Origin: Acholoe squamosa
Lineage: Eukaryota; Annelida; Polychaeta; Phyllodocida; Polynoidae
Assembly (NCBI GenBank): GCA_949317995.1
Contig: OX439047.1
Span: 50,603,505 to 50,667,504, forward strand
Length of the DNA stretch: 64,000 bases
Reading direction: 5' to 3'
The position numbers were made by a program, and so were the translations under genes. Below the pieces are notes generated by a model, which saw only the letters and a program-made list of their open reading frames with translations, was not told the origin of the DNA and did no database searches. Below are positions 1-64,000 of this stretch, in pieces. Position 1 is the first letter of the stretch. Each line of letters opens with the position of its first letter.

Positions 1-898
1 GCTTAAAGGTACCTAGGGTGGTATGTCTTTTCAATGGTACGGGAAAGTCATTTGGATTTGCCATAGTTACCGGTATTAATTTTGATTCTGTCTTGGGTTT
101 AACCAAGGCATGTTTGATCAGTATTGGTAATCTGAGACCAATGTTTTCAGTGATGCCTGTTGAGTTAATAATTTCCTGTGGCCCAGCTACAAAGGCATTT
201 AAGGTTGCTTCGGAATTTGGTGGGATGATTGAATCTTCAGTAGGTCTGATTGGGTACCCCATGGGGGGTTTTGGTCCAAAACTGAGCCTGGCCTTGTATT
301 TGGTCATAAAATTTACGCCAAGGATGAGTGGGTGGTTCAGTTTGGGGACGATATGGAATTTACAAGAGAATTCTGCTCCCTGAATCAAGAATTTTAGTGT
401 TATTGAGTTGTTTACCTGTACTGAGGATTTGTCTGCTAGGAGTACAACCAGTCTGGATCTTTTACCATGGAGGAAGTTGGGGCTGTTTGACACTCTATCT
501 GCCATTTTCTGGCTGATAAAGGATAGGGAGGCACCTGAGTCTATCAATGCTCTGTATAGATGGTCATTTATATCGACAAACACAGATCCCCTAGTCAAAT
601 CAGTATTAATGTAAGAGACCTTACCTTGCTGCCCATACTTATCTGTTTTGATCCTGAGTCGCAGTCTGGACACCCTGCTGCTGTCGTCCTCGCAGCAGTC
701 CTCACTGTCTGAAGATGAGCTGTAATCCAATTTTGGGTGGTATTTTCTTTTGTTGTTGCTGGTAGGGGGCCGTAGTGAATTGATTTCTGCATCACTGTGA
801 ACACCAGTAAGGTGATGGCTTGTGGGGGGCGTTCCAGGTTTCTTTTTCACTGAGGTGGGGGCGGGGTTGCCAGGTGCAAGGTAGCCTTCCCCTGAAAC
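1..898 (-). CDS. pol: Pro-Pol start of element A (partial), in frame after the gag TAG
   Basis: Reading on from the gag TAG in the same frame, I find no stop down to base 1, about 299 codons. The aspartic protease active site is at about 547-530 (ALIDSGAS), preceded by a short hydrophobic strand. The second protease hallmark, ILG followed by a hydrophobic strand, is near 330-310. Reverse transcriptase lies beyond the window. There is no ATG-started frame of its own here: the same-frame TAG implies expression by stop-codon readthrough, as in gamma- and epsilonretroviruses, or from another start. The visible catalytic residues are intact. Confidence 0.75.
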
Positions 899-3800
899 CT
901 ATTCATTGTCGTTTGTATCGTGGTCATCCTCTTCATGGTCATCCTCTTCTGGGTTGCTGTCCATATTATTGAGGTTGGCTTCACTTTCTGACTCAGAGGT
1001 GTATTTGTTTGAGTCCCTTTTTGGGTATCTGCCAGGGGTTCTGTCTCTGGGCTTCCTTTTGGCCTGAGATATGTCGTCAGTGATGGTGAAGTCAGAGGGG
1101 ACCATGAGTTTCTTGAAGGATACCTGATTGTTGTCAGTGGGGGTGGTGGCTACAGGGATGAAAAATACATTCCTGTTGCTGTCACTGGACTGAGATCTCC
1201 TGTAGTTACTTGGAGAGGTTCCCCTGTTGCTGTAGGGCTGGTTGTTTCTGTTGTAAGACTCAGACCTGTCGCCAGAAGGGGTTCTAAATCTGGTCCTCCT
1301 ATTGTTGGGGTCAGATTGATTGTTAAAACCACTTCTGTACTTGGCTTCATATTGCTTGTTATAGCTGCCACTGGGGAGTCTGTCTTCCTTCTTTTGGTTG
1401 TTATTTTGGTAGTTGTCTTTTCTGGATCTCTGATAGCTATTTTTCGTGTTGTTGTTCTTGTTATTATTGTAGCTGTTGCTGTGGCCCATGGCGCAGAGGT
1501 CTGCTGAGTGGCTGGAGGCCTGGGCGATGCTATTTGCTTCTATGTTCAGCTCCTGCTTGAGTGCCAAACGTTCAACATCAGCTATTTTCTCAGGAGTGTC
1601 GGACAGAACCACATTTTTAATTTCTGGTCTGAGGCCATTGAGCAGGTAGTCTACCTGAACAGACTCATCCAGGTTACTGTTGGCTAGTAGTAGAGTCATG
1701 TCTGAGATGTAGTCCTCCACTGACTCTTTTGGTTGCTGTTTTCTGGTTCTGTACCCTTTAATGATAGTTGCAGGGTCAAGCTGGCCAAAACGCTTCAGGA
1801 AAGCTGTGTAAACAGCTTCAGCATCATAGATGATGGGCTTATCAAATATGTTGGCGTAGAACCATTGAGCAGCTCTGCCTTTGAGGAAGGTATACATGCA
1901 TGATGCATGTAGGTCTGGCCTAGTGGCGTGGACATTCCTGATCCAGAATTTAAACTCTGCTATGAATTTGGAGGCAGATCTGTATGGAGATGGTTTGTCA
2001 AAAGGCTCCGGTTTGTTAAAGGAGCTCATTTGAACTGAGGTGAGTTTGTCATGATTTAGACTCATGTTGCCCATGTTTCCAGTGATGTGTGCAGGTGCCT
2101 GTGGGTATGGGGTTGAGTGTTGTGTTGGTTGTTGGCTTGTAGCACTCATTGTTGTTGGAGTGTGTGAGTGCAGGGTCTGCATAGGGATGGGCTGATGGCT
2201 GGGGTTTTGCCCTTGAGGTGTGTAGTATACACCCCTGTAGACCGAGCTCAGGTTTGTTTCAGCGGCTGGTGGTCTCTGAGGTGGCGCGCCTGCTGCCATC
2301 TGGTGTGAGAAAGGGACACTACTCATTCTGTCTTGGCCCTGATGATGAGAAATGGGCGTGGCACCTGTAGCACCTCGGACTGTATTGTTTTGAAAGGCGC
2401 AGGGTGGTAGTAAGGTGTTTCCTGGTGTGAGGGCTGTTGGGTTTGAACTATCAGTTGTTCTGTTCAATCCCTGTTGGAGAACATGTTGTTGTTGGCGTTG
2501 AGGGGGGTTTGCTGGGTTGGATATGCTTGTTGGTGGAGGAGGTGCTGTTTGTTGCCGGTCAAGTATTGTGAAGATGTCTGACTTCATGTCGTCAAGATTT
2601 CTGGCTATTCTGTCAGAGATTTCCACAGTCATGGCTTCAGTCTGCCGTAGGGTAGCTTCACTCCTTTCTACTGCAGATCTGTGGACAGCTGTCATGCCGC
2701 GCTCTATATTTAACTTCCAAGTATCCATTGTATCCAGTCTGTCATTCACCTTGGAGAGCTGTTCTGCATTGCTGTCTCCAATCCTTCTGATTTCAGTGGA
2801 GATAAGGCTGATGTGACCGGCTAGTGCATTAGATAGTGTATCACTGACGGCTGCAGTGCACTCTCTTATGATATCTCTGGTCACAGCTTGGGTGTCATTT
2901 GGTGGGGGTTGTGCAGAGGACATATTTCTGGTGTTTTTATGTCTGTTGAGATGTGGGAAGGTTATCTCTGGATCTTCCTCTGATGTGCTGGAGCTGGTTA
3001 GTGTGTTGTTGGGTGCTTGCAGCGTTGTATTGAACACACCAGATGTAGCTCTGATGTTCCCCCTGATGGCGTTATCTATGCTCCTATTAAGTCTGTAATA
3101 TGGAGGTCTGCCTCTAGGTCTGGGTGAGCAGGACCTGGCTCTTCTCCTGGGGCTAGGGGTGTGTTGGGGCAGGGAAAAGTATGATGTATTCCTGCTGCTA
3201 GCGCCAGATGATATGTTATCAGAAGTGGCAATGCCTTCTGGGTTAGAAGGATTGTAGTATGTGCTAAAACAGTCAGTGGGTGGTTTTGAGCTGGGCCAAT
3301 CTTCATATAGCAGATTGTTGATTCTGGCTGCGAAAGCTGAGGGGGATTCCTCAGATTGGTTGCTCCGAAAACTGCAGGGGTTTACCTCTACAGCTCGTCC
3401 TACAGTGTGACTTGGTGCTAGTCTCCACCTGGCGAAAGCTGACCTTATTCTGTCTCCCCAATAATCAGCGTCAAGCTGTGTAGGTGTATTTGGCTCTTGG
3501 ACTATATAGTTGTCCCAAGTCAAGTCAGTAGGACTGGTGTTTATGGAGTTTGTTGAAGATGGGCCAGTACCGGTATTGTGCTGCTCAGGGTGAGTGTGAA
3601 TGCTTTCCAAAGCAGCTTGTAGGTGGGGTGACCTGGCTTCCAGGTGGGAGTCAAGTTCTAGGTGACTCTGTGTGTGGCACACAGGTGAAGTGGTAGTATT
3701 GCCTGGTATTCCAGCAAGTCTTAAAGATGGAGAGTCAGAGGCAGACAGGCCAGGTAATGTTAGATTTAACTCTGGGGCGGTCGATGCCACTGGTGTGCTG

Positions 3801-4063
3801 GTCTGTCCTCCAGTATTGTCTCCAATATGAGTAGGTGAAAAGGTGGTTTTTGTTTTACTCACAGGTGTTGATTTTTGTAGAGATGCTGGCAATATTGGGT
3901 CTAGAGTCAGTGCATCAGGTGATGAGTCTCTCTGGGTGGGTTCCTGATTTGGTGCTGCTTCTGCTGCTGCTGCTGCTAGCTGGTTTTGGGTCGTGTCTCG
4001 TCCCGGGGTTGTAATGGCACGTTCAGGAGTTGGCTCTTTGGGTGTTGTCTCACTTTTATTCAT
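899..4063 (-). CDS. gag: Gag polyprotein of element A
   Basis: The 1,054-aa product has a long Ser/Thr/Pro-rich N-terminal part (about residues 1-380) and then a helical segment rich in alternating charge (about 385-510). A Pro/Gln-rich stretch leads into a typical retrotransposon capsid domain near residues 680-830, recognisable from the segment around KGRAAQWFYANIF, the block VYTAFLKRFG and the ESVEDYISDM helix. The C-terminal 200 residues are basic and rich in Asn, Arg, Ser and Gly. No CCHC zinc knuckle is visible, so nucleic-acid binding may rest on this basic tail, as with the GR boxes of spumaviruses (analogy only). It ends in a very acidic run and a TAG. The ATG at 4,063 lies 50 bases after the LTR. 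The long N-terminal extension is unusual for a gypsy element. Confidence 0.85.
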   Translation of the reverse strand: MNKSETTPKEPTPERAITTPGRDTTQNQLAAAAAEAAPNQEPTQRDSSPDALTLDPILPASLQKSTPVSKTKTTFSPTHIGDNTGGQTSTPVASTAPELNLTLPGLSASDSPSLRLAGIPGNTTTSPVCHTQSHLELDSHLEARSPHLQAALESIHTHPEQHNTGTGPSSTNSINTSPTDLTWDNYIVQEPNTPTQLDADYWGDRIRSAFARWRLAPSHTVGRAVEVNPCSFRSNQSEESPSAFAARINNLLYEDWPSSKPPTDCFSTYYNPSNPEGIATSDNISSGASSRNTSYFSLPQHTPSPRRRARSCSPRPRGRPPYYRLNRSIDNAIRGNIRATSGVFNTTLQAPNNTLTSSSTSEEDPEITFPHLNRHKNTRNMSSAQPPPNDTQAVTRDIIRECTAAVSDTLSNALAGHISLISTEIRRIGDSNAEQLSKVNDRLDTMDTWKLNIERGMTAVHRSAVERSEATLRQTEAMTVEISDRIARNLDDMKSDIFTILDRQQTAPPPPTSISNPANPPQRQQQHVLQQGLNRTTDSSNPTALTPGNTLLPPCAFQNNTVRGATGATPISHHQGQDRMSSVPFSHQMAAGAPPQRPPAAETNLSSVYRGVYYTPQGQNPSHQPIPMQTLHSHTPTTMSATSQQPTQHSTPYPQAPAHITGNMGNMSLNHDKLTSVQMSSFNKPEPFDKPSPYRSASKFIAEFKFWIRNVHATRPDLHASCMYTFLKGRAAQWFYANIFDKPIIYDAEAVYTAFLKRFGQLDPATIIKGYRTRKQQPKESVEDYISDMTLLLANSNLDESVQVDYLLNGLRPEIKNVVLSDTPEKIADVERLALKQELNIEANSIAQASSHSADLCAMGHSNSYNNNKNNNTKNSYQRSRKDNYQNNNQKKEDRLPSGSYNKQYEAKYRSGFNNQSDPNNRRTRFRTPSGDRSESYNRNNQPYSNRGTSPSNYRRSQSSDSNRNVFFIPVATTPTDNNQVSFKKLMVPSDFTITDDISQAKRKPRDRTPGRYPKRDSNKYTSESESEANLNNMDSNPEEDDHEEDDHDTNDNE

Positions 4064-4113
4064 GGCTCATGAGAGGTGATAACAATGGAATCTTCTGAGG
4101 GTTTCTCCACCAT

Positions 4114-4735
4114 TGTCGACGGACCGTTACAAGTCATGAACATGAGCAACTCAGGAGTCCGGAGAGTACAGTTGATGAATCCACTTTATTGTAGTGTTAG
4201 GCAGGTACATGTTGGCATGGTGATGTACAATGTGTATGCTGCCCACCTGATCAAGCTAGCTCTATACCAAAGCGCTGTGTGTCATAGAGACTAGGTGTGG
4301 AGAGAGGAGAGTGAAGAATAAGAGTATCCCAAGCTAGTCCTGTATTCATATATATAGGAGCAGCTCGGGGTAGGCATGACGTCAGTCTTGGGAGAAGCAT
4401 GACGTCATGCTTAGGGATTGGCAAGACCCGGTGTGCCTTGCATCATCTCACCCTGGAGGGGGGGGGGGCTTGCCTAAAGGTGGGTCGAGCTGCCCACCTG
4501 TTGGAGGAGCAGCTCGATCCCTGATTGGCTAGGAACGGAGGTGGGTGTGAGCACACTCCCACCCCGTACCTAGGGTTAGCGGGGGTCGAGGTCATGACCC
4601 CTAGCCAGGATCCGGAGGTGAATCTGAGGTCACTGGCCAGGAGAGGTAGAGCTGGGTAGAGATACCTGGCTCTGTCAGATCCAAAGGTTTGGTGTAAGGG
4701 AGCCTTATAGGCGAGCTTGATCATTCGGCTTAAAA
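4114..4735 (-). repeat. 5' LTR of element A
   Basis: The inner end is clear: reading on the minus strand it finishes ...GTCGACA at 4,114. One base later comes TGGTGGAGAAACCC (4,112 downward), which has the TGG start expected of a primer-binding site. Inside are a TATA box, two CRE palindromes and an AATAAA signal at 4,200-4,195, in the promoter-then-poly(A) order expected of an LTR. The outer end near 4,722-4,742 is a guess, placed where the readable env of element E stops. A G-run lies at about 4,448-4,459. Confidence 0.7.
4347..4407 (-). promoter_or_regulatory. LTR A core promoter: two CRE palindromes and TATA
   Basis: Two perfect TGACGTCA octamers lie at 4,400-4,407 and 4,377-4,384. A TATATATA tract follows at 4,347-4,356, about 20-50 bp downstream on the minus strand. 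TGACGTCA is the consensus for CREB/ATF-type bZIP factors, and the spacing to TATA is that of a normal RNA polymerase II promoter. This would drive the gag-pol transcript of element A. Confidence 0.6.
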
Positions 4736-4744
4736 TATTTCATA

Positions 4745-5731
4745 TAATAATTAATGAACCTTGAATACCCCATTGACATTAGGAAAATATTCTAATCTGT
4801 AACTGAGATACTTTTCTCTCGAAACTGCTGGAATAATCACCCTAAATGTTAACTGACCAGCCGATGTTTCCCAAATGGGTGTTATGCGTAAATATGTATA
4901 GTATCAATGCGTATCTAGTGGGATATGACCCTTAGCAGTCAACAGATGTAATATGTTCTTTAACTTATTAACGGGTAATATCTCCCTAGACAATGCTCCC
5001 CTCTCCATTTGCATGCGCTGATTGTGGAAGGTAGTTGCTGCTGCTACATATTGTGCAGCAGCTGTCTCCATCAAAGTCAATGTTTGGTCTATGATACGTT
5101 TCACTTGTAAAAGTCTAATAGCTTGACCATGTGACCTTCCATTTTCTACCAAATGCTGAGTTAATGTCACAAGTTCATTGGGTTTGTCCTGTACCATTCT
5201 AATATTGTGTCGATTATTGTCTACTAGAGTCTTAGTTGCATTCATTACTGTCACCATTTTCTTGTTGTTGATCATAAGTTGCACAGTGTCCTGCTCCAAA
5301 TCTTTAACATATTTTGCGATTTGTGCCACATCTTCTTCAGTAGCTACACCAAATAAAGTTTTAGAAATTGTTCCAATGGAATTAACCAAACCTCGTTTGA
5401 TGCGGGTAGTCTCTCTCGGAACTCCTTCATCCTTGACTTTAGACTCAGCAAGCTGGAGCTGACTCAGCACATTTGAAAACCGGATCTTCCAAACATACTG
5501 ATCAGCTTCTGTTATGTGGTTCAGCAGTGTGATGTTATACTCCTCCAACTGGGCTTGCAAGACTTTGATGTCTGGTGGTGTTGGTGCCTGCAGCACAACG
5601 ATCAGAGTCCAAACACCAGACACCACACGGGTATCTCCCTGTTCCATGATGAGCACTCCATCCTCCTGTAACAAGGAACCAAAGGCAACATACAGTGTCA
5701 GGCTCCAACCAAGTAAGAATGGTAAATTCAT
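4745..5731 (-). pseudogene. env: Envelope (fusion glycoprotein) of element E, C-terminally truncated
   Basis: The open part (275 aa) begins with a hydrophobic signal peptide (residues 1-~20). A dibasic RIKR furin-type site sits at residues 110-113, directly followed by a small-residue hydrophobic segment typical of a fusion peptide. Long heptad-rich helices fill the remainder. This layout matches the Gypsy/errantivirus Env and baculovirus F fold, which mediates membrane fusion. The frame closes at 4,904, but recognisable env-like coding continues in another frame to about 4,750, so a small indel broke it. The Cys-rich stem and transmembrane anchor are missing. Its ATG lies 82 bases after the pol stop, as expected for a spliced env. 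Confidence 0.75.
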
Positions 5732-5812
5732 GTTGAAACTGCCACTACTCCTTCCTCCTCTATCTATCAGTGCAAAGTGACATGTCTTGTGCTACCCTAC
5801 TCTATATATACC

Positions 5813-8800
5813 CTATCCCAGTGTCACAGGTGCATCTGTGTCTGCTGCACCTGGGGCACTCTCAGTTGGCTCCCCATTGTCCCCTCTGACTTGTACTACT
5901 TCAAGCTGAGGTGTAATTACCTCTTTGAACACCTGTCCCTCACCTTGCAGGCTGGCATGTATGTCATTCTTTTCAGTCGTGGACCCCATTGTTGGTGCCA
6001 TTGTGGCTCTGTCATTCAAAACACCAAGCCACTTGTCCCACCCTTTTTCTGTTTGCTCCTTGTATGTCAGAAGATTATGTAGCTCTCTTGACCCTTTATC
6101 CCCATCCCTTTGTGTTTGTGCATGTTCAACCGGTTCAGTCTCACACTGTTGTTCTCTCCCTTCATTTCCCCCATTCTCTGCCTGACTTCTGTTGCCTATG
6201 TCTTCTAAGCCCCTAATCTCATCTTCTATTTCATCATTGTCATCTATCATCCCCCCAGTGACTGTTGGGGCCCTTTGTTCATGTTCCCTTTCTGTCAATT
6301 TCACTCTAGCTTCCCTGTCTGTTTCTTGCTCTGTTGAAGCACTTTTTTGTACCACTGACTTACTTTGTTTTGTTTGACTTTGACGGTTTTTGTAATTCTC
6401 AGCTGGAATATTTTCCCATTCTTCTATGTCTATTTCTGTGTAATCTTTTCTTGCTCCCTTTCTTGCTGGTAGTAACCGTTTTGGTATGTACACATCCCTG
6501 ACTACCCTCCCTTTGCCCCTTCCACCCTTTGTTTTATTTTCTAGGTGGTCTACTCTCACTGGGTTCTCTCTATTCTCACCCAACTCTTCTGTTTCTCCTA
6601 GATCATTTTGAACATTTTGTACAGGAATTTCATAATCCTCTCTATGCTGTGGTATGATAGGTCCAAAACTTTGTCCTAGAGTCTCACCCCACTCTACTGG
6701 ATTTCTCCAATCCCCTCTGTCTTCTAATTCCCACCTTTTTTTCTTTTGAGCTCTGGTTAGAAGGTGATGTTTATTTTGTTGTACTCGATTTGGAACATCT
6801 AATTTCAACCGCTCAGCATTCACATTTTGTTTTTTCAGATTTGGTCCAACAATAGTGACAACAGCACCTCTAACTTGTGTTACTAAAAAACCATGTTCAT
6901 ACTTAGGTTCTAAAGCATTTGTGTTCGGTAATTTGAGGAGGACTTTCTGTCCAACCTCCAGGGCAGGCGCTCTAGGTCTTTGATTCAACCTGTCTAGATT
7001 CTTTTCCTGTTGTTTCAAGACATTTTGCTGAGCTCTTTCATGATCTTCTGCTAACTTGTCTATTCTATCTGCTAACACTTTTATGTCTTGGCCAGGTGGA
7101 TTTTGATGGGCTAGTTTGGCTGGATTTCGAGGTTGCCTCCCATAGTGCAAGTAAAAGGGAGAAAACCCAGTGGCAGCATGTGTAGCCACTCTATATGCAT
7201 ACAATGCTTGCCCCAACACTTCTTCCCACCTATGACTTTTTGCCTCAACTAGCCTAGACAACATTGTTTTCAATGTCCTGTTAAACCTTTCTACCTTCCC
7301 ATTTATTTGAGGATGATAGGCTGTGGTATATCTATATTCTACCCTTTCTCTGAACTCACCACCTCTATCACTAAGGAGAACATATGGTGGGCAATGAGTT
7401 GCGAAATATGTCCTCTCTAAGTATTTAACAATGTGTTCAGACCGTTTATCTGGTATAGGAACTACTTCCGCCCACCCTGAGCAATGATCTACTATGACTA
7501 TTGCATACCTGTTCCCTTCTCTAGTTTGAGGCAATGGGCCGATCAGATTTATACCCACAAGTTCCCCCGGTACTGATGGCACTGGCATTACTGTGGCAGA
7601 AGGAAAAAAATTTCTATGTCTATGCAGCACACAAACCTCACAGTCTCGTACTTGTTGGTATACAGTGAACCTCATTTTTCCAAATTTGTAAGATTCCTGT
7701 AACCTACATAAGCTTCTTTCCATTCCTTGATGTCCGATATCTTTGTGTACCTTTCGTACTATTTCTGGTACCATTTTAGCTGGAATCATGACCCTAGGGT
7801 AAGCATTTGCTCCTGGTGGAGGTTGTAAGGAGTACAACACAGAATTGATGACAACAAAATCGTCTTCCTCATTCAGACCTGCCTGGTATTGAGGCATGTT
7901 TTGTTGTTCTTGTACCAATTCCCTCCAATCTATATAGGGGTCATTCCATTCTTCATGATTGGCTACTTCCAAGGCAGACACTTCTACAGGTCTTCTTCTG
8001 ATTCGAGAAAGCATGTCTGCCCTGACATTGTATGCCCTCCTTCTGTACTCTATAGGAGCACCATACTCTGCTAATAAGACTGCCCATCTCTGTATTTTCG
8101 TATTCTTTATCTCAGAAACAAACAGTGATTTCAAGGGTTTGTGGTCTGTCACTATTACAAACTCAGCACCTTGCAAGTAGGGTCTAAGTTTTCGTAGTGC
8201 AAATATCACTGCAAATGCCTCCTTTTCTATGGTAGCCCAATTCATTTGTGCTGGTTTGAGATGCTTTGAAAAGTACTGTATTGGTCGTTCAATACGTTCA
8301 TCAGATGTCTGACACAGTATCCCCCCAATGGAATGGTAACTAGCATCTGTATACAACCGATAGGGTTTGTTCAGGTCAGGATAGGCCATGACCTCTTCTG
8401 ACACCAATTGTTCTTTAAGCCTTTCCCATGCTTTCTCTTCAAGGTGTGTCCAACTAAATAGAACCCCTTTCCTGGTCAGTGCTACCAGAGGCTCTGCAAT
8501 TTCAGCAAAATCAGGGATACATTGCCTATAATAACCTGCCATACCAAGGAACCTTTGTACACCTTTCACATCATCAGGAGGCGCCATCTCTTTGACAGCT
8601 GCTACTTTGGCAGGATCAGGCCTCAATCCATCAGAACCAACTATATACCCTAATAGCTTCACTTCTTTTTTACGGAAGGTGCACTTTTCAGAGTTCAGAG
8701 TTAAGCTGTGTTTCTCTAACAGTTCCATGATTTTCCTTAGATGATCTGTATGTTCCTCATCAGTCTTTGAGTAAACAATCAGATCATCCAGATAGACCAT

Positions 8801-9780
8801 CACAAACTTCCCCAAGAATTTGTTTAGTACAGAATTTATATGCCTTTGCCAAATGGGAGCAGAATTGGATAATCCCATGGGCATTCACGTGAACTCATAT
8901 AAACCCCTGTGTGAAACAAATGCTGTGTACTCTCTACTATCCTCCGCAACTGGAACCTGCCAGTAGGCAGATTTTAGATCAATAACAGAAAATACATTGG
9001 ATCCCAACAACGAATCAAATATATCCTGTATGTGTGGCAGGGGATGAGCATCCTTTTTGGTCAAAAGGTTCAACCTCCTGTAATCCACACACACTCGGAT
9101 AGAGCCATCAGGTTTATCCACAATTCGCATTGGTGATGCCCATTCTGAAGCAGAAGGCACAATGATCCCTTGTTCTATTAATCTGTCTATTTCTTTATCT
9201 ACTGCTGCTTTTCAATGCAGTGGTAGCCTGTACGGCCTCTGTCGGATTGGCCTGACATCTTCTACTTCTAACCTCATGGTAACATTGGATGCAATAGGAA
9301 GACACTTTCCCTTTCCAGAAAATATCTCAGGGAACTCCCCTTTCCACCGATCTAATTCAGAATGCACTCCAGCTACATCAACCTGGCCCATTTCACAACC
9401 TCCCCACCCGAAAACAACCCCTCCTAATTTCACTGTCTTCTTCACACAATCTAATTGCATGCCTAGTGTAGTCAGAGCATCGATCCCCAGCAATAAATCA
9501 TGTTTCATGGCAGTACAACATATAATTCAACATTCTCACCTAGTAACTGGATCCTAGCTATGCCTTTCGTTGTAATGGAGTGTCCTGACAAAGAACGAAG
9601 TTCTAGTCCTGGTTTGGTAACTGGTGGGCGGTTAGAATAGCCACAAATCTCCTTCCACCTCTGTTCACTGATCATTGAGCGTGCTGCGCCAGAGTCCACA
9701 AGTGTGTGTAATGGGGTATGTCCATGCAAAATGTCTACACACACCCCGTTATCTGGCAGCCCTACCAGTTTCCCTGGTTT
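5813..9780 (-). pseudogene. pol: Pro-Pol of element E (protease, RT, RNase H, integrase), broken
   Basis: The protease motif LVDSGAARS is near 9,700. RT carries WASPMRIVDKPDG and VCVDYRRLN upstream, and YLDD in the 1,023-codon ORF starting at 8,884. RNase H (LYTDASYHSIGG), an HHCC integrase finger (HQGMERS... CEVC) and an integrase core follow. Damage seen: a frameshift at about 9,505 between protease and RT; in-frame TGA at 9,211-9,209 and at 8,887-8,885; and in the integrase core the position that is normally the first catalytic Asp reads Asn (GINLIG). Spacing between the second Asp (LSDRGGEF) and the Glu-bearing GKVERFN block is also shorter than usual. A ~370-residue charged tail follows integrase. 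Without these lesions it would be an ordinary Ty3/gypsy polymerase. Confidence 0.9.
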
Positions 9781-10110
9781 TGTTGAGTAGATGGGCGGTA
9801 GTATTCAGAACTTCCCATGGCTGCTTGCTGAACGACTTCAAGGGCAGCTTGTAGTGTGGGATGGGTACCACCTTGATTAGCAGGTGTTTGACTTGGGCAC
9901 TCTCTGGCAAAATGACCTATCTCACCACATGCAGAGATCCATAAGGAACCCTTGCCCCCTGCCCAGCACCTCTACCTTGACCTCCTCTACCCCGTCCACG
10001 GCCTCGCCATCCACCATTACTCCCTATGTTGTAGATAATGGTTGGTCCACCTCTAGAATGTTCTAATGCCTCCCCACCCTGCTGGGTAGAATTACTATGG
10101 CCAGGCACAG
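9781..10110 (-). pseudogene. Gag C-terminus of element E with eroded zinc knuckle
   Basis: A Gly/Arg-rich segment (GRGRGRGGQGRG) is followed, one frame over, by CGEIGHFARECP, the second half of a CCHC zinc knuckle. The first Cys of the pair is not present at its expected position. A Gln/Ser/Tyr-rich linker then leads to the protease. Both a frameshift and the lost Cys mark it as dead. The upstream capsid part is absent because the sequence changes to element C at about 10,110. Confidence 0.6.
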
Positions 10111-10530
10111 GACCAAGAATTCACCTACCCGGCCTTCCACAGATATGGGTACATACCACCGTCTCCCCCCTAAAGGAGATGGGTTACTGGTAAACTGGTG
10201 AAAGTCTCCCGAATCACCAAGATTCAATCCGAGTCCTCTCAAAAATTCCAGACACAGATGACTTGGGGGAAGGCGTGTCCCACACACTCGGATCAACTCT
10301 TTGATCCATCCTTCCTCTCCCCCAGTGCGGCCACTCGCCTCCATATGTTCACCACCGTACACATAAGCACTAGGGTCCCTGGCCCCGGCCAAGGTGCAGG
10401 GGTGCGCACCCACAGCCACCCGGCCTCCAGGTGAATTTGATTTGAAATCTTCCACCGGGTCACCCCCGGTAGCTTTTTGGCATTCGTTCCTCCCCGGGGT
10501 TATACCCAATGCCGTGGATACAACCCCCAC
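10110..10530 (-). pseudogene. Start of protease of element C, truncated
   Basis: The segment from LCLEFLRGLG through GGRRWYVPISVEGRVGEFLV corresponds to the pre-active-site strand of the B/F/G protease (LNGRRWYVCLTVNGRSAEFL). The Asp-Thr-Gly that should follow immediately is replaced by sequence of element E, so the catalytic site is missing. It is in a different frame from the preceding zinc-knuckle ORF. Confidence 0.65.
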
Positions 10531-13003
10531 TAGTTTTCCACATCAGTGGAATCCGTAGCGTTCTCCCTTCCTTCGCCATTGTTATCGGCTTCATAGAAGG
10601 CAGCCATTACCGGCTTAGCAGCGGTACATTCAGAGGAGTAGTGTCCCATGCGCTGGCACCTGAAACACTTAACCGTTCGGCGATCCACCCTGGGTCTTTG
10701 CCGACTGGCCTGGAGGGCATCTGTAATTTTCTTACACATATCCTCCATAAGTTTGGTCATGTCCGGAGACTGGCCCTTCGCTTTATCAGTGCTTACAAGA
10801 GGCTTGGCTGCCTTCTCACCAACTTTCGGGTCACTCTTGACCTCGGATGATGGTCTAGAATCCCTTGCCTTATTAAATGGCTTCCTCGGAATATACTTCC
10901 TACCTGAAGCATTTTTCCTTAGCTGCATCGAACAGAAGGTGCCATCCTCCTGTTCGATTTCAATCAGTTCAAAGTCGTCCGAGGTACTATTTACCTCAGA
11001 CTGCTGGGCTACTGATGCTAGGGGAGCCGAGCCGCTGGCATTCGGTATGTCCCCGGCTAACATGGTTCGCTTCTTCACGGCCATATCTATACCATTAAAT
11101 ATGCCGTGCAATGTTATGCCTTCTTTCCAGGCATCTCTCGCAGCAATCTGCTCGTCTCGGTCTCTCAGACCCTTAACGAATTGTGTAATTAAATCGTCCA
11201 TATACCAGTCCTGGTTTTCAGTACCGGGCCTGGCCTTGCTTAGCAGGGCATGGAGTTCCATACCGTATGCTCTAAAAGCTTCATTAGGCTTCTGCGTGCG
11301 TTTTTTAAAGCGGACCATCGGATCCTCCTTGACCATGTTACATAACAGTCCACTAGCAGAATTATGAGCATACATCAATCTAGTGCATTGCTGTTTGCTC
11401 CACTCAATCGCCTTGGTTTCGTTCAAGGTTCGATTGCCTCCTATTCCACCGAAGCTTGTGTTGCCCGGTGGAGGTGGTGTTGGCGGCTGGGTATACGTCC
11501 ACTGTGATTCGTATAGCCCCCACCACCCTGGTTAGGGCCGGTACCCGAGGTACTATTGCTACCTGTGGTACCCGTAGCACCGCCCCCCCCTTGTGCACCT
11601 TGGTGGCCGCCATCGGATGGCTGGTTCCCCGTTGGTTGACTACCATCGTTTGATGTAGTTTGTTGGCTGCTGTCATTACCAGCTCCCAACCCAACATTTT
11701 CTGTCTGATCCACATGTATGTGGAAACCACTAGTCTCCGCGCTACTGTCGGAAGCATCCCGGGGTACATAGTCCGGGTCTAAGTTGTGGACTATGGGGAC
11801 CTCACTTATTCGGACTCTACTAGTTCGGCCGTGCTTATCCTGGGTTCTGATATAGACTCCCCCTTGATCTACATTCCGCGTCGCATTGTCATTGACAAAA
11901 GGATTGTATTGCAGATGCTTAGGTGTAGAACAGGAGACTGGGTCGCCCTGTTTAACAAACGTCGAGTTCGGGTTTGCGTCCTTACTCGCAGGAGGAGCAT
12001 TCGCCTGCTCTTGCTCATGTAAATAACTCTCCATAGCAGACTTATTTATTGTGAGGGTAGCTACATCCGTAGTGAGATTTCGCTGTTCCTCTCTTAGCTG
12101 TGCGTTTTCTGATAAGATCTCGGATCGAATCTTCTCGTTCTCTGCAACAGCTCGGTTTCGCTCCTCTTGAGCGGCCAATGCTTCCCGCTTAAAAGTATCC
12201 TTAAGTAGACGGTACTTTTCACCTTTCTCCTTCTGAGACCGCTGATATTCGTTGGTCTCTCTCCTGATCTCGGATTGTTCCGAGACCAACTTGGCCTCTG
12301 TCTCTGCCTTTCGGAGTTGAAGTTTCTTTAACTTCTCCTCCATGGCATGCAACTCGGATTGTAGTTTGTTTACATCCCGGGCCTTAGCAACCTCCTCGGC
12401 TCTAGCCTTTTCGATTGCTCTGAGTTTATTGGCTTCTTCGAGCTCCAACTCGGCCAATCTTCTCTCTTTGTCTCGTTCGTCTTTCTCCTTTCGTTCCAAC
12501 CGATGGGCTACGGAAGTTAGACGATATTTTAGGTCTGATTTTTTTAGAATCGCCTCCTGTTCAACGGATCGTAATTTGCCGATCCGAGATTTAGTCTCCT
12601 CTTCTATTTTCAATTGGGCTGCCATGAATTGTTCATGTTGCCTCTTAGCCTGTAACTCTACCTGCTCTTTGGCTTTCAAATAGGCCGAGGTAGTTTTATA
12701 CCCGGGACCCATCCGACGTCCGTATATCGACTTGCGGCTGCCTCCAGGGTTGAACATGGAGTCAGACAAGCCTTCGTCCAAAGATAGGCCTAGGTGATGC
12801 CTTTCCGAGTTTCTCGGTTTGGCATCCCGAGGCTTAGTCTTCGGGGTTGCTTTAGGGACCATTGGGTCCTTTATAGCTTTGCCATCGTCGCTATCATGGT
12901 CCGACGATGTCATTAATGGGGCTACTCCGTTTGCCCCCTCTGGTACCGCTTCCGGGGGGATCGCGGTACGCTGCATAGGGCTTTGTGCCATTGGGGTACC
13001 CAA
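10530..13003 (-). pseudogene. gag: Gag of element C (coiled coil, capsid remnant, zinc knuckle), frameshifted and deleted
   Basis: The first frame (13,003-11,441) has a long charged coiled coil (about residues 100-330, many KEKDERDKERR-like heptads) and then a Gly/Gln/Thr-rich linker. The second frame (11,426-10,530) carries the end of the capsid domain (FKKRTQKPNEAFRAY) and a CCHC knuckle CFRCQRMGHYSSEC. Compared with B's Gag, most of the N-terminal capsid half between the linker and the FKKRTQKP block is missing, which points to an internal deletion at about 11,440. No ATG is obvious at the 5' end: the first open codon run starts at a TTG. Confidence 0.75.
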
Positions 13004-13378
13004 GCTGCTAGCCGAGCCTGCTGGTACAATAGGACCCAGCTGGCGTCTGCTAGTTATAACTTCGGACCAAAGTTGGGGGTCTTAATACCCCCCTAAACAA
13101 TCCTGTATCCGGGGCTGCCGTTTGAGGTGTACCCGGATACAATCTTACGATGTCACCTCCATTACTGGTGGCACCGTCCATCAAACCGGGTGTCGAGAAA
13201 ACAGTCCGGACACCCTCTGGATTGTACATTTGTTGTTGACCGGGCTTCCAGTCTAACAACAGATGCTGGGATGTAAAACCATCCTCTTCGAATCCCTCTA
13301 GCCCAGGGCTGGGGGGATCCGCATCGGGTTTCCCGAGGCTTTCGGCCAATATGGCCGCGCTCCATCCCCGAACCAACT

Positions 13379-13391
13379 GGTCACGGCACCA
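13379..13391 (-). other. Primer-binding site of element C
   Basis: Reads TGGTGCCGTGACC on the minus strand, one base after the LTR's terminal CA. The same 13-mer in the same position is found in elements B and G, with one change in F. The complementary tRNA 3' end would be GGTCACGGCACCA. I cannot name the tRNA. Confidence 0.8.
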
Positions 13392-13392
13392 G

Positions 13393-13763
13393 TGTAATGG
13401 TTCGTTTTGACTTATATGTTGGGTGGCTCGTTGGCTCGCTTATCACTAGAGATACCAACACAACACGAGTAGTTCGGGTTGGGCAAAGCCCCGGATACCC
13501 CTACCTCTCGGGTAGGACTTTATTTAAGTTTCAATGGATTATAACTGAGCGTCTTGACTGGACCACGTCCAGTCCCCTTCTGCCGCTCGTCCGGCTTCTT
13601 AGTAGAAGCTGGACGCGAGGCATGGTGCTGCCCCCTCTTGTACCAACGGGGTATCGCAAAGCGACACCTAGCTGGCATAGAAGGAACGAGCACCACACAA
13701 ACACGTCTCTCGGATGAACTGCACTAATATATATACAACGATGCCGGCCCCTTACTGTTGACA
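13393..13763 (-). repeat. 5' LTR of element C
   Basis: On the minus strand it ends ...CCATTACA at 13,393, one base before the primer-binding site. The start is placed at TGTCAACAG (13,763), where alignment to the element G tail is lost, but a start at TGTATATATA (~13,738) is also possible. A TATATATA tract is at 13,735-13,726 and AATAAA at 13,524-13,519. It contains a GC-rich middle part and an 11-bp stretch (CTACCCGAGAG/GTAGGGG area) that can fold on itself. Confidence 0.65.
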
Positions 13764-14178
13764 TAAGTAAAAAGTCCAATATAGGCTGGTCCGGAAGTAG
13801 TAGTAACATGTAGTATAAGTCCATTCGGGAGTATAGGTGAAATGTAGAGGTAAATCGTAAAGTCCATCCTAGTATAGTGGTTAGCACAGATAGCAGCAGA
13901 AGTCTGGAACCGGCATCCGGATACGTCTGACAGCAGCAAGTCTACTATCGGATTGTTTGTAAGTGTAGTTCTGAATCCGAATAGGCTATTCAGGGTATAA
14001 TAAGAATTATATGGCCTGAATCATACAATAATGCTGGTCATAAAAGGAACCCGGAACACAAAGAACAGGTGTTCATATACTAATAAAAGGCATTCGCAGA
14101 CCTGTAGGGTTCCGCAAAGACTATATCTGGTTATTTAGTGGAGAGAAAAATTTTTTTAGAAAATAACCCGTAGCATGC
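13764..14178 (-). other. 3' tail of element B
   Basis: AT-rich, non-coding, aligned by eye to 52,231-52,650 of element G and 58,466-58,700 of F. It shares CTACCTCTAC-like and CTACTTCCGGACC blocks. The alignment stops at about 13,763 where element C's LTR begins. No LTR copy is included. Confidence 0.6.
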
Positions 14179-17101
14179 TTAGGCGGATTTCTTCGCATGC
14201 TTCTTCTTAAGAAGAGCTAGAGCCGACTCGGGAGTGCCGTCCCACTCGTCCAGATCGACTCCGAATACCCTCATGAACTTGGTGTTGGTATTCCGGGTGA
14301 TTTCTTCTTTAACAGGTTTCTCCAAGACGTGTACGTCCATAGCTGCCTTTTCTTGGGCAGCTGCGGCAGCCTCCTCCTGGGACTTTACATCGTCCCGAAT
14401 GAGGGTCTCGAGGCGCTGCTTTTCAGCATCCGCAACCTCCTTCATGCACAACAGGGTATCATTAAGGAGAACCTGATGGAATTCTGTCGCCTTCTCGCGG
14501 ACGCATTTCTCCCAGTGGGTGTAGATGGCCTTCTGGACATCTGCTTCCCCCTGGCGAGACTTCTCGAACCAAACTTCCGCATTACTGGTTTTAATGGTAA
14601 TGGCGTCCTTTGGTTTCTCTGGTGCAGCAACAGCCTTGGGGGGAGTCGATGCGGCCTGAGGACCACTTCCGGGTGTGGGACTCCCGGACACGCCTGCTGT
14701 TGGCATACAGTAGGTAGGAGGCTGGTTATGCTTCAGCCCCATCTGCAGATAAAGGTTTAACTGCTCCGGGGTGAAGTTGGTTGGGAGGGCGGCTGGAGCG
14801 GATGCGGATCCGGCGGCAGCAGGTGCTGAGGTCTTCTTGGGAACAAGTCGACCACCCTTTCCAATGACCAAGGTCTGGCTCTCAGGTCCAGGTCCCTGGG
14901 TCAAGGACAGAAAGTTGCGGGGGTTAACTTTCCCAGGCTTTCCCGGCAGGTTCGGGTTTCTTGAACACAGGAGTGCCCTGAACCTGCTCATGGGGGTGCC
15001 GAGCCAGAGGAGACCTGGAGCGGTCATCTGCTCTGACTTTAGTAGTGGTGGTCTGACCATTACCGTTACCACCACGGTTCTGGTCCCTTCTGCTCCTTTC
15101 ACGAGCTCTCTTTCCCTCCTTGCCGGATTCCTCGCATTTCTGCCAGAGAGACTCGTGCATGTCCAGCTTACCCTTTCCAGGAGTCAGGACTATCTTTGCG
15201 TGGAGTTTCGAATCCTTGGTCTTCGGAACCTCACAGAGGACTTGGTCCCCTGGTCGGATCTTAGACCAAGCATCCTCGCTCAGACTGTCGAACTCCTTCA
15301 TGAGTTCCTGATGAAGCTCCATGATACGCTTCCGAGCCCCATCTAAACCTTCTGCGTGGCATTTCTTCTGGTGCCTCGCCAGATCGCTACGTCGGTTATA
15401 TTGAACCTTCGTAGTGCACTTCTTGCCCTTCTTACCATAACTTGGATCACAAATGTAAACCGGGTGATGGTGGAAGTGGGCCTCTACCAGATGCGTTTGG
15501 AACCGGGCTGGAGTACTCCAGGTCCGGACCGAGACATCACTCGCATCCTGGCAGATAGAGAAGGGACAGGACTTCTGGTCGTCACCGTACCACTTCTCAA
15601 GAGCCCAATGCAGCTTTCTCCTCTGGGTATAAGTGTAATACCCTTCGGTGTGGTTTAGCATAAGCCACATCTTTCGATAGGCTTTGCTCGGATTGGGGTC
15701 CTCGTCCGAAAGACGCATCCAATCTTCATCATCTGACTCATTATTTTTATTGACTGATTTCGGGCAGGCATATAGGGTGGAGCCGTCCTTCTTTACTCCA
15801 TAGGCACAGTCGGAGAAACACGTCGGAATCCGGGTTTTGAATTCAGATTTGGCGTTAGCCCATCGTTCGGCCTCGGTTTGAGTTGATCGAGTGGCCTTCT
15901 CATCATACTCAACCGACGACTCGTGTACCGACTCCTCGTCTGACGACTCAACCTCCATGGCAGTACTACCAGTGGCTGAGGTGCTAGCTTTCGGCTCGGC
16001 TCTAGCAGAATCCGGTAGATTCTTGAGCTTCCGAGCAGCGGACCTCCTGTTCTTACTGACCTTCCAGTCTTCCTCCGGTTCCTGGGTTCCGGATGCGCTG
16101 GAGGTCGAGGCTTCTACCGGGATGGTAGTACTGCTGGTGGCTGATGCAGAACCGGCTGTGCTTCGGGTGGCGTGCTTCAGGTCGGGGATAGCAGGTGCGG
16201 GTACTTCCGCTGCCCTCTTAGCCTCTTCCTGGGCCTCCTGTTCTGCAGTCATTCGAAGGACGAGAACCGTCCGAAGGGCTGCACCTCGGTCCATGCCGGT
16301 TAGCGAATTGTTTTGAACATCCACTAACTCCTGCTCGGTTATGTAATAACCGTCGTCCCACTGTTCAAAGTTGGCAGCGGCTTCCCGAAACTCCTTCGTG
16401 GTCCGGTACTGGGGCCGGGTGGCACAAGGACGTGGGTAAGTCTGCCCCTCGGGTTCCGAGACGTAGCCTACCCAATCGATGTTCGTCGCCTTGACGTTCC
16501 ACAGGGTCTTATCCGGCTTCGGATACGCTCCGAGCTGGAAAGCTCTGTTGGCTTCATACACTGCTTCGCGGAAAGCAGCGTCCACCATGAGTCCCCGTTG
16601 GAACCACGGCCAGTCTCGGAGCCATTCGGGAGGCGTCCTGCCCAGCTGTTCGGGAACCATGATGCCCTCGACAGCTATCCTCACCTTCGGGTCCAACCTG
16701 ACTGGTGTACCGTCAGCATAGGTCACTTGTGCCTGTAGTTCCGGGTGGACGTACAGGTAGCGACCGTCGTATTCTACCGGGAACGGGTCAGCCACTGCTG
16801 GCTTCCACTGGTCCTTCGGTCCGTCGACCTGTGCGGTCTCGGACCCAGTCGCTGCGGGTTCAGCACTCGTAGCCCCTCCGGATCCCTCGGGTGGGAGTGG
16901 AGACAACATTTTCTCTGGCTCATTCAGTGAGAATAAGGCCAGCTTCTCCTCGAACGAGCGATCCGTGGGTTCCTCCACGTCCATCATCTCGCTCTGTTCC
17001 TGTGTAACAGGTGACAAAGCTTCCGGAAAAGCTTCTGCGGACGGAGTCAGCTTATCCGGGTCACCGGATAGCTTGGCTGCAGCTACGGATTCCTCAGCCA
17101 T
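14179..17101 (-). CDS. ORF3 of element B: acidic, zinc-finger, coiled-coil protein in env position
   Basis: The ATG at 17,101 (MAEESVAAAKLSGDP) is shared with G. About 970 codons, with one frameshift near 14,930 between the parts ending 14,924 and starting 15,102. Order: acidic Ser/Glu/Pro-rich start; a Trp/Tyr-rich globular part (DGRYLYVHPELQAQV to DWVGYVSEPEG); a Glu/Ala-rich helix; a Ser/Thr-rich linker; two Cys/His clusters near residues 510-545 (CPFSIC...HLVEAH) and 550-582 (CDPSYGKKGKKC...HQKKCH) resembling C2H2/C2HC fingers; a basic SR-type segment; a Pro/Ala-rich part; a C-terminal coiled coil ending KKKHAKK. There is no signal peptide, furin site or transmembrane segment, so it is not an envelope. 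Function unknown; a nucleic-acid-binding role is a guess from the fingers. Confidence 0.75.
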
Positions 17102-17611
17102 GACTGGGGAATCACCCACGCGAGTAAACTACTCCTTTTTTCCGGCTTTTACGGCTCCGGGGCCGACACAGACGGAGTCTGCCTACTAGGAGACAGACTC
17201 TGGAGGAGCAGCGAGGAGTTTGCTAGCTGGTAAAATCCAAGAGGGGAGCGAGCTTGACCGTCTTGGACGTTACCGAAAAACAATATGGCGACAGGCCAGC
17301 TTTCGTGACGTCATTTCCCCGCGGGTTCGCGAGGTCACGAGGGGTCAGCCGAGACTGGACGCGGTGACGTCATGCGGAAACGCACGTGCTACAAGCGGAA
17401 CATCAACAAACTGATTGTTTTTAGGTAATTATCGCTCATGCCGATGACTTGTCTGGGGATTTAAGTGGAGATTATGGAAAGCTTAAGCAAATCCACTGGA
17501 TTATCCGTCCAATACCCATTGGTACATCATGCGGCGGCGACAAATAAGCCTTTCGGGTCAGTTGTCATCCGTTCCTCTAAATGTAAACATTACACCCGTT
17601 GTGTATACAGG
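17102..17611 (-). promoter_or_regulatory. CpG-rich spacer upstream of ORF3 in element B, two CREs
   Basis: Non-coding between pol and ORF3. It contains two perfect TGACGTCA palindromes (17,365-17,372 and 17,306-17,313), many CpGs, a CGCCATATTG motif and a short purine-rich stretch before the ORF3 ATG. The same elements at the same spacing occur in element G. No good TATA is seen. I infer an internal CpG-type promoter or a splice/leader region for ORF3. Confidence 0.5.
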
Positions 17612-20600
17612 TTAGGTCACTGCAGTCCTCTGGGCAATTCGAGGGCTGCGACGAACGAATCTCCCCTTCTCGGATAGTTCTTTATCGGACCTGACAGTCT
17701 GAAGAGCCTTTTCTAGGTATTTCTTAGCCTTCAAGACACCTTTCCTCTTCTTCTTGTCTTCACCTGCCGAGACTTTTTTAACTCCCCCACGCTTAATCGG
17801 TGTTGGCGTGGGTGTCACTGATTCGGAACACTTCTTAGGCCTACCACGGCCTCGCTTCACTGTAGTGTTCTTTACCTGGTCTATTATACGATTCTGGTTC
17901 AGGATCTTTCCGGAACCTTCACCATACATTTCTGTGGAGGTCTCCCTCCCAGACCATTTCCTTAATCTAGCCACATTTGACTTGTAAAGTCGACCAAGGT
18001 CAGATTTAATAATTACGGTACAATCACTGATAACTTGTGTTACCGTGAAGGGACCATCCCAAATAGACGCTAATTTTATGTGTCTAAGTGGTTCATGTAA
18101 TCTTAGAACGCTGTCTCCAGATTGGAATTTCCAATGCTTTAGATCGGTATCATATCCAGCTTTCTGCCATTTGGCACTTTTCTCCAAATCAATTTGGACA
18201 GACTCATATGCTTTTTTAAATCTGTCTCTTAAACATTCCACAAAAACTACATGGCAAGGTAGTTCCGGGTCCATCCCTACGACTCCAAATACTAAGTTGG
18301 CAGGCATTATCAGATCCTCTCCGAATACTAGAAGGTTCGGGGTACAATTTGTACTTGAATGTACCGTACTGTTATAAGCATGTGTCACAAAATGGCATTG
18401 CTCATCCCAGTCGTCCATATGTTCATTGACGAGTGATTTTAGAACTTGGATAAGGGTTCTATTGAACCTTTCTACCAATCCATCGCTTTGTGGCCTATAC
18501 GGGTTGGTTCTAGTCTTACAAATAGCTAAGTATTCCCACATACCCTGCCAGAGATTTGATTCGAATTCTCTGCCTTGGTCACTGTGTAGCATTAATGGTA
18601 CACCGAAACTTAGTACCCAACCTTTTACAAAGGCTTCGGCACAAGTACCTGCTTTGTGGTCCGGTAGTGGAAATACTTTAGTGTATTTCGTGTAATAATC
18701 ACACACTACCATCATACAGGTATTATCATTAGCAGTTGTATTCAATCCACTAATGATATCTACCCCGATTCTTGCGAATCTAACTCCGAAAAGTTCTTGG
18801 GATAGGGGAAGTTTGCCCATCCCGGGTCCGGGTTTGTTTTTACAACAATCCGGACAGGTGGTTACCCATCTTTGCAAGTCTCTTGTCATGCCAGGCCAGT
18901 AGTATTTCTTGGAAAGTCGTGCTAACGAGCATTTCCTTCCGAAATGACCACTGGTCCGATGTCCATGACAGAAGTACATAATGTCATGTCTCATGGCATG
19001 TGGTATCACCACTTGCATGATTTTCTCACTATTATTACATGGCTTCCAACGGTATAACACGCCTTTCCGGACTTCAAGCTCGGTCCATTGAGCAAGAAAC
19101 CTTCTCATTTCTCGATTTTCCAGAGACACCTCAGGTCTAACTGGACGTATACCCTTTGGTACTAATTGCAGTAGCTGCGCAGTTATCGAGTCAGCTTCCT
19201 GGAAACGTCGTATGTGATCCATAGACCAATCCAGTATACTGGCAACTAGGGGTTCGAATGGTCTTCGAATCCCTGCTAACACTGCCCTATGAGCTCCACA
19301 ATCAGTACAATCCGGATTATCACATTTCCGGATTGGTATTCGAGATAAAGCATCAGCATTTAAATGCTTCACTCCAGGTCTATGCTGAATCTGGTGATGT
19401 TCAAGCCCATATTCTGATAGATGGGCTAACCATCGGCCTAACATTCCTTCAGCATCTCGGAAGTTCAGTAGCCATCTTAAAGAGGAGTGATCCGTACGTA
19501 ATGTAAAGTTCGTTCCCCATAGAAAATATTTGAACTTCTTGGTATATACGACTACTGCTAACAACTCTCTTTTGGTTGTGCAGTAATTGCGCAGTGTATT
19601 GCTGGCAAAGGCAATAGGTACCTCTCTCCCATTTTGGACTTGCGAGAGAGCTGCACCAATGCTGTCATTACTAGCATCAGTATCCAGTATGAAATGATCC
19701 GTTTCATTCGGATATTGTAATACCGGAGTACTCGTGAACAGGTCTTTTAGCTTTTGAAAAGCAGATTCCTGTTCATGCGTCCAAGGAAATTTTTCCTTGG
19801 TACTTCTTGGAGTCCAGTTAGCTATTGCTTGTAATGGGTAACTGACTCTAGAATAATTCGGAATAAATTCCCTATAATAGGAACAGAATCCTAAAAAGGA
19901 CCTCACTTCTTTGGGTGTTTTAGGTCTATTCCAATTCGATTTTCTCCGGATCAGCTTTTATTCCTTCATCACTAATGATGCGGCCCAAATAATTTATGGA
20001 CTTTCTAAACATGTGGCATTTCTTAGGTTTCAATTTGAGACCATTAGAAATAATACGTACTAGTACCATTTTTAGGTTATTAGAACACTCTTCGAATGTT
20101 TTTCCGAAGACTATGACATCGTCAAGGTATACAAGACATCTTTTCCACAATAAATCACTTAGGATTGTTTCCATCATTGCTTCAAATGTTGCTGGTGCAT
20201 TGCACAAACCAAACGGCATTACGTTATATTGGAATAACCCAATATGACTCAAAAATGCAGTTTTCTCCATATCTGAAGGATTCATCCCCACTTGCCAGTA
20301 ACCTGATTGCAAGTCTAGGGTACAAAACCAACTGTTTCCTCCTAAGGAGTCAATGGTTTCGTCTATTCTCGGTAATGGATACGAATTCTTTTTCGTTACT
20401 CCATTCAGCTTCCTGTAGTCTATGCAAAAGCGGATAGTACCGTATTTCTTTGTTACCATACCATGGACTATTGGAAGGGACTATTACATCCTGTTCCAAC
20501 ATCTTGTTTATTTCCTCTTCAGCTACTCTCTTTTTCCCTAAAGGCAACCGTCTATACGGTATTTTAAAGGGTTCCGCATCTCCAGTATCTATTTTATGTA

Positions 20601-20832
20601 CTACCTTATTTGTCGTACCTAGTTTCTCACCAGGTTTGGCAAAGGCAGTCCTATACTGACAGAGCAAATCATAGAACTCTTTCCGGTGTTCCGGATCTTC
20701 TAATGAAGTTTCTTCATACAACTTGAGTAAGTCTTCCGAAATTTCATCATTTTCTGTTACCTTTTGTAAGTTTAACTTACTATCCGTTACAGTTTCCGAA
20801 AGGGTCACGTTTCCAAAAACTTGTCCCTTTTT
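17612..20832 (-). pseudogene. pol: Pol of element B (RT, RNase H, integrase), two small deletions
   Basis: RT motifs [34 protein letters not shown] and YLDDVIVF are present. RNase H has ILDTDASNDSIGAALS. Integrase has an HHCC finger (HGHRTSGHFGRKCS... CPDCC) and all three core acidic residues (VDIISG; SDQGREFES; SDGLVERFN). Compared with G, about 14 bp are missing near 20,450 and about 13 bp near 19,920, each shifting the frame, and 12 bp are missing in RNase H near 19,597. The C-terminus is basic with a GRGRPKK AT-hook-like motif. It is otherwise a normal Ty3/gypsy polymerase. Confidence 0.9.
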
Positions 20833-21576
20833 TTAGTAGATAGTACTGTTTCCAGTATTAGAGACAGGTACTACCGACCAGGACGCATTTGCTAGAATAG
20901 TGTCCACAGATATTAATCCGATACTTGACAGAGTAGCTACATCCGGTTCTATCACTGCAGGCTTATTGCGCATTGCAGGATCACTTCTTACTAGCACATC
21001 ACAGGCTACTCCCGGAGGGATTCGCACAGTGTGTGCCACACTAGCCATACTGCTCACTTGTCTCAGTACACATCTAACCTTTACAGGATACGGGTATTTC
21101 ACATTCAACACTCCTGATTGGGGTTCCAACACAACTCCATACAGGGATGCGAAATCCAACCCGAGTATCCCCTCATCTGCTATATCCGCAACGGTGGCGC
21201 TCATGACATAGTCATGTACTCCATCCAATTGTAGCTTCACACAAGTTCTACCATACGTCTGCAAGGTACTGCCATCGGCCGTCTGAGCACTTCCTCCCGA
21301 TTTGAGAGTATCATGTTCATCCGGTATAAGATCATAGAACCTCTTGGAGATACAGGAGTGGCTAGCTCCCGTATCCATGAGAAATTCGGCAGATCTTCCG
21401 TTAACAGTAAGGCAAACATACCACCGCCTTCCGTTTAAAACAGAGGGCATATCCGTGATGATCGGAACGTCATTGTTCACACCAGGAGTCGATCCACATC
21501 CTTTCAGGTATTCCAGACAAGGATGACCCGGGGGCAGGTGGGCACTACCAACCCTGGCTAACTCATAGCCGCCTGC
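20833..21576 (-). CDS. pro: Aspartic protease of element B
   Basis: In the gag frame. The strand GGRRWYVCL TVNGRSAEF leads to the active site FLMDTGASHSCIS, followed by [18 protein letters not shown], the second hydrophobic-G strand of retropepsins. It processes the polyprotein. The frame closes at 20,833 with a TAA where G encodes Leu (a ...ATCTACTAAAAAAAGG stretch against ...ATCTACCTAAAAAAGG). The catalytic triplet is intact. Confidence 0.8.
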   Translation of the reverse strand, partial: AGGYELARVGSAHLPPGHPCLEYLKGCGSTPGVNNDVPIITDMPSVLNGRRWYVCLTVNGRSAEFLMDTGASHSCISKRFYDLIPDEHDTLKSGGSAQTADGSTLQTYGRTCVKLQLDGVHDYVMSATVADIADEGILGLDFASLYGVVLEPQSGVLNVKYPYPVKVRCVLRQVSSMASVAHTVRIPPGVACDVLVRSDPAMRNKPAVIEPDVATLSSIGLISVDTILANASWSVVPVSNTGNSTIY

Positions 21577-24500
21577 CTAGTTACTGATATTGGGTTTCCC
21601 CTGTGCTCCCGTGGCACCTGTTATATCAGCTTCCCTAACCTTCCGGGTGTCTACAACCACCTCGGTGCTAGGCGAGTTTGCTACTACATGCGAACTATCA
21701 TCACGGATGGTGATATCATGGCAAGATTTGTCACTGGGATCCCCTTCTTTGCCCATCGGGAGACCCCTCTTTAGTTTTCCCTCTGTACTTATTCCAGAGA
21801 CACCCTCCTGTCTATGAGGGACAGGTTTCTCAGCCATACATTCGGGAGCGTAATGCCCCAGTTTCTGGCATCTGAAACATCTCCTTTGAGATTTATCAAC
21901 TCTCGGTCTCTTTAGAGCTTCTGTTAATCCGGCTATTAATGTGTCCATCATATTAGTCGGAGCAACAGCGGCTGCCACAGTTGGCTTCGCCGTAGAGGTT
22001 ACATTGCCAGATTGAGTCGGTCCGGAAGCTGTTTTACCAGCAACGGATCCTCCCCTCCCTCTCGAATGTACCTTCCTATACCGCTTCTGTCGGTAATACT
22101 TTCCAGCTACCTGAACTGATCCAATATATTCTCCGTTTTCATCGGAGACATATTCATCCTCCTCATCAGCCTCCTGCGAATCGACCGGGGCTAATTGGGA
22201 AGTTTCATATATCGGAGCAGGTGTACCTCCGTATTGAAACGGAGCTGCTCTTACCGGGTAAGGTCCTAGACCTACCAATCGTTTCTTCATGTCATGTCCA
22301 TCGATTGATATGAACAGGTCACTGAAAGAAGTGTCATCCTTCCAAGAATCCCAAACTACTTGTTTGTGATCTGGATCCCGCAATCCATTGTAGAATTGTA
22401 TAAACAACTCTTGTAGATAGCAGTCATCGTCATGAGCCCAATTCGGACGCGCTTTTGATAGCAAGTCCTGTAGCTCCAAACCAAAGACCTTGTGAGATTC
22501 TTTAGGTTTCTGTGTCCTTTTCTTGAAGCTTACCCATGGATCTTCTCTAACGATTGATCCGAATAGGTATGCGGCACATTCGACCAATTGATCGTAGGTG
22601 CCGTATATTCCGTATGCTGCTCTCCATTGATTGAGGGCTACTTTTCCACCTTTATTCAACCAACAGATCAAATACGGCAGAGCTTCTTCTTTTGTCCAGC
22701 CACTACAATTGACTTCGTTGACAAAAGCTTGATACCTATCCTTCCATGGATCATTGGAATCATATGGAGGGGGTATCCGTGCCTGTCTACATGCCGGATT
22801 ATTACATCCGTGTAGTCTGTCTGCTTCTCGCATGCTCCAGTTCATGACTTCCATGCCATCTGCTCCCTTTCGGTAGCAGTCAATGCCAAGGTTTTGAATA
22901 CATTGGCTTCTATCAAAGATGGTTTGCATCCCTGCAGGCATGGAAGTTCTTCTGTTTGGCTTCCTGCCATCTCCTCTCGATCCTGATCCTCCGGATCCGG
23001 ATCCTCCTGGGCCGCCTGGAGGGTTTCCTCCTGGTGGACCGTTGTTAGGATAGTGTCCGGATGAACCGCTAGGGCATCCACCACTGTAACTGGCATTTCC
23101 AGTTGTTCCGGAAGATGCATACCTAGGGTAAGAATTATTTTGATTCCATCCCTGATTATAGTTATTACCATTTTGGTAATTACTACTTCCTGCCGGATTA
23201 TAATTATATCTATATCCATAGGAAGTTGTTCTTGGTTGGTACGTACCGCCGTTAACATTGTTTGGTGGCGGGTTTGGTCTTGGAAAACGTCCATCATTAG
23301 GACCATTACCTTGACCCGAAGGTGGGTTCGGTAATCTTGGACCTGCTGGTGTACTGTGGGCGGGTTGGGAGAAATATGAAGGTGGTGTTAACATATGTCT
23401 CGGTGGTCCCGGTACTCTCGGTTGTGCTACGGGTGTATTATTGTTAGCTCCAGTAGCACTATCGTGAGTCGCTTTAATTTTATGACTCAAATCTGGTATT
23501 GGTGGTGCCGGACCTATTGTATCCAGCACAGGAGTTGCTGGTGTAGGTGTGTTTCCATTACCTGCGGTATTATCCGGTTTCTTATAGATTCCGGATACTA
23601 CATTCTTATCAGCCCCGTCGTCTACGAATGGGTTGTATCTAATTGGAGTTGCATCCTTGGATGTTTTCCCCAACATTGTAGACACCACAGCTGGATCTAT
23701 AGTACCTATAGTCAGTTGGGCGGCTTCTACGTATTTGTCTAAGGTTATTGCAGTAGTCTGCAATTCCTGAAGCTCATTCGTGAGTTTCTGTCTATCTTCC
23801 TCCAGTTGTTTATTGTAAGCTATAATGCCTACCCGGATGGTTTCATTGTCTTCAGCTTGTTTACTACACTGAAGTTTCAATTTCTCTAACTCGCTCTGAT
23901 AGTGGCTTATTTCGGATTCGAATTTTGCCTTATCAAGACTTAGTTGTTCGTTCGTATCTATGTATGTTTGGATACGAATGTGTCTATTGTCATATTCTTT
24001 ATTGAATGACTTTCTCATTTCCTGAAGTTTTAGTTCTTCATTTTCGAGTTCCTTCATGTACTCACTCCTTCTGGCTTCGAATTCACTTCGCATGCCAGTC
24101 AGGTCCTCTTCCAGCTGAAGTTTTTCATGGAATACTTCATCTTTAGCTTTGACCAAGGTATTTAGGTTCTCGTTCAAAGTTACATAGGTTTCATTTAACA
24201 ACAGGACATCCGGTCGTTTAAATTCCTCACCTTCCGGTACCGCATAGGTTAAGTCGCCATCTATAGCGCTGTAATCTAATATTGGTAGTCCGGGTCTGGG
24301 TAATCCATAAGGTAGTTCTCCGAATGTTACCCTTTTTGGCATTGGTGCCGGATGTTCTGGATTAGTACTACCACCAACTTCGAACATCGAATTACTTAAC
24401 TAGTCAACAAGTGATTGTTGGCCTATTAAGTTACCCTGTCTCTGTATGGACTGTTCACGTCGTACAGAGTCTGGTAGATTTTCCTCACTATCATTATAGT

Positions 24501-24678
24501 GGGGTTCGGGATCTCTCCAAGATGCAGATTCCGCATCTTGGGAGTTCGAATGGGTTTGGAGCACTAATGATCCATTGCCATTCTCCTGGGCAACTAATTG
24601 CCCTGCTGGGTTAGCTTCCGCGAGGCTATCTAACCCATGTACTAGCCGTTCGGACGTTATAACATCCGGGCTATACAC
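21577..24678 (-). CDS. gag: Gag of element B
   Basis: The N-terminal part (24,678-24,400) and the main 936-codon part (24,387-21,577) share one frame, separated by a TAG at 24,400-24,398 where element G reads through. Order: acidic N-terminus; coiled coil (about residues 80-220 of the main ORF); Pro/Gly/Asn-rich linker; capsid domain (from DRSQCIQNLGID to REDPWVSFKKRTQKP); CCHC knuckle CFRCQKLGHYAPEC near residue 840. The stop before protease (AAC TAG GCA) is not shared by G or F, where the frame runs on, so the family probably makes one Gag-Pro-Pol product and B carries nonsense changes. No convincing ATG precedes the N-terminal part. Confidence 0.85.
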
Positions 24679-24689
24679 CAGAATTAACT

Positions 24690-24702
24690 GGTCACGGCAC
24701 CA
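24690..24702 (-). other. Primer-binding site of element B
   Basis: TGGTGCCGTGACC on the minus strand, one base downstream of the LTR end. It is identical to that of C and G. Confidence 0.8.
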
Positions 24703-24703
24703 G

Positions 24704-25077
24704 TGTAAGGGGTTGTGACCTTACGGACCTGGGGGTTCGGGTCTTACGATTCGGAAAGAAAGAGTAAGACGGTGTTTCAAGTGTATGCCAACGGTTAGAT
24801 TTATTACTAATGCACACTCACGGCTACCCGATAGTATAGAAGGGGCAGCTAATAATGATTAATGGTGGTCTACATTCTTCAGAGGCCAGAAGGGCCTCTG
24901 ACGTAGCGGCTGAGCCCTGGGCTTTATATAAGGACCCAGGTGTTCGTCGTCAGATGTCCCCACAGACCCGGATCGGTGCTGCCACCTATCCGGAACCTGA
25001 GGAACGTCCGACGACTCGACTCACCCGCCACGTCAGACGGTACCCAACTCTATGGTTAAACAATACGTACCTCTACA
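24704..25077 (-). repeat. 5' LTR of element B
   Basis: 374 bp, TGTAGAGGTACG... to ...CCCCTTACA. The 5' edge is defined by comparison with element G's LTR, since the two diverge exactly outside TGTAGAGG. TATATAAAG is at about 24,930-24,922 and AATAAA at 24,805-24,800. An inverted GGCCCTTCTGGCC-type motif lies downstream of TATA. Flank on the 5' side is element D pol. Confidence 0.85.
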
Positions 25078-26968
25078 TAATGATAACGCCCATCTTTTCA
25101 GACGTTTCGAGGGCGCCTTGTGAGCTTGCATCAGTAATGATACTAATGGCTTGTGGTCTGTTACCACAGTCACTTTTCCTCCTTGCAACATATCTTCATA
25201 TGTTTTCAGTGCTTTTACTACGGCCAGGGCTTCCTTTTCAGTCACCGTGTAGTTGAGTTCTGCTCCATTCATTGTGTACCCAAAGTACAGGATAGGTCTG
25301 TATAGATCGTCGATTTTGTGGCAGATTGCAGCGCCACAAGCACGATCCGATGCATCTGTTAGCACTATGAAATGTCCACCTATCTCTGGGTGTATCAGCA
25401 ATGGTGGTGAAGTCAGTTTTGTCTGGATCTCCTGGAATGATGCTTCATACTTGTCAGTCCCTTCAAACGTTGCATATTTTTGTAGCAACTTGTTCAGAGG
25501 AACAGCTGCCTTGGCGAATCCCGGGATGAAGGAACGGTAGTAATTGCACAGTCCCAGGAACGATTTGACAGCTTTCACGTTCTTTGGTCTTTTCACTGCC
25601 TTGACCTTTTTAATGATCCTAGGTTGGGTTTCAAGACCTTGCTGATAATATGTCCCAAGTAGTTGATTCTGTCCTTACACCAATCACATTTTTCGGCTTG
25701 ATTTTTAAGTCCGCTTTGGCTAGTGCTTTCAGAACAAGTTGAACGTTTTTCAGGTGATCCTCAAATGTCTGGTCGTAGATTATTACATCATCTAGGTATG
25801 CCAAACATGTCCTTGGTATGAGGCCATTTAAAGCAGTAGACATTACCTTGGTAAACTACCATGGCGCTCCACAAAGGCCAAATGCTACACGTCGATATTG
25901 GTAGACTCCTGTAGGTGTTTCAAATGCTGTGTATTGTCTTGAATCCTTGTCTATCTCAACTTGATGGTATCCACTGAGAAGATCAAGTGCTGTGAACATA
26001 GTGGGTTTCTTGTATGCCATGAAGAGGAATAGAGATCTTGCTGTAGGCATGGGGAACTTGTCCTTGTACGTGATGGAATTAAGCCATCTGTAGTCTGTGC
26101 AGAGCCTGGGTTTTCCATTCTTTTTATAAGCCACTACAAGAGGGCTTCGCCATGCTGATTCACTTGGTTCTATCACTCCTATGTCCAGAAGCTGTTTCAC
26201 TTGCTCATCTATTACTTCCATTTTCTGTGGTGAGTATCTGTAGGGTCTTGTGCAGGCTATTCCTTTAGATTCATCCACTCTAATTTTCATTGGTGAAATT
26301 TTGCAATGACCGAGCTCAGACATGTCAAATGCAAGACTGTCTTGATTGTCCAATAGCATCTTTACAAATTCTTCCTTTTGTGTTTCATCCAGACAAGATT
26401 CACTTAGGTCGATCTGTTTTATCTTTTCTTCCTTTGGTGTTGTTTTCCTTCGTTCTTCAAACTGGTCAGCTGTCAATGATTTTACAAAATCTATTGCCAT
26501 TTGACACACTTCGGCTGGTATTCCCATTTTCTGTTGATGGTCTACTCTCAGGAAGTCTGTCAGATCTTCAGGGTCCAGTCCAGGTGCTTCACCTTTACTG
26601 GCGTATGCTAGGACATCATTCTTCCCCAGAATGATAGGTTTGTCTGAGCAATTCATGATTTTCATCCACCATGTTTTTCCTAGTTGGTTGACACTGCTTT
26701 CTACACATAGTGGTGCAAGTCCTGATGGTTCACAGAGTACTGTATCTCCTTGTTCTCCTTGTGCCTGTCTCCATGGTGAGACTGATATAATTTTCTCCTG
26801 CATAGGGAGCAATTTCTCGTTTTCTGTGCTTGATATTGGATTTCCTTTGAAGATTTCCACTTTTCTGTCTCCCATTTTCATATCTGCTTGAAGTGCTTCT
26901 AGTAGATTCCTACCAATCATGACATCGTTGCAAAGATTTTCCATGACATGGAAGTTGAAATATAGTTG
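25078..26968 (-). pseudogene. pol: Pro-RT-RNase H of element D, broken
   Basis: Starts with the end of a retropepsin (NDVMIGRNLLEAL, the IG strand). A ~200-residue linker leads to RT: WRSPLVVAYKKNGKPRLCTDYRWLN, FTALDLLSGYHQVEID and, after a TAG at 25,858-25,856, YLDDVIIYDQTFEDHL. A frameshift near 25,615 leads into the thumb and RNase H (VLTDASDRACGAAI; YTVTEKEALAVVKAL; VVTDHKPL). Integrase is missing because of the B insertion. Two lesions and truncation make it inactive. Confidence 0.85.
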
Positions 26969-27050
26969 TAGGTGCTTGTCCTGTCGCTCTCATTTCACAT
27001 TTGGGAGGGGGGATAATATCTGCGTCTAGTGGCATCTTTGTGTACTGTTA
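25078..27050 (-). mobile_element. Retroelement D: pol fragment interrupted by element B
   Basis: A Ty3/gypsy pol piece of another family, minus strand. At 25,077 its RNase H reading (VTDHKPLVSLLMQAH...) gives way exactly to the TG of B's LTR. The continuation is not found elsewhere in the window. The upstream edge near 27,050 is where protease-like coding fades into the octamer-rich promoter region. No LTR seen. Confidence 0.75.
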
Positions 27051-27089
27051 AAGTGTGATCCCATATTCTTCCAGTTTTATTCTGTTTCA

Positions 27090-27283
27090 ATATGCAAATA
27101 TGTCACATGACTTAATCTAATATAATATGCAAATGAATCATGTGGTGCATCACATGACATACAATCGGTAAAAGAAGAAACTTCTGGCATGTTCAGTATG
27201 CAAATATGTCACATGACTTGATCCAATATGATATGCAAATGAATCACATGGTGCATCACATGACAGAGTATCCAGTATATAAG
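27090..27283 (+). promoter_or_regulatory. Tandem octamer/E-box enhancer with TATA (copy 1)
   Basis: Two ~70-bp repeats offset by 107 bp (27,091- and 27,198-). Each has two perfect ATGCAAAT octamers (27,092, 27,126, 27,199 and 27,233) and TCACATGAC boxes. TATATAAG follows at 27,276-27,283. Octamers bind POU/Oct factors and CACATG is an E-box: this is the dense architecture of a viral or strong cellular promoter. It points at the small-protein copy at 27,369. Confidence 0.65.
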
Positions 27284-27368
27284 GAATGACCTGATTAGGA
27301 TTCTGCAGGCCTTTGCTTTGGTAAGGCTGAACTGAACGAACAGCAAAATGACAAGTATGGAGACATAA

Positions 27369-27654
27369 ATGAAAAGAGAAAATGAAGATACAGTCAGTGA
27401 ACCTGCGATCAACACTGGGTCCCTGACAACGCTTTTCAGAGAACTGTATGGTGAACCACTCATGCAGGACTTTGAGATCCTGACTGAGCAAGGCAGTTGA
27501 AGAGTTTTACAGTCTTGGTGGGAAATTGACCAAACCTGTCCGATTACTGGTGAAGAAAGCAGGGCCTCAAAGTGGACCGATAAACTACTTTTTCCCAGCG
27601 CATGTATGTGTGTCGTCTGAGCAGAAGAAATTGTCAACTGTCACATCCTTTTGA
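27369..27654 (+). pseudogene. Small-protein family copy 1, frameshifted
   Basis: ATG at 27,369, about 85 bp after the TATA box. The product resembles the intact copy at 30,730: LFRELYGEP matches LAELYAKFY, and after a frameshift at about 27,497 FYSLGGKLTKP and LLVKKA match FNSLGAELSQP and LLVKKA. It ends at TGA 27,652-27,654, earlier than the intact copy. The frame break shows it is a relic. I do not recognise the family. Confidence 0.6.
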
Positions 27655-27849
27655 TCTTCAAGTGAAGTTCTGAACATTTGGTGAAATGATTAAAGAAAGA
27701 AAAAAGAAAATATGCATTTGTTGTTTATGTCCGATCAGTATCAGTCTAAATGGTAGAGGTTGATGACTGTTCCACCCAGAATTCAATTTAGCTGCCATAC
27801 TTGTGCATAGCTTACTGTAAGATATGTCATCAAAGATATAGACAAAATA

Positions 27850-28221
27850 ATGCTAGATTGGGAAGGTGATACAGATGAGAAAATCCAGATAATCCTGTAC
27901 GACAACTTTCATGTGGGTGATTTGGAGGGAACGGATTTGCCATCGCTCTTCAAAATGGTAGAGTTTGGATTCCCGGAGACATTCCACTATTCGATTCCAA
28001 TTGGAATTTTTGATATGGAGGAATTTGTTTGCTGTCTGAAAAGAGGTGGCATCAGTTCTCCCCTCCTAACTGTAAAACTGAACCATATACTGAAAACGCT
28101 GACTCTGTCTCTCGATAGAATAGGGCACATAGACCATATCCTGTTTCAATACACATCAAATTATGGAGAAGATGGATTAGGATATCTTCATCTAGTTATA
28201 ACACTTGCTGAGCGTTCGTGA
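27850..28221 (+). CDS. Unrecognised 123-aa ORF, 5' part of a probable virus-derived gene
   Basis: Starts at ATG 27,850 (MLDWEGDTDEKIQ). It is acidic and hydrophobic in alternation (FHVGDLEGTDLPSLFKMVEFG), like a folded domain and not random sequence. It ends at TGA 28,219-28,221, but an overlapping frame (28,205-28,425) continues smoothly with VRDGYVLVKDSVEYL, so one indel near 28,210 probably split a single ~190-residue gene. It lies upstream of, and on the same strand as, the helicase remnant. It might be the N-terminal or origin-binding part of that protein, but I see no motif to prove it. Confidence 0.4.
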   Translation: MLDWEGDTDEKIQIILYDNFHVGDLEGTDLPSLFKMVEFGFPETFHYSIPIGIFDMEEFVCCLKRGGISSPLLTVKLNHILKTLTLSLDRIGHIDHILFQYTSNYGEDGLGYLHLVITLAERS

Positions 28222-28425
28222 TGGTTATGTTCTCGTTAAAGATTCTGTAGAATATCTCAGATGGATCGATGCCGTGTCTGATTACATCCCGAAACAGTTC
28301 TATGTCCCAAAGGTGGAGACCAGAAGTCAATTTCTGGAATTGCTTCTGGGGATGATGTCAGAGATCATCAGAGGCAATGGAGGAGGAGGAGATGATTGGC
28401 CATTTTGTACATGGACGGTCTTTTG
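28205..28425 (+). CDS. Continuation ORF ending GGGGDDWPFCTWTVF
   Basis: Overlaps the previous ORF in another frame and ends at TGA 28,424-28,426, directly before a hairpin containing AATAAA. Its last ~55 codons are duplicated at 28,473-28,640. The Trp/Cys-rich end (DDWPFCTWTVF) after a Gly run is distinctive. No family recognised. Confidence 0.4.
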
Positions 28426-28640
28426 AAAATAAAAGACCGTCCATGCATCTAATGGCATTTCAATACACAAACAGATGGATCGATGCCGTGTCTGATTACA
28501 TCCCGAAACAGTTCTATGTCCCAAAGGTGGAGACCAGAAGTCAATTTCTGGAATTGCTTCTGGGGATGATGTCAGAGATCATCAGAGGCAATGGAGGAGG
28601 AGGAGATGATTGGCCATTTTGTACATGGACGGTCTTTTGA
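28259..28640 (+). repeat. ~167-bp direct duplication, period 214 bp
   Basis: 28,259-28,425 recurs at 28,473-28,640 almost without change, with 47 bp between. The spacer contains GCATCTAATGGCATTTCAA (28,445-), which also occurs inverted at 30,440-30,408 just upstream of a promoter copy. Such a join of a gene end to promoter-proximal sequence would arise from a tandem or circular genome. Confidence 0.75.
28410..28444 (+). terminator. Hairpin with AATAAA at the end of the 28.2 kb ORF
   Basis: ATGGACGGTCTTTT and its reverse complement AAAAGACCGTCCAT flank six bases. The stem overlaps the stop codon, and AATAAA lies in the loop/3' arm. It probably supplies the poly(A) signal. The second duplicate keeps only the left arm. 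Confidence 0.5.
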
Positions 28641-28710
28641 ATATAAAAGTACCAAATTAAATACTGCTGTCTGACATGTCTGATAGGAATCTGAGGGGTG
28701 GGAATAATAG

Positions 28711-29282
28711 AAGTGCAATACCTACTGATGTCAGGCAAATCTGAAAGTGGAAAGACTATTCTTGCCACAGTTCTTCTTAGTCCCTTCACCAATGCAACTC
28801 TTGATCTGAACAATAACACTAACAAGTTCTGGCTTGAAGAAGCTGAGAATAAATGAGCTCTACTTTTTGATGACGTATTTGCAGTAGGACTCTGAGTTTT
28901 ACAGGACATGACTCCGAGCATTGATGGTGCATTGGAAGTTAGTCTAGACAGCAGGTACAGAAGCGCTGTACGTCGGCGATTTCCTCCGGGGATAATAACT
29001 ACCGATGTAACATCAACAGAGGCTGCTTTCCCAAAGCTTTATACCAGAGTGGTGGAAATCTCTCTACCAAATTCAATATCTGGAAAACACATGATTGAGT
29101 GCTCCAACAGGTTAATAAAATATCCAAGAGAAAAGCAAAATGGATGCCCTTGTATGTGCACTTGACATGTTCTATGTGGGCAAACCAGGGTCACTTCTCC
29201 AGAGGAAATAGAGTTACAAGATAAAGCACAGAGAATTCAACATCAGAAATTGCAAATCGAGGAGGAATGCACAAGAAGATAG
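28711..29282 (+). pseudogene. E1/large-T-like superfamily 3 helicase remnant
   Basis: In one frame: Walker A-like LLMSGKSESGKT (28,717-), a KFWLEEA segment, a hydrophobic strand ending in two Asp (ALLFDDV, Walker B), a block LDSRYRSAVRRRFPPGIITT containing the SF3 B'/sensor-1 region, and LYTRVVEISLPN. Order and spacing match the helicase domain of papillomavirus E1 and polyomavirus large T, which unwinds viral DNA as a hexamer. Two in-frame TGA stops lie between the FWLEEA and ID motifs, and another frame takes over near 29,165, ending in a Glu-rich tail with TAG at 29,280-29,282. The first Walker A residues differ from the usual GPxxxGK(T/S) (SGKSESGKT). It is dead as it stands. Homology to parvovirus NS1 is less good (no WWEE). 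Confidence 0.65.
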
Positions 29283-29417
29283 CTTTTCCAACTTTTTTCA
29301 TGTTATTGTTAAGAATGATAAAACAAAACAAAAGTAAAATGTATCATTGTTTTCTGACTACAATATAATTTCTATGCCAGATATACTCCCTGTTATATAC
29401 AGCCTGCACTTGTTTAG

Positions 29418-29534
29418 CTTTCGGTCATTAATTTTCTTTAAAACCCCGGAAAAATAAGGCCTAGATGAAAACCAAATATGCAGCTGAGAAACCTCTGACA
29501 AGGAACTCGTAGAGAGTTACTCACACGGAGGAAT
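29418..29534 (+). repeat. Left arm of a 7.2-kb-spaced inverted repeat
   Basis: Begins CTTTCGGTCATTAATTTT and contains AACCCCGGAAAAATAAGG and ACCAAATATGCAGCTG. It is matched in reverse complement at 36,455-36,580 with few differences over ~117-126 bp. Confidence 0.8.
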
Positions 29535-29544
29535 AGATAACATG

Positions 29545-29725
29545 GACAACATTATCTTTTACGCAAATTTAGAACAAAAATGTTAATTTTTAAATTTGTC
29601 ATGTGATTCTCAAGTATATAAAGTTATGCAAAACTTAACTCAGCAATTTGGTGGGAGCACAAATGTTTGGCATGCTGAGAGACCTGTTACTAGTTAAAAA
29701 AGGCAATTCTTTTGACAAGATGGAT
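29545..29725 (+). promoter_or_regulatory. Promoter copy without its gene
   Basis: TGTCATGTGATTCTCAAG then TATATAAAG (29,615-29,623), then a leader with GGTGGGAGCACAAATG and GGCATGCTGAGA, ending TTTGACAAGATGGAT. It is nearly the same as 30,600-30,735 up to the start codon, after which it diverges and stops at once. So this is a promoter-plus-leader copy cut off at the ATG. Confidence 0.6.
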
Positions 29726-29787
29726 TAGGTTGGAAGAGTTCACAATTTCTCATGATGAGGCATCACACGTATAGGTGCATCATCTTG

Positions 29788-30050
29788 TCAAGGATCCCTC
29801 TTTCTTCTACGTTTAGTTTGACACCTCTGTCTCCTCTGTAGCAGTCTGGGAAATAGTAGTATGTCGGTCAATTTACCACCAAGGCAGTTGAACTCTTCAA
29901 GTGCCTCACTCATTTCCGCCAAAGTTCCAAACTCCGCTATGGCTGGTTCACAGTGCAACTCCCCATGTAGTTCTGCCAGGGATACAGCGCTTGTAGATTC
30001 GGTGTGGATACTTCCCACAGGTGGTTGTAAAGTAGAAAGAAGAGAGTCTT
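29788..30050 (-). pseudogene. Small-protein family copy 2 (minus strand)
   Basis: SLAELHGELH and EEFNCLGGKLTD on the minus strand match LAELYAKFY and FNSLGAELSQP of the intact copy in order and spacing. The product ends in a basic RRRKRDP instead of the longer C-terminus. No in-frame ATG is present: a stop precedes the aligned part, although ATGACCTATAAG lies just upstream in another frame. It is downstream of its own minus-strand promoter copy. Confidence 0.55.
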
Positions 30051-30340
30051 ATAGGTCATCACTTGTGTAGGTAGTAACATTGTTGGATCTTTTTGTGATA
30101 TCCTGAGATAAAAACCTATTCCTCTTCCTTTTTCTTGAAACTCTTTTCACCTTTGCTTTATTCTGTAATGGGTCATTGCGCATTATGTTCAAAATTTGTT
30201 GGACAGTCAATACCATGTTTGACACTCCTTGCCAGTTACTGGGTGTATGTCTTCACTGATGTCTGGATACTGACCATTTTGTTTCTTCTTTAGCTGAGCC
30301 TCAGAGATGAGAAGGTCTAAAGGATGCTATTCCTGTCATT

Positions 30341-30440
30341 GCTTATATACTGTATAGAGATGCACCATGTGATTCATTTGCATTTCATATCGGATCAAGT
30401 CATGTGACCTGTTTGTGTATTGAAATGCCATTAGATGCTA
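30341..30440 (-). promoter_or_regulatory. Octamer/E-box/TATA promoter, minus-strand copy
   Basis: On the minus strand: GGTCACATGACTTGATCC, one ATGCAAAT octamer (30,383-30,376), ATCACATGGTGCATC, then GTATATAAGC (30,350-30,341). This is the 27.2 kb promoter in the opposite orientation. Confidence 0.6.
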
Positions 30441-30479
30441 TTCCTGTCATTGCTCATATTCTGGATCTTTTATCATGTG

Positions 30480-30640
30480 ATTTACCATGTGACCGTTTCA
30501 TTCTTCTTTTTTTCCTAATTTGGTCATGTGACTTTGTCTGCTTTAATATGCAAATAAGATTACATGACTGGTGATCTAGTATGCTCTACCGACTGACCCA
30601 AATTCTGATTTGGTCATGTGATTCTCAAGTATATAAAGCT
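30480..30640 (+). promoter_or_regulatory. E-box/octamer/TATA promoter of the intact small-protein gene
   Basis: Four TCATGTGA/CATGTGAC-type boxes, one ATGCAAAT (30,548-30,555) and TATATAAAG at 30,630-30,638. An AGGTAAGA match to the 5' splice consensus lies at about 30,700, between TATA and the ATG at 30,730. Together with 30,341-30,440 it forms a divergent promoter pair only ~200 bp across. Confidence 0.6.
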
Positions 30641-30729
30641 ATGCAAAAACTGAAGTTGGCAACTTGGTGGGAGCACAAATGGTTGGCATGCTGAGATACT
30701 AGGTAAGAAAAGGCAGTTAGTTTGACAGG

Positions 30730-31104
30730 ATGGAACAGAACAAAGAAGCTAATGGTGGGCCTCCCACCAACCGAGGATCCAGATTGGCAGAACTATATGC
30801 TAAATTTTACCATGTGACACCATCGGAGGACGAGATCATGACCTTGAGAAATATGAACGAGTTCCGTGACGACTTCAACAGTCTCGGGGCAGAATTGTCC
30901 CAACCCTTCCATTTACTGGTGAAGAAAGCTGATGGTGGGCCAACGTTTTACAAATTCCCAGCGTGTTACACCAGAGAAATTGACATAATCACATTGATTG
31001 ATGCAGAAATTGAGACCCTGAATCGCTTGATGGCAATGTATGTTTGTAACATGGTTGCAGAGAACTGTCGACTTAGCCATCCATTCGCTGTTAGTGTGCA
31101 ATAA
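30730..31104 (+). CDS. Small-protein family, intact copy 3 (124 aa)
   Basis: ATG in good context (GACAGGATGG), 92 bp after TATA, and a TAA followed at once by AATAAA (31,101-31,107 area). The protein has a disordered start (NGGPPTNRGSR), then LAELYAKFYHV, an acidic helix (SEDEIMTLRNMNEF), FNSLGAELSQP, a β-like FHLLVKKADGGPTFYKF and a helical C-terminus with two Cys. It is the only unbroken member of three related copies, each next to the same promoter type. It contains no motif I can assign. Size, single exon and promoter suggest a viral-type early gene; a lineage-specific host gene remains possible. Confidence 0.6.
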   Translation: MEQNKEANGGPPTNRGSRLAELYAKFYHVTPSEDEIMTLRNMNEFRDDFNSLGAELSQPFHLLVKKADGGPTFYKFPACYTREIDIITLIDAEIETLNRLMAMYVCNMVAENCRLSHPFAVSVQ

Positions 31105-31107
31105 AAA

Positions 31108-32711
31108 AGAAAAGAAAAAAAAGTTTTGTCAGTTTGTTTTTCTTTGGCATATATAGAACTACTTTGTCCAATATTCAAATGGCTGGGCCATATCAGCACC
31201 CAGTTTAGGGGCTACGGATCTCATTTGGCAATGTTGCAGAATTCATTTGACCCTGCGCCAGTTGGGCACTTTGGCTAGGCTTGGGAGTCACCTTTTGGCC
31301 ATTTACCAAATATACATGAGGCCTAAGTTAGTAGGCATGGCAGCTTAATTTTTAAAATCGGCCAATACACTATTGTAATACACCAAAATGTAGGTTTTGG
31401 TCCCAAGAAGCAATATCCAGCATCAGATTTTAGAAAAAAATAATTTAGGGGGGGTGTTGCTATGAAAATGATACATGCGAATTTAAGGGAAATTGGCGAT
31501 TTTCGATGCTAGATGGCCCCAGGTGAATAACTCCTGAAATAATTGTCATAGGCACCCAATTCTTTTTTTAGATTGAAGCCAACATCACCCTGAAGCTATA
31601 GGAACAGGTTTTACAGAGCTGTATAGTGTATTCTCCTTGCAGATCTACAATGAAGTTATCAACCAATGAAATTTTTTTTTTTTTTTCATATTTCAAAAAA
31701 ATCTTTAAACAACTCTGCTTATCTCTTTACAGGTTCACAGATACTTTGTATTCCAGCAGACCAGCACAGCTGTCTTAACAAAACTTGTTTAAATCAATCC
31801 TGGTTGACAAATATAGCACCTCCAAGATATCCAAATGAAACAATAAATCCATGCTTGACGCACACTATGAACCTGACCTGCAATCTACTTTGTCATGAGG
31901 GATCAAACCCAGGGATCAAGGGCCGAATTCATGATGATTGAGAGAGTCATAGTACCATCAACATGTTGCTTTACAATAATGTTCAACAATAATATCATGA
32001 GTAAATAATCCCCCCCCACCCCCTAGGATATCGACAAATACTGGTCCCCTTCTACATGAACCTGGTGGCCTAAACAATCACAAGGTCTAGAGTCTAATGC
32101 ATGCTAATCCATATACCCCTTGACAGCTATTAATACATTAGTCAATTTAGTGCATCATACTTCTTTGTCAATATGATGCACCAAGGAAGTATTGGTAAGT
32201 CGCTCACCAGCATGTCATTGATGCATCATACAGACCCTATGGTTGATGAGTTTACTCAGCCAGGATTCAACCCAGTAGAGATGAGTAACTCAAAACAGGT
32301 GTGTACAATGTATTCCAACATCATGCAGACCAATGGGCATGATGTATCAATATATAGTAAAAAAAGTGATAGCCTACAGTTATCATACTTATAAACTTAT
32401 AATTATACTCTTAAGCCACTGTGTGCTACTTAATGAGTCATAATAATAGTTTTGTATGTAGGGCGGGATAGAGTGGATTCCCACCAACTATTACATAACT
32501 GTACCCTACAACCAGTGTAAAGTACATGTTGATAACCAGCTACAGCTAGACCGGCCGGCGCCACCTACAACACGCCAGGTCGGAATAGAAATGCACCCTG
32601 ACCCAATAGCCTCAAATCTCATTTGCTTAAATGTTGGAACGGTGCACCATTGCACAGTTGGCAAGTAGACTTGCTAGGACTGCATTGATGCATCATGACA
32701 ACCAACGAACA
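31108..32711. other. Non-coding stretch with satellite-like relics
   Basis: No convincing gene. From 31,200 to 31,345 there are decayed relatives of the 96-bp satellite (CTTTTGGCCATTTACCAAAT). A T-run is at 31,671-31,687, and a C-run at 32,010-32,024. A Cys-rich open stretch (31,730-31,940) follows a TTTACAG acceptor-like site, but it shows no other support. Confidence 0.5.
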
Positions 32712-33235
32712 TAGAAAGGTTTTCCTGTGTGGGTTTACATGCAAAAATGATGTATTTAACCCCACCCATGGCCCTAGATGTAATGTGGTAATGGAATATT
32801 GATATAACAGTGTAAGTTATGTTGTGTTTTGGTACTTTGTAAGCTGAAAAAGATTAGAAACTTGCATTTGTTTGGCTGGTTCTGGGGCCAGCCCCACTGC
32901 CACTCCCCAGTCAGGACTGTCACTTTGACAGTCAGGTGGGAGGGGCTAGCCTAATGTGTATGTGAATGTACATGTACATATTAAGGGAGGGGGTCATTTT
33001 TTTCATTGGCTGGGGGAACTCATTAGCATAGAATCCAATGGTGGAAGGTGGAGTTATTAACAGGGAAACTTCCATAGATATCCTAGATGAACATGCCATG
33101 CCTACTTTCTCCATTTTGTTCGAAATAAATAAGAATCCATTGATTTTCCATAGCGATACGTCTCGGAACACGAGTGACCCCGGCTGACCTCCTTGCCGGA
33201 AGTGGTTCAGCCGAAAGTAGGTCAGGTACATCCGG

Positions 33236-33551
33236 GCACCTACCCGCTTCGTCAACAAGACGAAATGGCCGTGTACCGGGCCGTGTGCGTTGGATCGCTA
33301 TGGAAAATCAATGGATTCTTATTTATTTATAAGAAAATGGATACAAAATGTAGGCGAACACCAACTAGAGATCGTATATTTGGTGGTGCTAGAAGTACAG
33401 GACTTGACATGCTTGGATTCTACCCGAAAAGTCGTTGGAAAGATGAGGGTATGACGGGTGGAGTAAAAACAATGGCTACGGTGGCTTGGCAAACCGTGCG
33501 GATCGCATGCACTTACAAAATGTCTTCTCCTGGATTAAATCTGGGGTTATC
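33236..33551 (+). CDS. Possible captured exon inside the foldback element
   Basis: An open frame through RDRIFGGARSTGLDMLGFYP, SRWKDEGMTGG and AWQTVRIACTYKM ends at a good 5' splice site (ATCAGGTAAGAAAT, ~33,551). The composition looks protein-like, unlike the surrounding simple sequence. There is no family assignment, and part of the frame overlaps the 35-bp inverted repeat. It may be chance. Confidence 0.25.
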
Positions 33552-33773
33552 AGGTAAGAAATTAATACAAGATAGAGAAAAATGTGAGATAAACACCTTA
33601 ATGTATGTTATGGAAAAGCACTCGTGGGTTTAGGGTTAATATTATAAATAATCCACTCCCACTGCGCAGTCATGGATTAATATTAACCCATAAACCCACT
33701 TGTGCTTTCCCATAACATACATTAAACGCATAATATCTATTTTTTGGTCCAATCCAGGCCAAATCACAACAAT

Positions 33774-34229
33774 ATGATATTAGCCCCCCCACCTTCTGTG
33801 CCCCCCTCCCACACACGCAAACAACCCAAAATGACCACCCACCCCTATACATAAATGTGTGTTTACATGCATGGATCCCCCCCCAGCAAAAAAAAATGAC
33901 CACCCTTTAATACATGTACATTCACATACATATGATATTAGCCCCCCCACCTTCTGTGCCCCCCCACACACACACACAAACAACCCAAAATGACCACCCA
34001 CCCCTATACATAAATGTGTGTAAATGCATGCCCCCCCCCACCCAGCCAAAAAAAAAGACCACCCTTTAACATTCACATACATAGTAGCCCCTCCCCCCCC
34101 ACCACACAGAAATTGATACATGTGTGTGTGTGTGTGTGTGTCTACATGCATGCCCCCCCCCAGCCAAAAAGAAATGACCCCCCCTCCCTTAATATGTACA
34201 TGTACATTCACATACACATTAGGCTAGCC
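33774..34229. repeat. Three ~150-159-bp C-rich tandem units with (GT)n
   Basis: Units start at 33,774, 33,933 and about 34,083 and share TAGCCCC..., CACAAACAACCC, CACCCCTATACATAAATGTG and CATGTACATTCAC. A (GT)n microsatellite is at 34,119-34,141. Confidence 0.7.
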
Positions 34230-35016
34230 CCTCCCACCTGACTGTCAAAGTGACACTGACAGTCCTGACTGGGGAGTGGCAGTGGAGCTGGCCCCAGAAC
34301 CAGCCAAACAAATGCAAGTTTCTGATCTTTTTCAGCTTACAAAGTACCAAAACACAGCATAACATACACTGTTATATCAATATTCCATTACCACATTACA
34401 TCTAGGGCCATGGGTGGGGTTAAATACATTGTTTTTGCATGTAAACCCACACAGGAAAGCCTTTCTACCACCTGCCTCCTCCTCCATGTGTTTAGATGTC
34501 TTGGTTGTAGGTCAGAAGGGGTGTATCCACTTTCTGGAACAGCCAGCACACTCTCCCTGCAGAGAGTGGTGTAGTGCTGTGCCAATATGAAGGGGCTGGT
34601 GGTTGCCTGGAGAGTGGCTGTACCAAGAAGTGCCACACCCCCTCCAATGTTTTTGGCTGTATTTTGGCTGGCCATGGACCAATCAGAATCATTTCTGGTT
34701 TGAACATGACCCAAATGTTGTATGACTAGATGAGGCTAGGTTAGATTTAGGTATCTCTTCCTGGGAGTTTTTGGTGGCTGTTTACAGAATATAGAGGCTG
34801 ATTACACACCATTTTGGTCCCAGGAGTGGAGAAAACCTGGAGGATACAATGACTTGAGGTGTTGGAAGGTAATGTCCTTTTGGAATCATCAAAAAATATC
34901 TAAATGTGAGAGAGTGACAAGCCAGCCAAATTTAGGTGTTTTGGACTGAGAAAACTGGGCCATGCGATGGGCGGCGGTGGTGGCGCTACCGTCGGTGACA
35001 CTGCCGTGCCTAGCCT

Positions 35017-36170
35017 AAGCTTGTGAGTGTTATTTTTTGGCCATTTGCGGAATAAGCACTCAGTCCTAGTGCCTAGAACATCATTTGGCCATTTTCCAAA
35101 TAGACACCAGGGCTAAACTTGTGAGTGACTTTCTGACCATTTGCCAAATAAGCACTCAGCCCTAGTGCCTAGAACATCATTTGGCCATTAGCCAAACAGA
35201 CACCAGGGCTATGCTTGCGAGTGACTTTCTGGCCATTTGCCAAATAAGTAACCAGTCCTAGTGCCTAGAACATCATTTGGCCATTAGCCAAACAGACACC
35301 AGGGCTAAGCTTGTGAGTGACTTTCTGGCCATTTGCCAAATAGGCACTCAGTCCTAGTGCCTAGAACATCATTTGGCCATTTGCCAAACAGACACCAGGG
35401 CTAAGCTTGTGATTGACTTTCTGGCCATTTGCCAGATAAGCACTCAGTTCTAGTGCCTAGAACATCATTTGGCCATTAGCCAAATAGACACCAGGGCTAA
35501 GCTTGTGAGTGACTTTCTGGCCATTTGCCAAATAAGCACTCAGTCCTAGTGCCTAGAACATCATTTGGCCATTAGCCAAATAGACACCAGGGCTAAGCTT
35601 GTAAGTGACTTTCTGGCCATTTGCCAAATAGGCACTCAGTCCTAGTGCCTAGAACATCATTTGGCCATTTGCCAAACAGACACCAGGGCTAAGCTTGTGA
35701 GTGACTTTCTGGCCATTTGCCAAATAAGCACTCAGTCCTAGTGCCTAGAACATCATTTGGCCATTAGCCAAATAGACACCAGGGCTAAGCTTGTGAGTGA
35801 CTTTCTGGCCATTTGCCAAATAGGCACTCAGTCCTAGTGCCTAGAACATCATTTGGCCATTTGCCAAACAGACACCAGGGCTAAGCTTGTGAGTGACTTT
35901 CTGGCCATTTGCCAAATAAGCACTCAGTTCTAGTGCATAGAACACCATTTGACCATTAGCCAAATAGACACCAGGGCTATGCTTGTGAGTGACTTTCTGG
36001 CCATTTGCCAAATAAGCACTCAGTCCTAGTGCCTATAACATCATTTGGCCATTTGCCAAACAGACACTAAGACTAGGCATGGCAGTGTCTTTCTGCCATT
36101 GTGCCAAATCAGCACTTAGTCCCTTTGACTGGGTGTTGATTTGGCAATGTGCCAGATGAGCACCTAGAGC
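35017..36170. repeat. 96-bp satellite, 12 monomers, alternating two types
   Basis: Monomers begin (AAGCTTGTGAGTG) at 35,017, 35,115, then every 96 bp to 36,075, the last one degenerate. Each contains TGGCCATTTGCCAAATA and TTTGGCCATTAGCCAAA-type half-palindromes. From about 35,499 type a (AATAAGCAC...ATTAGCCAAATAG) alternates with type b (AATAGGCAC...ATTTGCCAAACAG), giving a 192-bp higher-order unit. Confidence 0.9.
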
Positions 36171-36846
36171 ATGTGTAGAATTGACTGGCTGGCTTATTGC
36201 AAAATCAACACTCAGTCCTAGTGAAGAAGTGCCTATTTTACCTCAAACCAGGGCCAGGAGTCAGGGCCAACGCAAAATAATCAGGTCTGATCACATGACA
36301 CATTGGGCACGTGGTCGACTTCTGCAGATGTGTCCAATTTTTTTTCAGGGCCAGACTTTATCAATGCACTCCTTAAACACCTGCTTTAGCGTCAGATTTG
36401 GCCAGACCTCAGGACCTGAACAACCCAAACCATGTCCCGAGTGTCAAATCATTCATTCCTCTGTGTGAGTAACTCTCTATGAGTTCTTTGACAGAGGTTT
36501 CTCTGGTAGAGCAGCTGCATATTTGGTTTTCATCTAGCCCTTATTTTTCCGGGGTTTTAAAAAAAATTAATGACCGAAAGATTATGATATAGTATTGTAC
36601 TTTTTATTAGATATTATTTTTGCGTTAACGCTAATAATAATATATACGCGTTAACGATGAAATACAATAGTGTTAGATAGCAAAAAACTGTTCCATGTCT
36701 ATGTAAGGGATTCTTCTGTACAAAGTAAGCTGTTCTTACATATGTAAAAAATAAATTATTATAGTGTAAGTTATATCTTTTCAATTTTTGTATGTCATAT
36801 CCAGAATAAGATAAAAGACTAATATAACAAGTACATTGTTTTTCAG
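36171..36846. other. AT-rich stretch between satellite and exons
   Basis: Holds a decayed satellite monomer to about 36,230, the right inverted-repeat arm and an AT-rich segment with CGTTAACG twice (36,624 and 36,650 areas). I see no gene. Confidence 0.5.
36455..36580 (-). repeat. Right arm of the 7.2-kb-spaced inverted repeat
   Basis: Reverse complement of 29,418-29,534, ending ...TGACCGAAAG at 36,580. Immediately outside the two arms the flanks share no obvious duplication. Confidence 0.8.
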
Positions 36847-37280
36847 ATGATTTTCCTAAGAAGAAATGTAAGAAGGATTCTAAAGATGCTGCAGAGTCTT
36901 CTTCTCTTGCAAACAGTAAGATATATAGGAAATATTATTTTTGTCACATGTACTGGGAGAAGGGGTCTTAGAACCCTCTGCACTAATTAGGAAATTAGGT
37001 ATTATAGTTTTAACAAAAGTAGCGTTAAAGCAATTCCAATTTCTTTGATAGAGGACCTACCATGTGTTCAAATGGAAGTTAGTCATCCTGTTCAAGAATT
37101 AAACCAAGAAGAAGAGGATATTCCCGAGTATAATGAACCTGAAGACCATGCAGTTTTACATGAGAATCAGTTTGAATAGAACATAGAAAAAGTGGAAATT
37201 GGAGTTCAGAAAGATGATGTATTTTCCACCGAAGTAATAGCAAATTTAACTGCAGAGAATGAAAAATTGTTTTATAAGCA
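36847..37280 (+). pseudogene. Two exons of an unrecognised gene, cut by an LTR fragment
   Basis: Exon 1 is 36,847-36,915, preceded by GTACATTGTTTTTCAG and followed by GTAAGA. It encodes DDFPKKKCKKDSKDAAESSS (NLS-like). Exon 2 starts at 37,052 after TTTCTTTGATAG, in matching phase (one base plus two bases makes a codon). It encodes an acidic stretch (ELNQEEEDIPEYNEP) to TAG 37,177-37,179. The frame continues beyond that stop with NLTAENEKLFYKHN, a coiled-coil-like end, so the TAG may be a mutation. An LTR fragment begins at about 37,281. Acidic/coiled-coil tails like this occur in THAP and similar zinc-finger proteins, but there is no domain to prove it. Confidence 0.45.
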
Positions 37281-37379
37281 TAATAAAACCGTTGGCATAC
37301 ACTCGGAATACTGTCTTTGTCTTTCCTTTCGAATCACAAGACCCAAACCCCTTTGGTTAGAAAGACCCGAACCATTACA
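37281..37379 (+). repeat. 3' end of F's 5' LTR (fragment)
   Basis: AATAAAACCGTTGGCATACAC through CCATTACA aligns to the last ~100 bp of the B and G LTRs, including AATAAA. The upstream part is missing. The PBS TGGTGCCGTGACT (37,381-37,393) follows after one base. Confidence 0.75.
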
Positions 37380-37404
37380 TTGGTGCCGTGACTAGTTTAT
37401 TCTG

Positions 37405-40400
37405 GTGTGTATAGCCCGGACGGCAACGTCCGAACGGAATATACATGGGTTAAATGACTTAGCTCAGTTTAACCCTGATGGACAGGTATCTGTCCAGAAC
37501 AATGGAAATGGTACCCTGGAGGTACATGCCCATTCGAATCCCCAGGACGACGGATATTCGGCCTGGCGACAATCAGATCCACATTACCAAACAGATAGTG
37601 AGGAGAATATGCCAGACTCTGTTAGAAGAGAACAATCTATACAGAGACGGATAGAAAATAACTCTCTCGCTGGAGAGTTATGTAATTCGATGTTCGAAAC
37701 TGGTGGAAGCACCGACCCGGAACATCAAGCTCCAATGCCCACAAAGAGAGTAACATTTGGTGAACTACCATATGTGACCCATCCTTACAAAGTGGTACGG
37801 AAGTCGCACATACAAAATGTTTAGTTATTGGCATATTCATTTACAGCTCATCAAGAGCTTTCATTTGGTGTATAACACTTGCATATTTGAACCAGGTGGT
37901 CCTCTAAGGATCTTCCATTGGTAAATTTAGTTGGATGAATTAAAAATTGATTAAACTCAGATAATTGACATTTTAAACATATAATAATTTATGAATCCTA
38001 TATAATTCCCATGTAATTCTATATAACCAAGAAAACTATGGCTATGTCTTCTAGGCATTTGGGACTTAAATTCAGTTTAGTAGGCAAGGATTCTGTAAGA
38101 TATCTACCCATAGGTTAGAAAAATGCTAAAATATCAATTTTTAAAAATCTGATATTTTTGACACTATACCACTTGAGAAGCCTTTATCTAGGCTTCTAAA
38201 TGTGCGACTTCAGTACCACTTTGTTAGGATGGGTCACATATGATGTTCCAAGACCAGGTTTACCAATCTTGGACTACAGTGCCATAGGTGATGCAACATA
38301 TAGCATACCCGATGGCGAGGAATTGAAACAACCGGATGTCTTTCTGATGAATGACACTTACGTTGCTTTGAATGAAACATTAAATGTTTTAAACAAAGCA
38401 AAAGATGAAGTTGCTTCAGAAAAGGAACAACTCGAACACGACCTCCTTGAAATGAGGAAAGAATTCGATCAGAACAGAAAAAGTTATATGACTGATCTCC
38501 AGACCGTGAAAGACAAACTGCATGAAATGCGGGAATCATTCCAAAAGGGATATGATTCGAAACATAATCTTATACAAGAATATGTAGATATGAATGATCA
38601 GCTCTGTCGAGAAAAGGTAAATACAGAAGCTGAAGTAATGCATTATCGTACTGAGCTAGAAGACTTAAAAGAGAAATGTAATAAACAAGCTCAGGATAAT
38701 GAATCGGTTAGGTTGGGAATAATAACATATAACCAACAGCTAGAACAAGATAAGGAAGGTATGATCCATGAAATACAGGAGTTGCAGGAAACTGCAATAG
38801 CCTTAGAGAAGTATGTTGAAGCGGTACAAAAATCTGTATCGAATATAGATCCGAATGTCGTTTCAAACATGCTGAATAATGATGATGGAGTAGTAACAAT
38901 ACCATCAAATCAGATAATCTCCACATCTACCGGTCAGCAACAGACGCAACCCACCAGATTTAACCCTTTTGTTAAAGATGGAGCGAACAAAAATGTTAGT
39001 TCTGGAGTGTACTCGCAAACCGGATGGTATTAATTCCGGGGGAGTGAACACTAATGGATCAATTAATTCAGTCAATGTTACTAAGCCACTTGCTGGTAAT
39101 TCGACTCCACCTGCGGATCCGAGGAAAGATCCAAACTTTGGGCGGGCACCGCCTATACCCGATCTAAGTGGTAAAATGAGACCACCGCAGCCAAATGTTC
39201 CTATAAGTAACACAGTTCCACCACCTACGCCTCAGGCAGTGGCACCGGTAAGAGTTTTGCTAACCCCGCCGGTCCCAGCTCCAGCTAATGTCCACGTGCA
39301 GACACCTAATAGGCAACCTGCACCGTCTCAATCTGGAACAATGCCTCATCCTATACCACTGTCACAAGTAGGGATGGCGGGACCGGGATCCGGCGGCCAT
39401 GGCCCACCCGGAAACGCCAGACAAAATAATAACAGATATGGTCAAAATGGCTGTCGTCCGAGACAACCGCACGGAAGTTCCGGATCGGGAACATGGTATT
39501 CCGGAAATAGATATAACCAAGGACAGAACCACAATGGTTATCCTAGGTATACCGGGAACCAGTCATATAACTACGGTTCGGCTGGTTATAATGGCGGATC
39601 CACTGTACCAGGTGGAACTGGACCCCCAAATGGACCACCAGGAGGATCCGGGTCCGGATCTGGAGGGGATGATAGGAGGCCTAATCGTAGGGCCTCTATG
39701 CCTGCTGCAATGCAGAGTATCTTCGATAGGAGTCAATGCATCCAAAATTTGGGTATTGACTGCTACCGGAAGGGTGCCGATGTCATGGAAATTATGGATT
39801 GGAGCATGCGAGAGGCCGACAGGCTTCGAGGCTGTGCTAATCCAGCAAGAAGGAGTGCTAGAATACCTCCTCCTTATGATCCGAATGAACTGTGGAAGGA
39901 CCGGTACCAGGCATTCGTGGATGAAGTCAACTGTAGCGGTTGGACAAAGGAAGAAGCCTTACCTTATCTCATTTGTTGGCTAAGTAAAGGCGGAAAGGTA
40001 GCTCTAAACCAATGGAGGACTGCCTATGGATTATACGGTACTTATGACCAACTGGTCGAATGTGCCGCTTATTTATTCGGCTCTATTGTAAGAGAAGATC
40101 CGTGGGTCACTTTTAAGAAATGAACTCAGAAACCGAAGGAATCCCATAAGGTATTCAGTTTAGAACTACAAGATTTATTGTCTAAGGCCCGGCCTAATTG
40201 GGCACACGATGATGATTGCTATCTGCAAGAATTGTTCACACAATTCTTTGGCGGATTACGAGACGATGACCATAAGCAAGTAGTATGGGATTCATGGAAG
40301 GATGAAACTTCCTTCAGTGATCTGTTTATGGCTATAGATGGCTATGACAGAAAGAAGAGATTATTGGGTTTACCCCATAGTCCTTTGCATACATCGCCAG

Positions 40401-41040
40401 TACAATATTCGGAAGCACCATGTGTAACTTCCGGAGTGATTCAGATAGCTCCTGTAGAGTTACAGGATGTTAATTCTGATGACGAGTATGTATAGATCTG
40501 ATGAAAATGAAGAACACATTGGTGCTGTTCAAGTTGCAGGCAAGTATTACCGCCAGAAACGGTATCGTAAAATAGGTCCGAGAAACAAAAGCAAAACAGG
40601 TATTTACAAACCTGCAGTTTGCAGCCCACCACCAACTAAAACTGTAGCTACCCCCACCATGGCTGCATCAGCCGCACCTACAGATTTGGTAGAGACCCTA
40701 GTCACTCGATTGACCGAAGCTCTGAGGCGCCCCCGAGTGGATAAATCCAAAAGGAGATGTTTCAGATGCCAAATTATAGGGCATTATGCTGCTGAATGTA
40801 CAGTGGAGAAACCGGTGCCTAGATCGCCGGGTAGTTATTCTTTAAGTAATACAGAGGAAAACTAAAGAGGGGTCCCTTGTTGGGCAAGGAAGAGGATCCC
40901 AGTGACATAACTTGCCATAATATCACCAACCGTGATGCAGGTTCCCATACAAAGGCAAAGTCGCCCAAGACCAGATCAGGAAGTAGTATCTGGAAGGTTG
41001 GGGAACCCGATACACCAGGTGCCCAGGGAGCACAGGGGAA
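37405..41040 (+). pseudogene. gag: Gag of element F, several breaks plus MITE
   Basis: N-terminus NIHGLNDLAQFNPDGQ is like that of B and G. The coiled coil (38,250-38,870), Pro-rich linker, capsid domain (DRSQCIQNLGIDCYRKGAD) and CCHC knuckle CFRCQIIGHYAAEC (~40,760) are all present. Damage: the MITE, a frameshift near 38,990-39,030, a TGA at 40,121-40,123 in the FKK.TQKP block, and a shift near 40,490. The frame then runs into protease without a gag stop, which supports a single Gag-Pro-Pol ORF for this family. Confidence 0.85.
37773..38238. mobile_element. 466-bp MITE in F's gag, TA target duplication
   Basis: Ends are TGTGACCCATCCTTAC (37,773) and its reverse complement finishing at 38,238. 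The inverted repeats are ~39 bp (to TCGCACAT). TA flanks both sides (37,771-37,772; 38,239-38,240). Removing the 466 bp plus one TA would leave gag in frame and matching B and G around GELPY...PRPGLPILDYSAI. Non-coding. The TA duplication suggests a Tc1/mariner-type transposase acted on it. Confidence 0.85.
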
Positions 41041-42284
41041 ACCCAGTATCGGTAAAGAGGTAGACGGCTATGACTTAGCCAGGGTTGGTAGTACCCATCT
41101 ACCCCTGGGTCATCCTTGTCTGGAATACTTGAAAGGATGTGGATCGACCCATGGTGCTGACAATGAGATTCCTGTCATTACAGATACGCCTTCTCTGTTA
41201 AAAGGGAGGCGGTGGTATGTTTGCCTTACTATTAACGGAAGGTCTGCTGAGTTTTTAGTTGATACGGGAGCTAGTCACTCCTGTGTCTCCAAGAAATTCT
41301 ATGACCTTATACCGGATGAGCATGAAACTCCCATATCGGGAGGAAGTGCTCAGATGGCCGATGGAAGTAAAATGCAAATGTATGGTAGAAGCTGCAAATG
41401 AATGGCATACATGACTTCCTCATGGGTGCGACCATTGCGGATATATCGGATGAAGGGATACTCGGGTTGGATTTCGCCTCCCTGTATGGTGCGGTTTTAG
41501 AACCGCAATCAGGAGTGTTGAGTGTGAAATACCCGTATCCTGTAAAAGTAAGGTGTGTATTACGACAGGTAAGCAGTATGGCCTCGGTGGCACAAACTGT
41601 TCGGATTCCTGCTGGAGTAGCATGTGATGTATTTTTACGAAGTGATCCCGCGATGAGGAATCAACCGGCTGTGATAGAACCGGATGTGATAGCCTTATCA
41701 AGTATCGGATTAACATCCGTGGATACCATTGTTGCAAACGCATCCTGGACAGTGGTCCCGATTTCGAATCAAGGGACTAGGCCTATCTATTTAAAGAAGG
41801 GACATGTTTTCGGAAGTGTAACACTTTCTGAAACGGTCACTAAAAGTGATCTTAGACTACGGAATGATGAGGATTCTGGAGATATGTCAGACGATTTGAA
41901 AAAATTGTATGACGAAACCCTCCTCGAGGATCCGGAACATAAAGAGAATTTATGGCAATTATTAGGGCAATATCAAAATGCCTTTGCTAAACCTGGTGAA
42001 CCTCTAGGGCGAACCACGAAGGTCTTGCATAGAATAGAAACAGGAAATGCGGAACCCTATAAAATTCCGTATAGACGATTACTTCTGGCTAAAAAGAGAG
42101 TCGCGGAAGAGGAAATCAATAAAATGTTAGAACAGGATGTGATAATCCCATCCAACAACCCTTGGAGTAGCCCTGTTTGCATGGTAACAAAGAAAGATGG
42201 TACCATTAGGTTCTGTATCGATTACAGAAAGTTAAATGGAGTAACGAAAAAGAATTCATATCCATTACCCAGAATAGATGAAAC
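41041..42284 (+). pseudogene. pol: Protease and RT start of element F
   Basis: Protease active site FLVDTGASHSCVS is intact. A small deletion near 41,390 breaks the frame, and [18 protein letters not shown] follows. RT begins with [20 protein letters not shown] and ends at IDETV, where the LTR of G cuts it. Between protease and RT is the family's ~230-residue linker. Confidence 0.85.
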
Positions 42285-42661
42285 TGTAGAGGTACGTATT
42301 GTATAACCATAGTGTTGGGTACCGTCTGACGTGGCAGGTGAGTCGAGTCGTCGGACGTTCCTCAGGTTCCGGATAGGTGGCAGCACCGATCCGGGTCTGT
42401 GGGGACATCTGACGACGAACACCTGGGTCCTTATATAAAGCCCAGGGCTCAGCTGCTACGTCAGAGGCCCTTCTGGCCTCCAAGTATGTAAGACCATCCT
42501 TAGCATTTGTTAGCTGCCCTATTAATAACTACCGGGTAGCCGTGAGTGTGTATTTTAATAAAGACTATCCGTTGGCATACACTTGAAACACTGTCTTACT
42601 CTTTCTTTCCCGAATCGTAAGACTCGAACCCCCTAGGTCCGTAAGACCACGAACCATTACA
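42285..42661 (+). repeat. 5' LTR of element G
   Basis: 377 bp, TGTAGAGGTACG to ...ACCATTACA. TATATAAAG is at 42,432-42,440 and AATAAA at 42,557-42,562. Close to B's LTR over its whole length by eye. Confidence 0.9.
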
Positions 42662-42662
42662 T

Positions 42663-42675
42663 TGGTGCCGTGACC
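42663..42675 (+). other. Primer-binding site of element G
   Basis: TGGTGCCGTGACC, one base after the LTR's CA. Confidence 0.8.
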
Positions 42676-42686
42676 AGTTAGTTCTG

Positions 42687-44900
42687 GTGTATAGCCCGGA
42701 CGTTATAACGTCCGAACGGCTAGTACATAGGTTAGATAGCCTCGCGGAAGCTAACCCAGCAGGGCAACTAGCTGCCCAGGAGAATGGCAATGGAACATTA
42801 ATGATCCAAACCCATTCGAACTCCCGAGATGCGGAATCTGCATCTTGGAGAGATCCCGAACCTCACTATAATGATAGTGAGGAAAATCTACCAGACTCTG
42901 TACGACGTGAACAGTCCATACAGAGGCAGAGTAATTTGATAGGTCAACAATCACTTGTTGACGAATTGAGTAATTCGATGTTCGAAGTTGGTGGTAGTAC
43001 TAACCCAGAACATCCGGCACCGATGCCAAAGAGGGTAACATTTGGAGAACTACCTTACAGATTACCCAGACCCGGGCTACCAATATTAGATTACAGCGCT
43101 ATAGACGGCGACTTAACCTATGCGGTTCCGGAAGGTGAGGAATTTAAACGACCGGATGTCCTGTTGTTAAATGAAACCTATGTAACTTTGAACAAGAATC
43201 TAAACACCTTGGTCAGAGCTAAAGATGAAGTATTCAATGAAAAACTTCAGTTGGAAGATGACTTGATTGGCATGCGAAACGAATTCGAAGCCAGGAAGAG
43301 TGAATACATGAAGGAATTAGAAAGTGAAGAAATAAAACTTCAAGAAATGAGAAAGTCATTCAATAAAGAATATGACAATAGACACATTCGTATCCAGAAT
43401 TACATAGATATGAACGATCAACTAAGAAACTCACGAATGAGCTTCAGGAATTGCAGACTACTGCAATATCCCTAGACAAATATGTAGAAGCCGCACAATT
43501 GACTATAGGAACTATAGATCCTACTGTGGTCGCTACAATGTTGGCGAAATCATCCCAGGATGCAACTCCAATCAGATATAACCCATTCGTAGTCGATGGG
43601 GCGGATAAAAATGTAACATCCGGAATCTATAAGAAACCGGATAATACCGCAGCCAGCGGAATGAATGTCCAAAATAGTAATTGCCCACAGGGAACTACTA
43701 ATAAAGGATCAACAAATAATGTACCTACACCTTCAGCCCCCATGCTTGATACCGTAGGTCCGGCACCCCCTATACCAGATTTGAGTCATAAAATTAGAGC
43801 GACTCATGTTAACGCAACTAGTGTATGTAATAACACACCAGTAGCACAACCGAAAGCACCGGGACCACCGAGACATATGTTAACACTCCCTTCATATTTC
43901 TCTCAACCCGGTCATAGTACGCCAGCAGGCCCAAGATTGCCGAACCCACCTTCAGGTCAAATCAATGATCCTAATGCGGACGTTTTCCCAGACCGATTCC
44001 ACCACAACCTAATGTTACCGGTGGTACGTACCAACCAAGAACAACTTCCTATGGATATAGGCATAATTATAATCCAGCAGGAAGTAGTAATTACCAAAAT
44101 GGTAATAACTACAATCAGGGATGGAATCAAAATAATTCCTATCCCAGGTATACATCTTCCGGAACATCTGGAAATGTAAATTATGGAGGCGGATACCCTG
44201 GCGGTGCTTCTGGGAACTACCCTAGTGGTGGTCCCCCTGGAGGTGATCCCCCGGGTGGCCCTGGTGGATCCGGATCCGGAGGATCAGGATCGGGAGGAGA
44301 TGGCAGGAAGCCAAATAGGAGAACTTCCATGCCTGCAGGGATGCAAACCATCTTTGATAGAAGCCAATGTATCCAAAATCTTGGCATTGACTGCTACCGG
44401 AAGGGAGCAGATGGCATGGAAGTCATGAACTGGAGCATGTGAGAAGCAGATAGACTACGCGGATGTAATAATCCGGCACGTAGACAAGCACAGATCCCCC
44501 CTCCATATGATTCTAATGATCCTTGTAAGGATAGGTATCAAGCTTTTGTTGATGAAGTCAACTGTAGTTTGGACAAAAGAAGAAGCTCTACCTTATTTGA
44601 TCTGTTGGTTGAATAAAGGTGGAAAAGTAGCCCTCAACCAATGGAGAGCAGCATATGGAATATACGGCACCTATGATCAACTGGTCGAATGTGCCGCGTA
44701 CCTATTCGGTTCGATCGTTAGGGAGGATCCATGGGTAAGCTTTAAGAAGAGAACTCAGAAACCTAAAGAATCTCATAAGGTCTTTGGTTTGGAGCTACAG
44801 GACTTGCTATCGAAAGCACGTCCAAATTGGGCTCATGATGACGACTGCTATCTGCAGGAATTATTTACACAATTCTACAATGGAAGGGGAAGCTGATATA
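42687..44900 (+). pseudogene. gag: Gag of element G, large internal deletions
   Basis: N-terminus reads through to SNSMFEVGGSTNPEH without the stop found in B. About 170 bp of the coiled coil is lost at ~43,425. A frameshift lies in the Pro-rich part near 43,970, a TGA at 44,440-44,442 in SM.EADRL, and another shift near 44,565. At ~44,884 the sequence jumps from the capsid end (FTQFYNG) straight to the pre-protease segment (EADITGAHGAQGKP), removing the zinc knuckle. Confidence 0.85.
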
Positions 44901-47900
44901 ACAGGTGCCCATGGAGCACAGGGGAAACCCGATATCAGTAACGAGGTAGGCGGCTATGAATTAGCCAGGGTTGGTAGTGCCCACCTACCCCTGGGTCATC
45001 CTTGTCTGGAATACCTGAAAGGATGTGGATCGACTCCTGGTGTGAACAATGACGTTCTGATCGTCACGGACACGCCCTCTGTTCTGAACGGAAGGCGGTG
45101 GTATGTTTGCCTCACTGTTAACGGGAGATCTGCCGAATTTCTTATGGATACGGGTGCTAGCCACTCCTGTATCTCCAAGAAGTTCTATGATCTTATACCG
45201 GATGAACACGATACTCTCAAATCGGGAGGAAGTGCTCAAACGGCCGATGGCAGAACCTTGCAAACGTATGGGAGAACTTGTGTGAAGCTGCAATTGGATG
45301 GAATACATGACTATGTCATGAGCGGATATAGCAGATGAGGGGATACTCGGGTTGGATTTCGCATCCCTGTATGGAGTGGTGTTAGAGCCCCAATCAGGAG
45401 TGTTGAGTGTGAAATACCCGTATCCTGTAAAGGTTAGGTGTGTACTGAGACAAGTGAGCAGTATGGCTAGTGTAGCACACACTGTGCGGATCCCTCCAGG
45501 GGTAGCCTGTGATGTGCTTGTAAGAAGTGATCCTGCAATGCGCAATAAGCCTGCAGTGATAGAACCGGATGTAGCTACTCTGTCAAGCATCGGATTAATA
45601 TCTGTAGACACTATAGTAGCAAATGCATCCTGGTCGGTAGTACCTGTCTCCAACACTGGAAACACTACTATCTACCTAAAAAAGGGACAAGTTTTTGGTA
45701 ACGTGACCCTTTCGGAAACTGTAATGGATAGTAAGTTTAACTTACAGAAGGTAACAGGAAATGATGAAATTTCAGATGACTTACTCAAGTTGTATGAAGA
45801 AACTTCATCAGAAGATCCGGAACACCGGAAAGAATTTTATGATATGCTCTGTCAGTATAAGACTGCCTTTGCCAAACCTGGTGAAAAACTAGGTACGACA
45901 AATAGGGTAGTACACAAAATAGATACTGGAGATGCGGAACCCTTTAAGATACCGTATAGACGGTTACCTTTAGCGAAAAAGAGAGTAGCTGAAGAAGAAA
46001 TAAACAAGATGTTGGAACAGGATGTAATAGTCCCTTCCAATAGTCCATGGAGTAGTCCTGTGTGTATGGTAACAAAGAAAGACGGTACTATCCGTTTTTG
46101 CATAGACTACAGGAAGTTAAATGGAGTAACGAAAAAGAATTCGTACCCATTACCGAGAATAGATGAAACCATTGACTCCTTAGGAGGTAACAGTTGGTTT
46201 TGTACCCTAGACTTGCAATCAGGATATTGGCAAGTGGGAATGAATCCATCAGATATGGAAAAGACTGCATTTTCGAGTCATATTGGACTATTCCAATATA
46301 ACGTAATGCCGTTCGGTTTGTGCAATGCACCAGCAACATTTGAAGCAATGATGGAAACAATTCTAAGTGACTTATTGTGGAAAAGATGTCTTGTATACCT
46401 TGACGATGTTATAGTCTTTTGAAAAACATTCGAAGAGTGTTCTAATAACCTTAAAATGGTATTAAAACGCATTATTTCCAATGGTCTCAAATTGAAACCT
46501 AAGAAATGTCACATGTTCAGAAAGTCCATAAATTATTTGGGCCGCATCATTAGTGATGAAGGAATAAAAGCTGATCCAGATAAAATTAAATCAGTTACGA
46601 ATTGGAATAGACCTAAAACACCCAAAGAAGTGAGGTCCTTTTTAGGTTTCTGTTCCTATTATAGGGAATTTATTCCGAATTATTCTAGAGTCAGTTACCC
46701 ATTACAAGTAATAGCTAACTGGACTCCAGGAAGTACCAAGGAAAAATTTCCTTGGACCCATGAACAGGAATCTACTTTTCAAAAGCTAAAAGACCTGTTC
46801 ATGAGTACTCCCGTATTACAATATCCGAATGAAACGGATCATTTCATACTGGATACTGATGCTAGTAATGATAGCATTGGTGCAGCTCTCTCGCAAGTCC
46901 AAAATGGGAGGGAGGTACCTATTGCCTTTGCCAGCAATACACTGAGTAAAACTCAGCGCAATTACTGCACAACCAAAAGAGAGTTGTTAGCAGTAGTCGT
47001 ATATACCAAGAAGTTCAAACATTTTTTATGGGGAACGAACTTTACTTTACGTACGGATCACTCCTCTTTAAGATGGCTACTGAACTTCCGAGATGCTGAA
47101 GGGATCTTAGGCCGATGGCTAGCCCATTTATCCGAGTATGGGCTTGATCACCAAATTCAGCATAGACCCGGAGTGAAGCATTTAAATGCTGATGCATTAT
47201 CGCGAATACCAATTCGGAAATGTGATAATCCGGATTGTACTGATTGTGGAGCTCATAATGCAGTGTTAGCAGGGATTCGAAGACCATTCGAACCCCTAGT
47301 TGCCAGTATACTGGATTGGTCTATGGATCACATACAACGTTTCCAGGAAGCTGACTCGATAACTGCACAGCTACTGCAATTGGTACCGAAGGGTATACGT
47401 CCAGTTAGACCACAAGTCTCTCTGGTAAATCGAGAAATGAGAAGGTTTCTTGCTCAATGGACCGAGCTTGAAGTCCGGAAAGGTGTGTTGTACCGTTGGA
47501 AGCCATGTAATAATGGTGAGAAAATCATGCAAGTGGTGATACCACATGCAATGAGACATGACATTATGTATTTCTGTCATGGGCATCGGACCAGTAGTCA
47601 TTTCGGAAGGAAGCGCTCCTTAGCACGACTTTCCAAGAAATACTATTGGCCTGGCATGTCAAGAGACTTGCAAAGATGGGTAACCACTTGTCCGGATTTT
47701 TGTAAGAACAAACCCGGACCCGGGATGGGCAAGCTCCCACTATCCCAAGAACTTTTCGGAGTTAGATTCGCAAGAATCAGGGTGGACATCATTAGTGGAT
47801 TGAATACAACCGCTAATGATAATACCTGTATGATGGTAGTGTGTGATTATTATACGAAATATACTAAAGTATTTCCACTACCGGACCACAAAGCAGTTAC

Positions 47901-48882
47901 TTGTGCCGAAGCCTTTGTAAAAGGTTGGGTACTAAGTTTCGGTGTACCATTAATGTTAAACAGTGACCAAGGCAGAGAATTCGAATCAAATCTCTGGCAA
48001 GGCATGTGCGAATACTTAGCTATCTGCAAGACTAGAACCAATCCGTATAGGCCACAAAGCGACGGATTGGTAGAAAGGTTCAATAGAACCCTTATTCAGG
48101 TCCTGAAGTCACTTGTTAATGAACACATGGACGATTGGGACGAGCAATGTCATTTTGTGACACATGCTTATAACAGCACGGTACATTCAAGTACTAACTG
48201 TACTCCGAATGTACTAGTTTTCGGAGAGGACCTAATAATGCCTGCAGACTTAGTATTTGGAGTTGTAGGAATGGACCCGGAACTACCTTGTCATGTAGTT
48301 TTCGTCGAATGCTTAAGAGACAGGTTCAGAAAAGCATATGAGTCTGTCCGAATTGATTTGGAGAAAAGTGCCAAATGGCAGAAGGTTGGATATGATACTG
48401 ATCTAAAACATCGGAAATTCCAATCCGGAGACAGAGTTCTGAGACTACATGAACCACTTAGACACATAAAATTAGCGTCTAACTGGGACGGTCCTTTTAC
48501 TGTAACACAAGTTATTAGTGATTGTACCGTAATTATCAAATCAGACCTTGGTCGACTCTATAAGTCGAATGTGGCTAGACTAAGGAAGTGGTGTGGGAGG
48601 GAGACCTCCACAGAAATGTATGGTGAAGGATTAGAAAAGATCCGGAACCAGAATCGTATAATAGACCAGGTAAAGAATCAGTACCACCCACGCCAACACC
48701 AATTACGCGTGGGGGAGTTAAAAAAGTCTCGGCAGGTGAAGACAAAAAGAAGAGGAAAGGTGTTTCGAAGGCCAAGAAACACCCAGAAAAGGCTCTTCAG
48801 ACTGTCAGGTCCGATAAGGAACTATCCAAGAAGGGGATATACGTTCGCCGCAGCCCTCGAATTGCCCAGAGGACTGCAGTGA
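44901..48882 (+). pseudogene. pol: Pro-Pol of element G
   Basis: Protease FLMDTGASHSCIS; an ~11-bp deletion at ~45,325 breaks the frame. RT with YLDDVIVF ends at TGA 46,420-46,422 and the same reading resumes downstream. RNase H (ILDTDASNDSIG) and integrase (HGHRTSSHFGRKRS, VDIISG, SDQGREFES, SDGLVERFN) are present. The zinc finger's last pair reads CPDFC where B has CPDCC, and the basic C-terminus is frame-shifted after a deletion near 48,680, so the AT-hook-like motif is lost. Confidence 0.9.
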
Positions 48883-49389
48883 CCTAACCTGTATACACAA
48901 CGAGTGTAATGTTTACATTTAGAGGAACGGATGACAACTGACCTGAAAGGCTTATTTGTCGCCGCCGTATGATGTACCAGTGGGTAGTGGACGGATAATC
49001 CGGTGGATTTGCTTAAGCTTTCCATAATCTCCGCTTAAATCCCCAGACGGTGTGAGCGATAATTACCTAAAAACAATCAGTTTGTTGATGTTTCGCTTGT
49101 AGCACGTGTGTTTCCGCATGACGTCACCGCGTCCAGTCTCGACTGACCTCTCGTGACCCCGCGGACTTGCGGGGAAATGACGTCACGAAAGCTGGCCTCT
49201 CGCCATATTGTTTTTCGGTAGCATTTGGGTAAGTTGGGTCACCCCTCTCACCTTAAATTCTACCGTCTAGCAACCCTTTTGTGAGCCCTCAGAGTCTGTC
49301 TCTCAGCAGGCAGACTCCGTTTGTGTCGGCCCCAGCGCCGTAAAAGCCGTAAAAAGGAGTATTTTGACTCCCGTGTCGATTCCCCAGTC
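48883..49389 (+). promoter_or_regulatory. CpG-rich spacer upstream of ORF3 in element G, two CREs
   Basis: Conserved with 17,102-17,611. TGACGTCA at 49,119-49,126 and 49,179-49,186, the palindromic CCCGCGGACTTGCGGGG stem, CGCCATATTG and a CAGCAGGCAGACTCCG stretch precede ATG 49,390. Conservation of both CREs in both copies argues for function as an internal promoter. Confidence 0.5.
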
Positions 49390-52230
49390 ATGGCTGAGGA
49401 ATCTGTAGCTGCTGCCAAGCTATCCGGTGACCCGGATAAGCTGACTCCGTCCGCAGAAGCTTTTCCGGAAGCTTTGTCACCTGTAACACAGGAAGAGAGC
49501 GAGTTGTTGGAAGTGGAGGAACCCACGGATCGCTCGTTCGAGGAGAAGTTGGCCTCATTCTCACTAAATGAGCCCGAAAAGCTGTTGTCACCACTTCCAC
49601 CCGAGGGATCTGGAGACGCTGCGAACCCTGAACCTGCAGCAACTGTTTCCGAGACTACACAAGTCGACGGCCCGAAGGATCAGTGGAAGCCAGCAGTGGC
49701 TGACCCGTTCCCTGCAGAGTACGACGGGCGGTACCTGTAGGTCCATCCGGAGCTACAGGCACAGGTGACCTACGCGGACGGTACACCGGTTAGGCTGGAC
49801 CCGAAGGTTAGAATAGCTATTGAGGGCGTCACGGCTCCCGAACAGCTGGACAGGACGCCACCTGAATGGCTCTGAGACTGGCCGTGGTTCCAACGGGGAC
49901 TCATGGTGGACGCTGCTTTTCGCCAAGTAGTGTACGAGGCAAACAGAGCCTTCCTGCTCGGAGCATATCCGAAGCCGGACAGGTCTCTGTGGAATGTCAA
50001 GCAGACCAACATTGATTGGGTAGGCTGCGTCTCGGAACCCGAGGGGCAAACCTACCCACGTCCTTGTGCCACCCGGCCCCAGTGTCGGACCATGAAGGAG
50101 TACCGTGAAGCCGCTAGCAACTTCGAGCAGTGGGACGATGGTTATTACATAACCGAAGCAGAGTTAGTCGACGTGCAAAACAAGTCACTAACGGGTATGG
50201 ACAGGAGTGCAGCCCTTCGGACGATTCTCGTCCGTCGTATGACTGCAGAGCAGGAGGCCCTGGAAAAGGCTAAGAGGGAAGCGGAAGTACCCGCCCCTCC
50301 TATCCCCGACCTGAAGCTTGCCACCAGAAGCACAGCCGGTTCTGTAACAGCCACCGGCAGTACTACCGAACCAACCACGGTAGGAGCATCAACCTCCAGT
50401 GAGTCCGGAACCAAGGACCCGGAAGACTGGAAGGTAAGCAAGAACAGGAGGTCTGCTGCTCGGAAGCTTAAGAATCTTCCGGATTCTGTTAAAGCCGACC
50501 CGCAAGCTAGCACCTCAGCCACTGGTAGTACTGCCATGGAGGTTGTTTCCTTGGACGAGGAATCAGTGCATGAGTCCTCGGTAGAGTATGATGAGAAGGC
50601 CACTCCATCAACTCAAACCGAGGCAGAACGCTGGGCCAACGCCAAATCTGGATTTAAAACCCGGATCCCGACGTGCTTCTTCGACCGAATCCGAGCAAAG
50701 CATATCGAAAGATGTGGCTTATGCTCAATCATACCGAAGGGTATTATACTTATACCCAGAGGCGCAAGTTGAGATGGGCACTTGAGAAGTGGTACGGTGA
50801 CAACCAAAAGTCCTGCCCCTTCTCCATCTGCCAGGATGCGAGTGATGTTTCGGTCCGGACCTGGAGTACTCCAGCCCGGTTCCAGAGGCATCTAGTAGAA
50901 GCCCATTTTCACCATCACCCGGTTTACATTTGTGATCCGAGTTATGGTAAGAAGGGCAAGAAATGCACTATGAAGGTTCAATATAACCGACGTAGCGATC
51001 TGGCTAGACACCAGAAGAAGTGCCACGCAGAGGGATTAGATGGAGCTCGTAAACGTATTATGGAGCTCCATCAGGAACTCATGAAGGAGTTCGATAGCTT
51101 GAGCGAAGATGCTTGGTCGAAGATCCGACCAGGGGACCAAGTCCTCTGCGAAGTTCCGAAGACCAAGGATTCGAAACTCCGCGCCAAGATTGTCCTGACT
51201 CCCGGAAAAGGAAAACTGGACATGCATGAGTCCCTCTGGCAGAAATGCAAGGAATCCGGAAAGGAGGGAAAGAGAGTCTTGTGAGAGGAGCAGAAGAGAC
51301 CAGAACCGTGGTGGTAACGGTAATGGTCAGACCACCACAGCCGCTAAAGCCAGGGTAGATGATTGCTCCAGGTCTCCCTTGGCACGCCATCCACATGAGC
51401 AGGTTCAGGGCGCTCCTGTCTTTAAGAGGCCCGAATCTGCAGGATACGCAGGTGCTGTATCTAAGCCGGGGAAAGTTAACACCCGTAACTTTCCGTCCAT
51501 GAACCAGGGACCTGGACCTGAGAGCCAGACCTTGGTCGTTGGAAAGGGTGGTCGACTTGTCCCCAAGAAGACCTCAGCACCTGCTGCCGCCGGATCCGCA
51601 TCTGCTGCAGCCGCTCTACCAGTCAGCTTCACCCCAGAGCAGATACAACTGTATATGCAGATGGGGTTGAAGCAGAACCAGCCTCCCACCTACTGTGTAC
51701 CAACAGCAGGAGTATCCGGAAGCCCCACATCTGGAAGTGGTCCTCAGGCAGTCTCGACTCCCCCCAAGGTTGTCGCAACACCTGAGAAACCAAAGGATGC
51801 AATTACCATTAAAGCCAGTAATGCAGAAATTTGGTTCGAGAAGTCTAGCCAGGGGGAAGCGGATGTCCAGAAGGCCATCTACACCCACGGGGAGAAATGT
51901 GTCCGCGAGAAAGCCACTGAGTTCCATCAGGGTCTCCTTAACGATACCCTGTTATGTATGAAGGAGGTAGCAGATGCCGAAAAACAGCGCCTCGAGACTC
52001 TCATTCGGGACGATGTAAAGGCCCAGGAGAATGAAGCCTTAGCTGCCAAAGAACAGGCAGCTATGGACGTACACGTTCTGGAGAAGCGTGTTAAGGAGGA
52101 GATTACCCGGAATACCAACTTAAACACTAAGTTTATGAGGGTATTCGGAGTCGATATCGACGAGTGGGACAGCACTCCCGAATCGGCTCTAGATCTTCTT
52201 AGGAAGAAGCATGCTAAGAAGTCCACCTAA
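49390..52230 (+). pseudogene. ORF3 of element G, broken
   Basis: MAEESVAAAKLSGDP start as in B. TAG at 49,738-49,740, TGA at 49,873-49,875, a deletion near 50,680 that removes ~90 bp (including the segment before MWLMLNHTEG), and a frame change near 51,270. Both Cys/His clusters (CPFSIC...; CDPSYGKKGKKC...) and the C-terminal coiled coil are still readable. The coil has a slightly longer form (RNTNLNTKFMRVFG) than B. Confidence 0.75.
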
Positions 52231-53026
52231 GCATGCTACGGGTTATTTCTCTATATACATTATTTTTCTTCTAATAACCAGATTTAGTCTTTGTGGAACT
52301 ACACTTCTGCGAATGTCTTCTATTAGAATAATGAACACCTACTCTTTGTGTTCCGGGTTCCATTTATAACCAGCTATTTGTGTATATTCAGGACATATAC
52401 CATTATTATATCCTGAAATGTCTATTCGGATTAGGATTTCAACTTACAACAAATCCGATAGTAGAGTTGATGCTGCTATACGTATCCGGATGCTGGTTCC
52501 TGATTCCTGCTGTTACCTGTTGCTGACCACTATATAAGGATGGACTATACGATTTTGTGCTACCTCTACTCCCGAATGGATTAAAACTACATACTACTAC
52601 TTCCGGACCAACCTACTTTGGACTCATACTCATGTCAACTATACTTAAATGGATTACGTTTCTACTGTTGACAAAACCGGACTATTATTCTACTATTATT
52701 CTACACCATTCGGATATACCTATGAACAATAGCACTTCTAGAGGATTGTGGGTAGCTGCCCCAAACTCATCTACCGTGTTCACATTTATTAACCTGGATC
52801 ATAAAAAAAAAGACTTTAGCACGTCCATCCTGTGGTTAGCTGACCACCATACCTACCTTCTAGCATCCGACAGACTGCAGCACGAGACTCCAGCAGCATT
52901 TATCATTTATTATGTATATAATGTCATATAACTACTTTTCTAATATCAATTTGTATGTGTATAGTCACACTGTGGTGATAGATTATTGTATATTTCTATA
53001 CGAGTATATGCATATCTATAAATACG
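52231..53026 (+). other. 3' tail of element G
   Basis: AT-rich. The first ~545 bp align with the tails of B and F. It includes a TATA-like CTATATAAGG at about 52,540. From ~52,707 it is unique to G and ends ...CTATAAATACGG at the Ngaro boundary. No gene and no LTR copy seen. Confidence 0.6.
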
Positions 53027-53099
53027 GGTGAGACCAATCCTGATTGGTCTATGTATTGATACGGTCAGTACCACTACTACTCACCCACCTGCTACTCCT

Positions 53100-53130
<31 letters not shown>

Positions 53131-53232
53131 TACTCCTCCCTGAACATACCTGTGGGCAGTGACCCACTACTGCAGCCTGCCAGCCTAAGGGCACACACAC
53201 ATGGGACTCTTCCACTGCTTCAATTTTTTGTT
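53027..53232 (+). repeat. Ngaro repeat A1
   Basis: GTGAGACCAATCCTG through CACTGCTTCAATTTTTT, matched at 58,061-58,260. Contains a (CA)n run (53,101-53,127) that is shorter in A2. Confidence 0.9.
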
Positions 53233-55177
53233 TTTTTTATGCATCATGGTGGTTTGTTTGGTATGCCAACAGGCATACCATGGCAACAAAAAGCACTGCC
53301 CCAACTGTGGGGTGCTAAACCACAAACTCACGGAGGAGACCAGGAGTAATGCAGTTTTTCATGAGGAAGAAGGGGGAGACCAAGGAGCTTCCAATATGGC
53401 CACCCCCTTGGGAGAGAGAAGGCAGAGTAATACACAGCCAAAGTCACCAGAAGCTATTCTCCAGGAGAAGATTGCTATAGCAGAAGAGAAGGCAGGACTA
53501 CTCAGAAAAAAAGGTGACCTCTTAGCATTAGAAGAAAGGCTAGCCTTAATTGACTTAGAGAATGCAGAACTGGAGGAGGATTACAAAAAATCCCTCAAAG
53601 ACATACAGCAGAAGCAGCAGAGTGCTGCACACAAGAGGAGGGGTGCATTCGTAAATTTTCATGATTTGACTGCACCTAACAGCAGCTATTACCAGGGAGA
53701 AACGTTTACGAACGCACCCAGGAGCAGCAGCAGATACGCCGACGACCGAGCGGAGTACACAACATTTACGAATGCAGCCAGCAGCGCCAAAGCCGAGGAC
53801 GCCCGGACCTTGCCGAGCGCCTCCGAAGGCATATCCAACCCGAACACGGCCGGACACATACGGAGATACCCGAATGCCGCCGAAAACGGGCTCGGAGAGA
53901 TTCGGGGACGGTCGGCAGATGTACGGAGAATACCGAACGCCACTTCGGGTTTCTTCGGCGACGTAAACCCCTACAGCGGATTGAAAAAGAGCGGTCACGG
54001 CTTGGATTACGATACACACCAGAAAGCAAACGCAAGCGGCATATTAACCAACGAGGATATACCGAGCGCTGCCGACAGCCTAGGTCGGAAACTTTCGGAT
54101 TACGTCGGCTCGGGCAAGTTCGGCAATGTTCGTGAACGCTCGGGAGTGCAAGATGGCGTTCCTTCCGCTTTCGCCGAGGGAGACAATTTGCAGCAGGAGT
54201 TTATGCTTTTTTTGGCTGGAAAACAGCAAAAATTGCTCAATCAGGCCAAGCAGAACCCAGTAGGCAGTGCTCCAGTCCCAACCACAGCAGCACAGGAGGT
54301 ACCACAGCTGTATTACTTGGATGGGACACCCTACACTGGGTCTTTGCCTGACACACAACATCAACAACACAGGATCACACCACCCAAGCTTCCCCCCTCT
54401 GCTACCATCCAGGCTGGATTATCAACTGCAGGCCTGACAGCTGAGAATATGGGCGTGGAGGGGGACCTTGCCGGCTACCTGGATGCAAAGGACCAAGGTG
54501 ACTTGTTATCCACTTTATTTAAGATAGGTGAAGCTTCTAAGAAAAAGAGGTCACAACACTGGTTAAGGCCAGATTACCACATTCCCACTGACAAAGTCTA
54601 CTCTGATATGACATACAGAGAGCTAATATATGGTATGACATGTGTCCAGGAGAAGTTAGCTATTGCTAATTTACCACAGTGGTCTGCAAAAAGTTATGGT
54701 GACCATATGAGATTCGTAGCTAGGAAGGGCCTCAATGCCACTTATACCTCGAGTGCACTAGCTAAATATGAGCACGATCTCACTACTAGAGTGATTTCAG
54801 GGGAGTTACCCGGATTTCAGACAGCTGAGCACGCATCAGTCTCTGATAATTTGGGCTCCGATAACCTACAGGTGGTACAGGATTTGAAGGCTGAATTAGC
54901 CAGATTAAAAGCAGGTAACAAACAAGGCACTAAAGGTAAAGGCCCCTCTACTCAAAACAGAATCCATTGCCCTACGGATGTTTGTGCTTTGTTCAATTTC
55001 ACTAGATGTTGGTATAACCCATGTAACAGGCAACACGTATGCGCGGTATGTAAGGGCCCCCACCCAGCAAAAGGGGGGTGCAAAAATCAGCCAACAACCA
55101 CAAGCAGTGGAGCAAACAATAATGCGGGAGGGGGGTCAACCTTTTTCGCACCACCGATCCACTCCCGCGTATCTTGA
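53201..55177 (+). CDS. Ngaro ORF1 (Gag-like), 658 codons or less
   Basis: The open frame begins within A1; the true start may be the first ATG (53,201) or one downstream such as MATPLGERRQS (53,396). A hydrophobic/Cys-rich start is followed by a coiled coil (~residues 85-135) and a Ser/Ala/Asn-rich middle (~165-325) that is strikingly CpG-rich with NA-motif repeats (FTNAPR, FTNAAS, YPNAAE, IPNATS). Then comes a helical core (TDKVYSDMTYRELIYGM) and a C-terminal Cys/His cluster (CWYNPCNRQHVCAVCKGPHP), the zinc-binding motif typical of DIRS/Ngaro ORF1. It ends at TGA 55,175-55,177, with ORF2 in the same frame. Confidence 0.8.
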   Translation: MGLFHCFNFLFFLCIMVVCLVCQQAYHGNKKHCPNCGVLNHKLTEETRSNAVFHEEEGGDQGASNMATPLGERRQSNTQPKSPEAILQEKIAIAEEKAGLLRKKGDLLALEERLALIDLENAELEEDYKKSLKDIQQKQQSAAHKRRGAFVNFHDLTAPNSSYYQGETFTNAPRSSSRYADDRAEYTTFTNAASSAKAEDARTLPSASEGISNPNTAGHIRRYPNAAENGLGEIRGRSADVRRIPNATSGFFGDVNPYSGLKKSGHGLDYDTHQKANASGILTNEDIPSAADSLGRKLSDYVGSGKFGNVRERSGVQDGVPSAFAEGDNLQQEFMLFLAGKQQKLLNQAKQNPVGSAPVPTTAAQEVPQLYYLDGTPYTGSLPDTQHQQHRITPPKLPPSATIQAGLSTAGLTAENMGVEGDLAGYLDAKDQGDLLSTLFKIGEASKKKRSQHWLRPDYHIPTDKVYSDMTYRELIYGMTCVQEKLAIANLPQWSAKSYGDHMRFVARKGLNATYTSSALAKYEHDLTTRVISGELPGFQTAEHASVSDNLGSDNLQVVQDLKAELARLKAGNKQGTKGKGPSTQNRIHCPTDVCALFNFTRCWYNPCNRQHVCAVCKGPHPAKGGCKNQPTTTSSGANNNAGGGSTFFAPPIHSRVS

Positions 55178-56962
55178 TGTACAAATAATATTGACGGTGC
55201 CCATGATATTCCGGATTCCTACGGTTCCGCGGTCAATGTAACAACCGACAATTTACCAGACATTTATTGTGATAGAGACTTGCTTGTGTGTACTTCGGAC
55301 ATATCAGAATTATTGTCAATTTATGTAAGCTATGCTCCATTGTGGGATATTAACTCCACCCATATCCTAAAAGGGGTCAGATCTCAAATGAAACCCGCAG
55401 GCTGGTTATCAATGCTTAGTGGAGGCCCTAATTCGGTTTATGGTACAAATGGTTGGGATTATGACGCCGCATTCCTAATGGACGGCATAATGCACGGGTT
55501 TAAAGTAGTGGACCCAAACACACATATTAGTGAGTATAGCACTAAGAACTATGTACCCCAAGAAGCAAGGAACTTCATTGATAACCTGTTAAAGACAGAA
55601 GTAGACCAAGGCAAATTGTCTATAGTCACAGCAGCACCTACTTGCATCCACGCCTTAGGTGCGGTTGAGAAAAGAGATGGCGGTTATAGACCGGTAACGG
55701 ACGCCAGTAGACCAGAAGGTCTATCTATTAATTCACACATGAACGAGACATTCCACCACTTTAGTTACACTAGCATCGATGATGTGACCAAGGTGCTCCG
55801 ACCCGGTATGTTCATGGCAGTCATAGACATTTCTGCAGCATACCGCTCTATTATGATTAGGCCAAGCGATAGGCAATTCCAGGGCCTACAGTGGACATTC
55901 GACTCACAGAAAGTGTATTTAGTGGACAACTTTGTGTCATTCGGCACTAGAATGGCTGCATTCCTCTTTAATAGGATTACTGACAGCATAGCTCGTTATA
56001 TGAGAGCTAACGGTTATTATTGCTTTAATTATCTCGATGACTTACTTACTATGGGTAACTCATATGCGGAGTGCCAAAAAGCACAGTTGTTTCTACATAG
56101 CACACTGCACTCGTTGGGTTTTTTCTTATCCTATAAGAAGGTTCTTTCACCTGCACAAGTTCAAATTTATCTAGGGATAGAAATTGACTCACTACAAATG
56201 TGCCTCAGACTACCGGAGAGCAAGATCAATAAATTGCACAGTGAGCTACGTTTCTTTGTAGGTTGTCGAAGGGCAACCAAGAAACAGCAGCGCCGTTTAT
56301 GCGGGATCTTAGCACACTGCTCTACTTTAGTCAGGGGGGGCAGGACATTCTCTCACAGAGTCATAGGCATGTTATCTGCGTTCACGAGCACTAAAAGGTA
56401 CATAACCCTCTCTACCGGGTTCTTCAAGGACCTAGACTGGTGGCTAAGATTCGCAAAGTGGTTTAATGGCGAAGCAAAAATTGTCAGCACTCTACCGTCC
56501 ACAAAAAGTGACTTATACATGGACGCATCAGACAGGGGTTACGGTGTCAGGTACGGCAAGGACTGGATATGTGCAGGTTGGGGATGCAGGATCAGTATGA
56601 ACATAGACAGTCATGGACACTGCCTCCCGCCACCTAGTCAATTCGTGCCTGAAAACATAAACATCAGGGAGCTATACCCCATCTTAATGGCGATTAATAG
56701 GTGGGGACCTTTGTGGCGCAATAGGAAAATTGTCTGTTACACGGATAACACCCATGTAGTAAGCGCACTGAATAAGGGCAAAAGTACAAATACAAGAGCG
56801 ATGGACTTCCTGAGAGAACTGTTTTGGCTTACAGCTCTTTATAACTGCCATATTGTAGCATTACATATCCCAGGACGACTTAATGTCCTTGCAGATGCTT
56901 TGTCAAGAGTGTTATATTATCCGCATAACCTTCCTATGTATCTATGTTGTAGCGGCGGCTAA
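55178..56962 (+). CDS. Ngaro ORF2: reverse transcriptase and RNase H
   Basis: Open directly after ORF1's TGA in the same frame; the first ATG is not until about 55,388, so readthrough is likely. RT: a proximal domain (RPVTDASRPEGLS), motif A AVIDISAAYRSI, motif B FGTRMAAFLFN, motif C FNYLDDLLTM. RNase H: LYMDASDRGYG, IRELYPILMAIN, VCYTDNTHV and LADALSRVL supply the four acidic residues. It ends at 56,962, overlapping the recombinase ORF by 80 bp. All catalytic residues are present. Confidence 0.9.
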   Translation, partial: CTNNIDGAHDIPDSYGSAVNVTTDNLPDIYCDRDLLVCTSDISELLSIYVSYAPLWDINSTHILKGVRSQMKPAGWLSMLSGGPNSVYGTNGWDYDAAFLMDGIMHGFKVVDPNTHISEYSTKNYVPQEARNFIDNLLKTEVDQGKLSIVTAAPTCIHALGAVEKRDGGYRPVTDASRPEGLSINSHMNETFHHFSYTSIDDVTKVLRPGMFMAVIDISAAYRSIMIRPSDRQFQGLQWTFDSQKVYLVDNFVSFGTRMAAFLFNRITDSIARYMRANGYYCFNYLDDLLTMGNSYAECQKAQLFLHSTLHSLGFFLSYKKVLSPAQVQIYLGIEIDSLQMCLRLPESKINKLHSELRFFVGCRRATKKQQRRLCGILAHCSTLVRGGRTFSHRVIGMLSAFTSTKRYITLSTGFFKDLDWWLRFAKWFNGEAKIVSTLPSTKSDLYMDASDRGYGVRYGKDWICAGWGCRISMNIDSHGHCLPPPSQFVPENINIRELYPILMAINRWGPLWRNRKIVCYTDNTHVVSALNKGKSTNTRAMDFLRELFWLTALYNCHIVALHIPGRLNVLADALSRVLYYPHNLPMYLCCSGG

Positions 56963-57941
56963 GCTATGCGAAGATTTGGACATGAAAGCGGCATTAGCGA
57001 GAGCGCATGCTTGGAGCGTTTCCACCTGGAAAACTAAATGCAGCCAATGGAAAAGATTTATTGTGTTCTGTACCATCTCTGCCTCTACAGTCGTACCCAC
57101 TTCGGTTCAGACCATGTGTCGATATTCAGTGTACCTGTCTTCGGACTTGAAGTATAGCACTATAGACAATTACGTGAGTGCAGTGATAAGTTTAAATGCA
57201 CATTATGGCTACGACGTAGCTTGGATAAGGACAAATTTTATGTTTAAGTGTACTATGTCAGGTCTGCGCAGGATCCTCGGTGACCCTATACCCACTAGAG
57301 TCACACTGTCAGTTTCGCAACTCTTGGACATGTCTACAAGGGTGAATCTAGCAGTACCGGACCATTTAGCTATGTGGGCATGCATCGTTACTAGCTTCAG
57401 GACCCTTCTCAGGAAGAGCAACCTAGTAGTAGACAACGCAGCAAAAGCATCACCACACTTTCTAAGAAGAAAGTCTGTATCATTCACTAGCTGGGGTATG
57501 ATTGTCACGGTTTCAAGCTCAAAAACAATCCAATTTGGACAGAGAGTCCACCACATCCCGGTCGTAGGAGTCCCTAACTCACCACTTTGTGCAGTATCTT
57601 TACTCAAGAGACACTTTGACGGTACCCCCACGACAGACCCTGAAGCACCCGCCTTCCTAGTGCGCAAAGGGAATTCGCTGGTCCCATTACAATACTCAGC
57701 ACTACTTAAGTTCCTGAAACACCTACTAAGTACTATTGGGATAGATACAAACAGGGCCGGAATACATTCTCTGAGACGTTCAGGCGCTGCCTTTATGCAC
57801 CTGTGCGGTATCCCACTAGAGGACATCAGATACACCGGTGACTGGACAAGCTTGTCTGCTCTTTTGTACTTAGCCAAACCACTTGGTACCAGGATAGATA
57901 TAGACAATATAGTCGCCACGGCACTGAAAGCTACTTTTTAG
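56883..57941 (+). CDS. Ngaro ORF3: tyrosine recombinase
   Basis: 352 codons. N-terminal SAM-like helical part (ALARAHAWSVSTWKTKCSQW), then the catalytic domain: first Arg in SFRTLLRKSNLV, HSLRRSG (H-x-x-R) at about residues 300-306 and the nucleophile Tyr in SALLYLAKP about 33 residues on, after GDWTS. This is the complete R-H-R-Y set of lambda-integrase-like recombinases. It replaces a retroviral integrase. Ends at TAG 57,939-57,941. Confidence 0.9.
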   Translation: MSLQMLCQECYIIRITFLCIYVVAAAKLCEDLDMKAALARAHAWSVSTWKTKCSQWKRFIVFCTISASTVVPTSVQTMCRYSVYLSSDLKYSTIDNYVSAVISLNAHYGYDVAWIRTNFMFKCTMSGLRRILGDPIPTRVTLSVSQLLDMSTRVNLAVPDHLAMWACIVTSFRTLLRKSNLVVDNAAKASPHFLRRKSVSFTSWGMIVTVSSSKTIQFGQRVHHIPVVGVPNSPLCAVSLLKRHFDGTPTTDPEAPAFLVRKGNSLVPLQYSALLKFLKHLLSTIGIDTNRAGIHSLRRSGAAFMHLCGIPLEDIRYTGDWTSLSALLYLAKPLGTRIDIDNIVATALKATF

Positions 57942-57988
57942 ACATACTAATGTGTAGAGTATCAGGACTATATCATTGTTCTGGTGTT

Positions 57989-58060
57989 GCCGGGTCATTT
58001 GGACTCAGTTTAGCCCAGACCGCAGCTACTCGTCCTTCATTACTGTTCCAGAATCAATGG
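57989..58060 (+). repeat. Ngaro repeat B1
   Basis: 72 bp, GCCGGGTCATTTGG to CAGAATCAATGG, identical by eye to 58,308-58,379. Directly followed by A2. Confidence 0.9.
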
Positions 58061-58260
58061 GTGAGACCAATCCTGATTGGTCTATGTATTGATACGGTCA
58101 GTACCACTACTACTCACCCACCTGCTACTCCTACACACACACACACACACACACTGCTACTCCTCCCTGAACATACCTGTGGGCAGTGACCCACTACTGC
58201 AGCCTGCCAGCCTAAGGGCACACACACATGGGACTCTTCCACTGCTTCAATTTTTTTTTT
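58061..58260 (+). repeat. Ngaro repeat A2
   Basis: Second copy of A1 with a shorter (CA)n run. A 47-bp gap with AATAAA (about 58,299) separates it from B2. Confidence 0.9.
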
Positions 58261-58307
58261 TATGTAATTTCTCTGTATTAATATGTTATTACTTGTTAAT
58301 AAATAGG

Positions 58308-58379
58308 GCCGGGTCATTTGGACTCAGTTTAGCCCAGACCGCAGCTACTCGTCCTTCATTACTGTTCCAGAATCAATGG
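58308..58379 (+). repeat. Ngaro repeat B2 (element end)
   Basis: Second copy of B1; the element ends here and LTR-family RT sequence begins (ATAAATACAGATATGG). ATAAATAC also lies 1-2 bases before A1 on the left. Confidence 0.9.
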
Positions 58380-58776
58380 ATAAATACAGATATGGAGAAA
58401 ACTGCGTTTTCTAGTCATATCGGGTTATTTCAATATAACATAATGCCTTTCGGTTTGTGTAATGCATATACCATTATTATATCCTGAAATGTCTATTCGG
58501 ATTAGGATTTCAACTTACAACAAATCCGATAGTAGAGTTGATGCTGCTATACGTATCCGGATGCTGGTTCCTGATTCCTGCTGTTACCTGTTGCTGACCA
58601 CTATATAAGGATGGACTATACGATTTTGTGCTACCTCTACTCCCGAATGGATTAAAACTACATACTACTACTTCCGGACCAACCTACTTTGGACTCATAC
58701 TCATGTCAACTATACTTAAATGGATTACGTTTCTACTGTTGACAAAACCGGACTATTATTCTACTATTATTCTACA
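58380..58776 (+). mobile_element. RT scrap joined to 3' tail, probably the rest of element F
   Basis: 58,390-58,466 encodes DMEKTAFSSHIGLFQYN and MPFGLCNA of the B/F/G RT, starting ~35 codons after the point where F was interrupted. At 58,466 it jumps directly to the family's 3' tail (TATACCATTATTATATCC), so RNase H to ORF3 are deleted. The tail match to G ends at 58,776. Confidence 0.75.
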
Positions 58777-60460
58777 CTGTCATACTAGTGATTGGCATGA
58801 TCAAGTTGTCATATGAGAAATATCATAAGACTAGTGGTATATAGTGTAATTATCTCAAGGCTCTTATAAATAGTGTTATTTCCAGTTGTCACTGGTTTAT
58901 TCAGCTGTAGGCAACATGTAAGAAATATCAATCATACAGTAGTTAGTATGCAGGTAATTTGTACATACAGTAAATATACAGTAAGTTATAAAGTATAATG
59001 TTCTGTTCCACTCCACCTGTGAGGTATTAATAATACAGTGTCCAGCATAGTTCTAGGTGGGTTCCCACACCTAGCTCCTGACCTGCTGCTTAGAGGAATA
59101 ATGTAATAATGAATAACTTTACCCTCTGGTGGAAGTCTTGAAGAAGATAGCCCCTGGCCACTAATGGTAGAAAACCAATGCCTGTCTAGCATAGTTTCAC
59201 CATAGTGCAGTGGTATAGCAGGTAGCAGGAGATGACTGGAGATGTTACCTCTAGAGCGGTTCTTGGTGATCTGTCCTCCTGGAGGTGCAGACAGGCTATT
59301 TGTAGCAAATCTTGGAAAAGCACCTCCAGACTGACTGGAGCCAGCAGCATCTGCCTAACTCTACAACTGTTTGAGGGGACTCTTTCAAGTGTCACAGGGG
59401 GACAAAGGACCCCCATGGACGCCGCTATGCCCCCCATTGTCTTGGTCGGTTCTGCATCTTCAGACCCTCATAACTCGGTCGTTTATGCTTTTATAACCGC
59501 CATTTTGGGCATGCGCAGAGTTGAATATGCCAAGTTTATAATGCCCGCTGGATAGGCGCGTAACTCACGCCGGTTTGTCTGTAGTGCACTCGGAGCTCCT
59601 TTCAGTCTCCATGGCATAACTTCCTTAATAATGGGAGTTCCGCCTTGATCTTGGGCTCATTTTGACCGTCTAATTATGGGCTTTCCATAAATGCTTTGAT
59701 ATTTGACCTAGCTTGCTCAGGAGCGACGCTAGAGCGACCGGAAGGTTATGGCGTTGTGCTTATGTAACCCATTGTTCAGTCATTAGAGTGCTCAGACACT
59801 CATGACGGCGTCAGCGGTGCTCAGGCACCCGTGACGGCCGGTTGCATTCACTTACAAGTTATTAGTTTGTGCACTGAACCATGAGGTCGCACACTGAGAC
59901 CCTTATTCTTATTATATTGTGCAGTGAACCATTAGGTCGGACCCTTTGATGTCATAAACTCTGTCTAACTGACTTGGTTTGGTGTGCAGTGGGGCATGAA
60001 CGCTCTTATACAAAGTTTGAGCGCTCTTATAGCTCTTAGAACCAACCTATGTATTAATTTCATAGATATTCTTTGATTAATACAAAATATGTTAGAATTT
60101 ATGGAATAATAAAATGGTATATCATAGAATACTCCCTCTCCCCCGAGAGAATGCGAAACTCTGTCATTTCGCCGAGGGAATGTACAATTTATACAATTTT
60201 TACCTTATTTTGGAGTTATATACTGTTTTGTAAGAGGATTTGAAGTGATGGGGAGTGCTTCAAATGCAATTTTTGTGCTAGAGCTTTGTCAGTATAAACA
60301 ATTTTCTCCTGGGTATAAGTACATTTCCGAGTTTCTATATCTTACCATACCTGAGCCTATTTGCTCATGTGACATCAATTTTGGGTACAATTTCCCATTT
60401 TTATGTACAACATACAGTTTGGCAAATAGTGTGCAATTTTGGCATTCAATGTTCAATTTA
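58777..60460. other. Stretch without a recognisable gene
   Basis: Mixed unique sequence. 59,580-59,960 holds short diverged repeats (GTGCACTGAACCATGAGGTCG at 59,871 and GTGCAGTGAACCATTAGG at 59,921; GGTGCTCAGGCACCCGTGACGG nearby). Open frames here are short and without protein-like features. Confidence 0.5.
59490..59520 (+). promoter_or_regulatory. YY1-like and NRF1-like motifs, possible CpG promoter
   Basis: ACCGCCATTTTGG (59,497-59,509) followed by GCATGCGCAG (59,510-59,519). These are close to the animal YY1 and NRF1 consensus sites, which often lie together at CpG-type promoters. No gene is identifiable downstream. Confidence 0.35.
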
Positions 60461-60860
60461 GCGTGCAAATTGAACATAAATGAAAATTTTAGTGTGCAAA
60501 TTTACAATTTCGCGTGTAATTGCGTTCAATTGACAATTTCAGTATGCAAATATATAATTTTTGCGTACATTTGGCAATTTAAGTGTGCAAATATATAATT
60601 TTCGCGTATATTTGGCAATTTTAGTGTGCAAATATATAATTTCGCGTACATTTGGCAATTTTAGTGTGCAAATATATAATTTCGCGTGCATTTGGCAATT
60701 TTTTGGTGTACAAATATATAATTTCGTGTGTATTTGGCAATTTTTGTATGCAAATATATAATTTTTGCGTACATTTCACAGTTTTAGTATGCCAATATAT
60801 AATTTTGCGTTCAATTGATAGTTTCTGTATGTACATATATAATTTTGCGTACAGCTTGGA
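60461..60860. repeat. ~40-44-bp AT-rich tandem array
   Basis: Repeated GTGCAAATATATAATT and CGCGTACATTTGGCAATTT, at least eight units, most regular from 60,541 to 60,760. Units vary in length, so no conserved reading frame. Confidence 0.8.
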
Positions 60861-60939
60861 TACACATAGAAATGTTGATTTTCTAAAAATCTGACTTCAG
60901 TGTATGAATTGGGTACAGACATACAGTATAATGTGCAAC

Positions 60940-61240
60940 ATATAATTCAAATGTAAATTGGATACAACTTACAATCTAGTGTGCAAACATGCAATCTTTG
61001 TGTGCAAAATTGGGTACAAGTGTACAATCTGGTGTGCAAACATACAATTTTAGTGTGCAAATTGGGTACAAGCGTACAATCTGGTGTGCAAATATACAAT
61101 TTTAGTGCGCAAATTGGGTACGAGCGTACAATCTGGTGTGCAAACATACAATTTTAGTGTGCAAATTGGGTACAAGCGTACAATCTGGTGTGCAAACATA
61201 CAATTTTGTGTGCAAATTGGGTACAAACGTACAATCTAGA
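60940..61240. repeat. 52-bp tandem array
   Basis: Unit AATTGGGTACAAGCGTACAA then TCTGGTGTGCAAACATACAA and TTTTAGTGTGCA, about five to six copies. Shares the GTGCAAA/TACAATTT theme with the neighbouring 40-bp array, suggesting a common origin. Confidence 0.85.
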
Positions 61241-61984
61241 TTACACTATTCAATTTATGGGATTTGAGACAAATTTTTCCGAGGGCCGGAAAAACAAAGT
61301 ACTTCATGTACAATAGGCTTGTTTGTCTCTGAGTTACTCATTGATTTTGCTATATGGGTGTATTAATTGGCAATTTCGGCAGTGGGCCTCTGCTTAATTG
61401 ACTTTTCCCCTAGCCTTTTGAGTATGTGTCCCTGAAAGAGATTTATTTGGTGAGTATCTTAAGTAAACATGTTTTATGTCAACCATTTTCTCAACAAAAA
61501 TTTTTTTTTTTTTTTTTTTTCATTCATTTTTTTTTCCCAACAATTTACTTGGATACCTAAAGTGTGTTACTTTAAGTAAACCTTGGCATAGTATACAAGT
61601 GCTAGTGGGTACAAAAACTGTCTTAGTTATCTACCTGCATTCATGTATATTAATGTTAGATTTGTACAATTTTACAATTTGTAATTTGCAATTTCGCAAT
61701 TTTGCGCGTATATGCGCGCATTTATCATCGATTTTGTGAGAATACCATAGATTTTCATATTATACATCAACAAGTGGCTGTGTATATAATTTTTTTTTTT
61801 TTCTAATACTTTGATAATTTCATTGACAGTGGAGGTGTGTCAGGAGTGAGATGTGAGTCTCCTCCCTGGTGTGCTCATGCAGTGGTGGCACTTGAGGTGT
61901 TAGGTGCCAGATTCTGGCATGTGTCTGTGGCAGTGCCTAGCTTGGTGTCAGTGGACAGTTCAGGGTGGGGGGGGGTGTGTGTGT
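61241..61984. other. Non-coding, poly-T tracts
   Basis: T-runs at 61,499-61,522 and 61,788-61,800; a CAATTT-rich stretch with TGCGCGTATATGCGCGCA near 61,703. No gene seen. Confidence 0.5.
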
Positions 61985-62025
61985 CCATTTAAGGAGTGTG
62001 TGGCTGGTATTGGAGTATCAGTTCC
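61985..62025 (+). promoter_or_regulatory. TATA-like box and initiator before the 159-aa ORF
   Basis: CATTTAAGG (61,985-61,993) with TATCAGTT (Inr-like, A at 62,020) about 30 bp downstream, and the ATG 32 bp after that. Spacing fits a focused RNA polymerase II start. Confidence 0.4.
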
Positions 62026-62051
62026 TCTCTGGGAATCACTGCTGTAGTACC

Positions 62052-62531
62052 ATGGCCCATCTACAAGCTCTCTTTGCTTTGCCTGTCCCCCAGGTGATGG
62101 AGGTGGGGAGTCCAGTTAGGGCCCTGGTTGAGTCTAACCAGACGATCCATTATGGGTACATAGTGAGTAATTTCAAGGAGATCATTGAGCATGGTGATGT
62201 GATGGTCTGTAATTACTCCTGCCACTATTTCTTGGGCTCAGCCTTGCGTCGGGGGGCCACTGTGGCCCTTCTGACTAGGGCCTTGGGTAATATGGGTTTC
62301 TGGCCCATGGACTATAGCTTAGGGCCGCGGGAGCGAGTGCTATGGGATTATCTGTTGGCGGCATCCCTCCTCGATCTTGCGGCATCCGGGAATCCATCCA
62401 CGGCTGCCGAGTATGGACTGGGGATGCTGGAGGCCCGGCTCGCTGAGTGGGAGCAGGATCACGGCCATATGTATGGCTCGGACTCGGACTCAGACTCTCC
62501 CATTGATGTTGAACCCGAGGATCTGTGGTAG
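62052..62531 (+). CDS. Unrecognised 159-aa protein with acidic Ser/Asp tail
   Basis: ATG in strong context (TACCATGG). Protein-like composition: hydrophobic helix (LQALFALPVP), MVCNYSCHYFLGSALRRG, a Leu/Ala-rich helix (LWDYLLAASLLDLAASG), a Glu/Trp segment and a C-terminal tail SDSDSDSPIDVEPEDLW resembling CK2-site acidic tails. No family recognised. It converges on the env gene 62,681-64,000, with 150 bp between. It may be an antisense or accessory gene of that element, or host-derived. Confidence 0.5.
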   Translation: MAHLQALFALPVPQVMEVGSPVRALVESNQTIHYGYIVSNFKEIIEHGDVMVCNYSCHYFLGSALRRGATVALLTRALGNMGFWPMDYSLGPRERVLWDYLLAASLLDLAASGNPSTAAEYGLGMLEARLAEWEQDHGHMYGSDSDSDSPIDVEPEDLW

Positions 62532-62680
62532 GATCCCGACTGACTGAAACCTAGGGTGTAAAAACCCGCCATCCCAAAGGCCCTTTTCAGGGCCGGCAAA
62601 TTGTCCGAAAAGTTCTGAATACTGTCTCTGATGTGTTGTCTCCTGGTGGTGGACTGGGGGCAGCCTAGGCTGTGGGCAGT

Positions 62681-64000
62681 CTAGGCTGTTTCCACAGTCA
62701 CCGGGGAGGGCTGGTGGTTTAGAAAATTAGCAATAGTCTGCATGTTTGACCTTGCGGTCTCCTCCTGTTGTTCGTCAATAATTATATCTGTTGTATTTTC
62801 CAGTGCTGTCATGGTCACCGGGCTGGTGCCACAATCATTCTGGAGAAGCATGGAGTAGTACAGTCCTTTGTTTTTAAGGGCTGGTATAGTACTGAACCTA
62901 GTGCGCCAAGGTAGGTGTATCACCTGAGGGAGGTGATAAGCAAATTCTCCTCTCTGTGTTGTTATAACTGCTGGTCCATTCCAGGTAAATATAGCCTTAG
63001 GTAGTGGGAAGGTTTTAACCACTATATCCTTATAGGTAGGGGCAGCTGCTGACTTAATCTCATCAAATTCATGTGGTATTGGCCTCAAGGGTAGCGCGAA
63101 GTTTGAGTCTCCACAATATATTTTAAAATATATTGTGGGGTTTGTGCGCTTGGCCACATTTTTCTTGCCACAGTGTGTCTGTGCAAATTTCTTAAGGTAC
63201 TTCATTATTCTGTAGGCTGAGTAGATGGTCAGGGTGAATAATATAGCAATTATCAGGGTGTGGGTTTCCTGAATTGTGAGGAAAGGGGTGTGGGTTTCCT
63301 CTGTAGGGGTTAATTTGGTAGGATTCTTATCTGGGAGCAATTTGTGTAGGGGCAGCTCAGTGACTAGTCTGAATGCTTTGGCTGTAGGCAGGTAGGCTAC
63401 AGTCCCTCCTAGTCTGTACAGTTTGAGTAGTATGTATACTATAAAAATGTGAGCTGATATCCCTAGGATGAGTGCTAAGCTTTGGAAGATTGGATGCTCT
63501 GTAACTCGACGTAGGTATGATTCCTCGTAGCGCGTTTCCATTTCCTTATTAAGGTTGGAGGCATCTTTTAATACTGTTTTGGCAAAGGGCTCTAAATTTA
63601 GTTGAGTAATATCATCCATGATTGGATTTTCCTGTAGTTTTTCTAAGGTTCTAGAAAGGTTTACTACTGGGAAATTTGGAAGATTCTCTGTTTCATCTGG
63701 TTTGGTTTCAGAAATTTTGTTAAGTGCCGCCATGAATGGTAAATTAATTGTCTTGAGAATGTAATGAAATGATAAGGTTGAGTTACAGGGCAACCTTGTG
63801 TTTGGAAGAGAAAATTCTCCTACACTGATCGTGCACCCACAGGGTACACCTATGATTGAGTAGGACTGGGCTTTTCGAGTTTCAGACGTTTTACCATGGC
63901 AGTTGATAAAGTAATGGGGTTCATTAGTAGTGACCAGATACTCATCTTCAGAAATGGAAATAGCATGGGTGGTAGGTGCTTGCAGTGGTGAAACTGTAAA
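62681..64000 (-). CDS. env: Retroelement envelope, C-terminal part (partial)
   Basis: Open from the window edge to the stop at 62,681 (about 439 codons). It begins with a Cys-rich ectodomain end (INCHGK, VPCGCTIS, LPCNSTL) and then a heptad-like stem. A transmembrane helix (SLALILGISAHIFIVYILL) follows, then a second hydrophobic segment (LIIAILFTLTIYSAY) and a long ~150-residue tail. The pattern is that of gypsy/errantivirus envelopes. It resembles what element E's env lacks, but is a different locus. Tail length and the second hydrophobic segment are unusual. No stop or shift seen. Upstream pol is outside the window. Confidence 0.65.
   Translation of the reverse strand, partial: FTVSPLQAPTTHAISISEDEYLVTTNEPHYFINCHGKTSETRKAQSYSIIGVPCGCTISVGEFSLPNTRLPCNSTLSFHYILKTINLPFMAALNKISETKPDETENLPNFPVVNLSRTLEKLQENPIMDDITQLNLEPFAKTVLKDASNLNKEMETRYEESYLRRVTEHPIFQSLALILGISAHIFIVYILLKLYRLGGTVAYLPTAKAFRLVTELPLHKLLPDKNPTKLTPTEETHTPFLTIQETHTLIIAILFTLTIYSAYRIMKYLKKFAQTHCGKKNVAKRTNPTIYFKIYCGDSNFALPLRPIPHEFDEIKSAAAPTYKDIVVKTFPLPKAIFTWNGPAVITTQRGEFAYHLPQVIHLPWRTRFSTIPALKNKGLYYSMLLQNDCGTSPVTMTALENTTDIIIDEQQEETARSNMQTIANFLNHQPSPVTVETA

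What the first reader, a model, noticed from the sequence alone, without database searches (positions are those of the whole stretch)
27060..31110. Endogenous small-DNA-virus-like locus with an E1/large-T-like helicase
Seen: an ordered set of SF3 helicase motifs (SGKSESGKT; ALLFDD; FPPGIITT; LYTRVVEISLPN) on the same strand as, and near, compact octamer/E-box/TATA promoters and short single-exon genes. Known: the FWL...DD...ID...PP-ii-T arrangement is characteristic of papillomavirus E1 and related large-T helicases. Inference: the locus derives from an integrated E1-like DNA virus (papilloma-, polyoma- or adomavirus-related) or a transposon carrying such a helicase. It carries stops and frameshifts as found.
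Basis: partly seen in the sequence, partly recalled or inferred. Interest (0 to 1): 0.9.

Follow-up and report, generated by a model that had tools for sequence, protein, structure and literature searches.

The report
Giant virus-like element with papilloma/polyoma-type helicase
The broken papilloma/polyoma-type helicase gene seen here belongs to the end of a huge (about 160-180 kb), recently spread, virus-like mobile element found in many nearly identical copies in this animal's genome, a kind of element not clearly described before.

Summary
The helicase is real. Its two open pieces (28695-28853, 28896-29162) both have the Pfam papillomavirus E1 helicase as best hit. The window copy is broken; an intact relative in the same 1.48-Gb genome scores E1 3.9e-13 and large T 5.7e-12. 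It is not a compact small-virus locus but the decayed, truncated end of a giant dispersed element: 10 of 11 fetched near-identical copies, and the window, share one exact terminus (window 36580) with different flanks. Two copies align for 35.5 kb at 97.5-99.8%. A marker 38 kb from the terminus recurs in a +,-,+,- layout; in 9 of 12 copies its outermost hit is 161-181 kb away. Near the terminus lie genes for the helicase, two separate proteins homologous to its N-terminal half, a BIR (apoptosis-inhibitor) protein, a Death-domain protein, BTB-BACK and RING proteins, and small paralogous genes. None of 44 family-B polymerase matches falls in these intervals. Three of the 12 copies gave no helicase match. 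Most likely this is an endogenous large DNA virus or virus-derived giant transposon that starts replication with an E1/large-T-type helicase. Capsid, integrase and the far end were not found; the virus order is unresolved.

The parts
25856..26944 (-). Gypsy-type retroelement fragment abutting the truncated edge of the element; not part of it
   Evidence: RVT_1 1e-10; element homology starts at 27002
27002..29691 (+). Element segment in four pieces, 93-95% identical to the copy on C12 (L009 7278-4194), cut off at 27002
   Evidence: blastn
27086..27272 (+). Tandem 81-bp octamer/E-box repeat followed by a TATATAAG box (about 27276): promoter-like or origin-like array
   Evidence: repeat, 89%; enrichment
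27369..27651 (+). Broken copy of small gene 2 (132 aa in L009), in two open pieces
27850..28423 (+). Broken copy of the 196-aa ORF of unknown function
   Evidence: 14 gap positions, 4 stops as aligned
28472..28649 (+). Duplicate of 28258-28435 (178 bp, 99%)
28695..28853 (+). Helicase piece with Walker A (SGKSESGKT) and FWLEE
   Evidence: PPV_E1_C best Pfam hit, E 0.044
28896..29162 (+). Helicase piece with FPPGIITT and LYTRVVEISLPN
   Evidence: PPV_E1_C E 1.2e-4; 11 of 12 PDB chains large T/E1
29418..29534 (+). Inner inverted copy of the 126-bp terminal repeat (86%)
29691..30288 (.). Sequence with no long match in copy L009 at this point; holds a minus-strand third small-gene paralogue (29791-30048)
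30288..31312 (+). Element segment continuing (93.5% to L009 4195-3181)
30600..30648 (+). E-box/TATATAAAG promoter-like stretch of small gene 1; copy at 29585-29633
   Evidence: 88%
30730..31104 (+). Small gene 1, intact 124-aa ORF with AATAAA overlapping its stop codon; 72 matches in the host genome, no Pfam, PDB or protein-database hit
31312..35015 (.). Sequence without a match in copy L009 (insertion in the window copy)
35015..36223 (.). 96-bp-period tandem repeats of the terminal region
36455..36580 (-). Outer 126-bp terminal repeat; outer edge at 36580 is the element terminus
   Evidence: same exact edge in 10 other copies with different flanks

Best explanation
The locus is the decayed terminal ~9.6 kb (insertions included) of one copy of a giant dispersed element, about 160-180 kb, best read as an endogenous large DNA virus or virus-derived giant transposon. 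SHOWN: many near-identical copies with one exact terminus; a terminal region with a 126-bp inverted-repeat pair; a repeated +,-,+,- internal marker layout; mostly intact genes, under purifying selection where tested, for an E1/large-T-type helicase, two proteins homologous to its N-terminal half, small proteins, and BIR, Death, BTB-BACK and RING proteins (selection not tested for the last four). INFERRED mechanism: the helicase, helped by the separate N-terminal-domain proteins, assembles at the octamer/E-box and inverted-repeat arrays near the terminus, unwinds the DNA and recruits host polymerases (no family-B polymerase was found in the element), as E1 and large T do; BIR and Death-domain proteins would keep the cell alive during amplification; copies then enter new chromosomal sites through the fixed terminus with an enzyme not yet found.
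For: PF00519 in the host genome: 36 matches; 0 of 14 control genomes. 10 of 11 near-identical slices (L009-L018, not L019) plus the window end exactly at CTTTCGGTC with different outer flanks; the C12 copy abuts DIRS sequence whose continuous form is in the window (one side only). Copies A and B align at 97.5-99.8% for 35.5 kb. A 551-bp marker: 37 of 40 scored places fall in 12 copies, in 11 of them at 32-46 (+), 41-55 (-), 157-167 (+) and 167-181 kb (-) where present; outermost hit 161-181 kb in 9 of 12. The 732-bp helicase gene is stop-free in 10 of 10 full-length near-identical copies and identical in 7. Pfam: BIR 4.4e-16, Death 3.9e-11, BTB 9.5e-14, BACK 1.7e-11, three RING ORFs. dS/dN: helicase 0.52/0.18, small gene 0.60/0.18, N-terminal proteins 1.05/0.37. 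Relatives of 496 and 480 aa at 63 and 62% in other datasets. None of 44 PF00136 matches lies in the element intervals.
Against: No capsid, terminase, protease, integrase or transposase was identified, but only about 38 kb of one copy and 35 kb of another were read from the terminus, plus a gene-poor 10-kb slice (L035) whose membership is untested. Three of the 12 copies in the size table (C6:59.34, C15:51.17, C15:59.28) gave no PF00519 match, so the helicase may be lost or diverged there. Only 3 long copies show all four markers; 3 of 40 marker places (C5:951051, 968722, 972924) belong to no known terminus, and only 40 of 189 candidates were scored. The far end was not reached and no target-site duplication was shown. 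PF02499 gave nothing, with a silent control. The N-terminal domain matches no PDB origin-binding domain. The 30-40 kb zone is repeat-rich.
Confidence: 0.6

Rival explanations
1. A non-viral giant transposon (with an unseen transposase) that captured an E1/large-T-type helicase and host apoptosis and ubiquitin genes.
For: Exact terminus, dispersed recent copies, host-like BIR/Death/BTB/RING genes, repeat-rich zone; no capsid gene seen.
Against: Compact single-frame genes with promoter-like and poly(A) signals and an E1/large-T replicase are virus-like; no transposase seen either.
Confidence: 0.25
2. Small E1-like DNA virus locus as first proposed: papilloma-, polyoma- or adomavirus-related genome integrated at 27060-31110.
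For: Helicase profile scores; promoters and single-frame genes; adomaviruses with E1 or large-T replicases and E1-bearing cressviruses are reported from invertebrates and other animals (PMC11071296, sections read).
Against: Copies extend at high identity for at least 35.5 kb with shared terminus and a ~160-180 kb marker layout; no capsid hit among 17 element ORFs scanned.
Confidence: 0.06
3. Host segmental duplications or an assembly artefact that merely contain an old viral helicase.
For: The genome is rich in repeats; tandem arrays vary in length among copies; three marker places lie outside known copies.
Against: Ten sites on different chromosomes or far apart with an identical edge and different flanks; older diverged subfamilies under purifying selection.
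Confidence: 0.07

Closest known systems
Papillomavirus E1 and polyomavirus large T replicative helicases (PF00519, PF06431)
   Same: Walker A, DD and FPPGIITT motifs in order; profile match to large T extends upstream of the helicase core (positions 130-406)
   Different: Neither family wins clearly; in the main subfamily the helicase half (243 aa) and the N-terminal half are separate genes
Teratorn (piggyBac-herpesvirus fusion, medaka; PMC5601938, passages read)
   Same: ~180 kb, multi-copy, intact ORFs, long internal repeats
   Different: Teratorn carries herpesvirus polymerase, capsid and terminase, piggyBac transposase and 18-bp TIRs; none identified here
Endogenous nimaviruses of crustaceans (PMC10871703, passages read)
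   Same: Large DNA virus acting as giant mobile element, BIR genes
   Different: They insert at specific repeats with tyrosine recombinase or Ginger2-type integrase; here ten different flanks, no integrase found, E1/large-T-type helicase
Integrated malacoherpesvirus of Branchiostoma belcheri (PMC12373286, passages read)
   Same: ~150-kb integrated animal DNA virus
   Different: [quoted passage not shown] here 10 or more copies, no herpesvirus gene found
Adomaviruses, including the Tegillarca clam virus with RepE1 (PMC11071296, sections 12, 14, 17, 18 read)
   Same: E1- or large-T-type replicase in an aquatic animal virus
   Different: Much smaller genomes (size recalled, not from a call) with adeno/adinto-like capsids; no such size or capsid seen here

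Membership tests
E1/large-T SF3 helicases | Ordered Walker A, Walker B (DD) and PP-x-TT motifs with E1/LT profile as best hit | tested here: met
   two parvovirus-like ORFs of the same genome score Parvo_NS1 best instead
E1/large-T SF3 helicases | Origin-binding domain N-terminal to the helicase | tested here: inconclusive
Papillomaviridae / Polyomaviridae | Small circular genome of about 5-8 kb (size recalled) | tested here: not met
   35.5 kb aligned between two copies; marker layout to 161-181 kb in 9 of 12 copies
Papillomaviridae / Polyomaviridae | L1/L2 or VP1 capsid | tested here: inconclusive
   No Pfam capsid hit among 17 ORFs of the C12 copy; most of the element unread
Adomaviruses | Hexon/penton/adenain-type late genes in a midsize genome | tested here: inconclusive
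   Size does not fit; late genes not seen in the 17 scanned ORFs
Herpesvirales / Teratorn | Terminase and capsid genes | tested here: inconclusive
   PF02499: 0 matches but control silent; capsid not searched
Herpesvirales / Teratorn | Own family-B DNA polymerase | tested here: not met
   None of 44 PF00136 matches lies in the 12 element intervals
Teratorn | piggyBac transposase and TIRs at both ends | not tested
   Transposase not searched; far end not reached
Nimaviridae | Nimavirus core genes and integrase | not tested
   -
Polinton/Maverick, adintovirus | Protein-primed PolB and retroviral-type integrase in a much shorter TIR element (recalled) | not tested
   Size does not fit; PF03175 not searched
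Parvoviridae | NS1 helicase | tested here: not met
   No Parvo_NS1 hit for the window pieces (E up to 10) or L003 (E up to 1)

The most novel reading that the evidence does not exclude
A new lineage of herpesvirus-sized (~170 kb) animal DNA virus or virus-like transposon that is still, or was very recently, spreading in the germ line and that starts replication with a papilloma/polyoma-type initiator, split into separate helicase and N-terminal-domain proteins, while borrowing the host's polymerases and carrying its own BIR, Death-domain, BTB and RING genes.
Probability: 0.35. Interest if true: 0.92.

Novelty: new variant of a known kind. Interest (0 to 1): 0.76.

Why it matters
E1/large-T initiators are known from small and midsize viruses. 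A ~170-kb element using one, in many near-identical germ-line copies with intact genes, would show that this replication system also drives giant mobile elements and that a split initiator is viable. It would be a further, independent case of a giant virus-like transposon in animals, and the purifying selection and near-identical copies make recent activity directly testable.

Tried and rejected
Small-virus reading of 27060-31110: rejected on copy boundaries. Parvovirus origin: rejected by Parvo_NS1 silence, with the C3 and C14 parvovirus-like loci as internal contrast. Viral contigs: five related-loci scans gave no confirmed relative; the alignment query was unusable. The intact 124-aa small gene found nothing at E<=1 in 5.8 billion proteins. 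The 656-aa element protein (L031:3552-5522) has 60 homologues, one named by organism, Mactra antiquata, but no PDB hit (13-member profile) and no shared Pfam domain among 39 members, so it does not name the virus. Far end by way of the DIRS flank of the C12 copy: the search returned only other DIRS copies (40 of 258 candidates scored). Herpesvirus terminase search uninformative. Rfam: nothing at gathering score in the window. Own-genome searches with the full helicase and the 656-aa protein, and with slice L035, were asked repeatedly and never answered. My note says 11 of 11 copies carry the terminus; the correct count is 10 of 11 slices plus the window. The helicase comparison L003 against L022 was saturated at synonymous sites and gives no dS.
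Full report
OBSERVATION. The frame is broken by stops, so the pieces were searched apart. Piece 28695-28853 (53 aa) and piece 28896-29162 (89 aa) both have Pfam PPV_E1_C as best hit (E 0.044 and 1.2e-4, both under the curated cut-off), the second with large T at 0.06, and no Parvo_NS1 at E up to 10. In the PDB 11 of 12 chains listed for the second piece at E<=10 are large T or E1; the best E is 0.053, so by itself this is a ranking rather than a significant match. Promoter-like elements are enriched above first-order Markov expectation in 27002-31312, partly because blocks are duplicated.

THE HOST GENOME DECIDES. The window is C13:50603505-50667504 of a 1.48-Gb, 63-contig genome. PF00519 has 36 matches there and none in 14 control genomes. 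By position and ORF length these are: 10 near-identical loci with a 265-aa frame, one related 238-aa locus, the window, two C16 loci, two C17 loci, three loci on C6, C9 and C10, 14 in one tandem array on C12, and three parvovirus-like loci on C3 and C14 (Parvo_NS1 1.6e-25 and 7.8e-22 for the two ORFs scanned). The L003 locus (C16) has an open 457-aa frame: PPV_E1_C 3.9e-13 and Polyoma_lg_T_C 5.7e-12; PDB large T 2.5e-13 and E1 1.1e-5, 11 of 11 chains at E<=1. A seven-sequence profile gives large T 1.4e-22 and E1 1.7e-12, again 11 of 11, covering the region after the N-terminal ~130 positions. So the protein is E1/large-T-type but sits between the two families. Among 5.8 billion proteins three relatives were found, at 63, 62 and 31% identity.

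BOUNDARIES. Ten-kb slices around 11 closely related copies (L009-L019) were fetched with nine others. Ten of the 11 (not L019) and the window carry a 126-bp sequence whose outer edge is the same base, CTTTCGGTC, with a different flank each time; an inner inverted copy, 2.2-3.9 kb away in those ten, has the same neighbour in each. In the window the outer edge is 36580 and the inner copy 29418-29534. No further copy of the repeat was seen on the far side, but only 40 of 79 candidates were scored. The C12 copy abuts a DIRS sequence whose uninterrupted form is in this very window at about 54312; only this one side could be compared. At the other side the window copy is cut at 27002 beside a Gypsy fragment.

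SIZE. Copies on C12 and C18 align from the terminus for 35.5 kb, up to the end of what was fetched, at 97.5 to 99.8% identity, with tandem arrays differing in length. A 551-bp marker taken 38 kb from the terminus matches 40 places at 99-100% over 549-551 bases; only 40 of 189 candidates were scored, so counts are lower bounds. Of the 40, 37 fall in 12 copies with a known terminus and 3 lie on C5 near a contig end without one. Relative to the terminus the 37 form one pattern: + at 32-46 kb (12 of 12 copies), - at 41-55 kb (10), + at 157-167 kb (7) and - at 167-181 kb (6); one further copy is shorter, with the second pair at 82 and 92 kb. In 9 of the 12 copies the outermost marker lies 161-181 kb away; three long copies show all four; for two copies only the first pair was returned. 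The element is therefore about 160-180 kb or more, with internal inverted repeats. The far end was not reached. Three of the 12 copies (C6:59.34, C15:51.17, C15:59.28) have the terminal repeat and both small genes but no PF00519 match.

GENES. In the C12 copy, going inward from the terminus: small gene 1 (124 aa), helicase half (243 aa with its own ATG), a 196-aa ORF, small gene 2 (132 aa), a BIR protein (PF00653, 4.4e-16), a protein with Death-domain matches (3.9e-11), two ORFs (232 and 235 aa) homologous to the N-terminal half of the L003 helicase, a 753-aa ORF, a repeat region, a 656-aa ORF with 60 database homologues, a BTB-BACK protein and three RING ORFs. The N-terminal-half ORFs stop about where the helicase half begins, so this subfamily has a split initiator, whereas L003 and the database relatives are fused.

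RECENCY AND SELECTION. The 732-bp helicase gene is stop-free in 10 of 10 full-length near-identical copies and identical in 7 of them; the BIR gene was found in 9 of the 21 stretches compared (stop-free in 9 of 9) and the Death-domain gene in 9 (stop-free in 8). Between diverged copies or paralogues dN is well below dS (helicase 0.18/0.52; small gene 0.18/0.60; N-terminal proteins 0.37/1.05). Older copies are mosaic: L020 shares the 196-aa gene at 97.6% but the helicase at only 80%. The window copy is 93-95% identical to L009 and broken, except that its small gene 1 remains open.

MECHANISM. Inferred: initiation by the helicase at the repeat arrays near the terminus; host polymerases, because none of 44 PF00136 matches falls in the 12 element intervals; BIR and Death-domain proteins prolong cell life; integration through the fixed terminus by an unidentified enzyme.

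RESULTS AGAINST A VIRUS. No capsid, packaging, protease, integrase or transposase gene was identified, but only 17 ORFs of the C12 copy were scanned with Pfam and most of the element is unread; PF02499 was silent in the genome and in the controls; the 30-40 kb zone is repeat-rich; a 10-kb slice at C12:60.18 Mb is gene-poor, has no match to the first 40 kb and its membership is untested. A giant transposon that captured a viral helicase remains open.

KNOWN SYSTEMS. Giant virus-like elements are known: Teratorn (PMC5601938, passages), endogenous nimaviruses (PMC10871703, passages) and an integrated malacoherpesvirus in lancelets (PMC12373286, passages). E1- or large-T-bearing viruses of invertebrates and other animals are known (PMC11071296, abstract and sections 12, 14, 17, 18). 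Seven paper searches (listings only, apart from the papers named) showed me no report of a >100-kb element with an E1/large-T helicase; the library lacks most subscription journals, so this is weak evidence of novelty.

HOST. Chromosome-scale contigs and one bivalve-named homologue of the 656-aa protein (Mactra antiquata, 39% identity) are compatible with a mollusc, but this was not established.

Noticed in passing
G000 contig ends, e.g. C3:92834084, C5:13431, C8:116416, C12:78540157: 30 of 44 family-B DNA polymerase matches, 16 of them in open frames of 1749 aa, lie within about 330 kb of contig ends (where the length is known) or on small contigs: apparently another, subtelomeric, large virus-like element.
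   Followed up: no
L022 (C17:48406500-48416499): A 480-aa E1/large-T-type helicase ORF (E1 3.6e-16) in a segment repeated at about 5.0 kb spacing (98.4%), with 487-, 258-, 152- and 98-aa ORFs of unknown kind: looks like a tandemly integrated small virus-like unit.
   Followed up: partly
G000:C12:8657698-8679637: Tandem array of 14 helicase matches at mostly about 1.54-kb spacing, 13 with 213-aa frames, with a small-gene match next to it at 8680826.
   Followed up: no
L027 (C14:65834000-65843999) and L028 (C3:11762500-11772499): Parvovirus-like loci with NS1 (and a phospholipase A2 domain in L027), with internal direct repeats at about 5.9 and 4.1 kb.
   Followed up: partly
window 53201-57941: DIRS-like retroelement (reverse transcriptase; weak Phage_integrase match 9e-4); an element copy on C12 abuts the same family.
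   Followed up: partly
L031:3552-5522 (minus): 656-aa protein of a conserved family with 60 homologues, without a shared Pfam domain or PDB match; the start looks to me like a clamp-loader collar (recalled, not tested).
   Followed up: partly
window 4904-5731 (minus): Envelope-like ORF next to a Gypsy-type pol gene (looks like an errantivirus-type F protein, from memory; not searched).
   Followed up: no
G000:C1:58868665 and 58937354: In the C1 copy the inner and the presumed outer terminal repeat lie 68.7 kb apart: a large insertion or expansion in the terminal region, if they are a pair.
   Followed up: no
G000:C5:951051-973474: Three copies of the internal marker near a contig end with no terminal-repeat match on C5: a partial or different copy of the element.
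   Followed up: no
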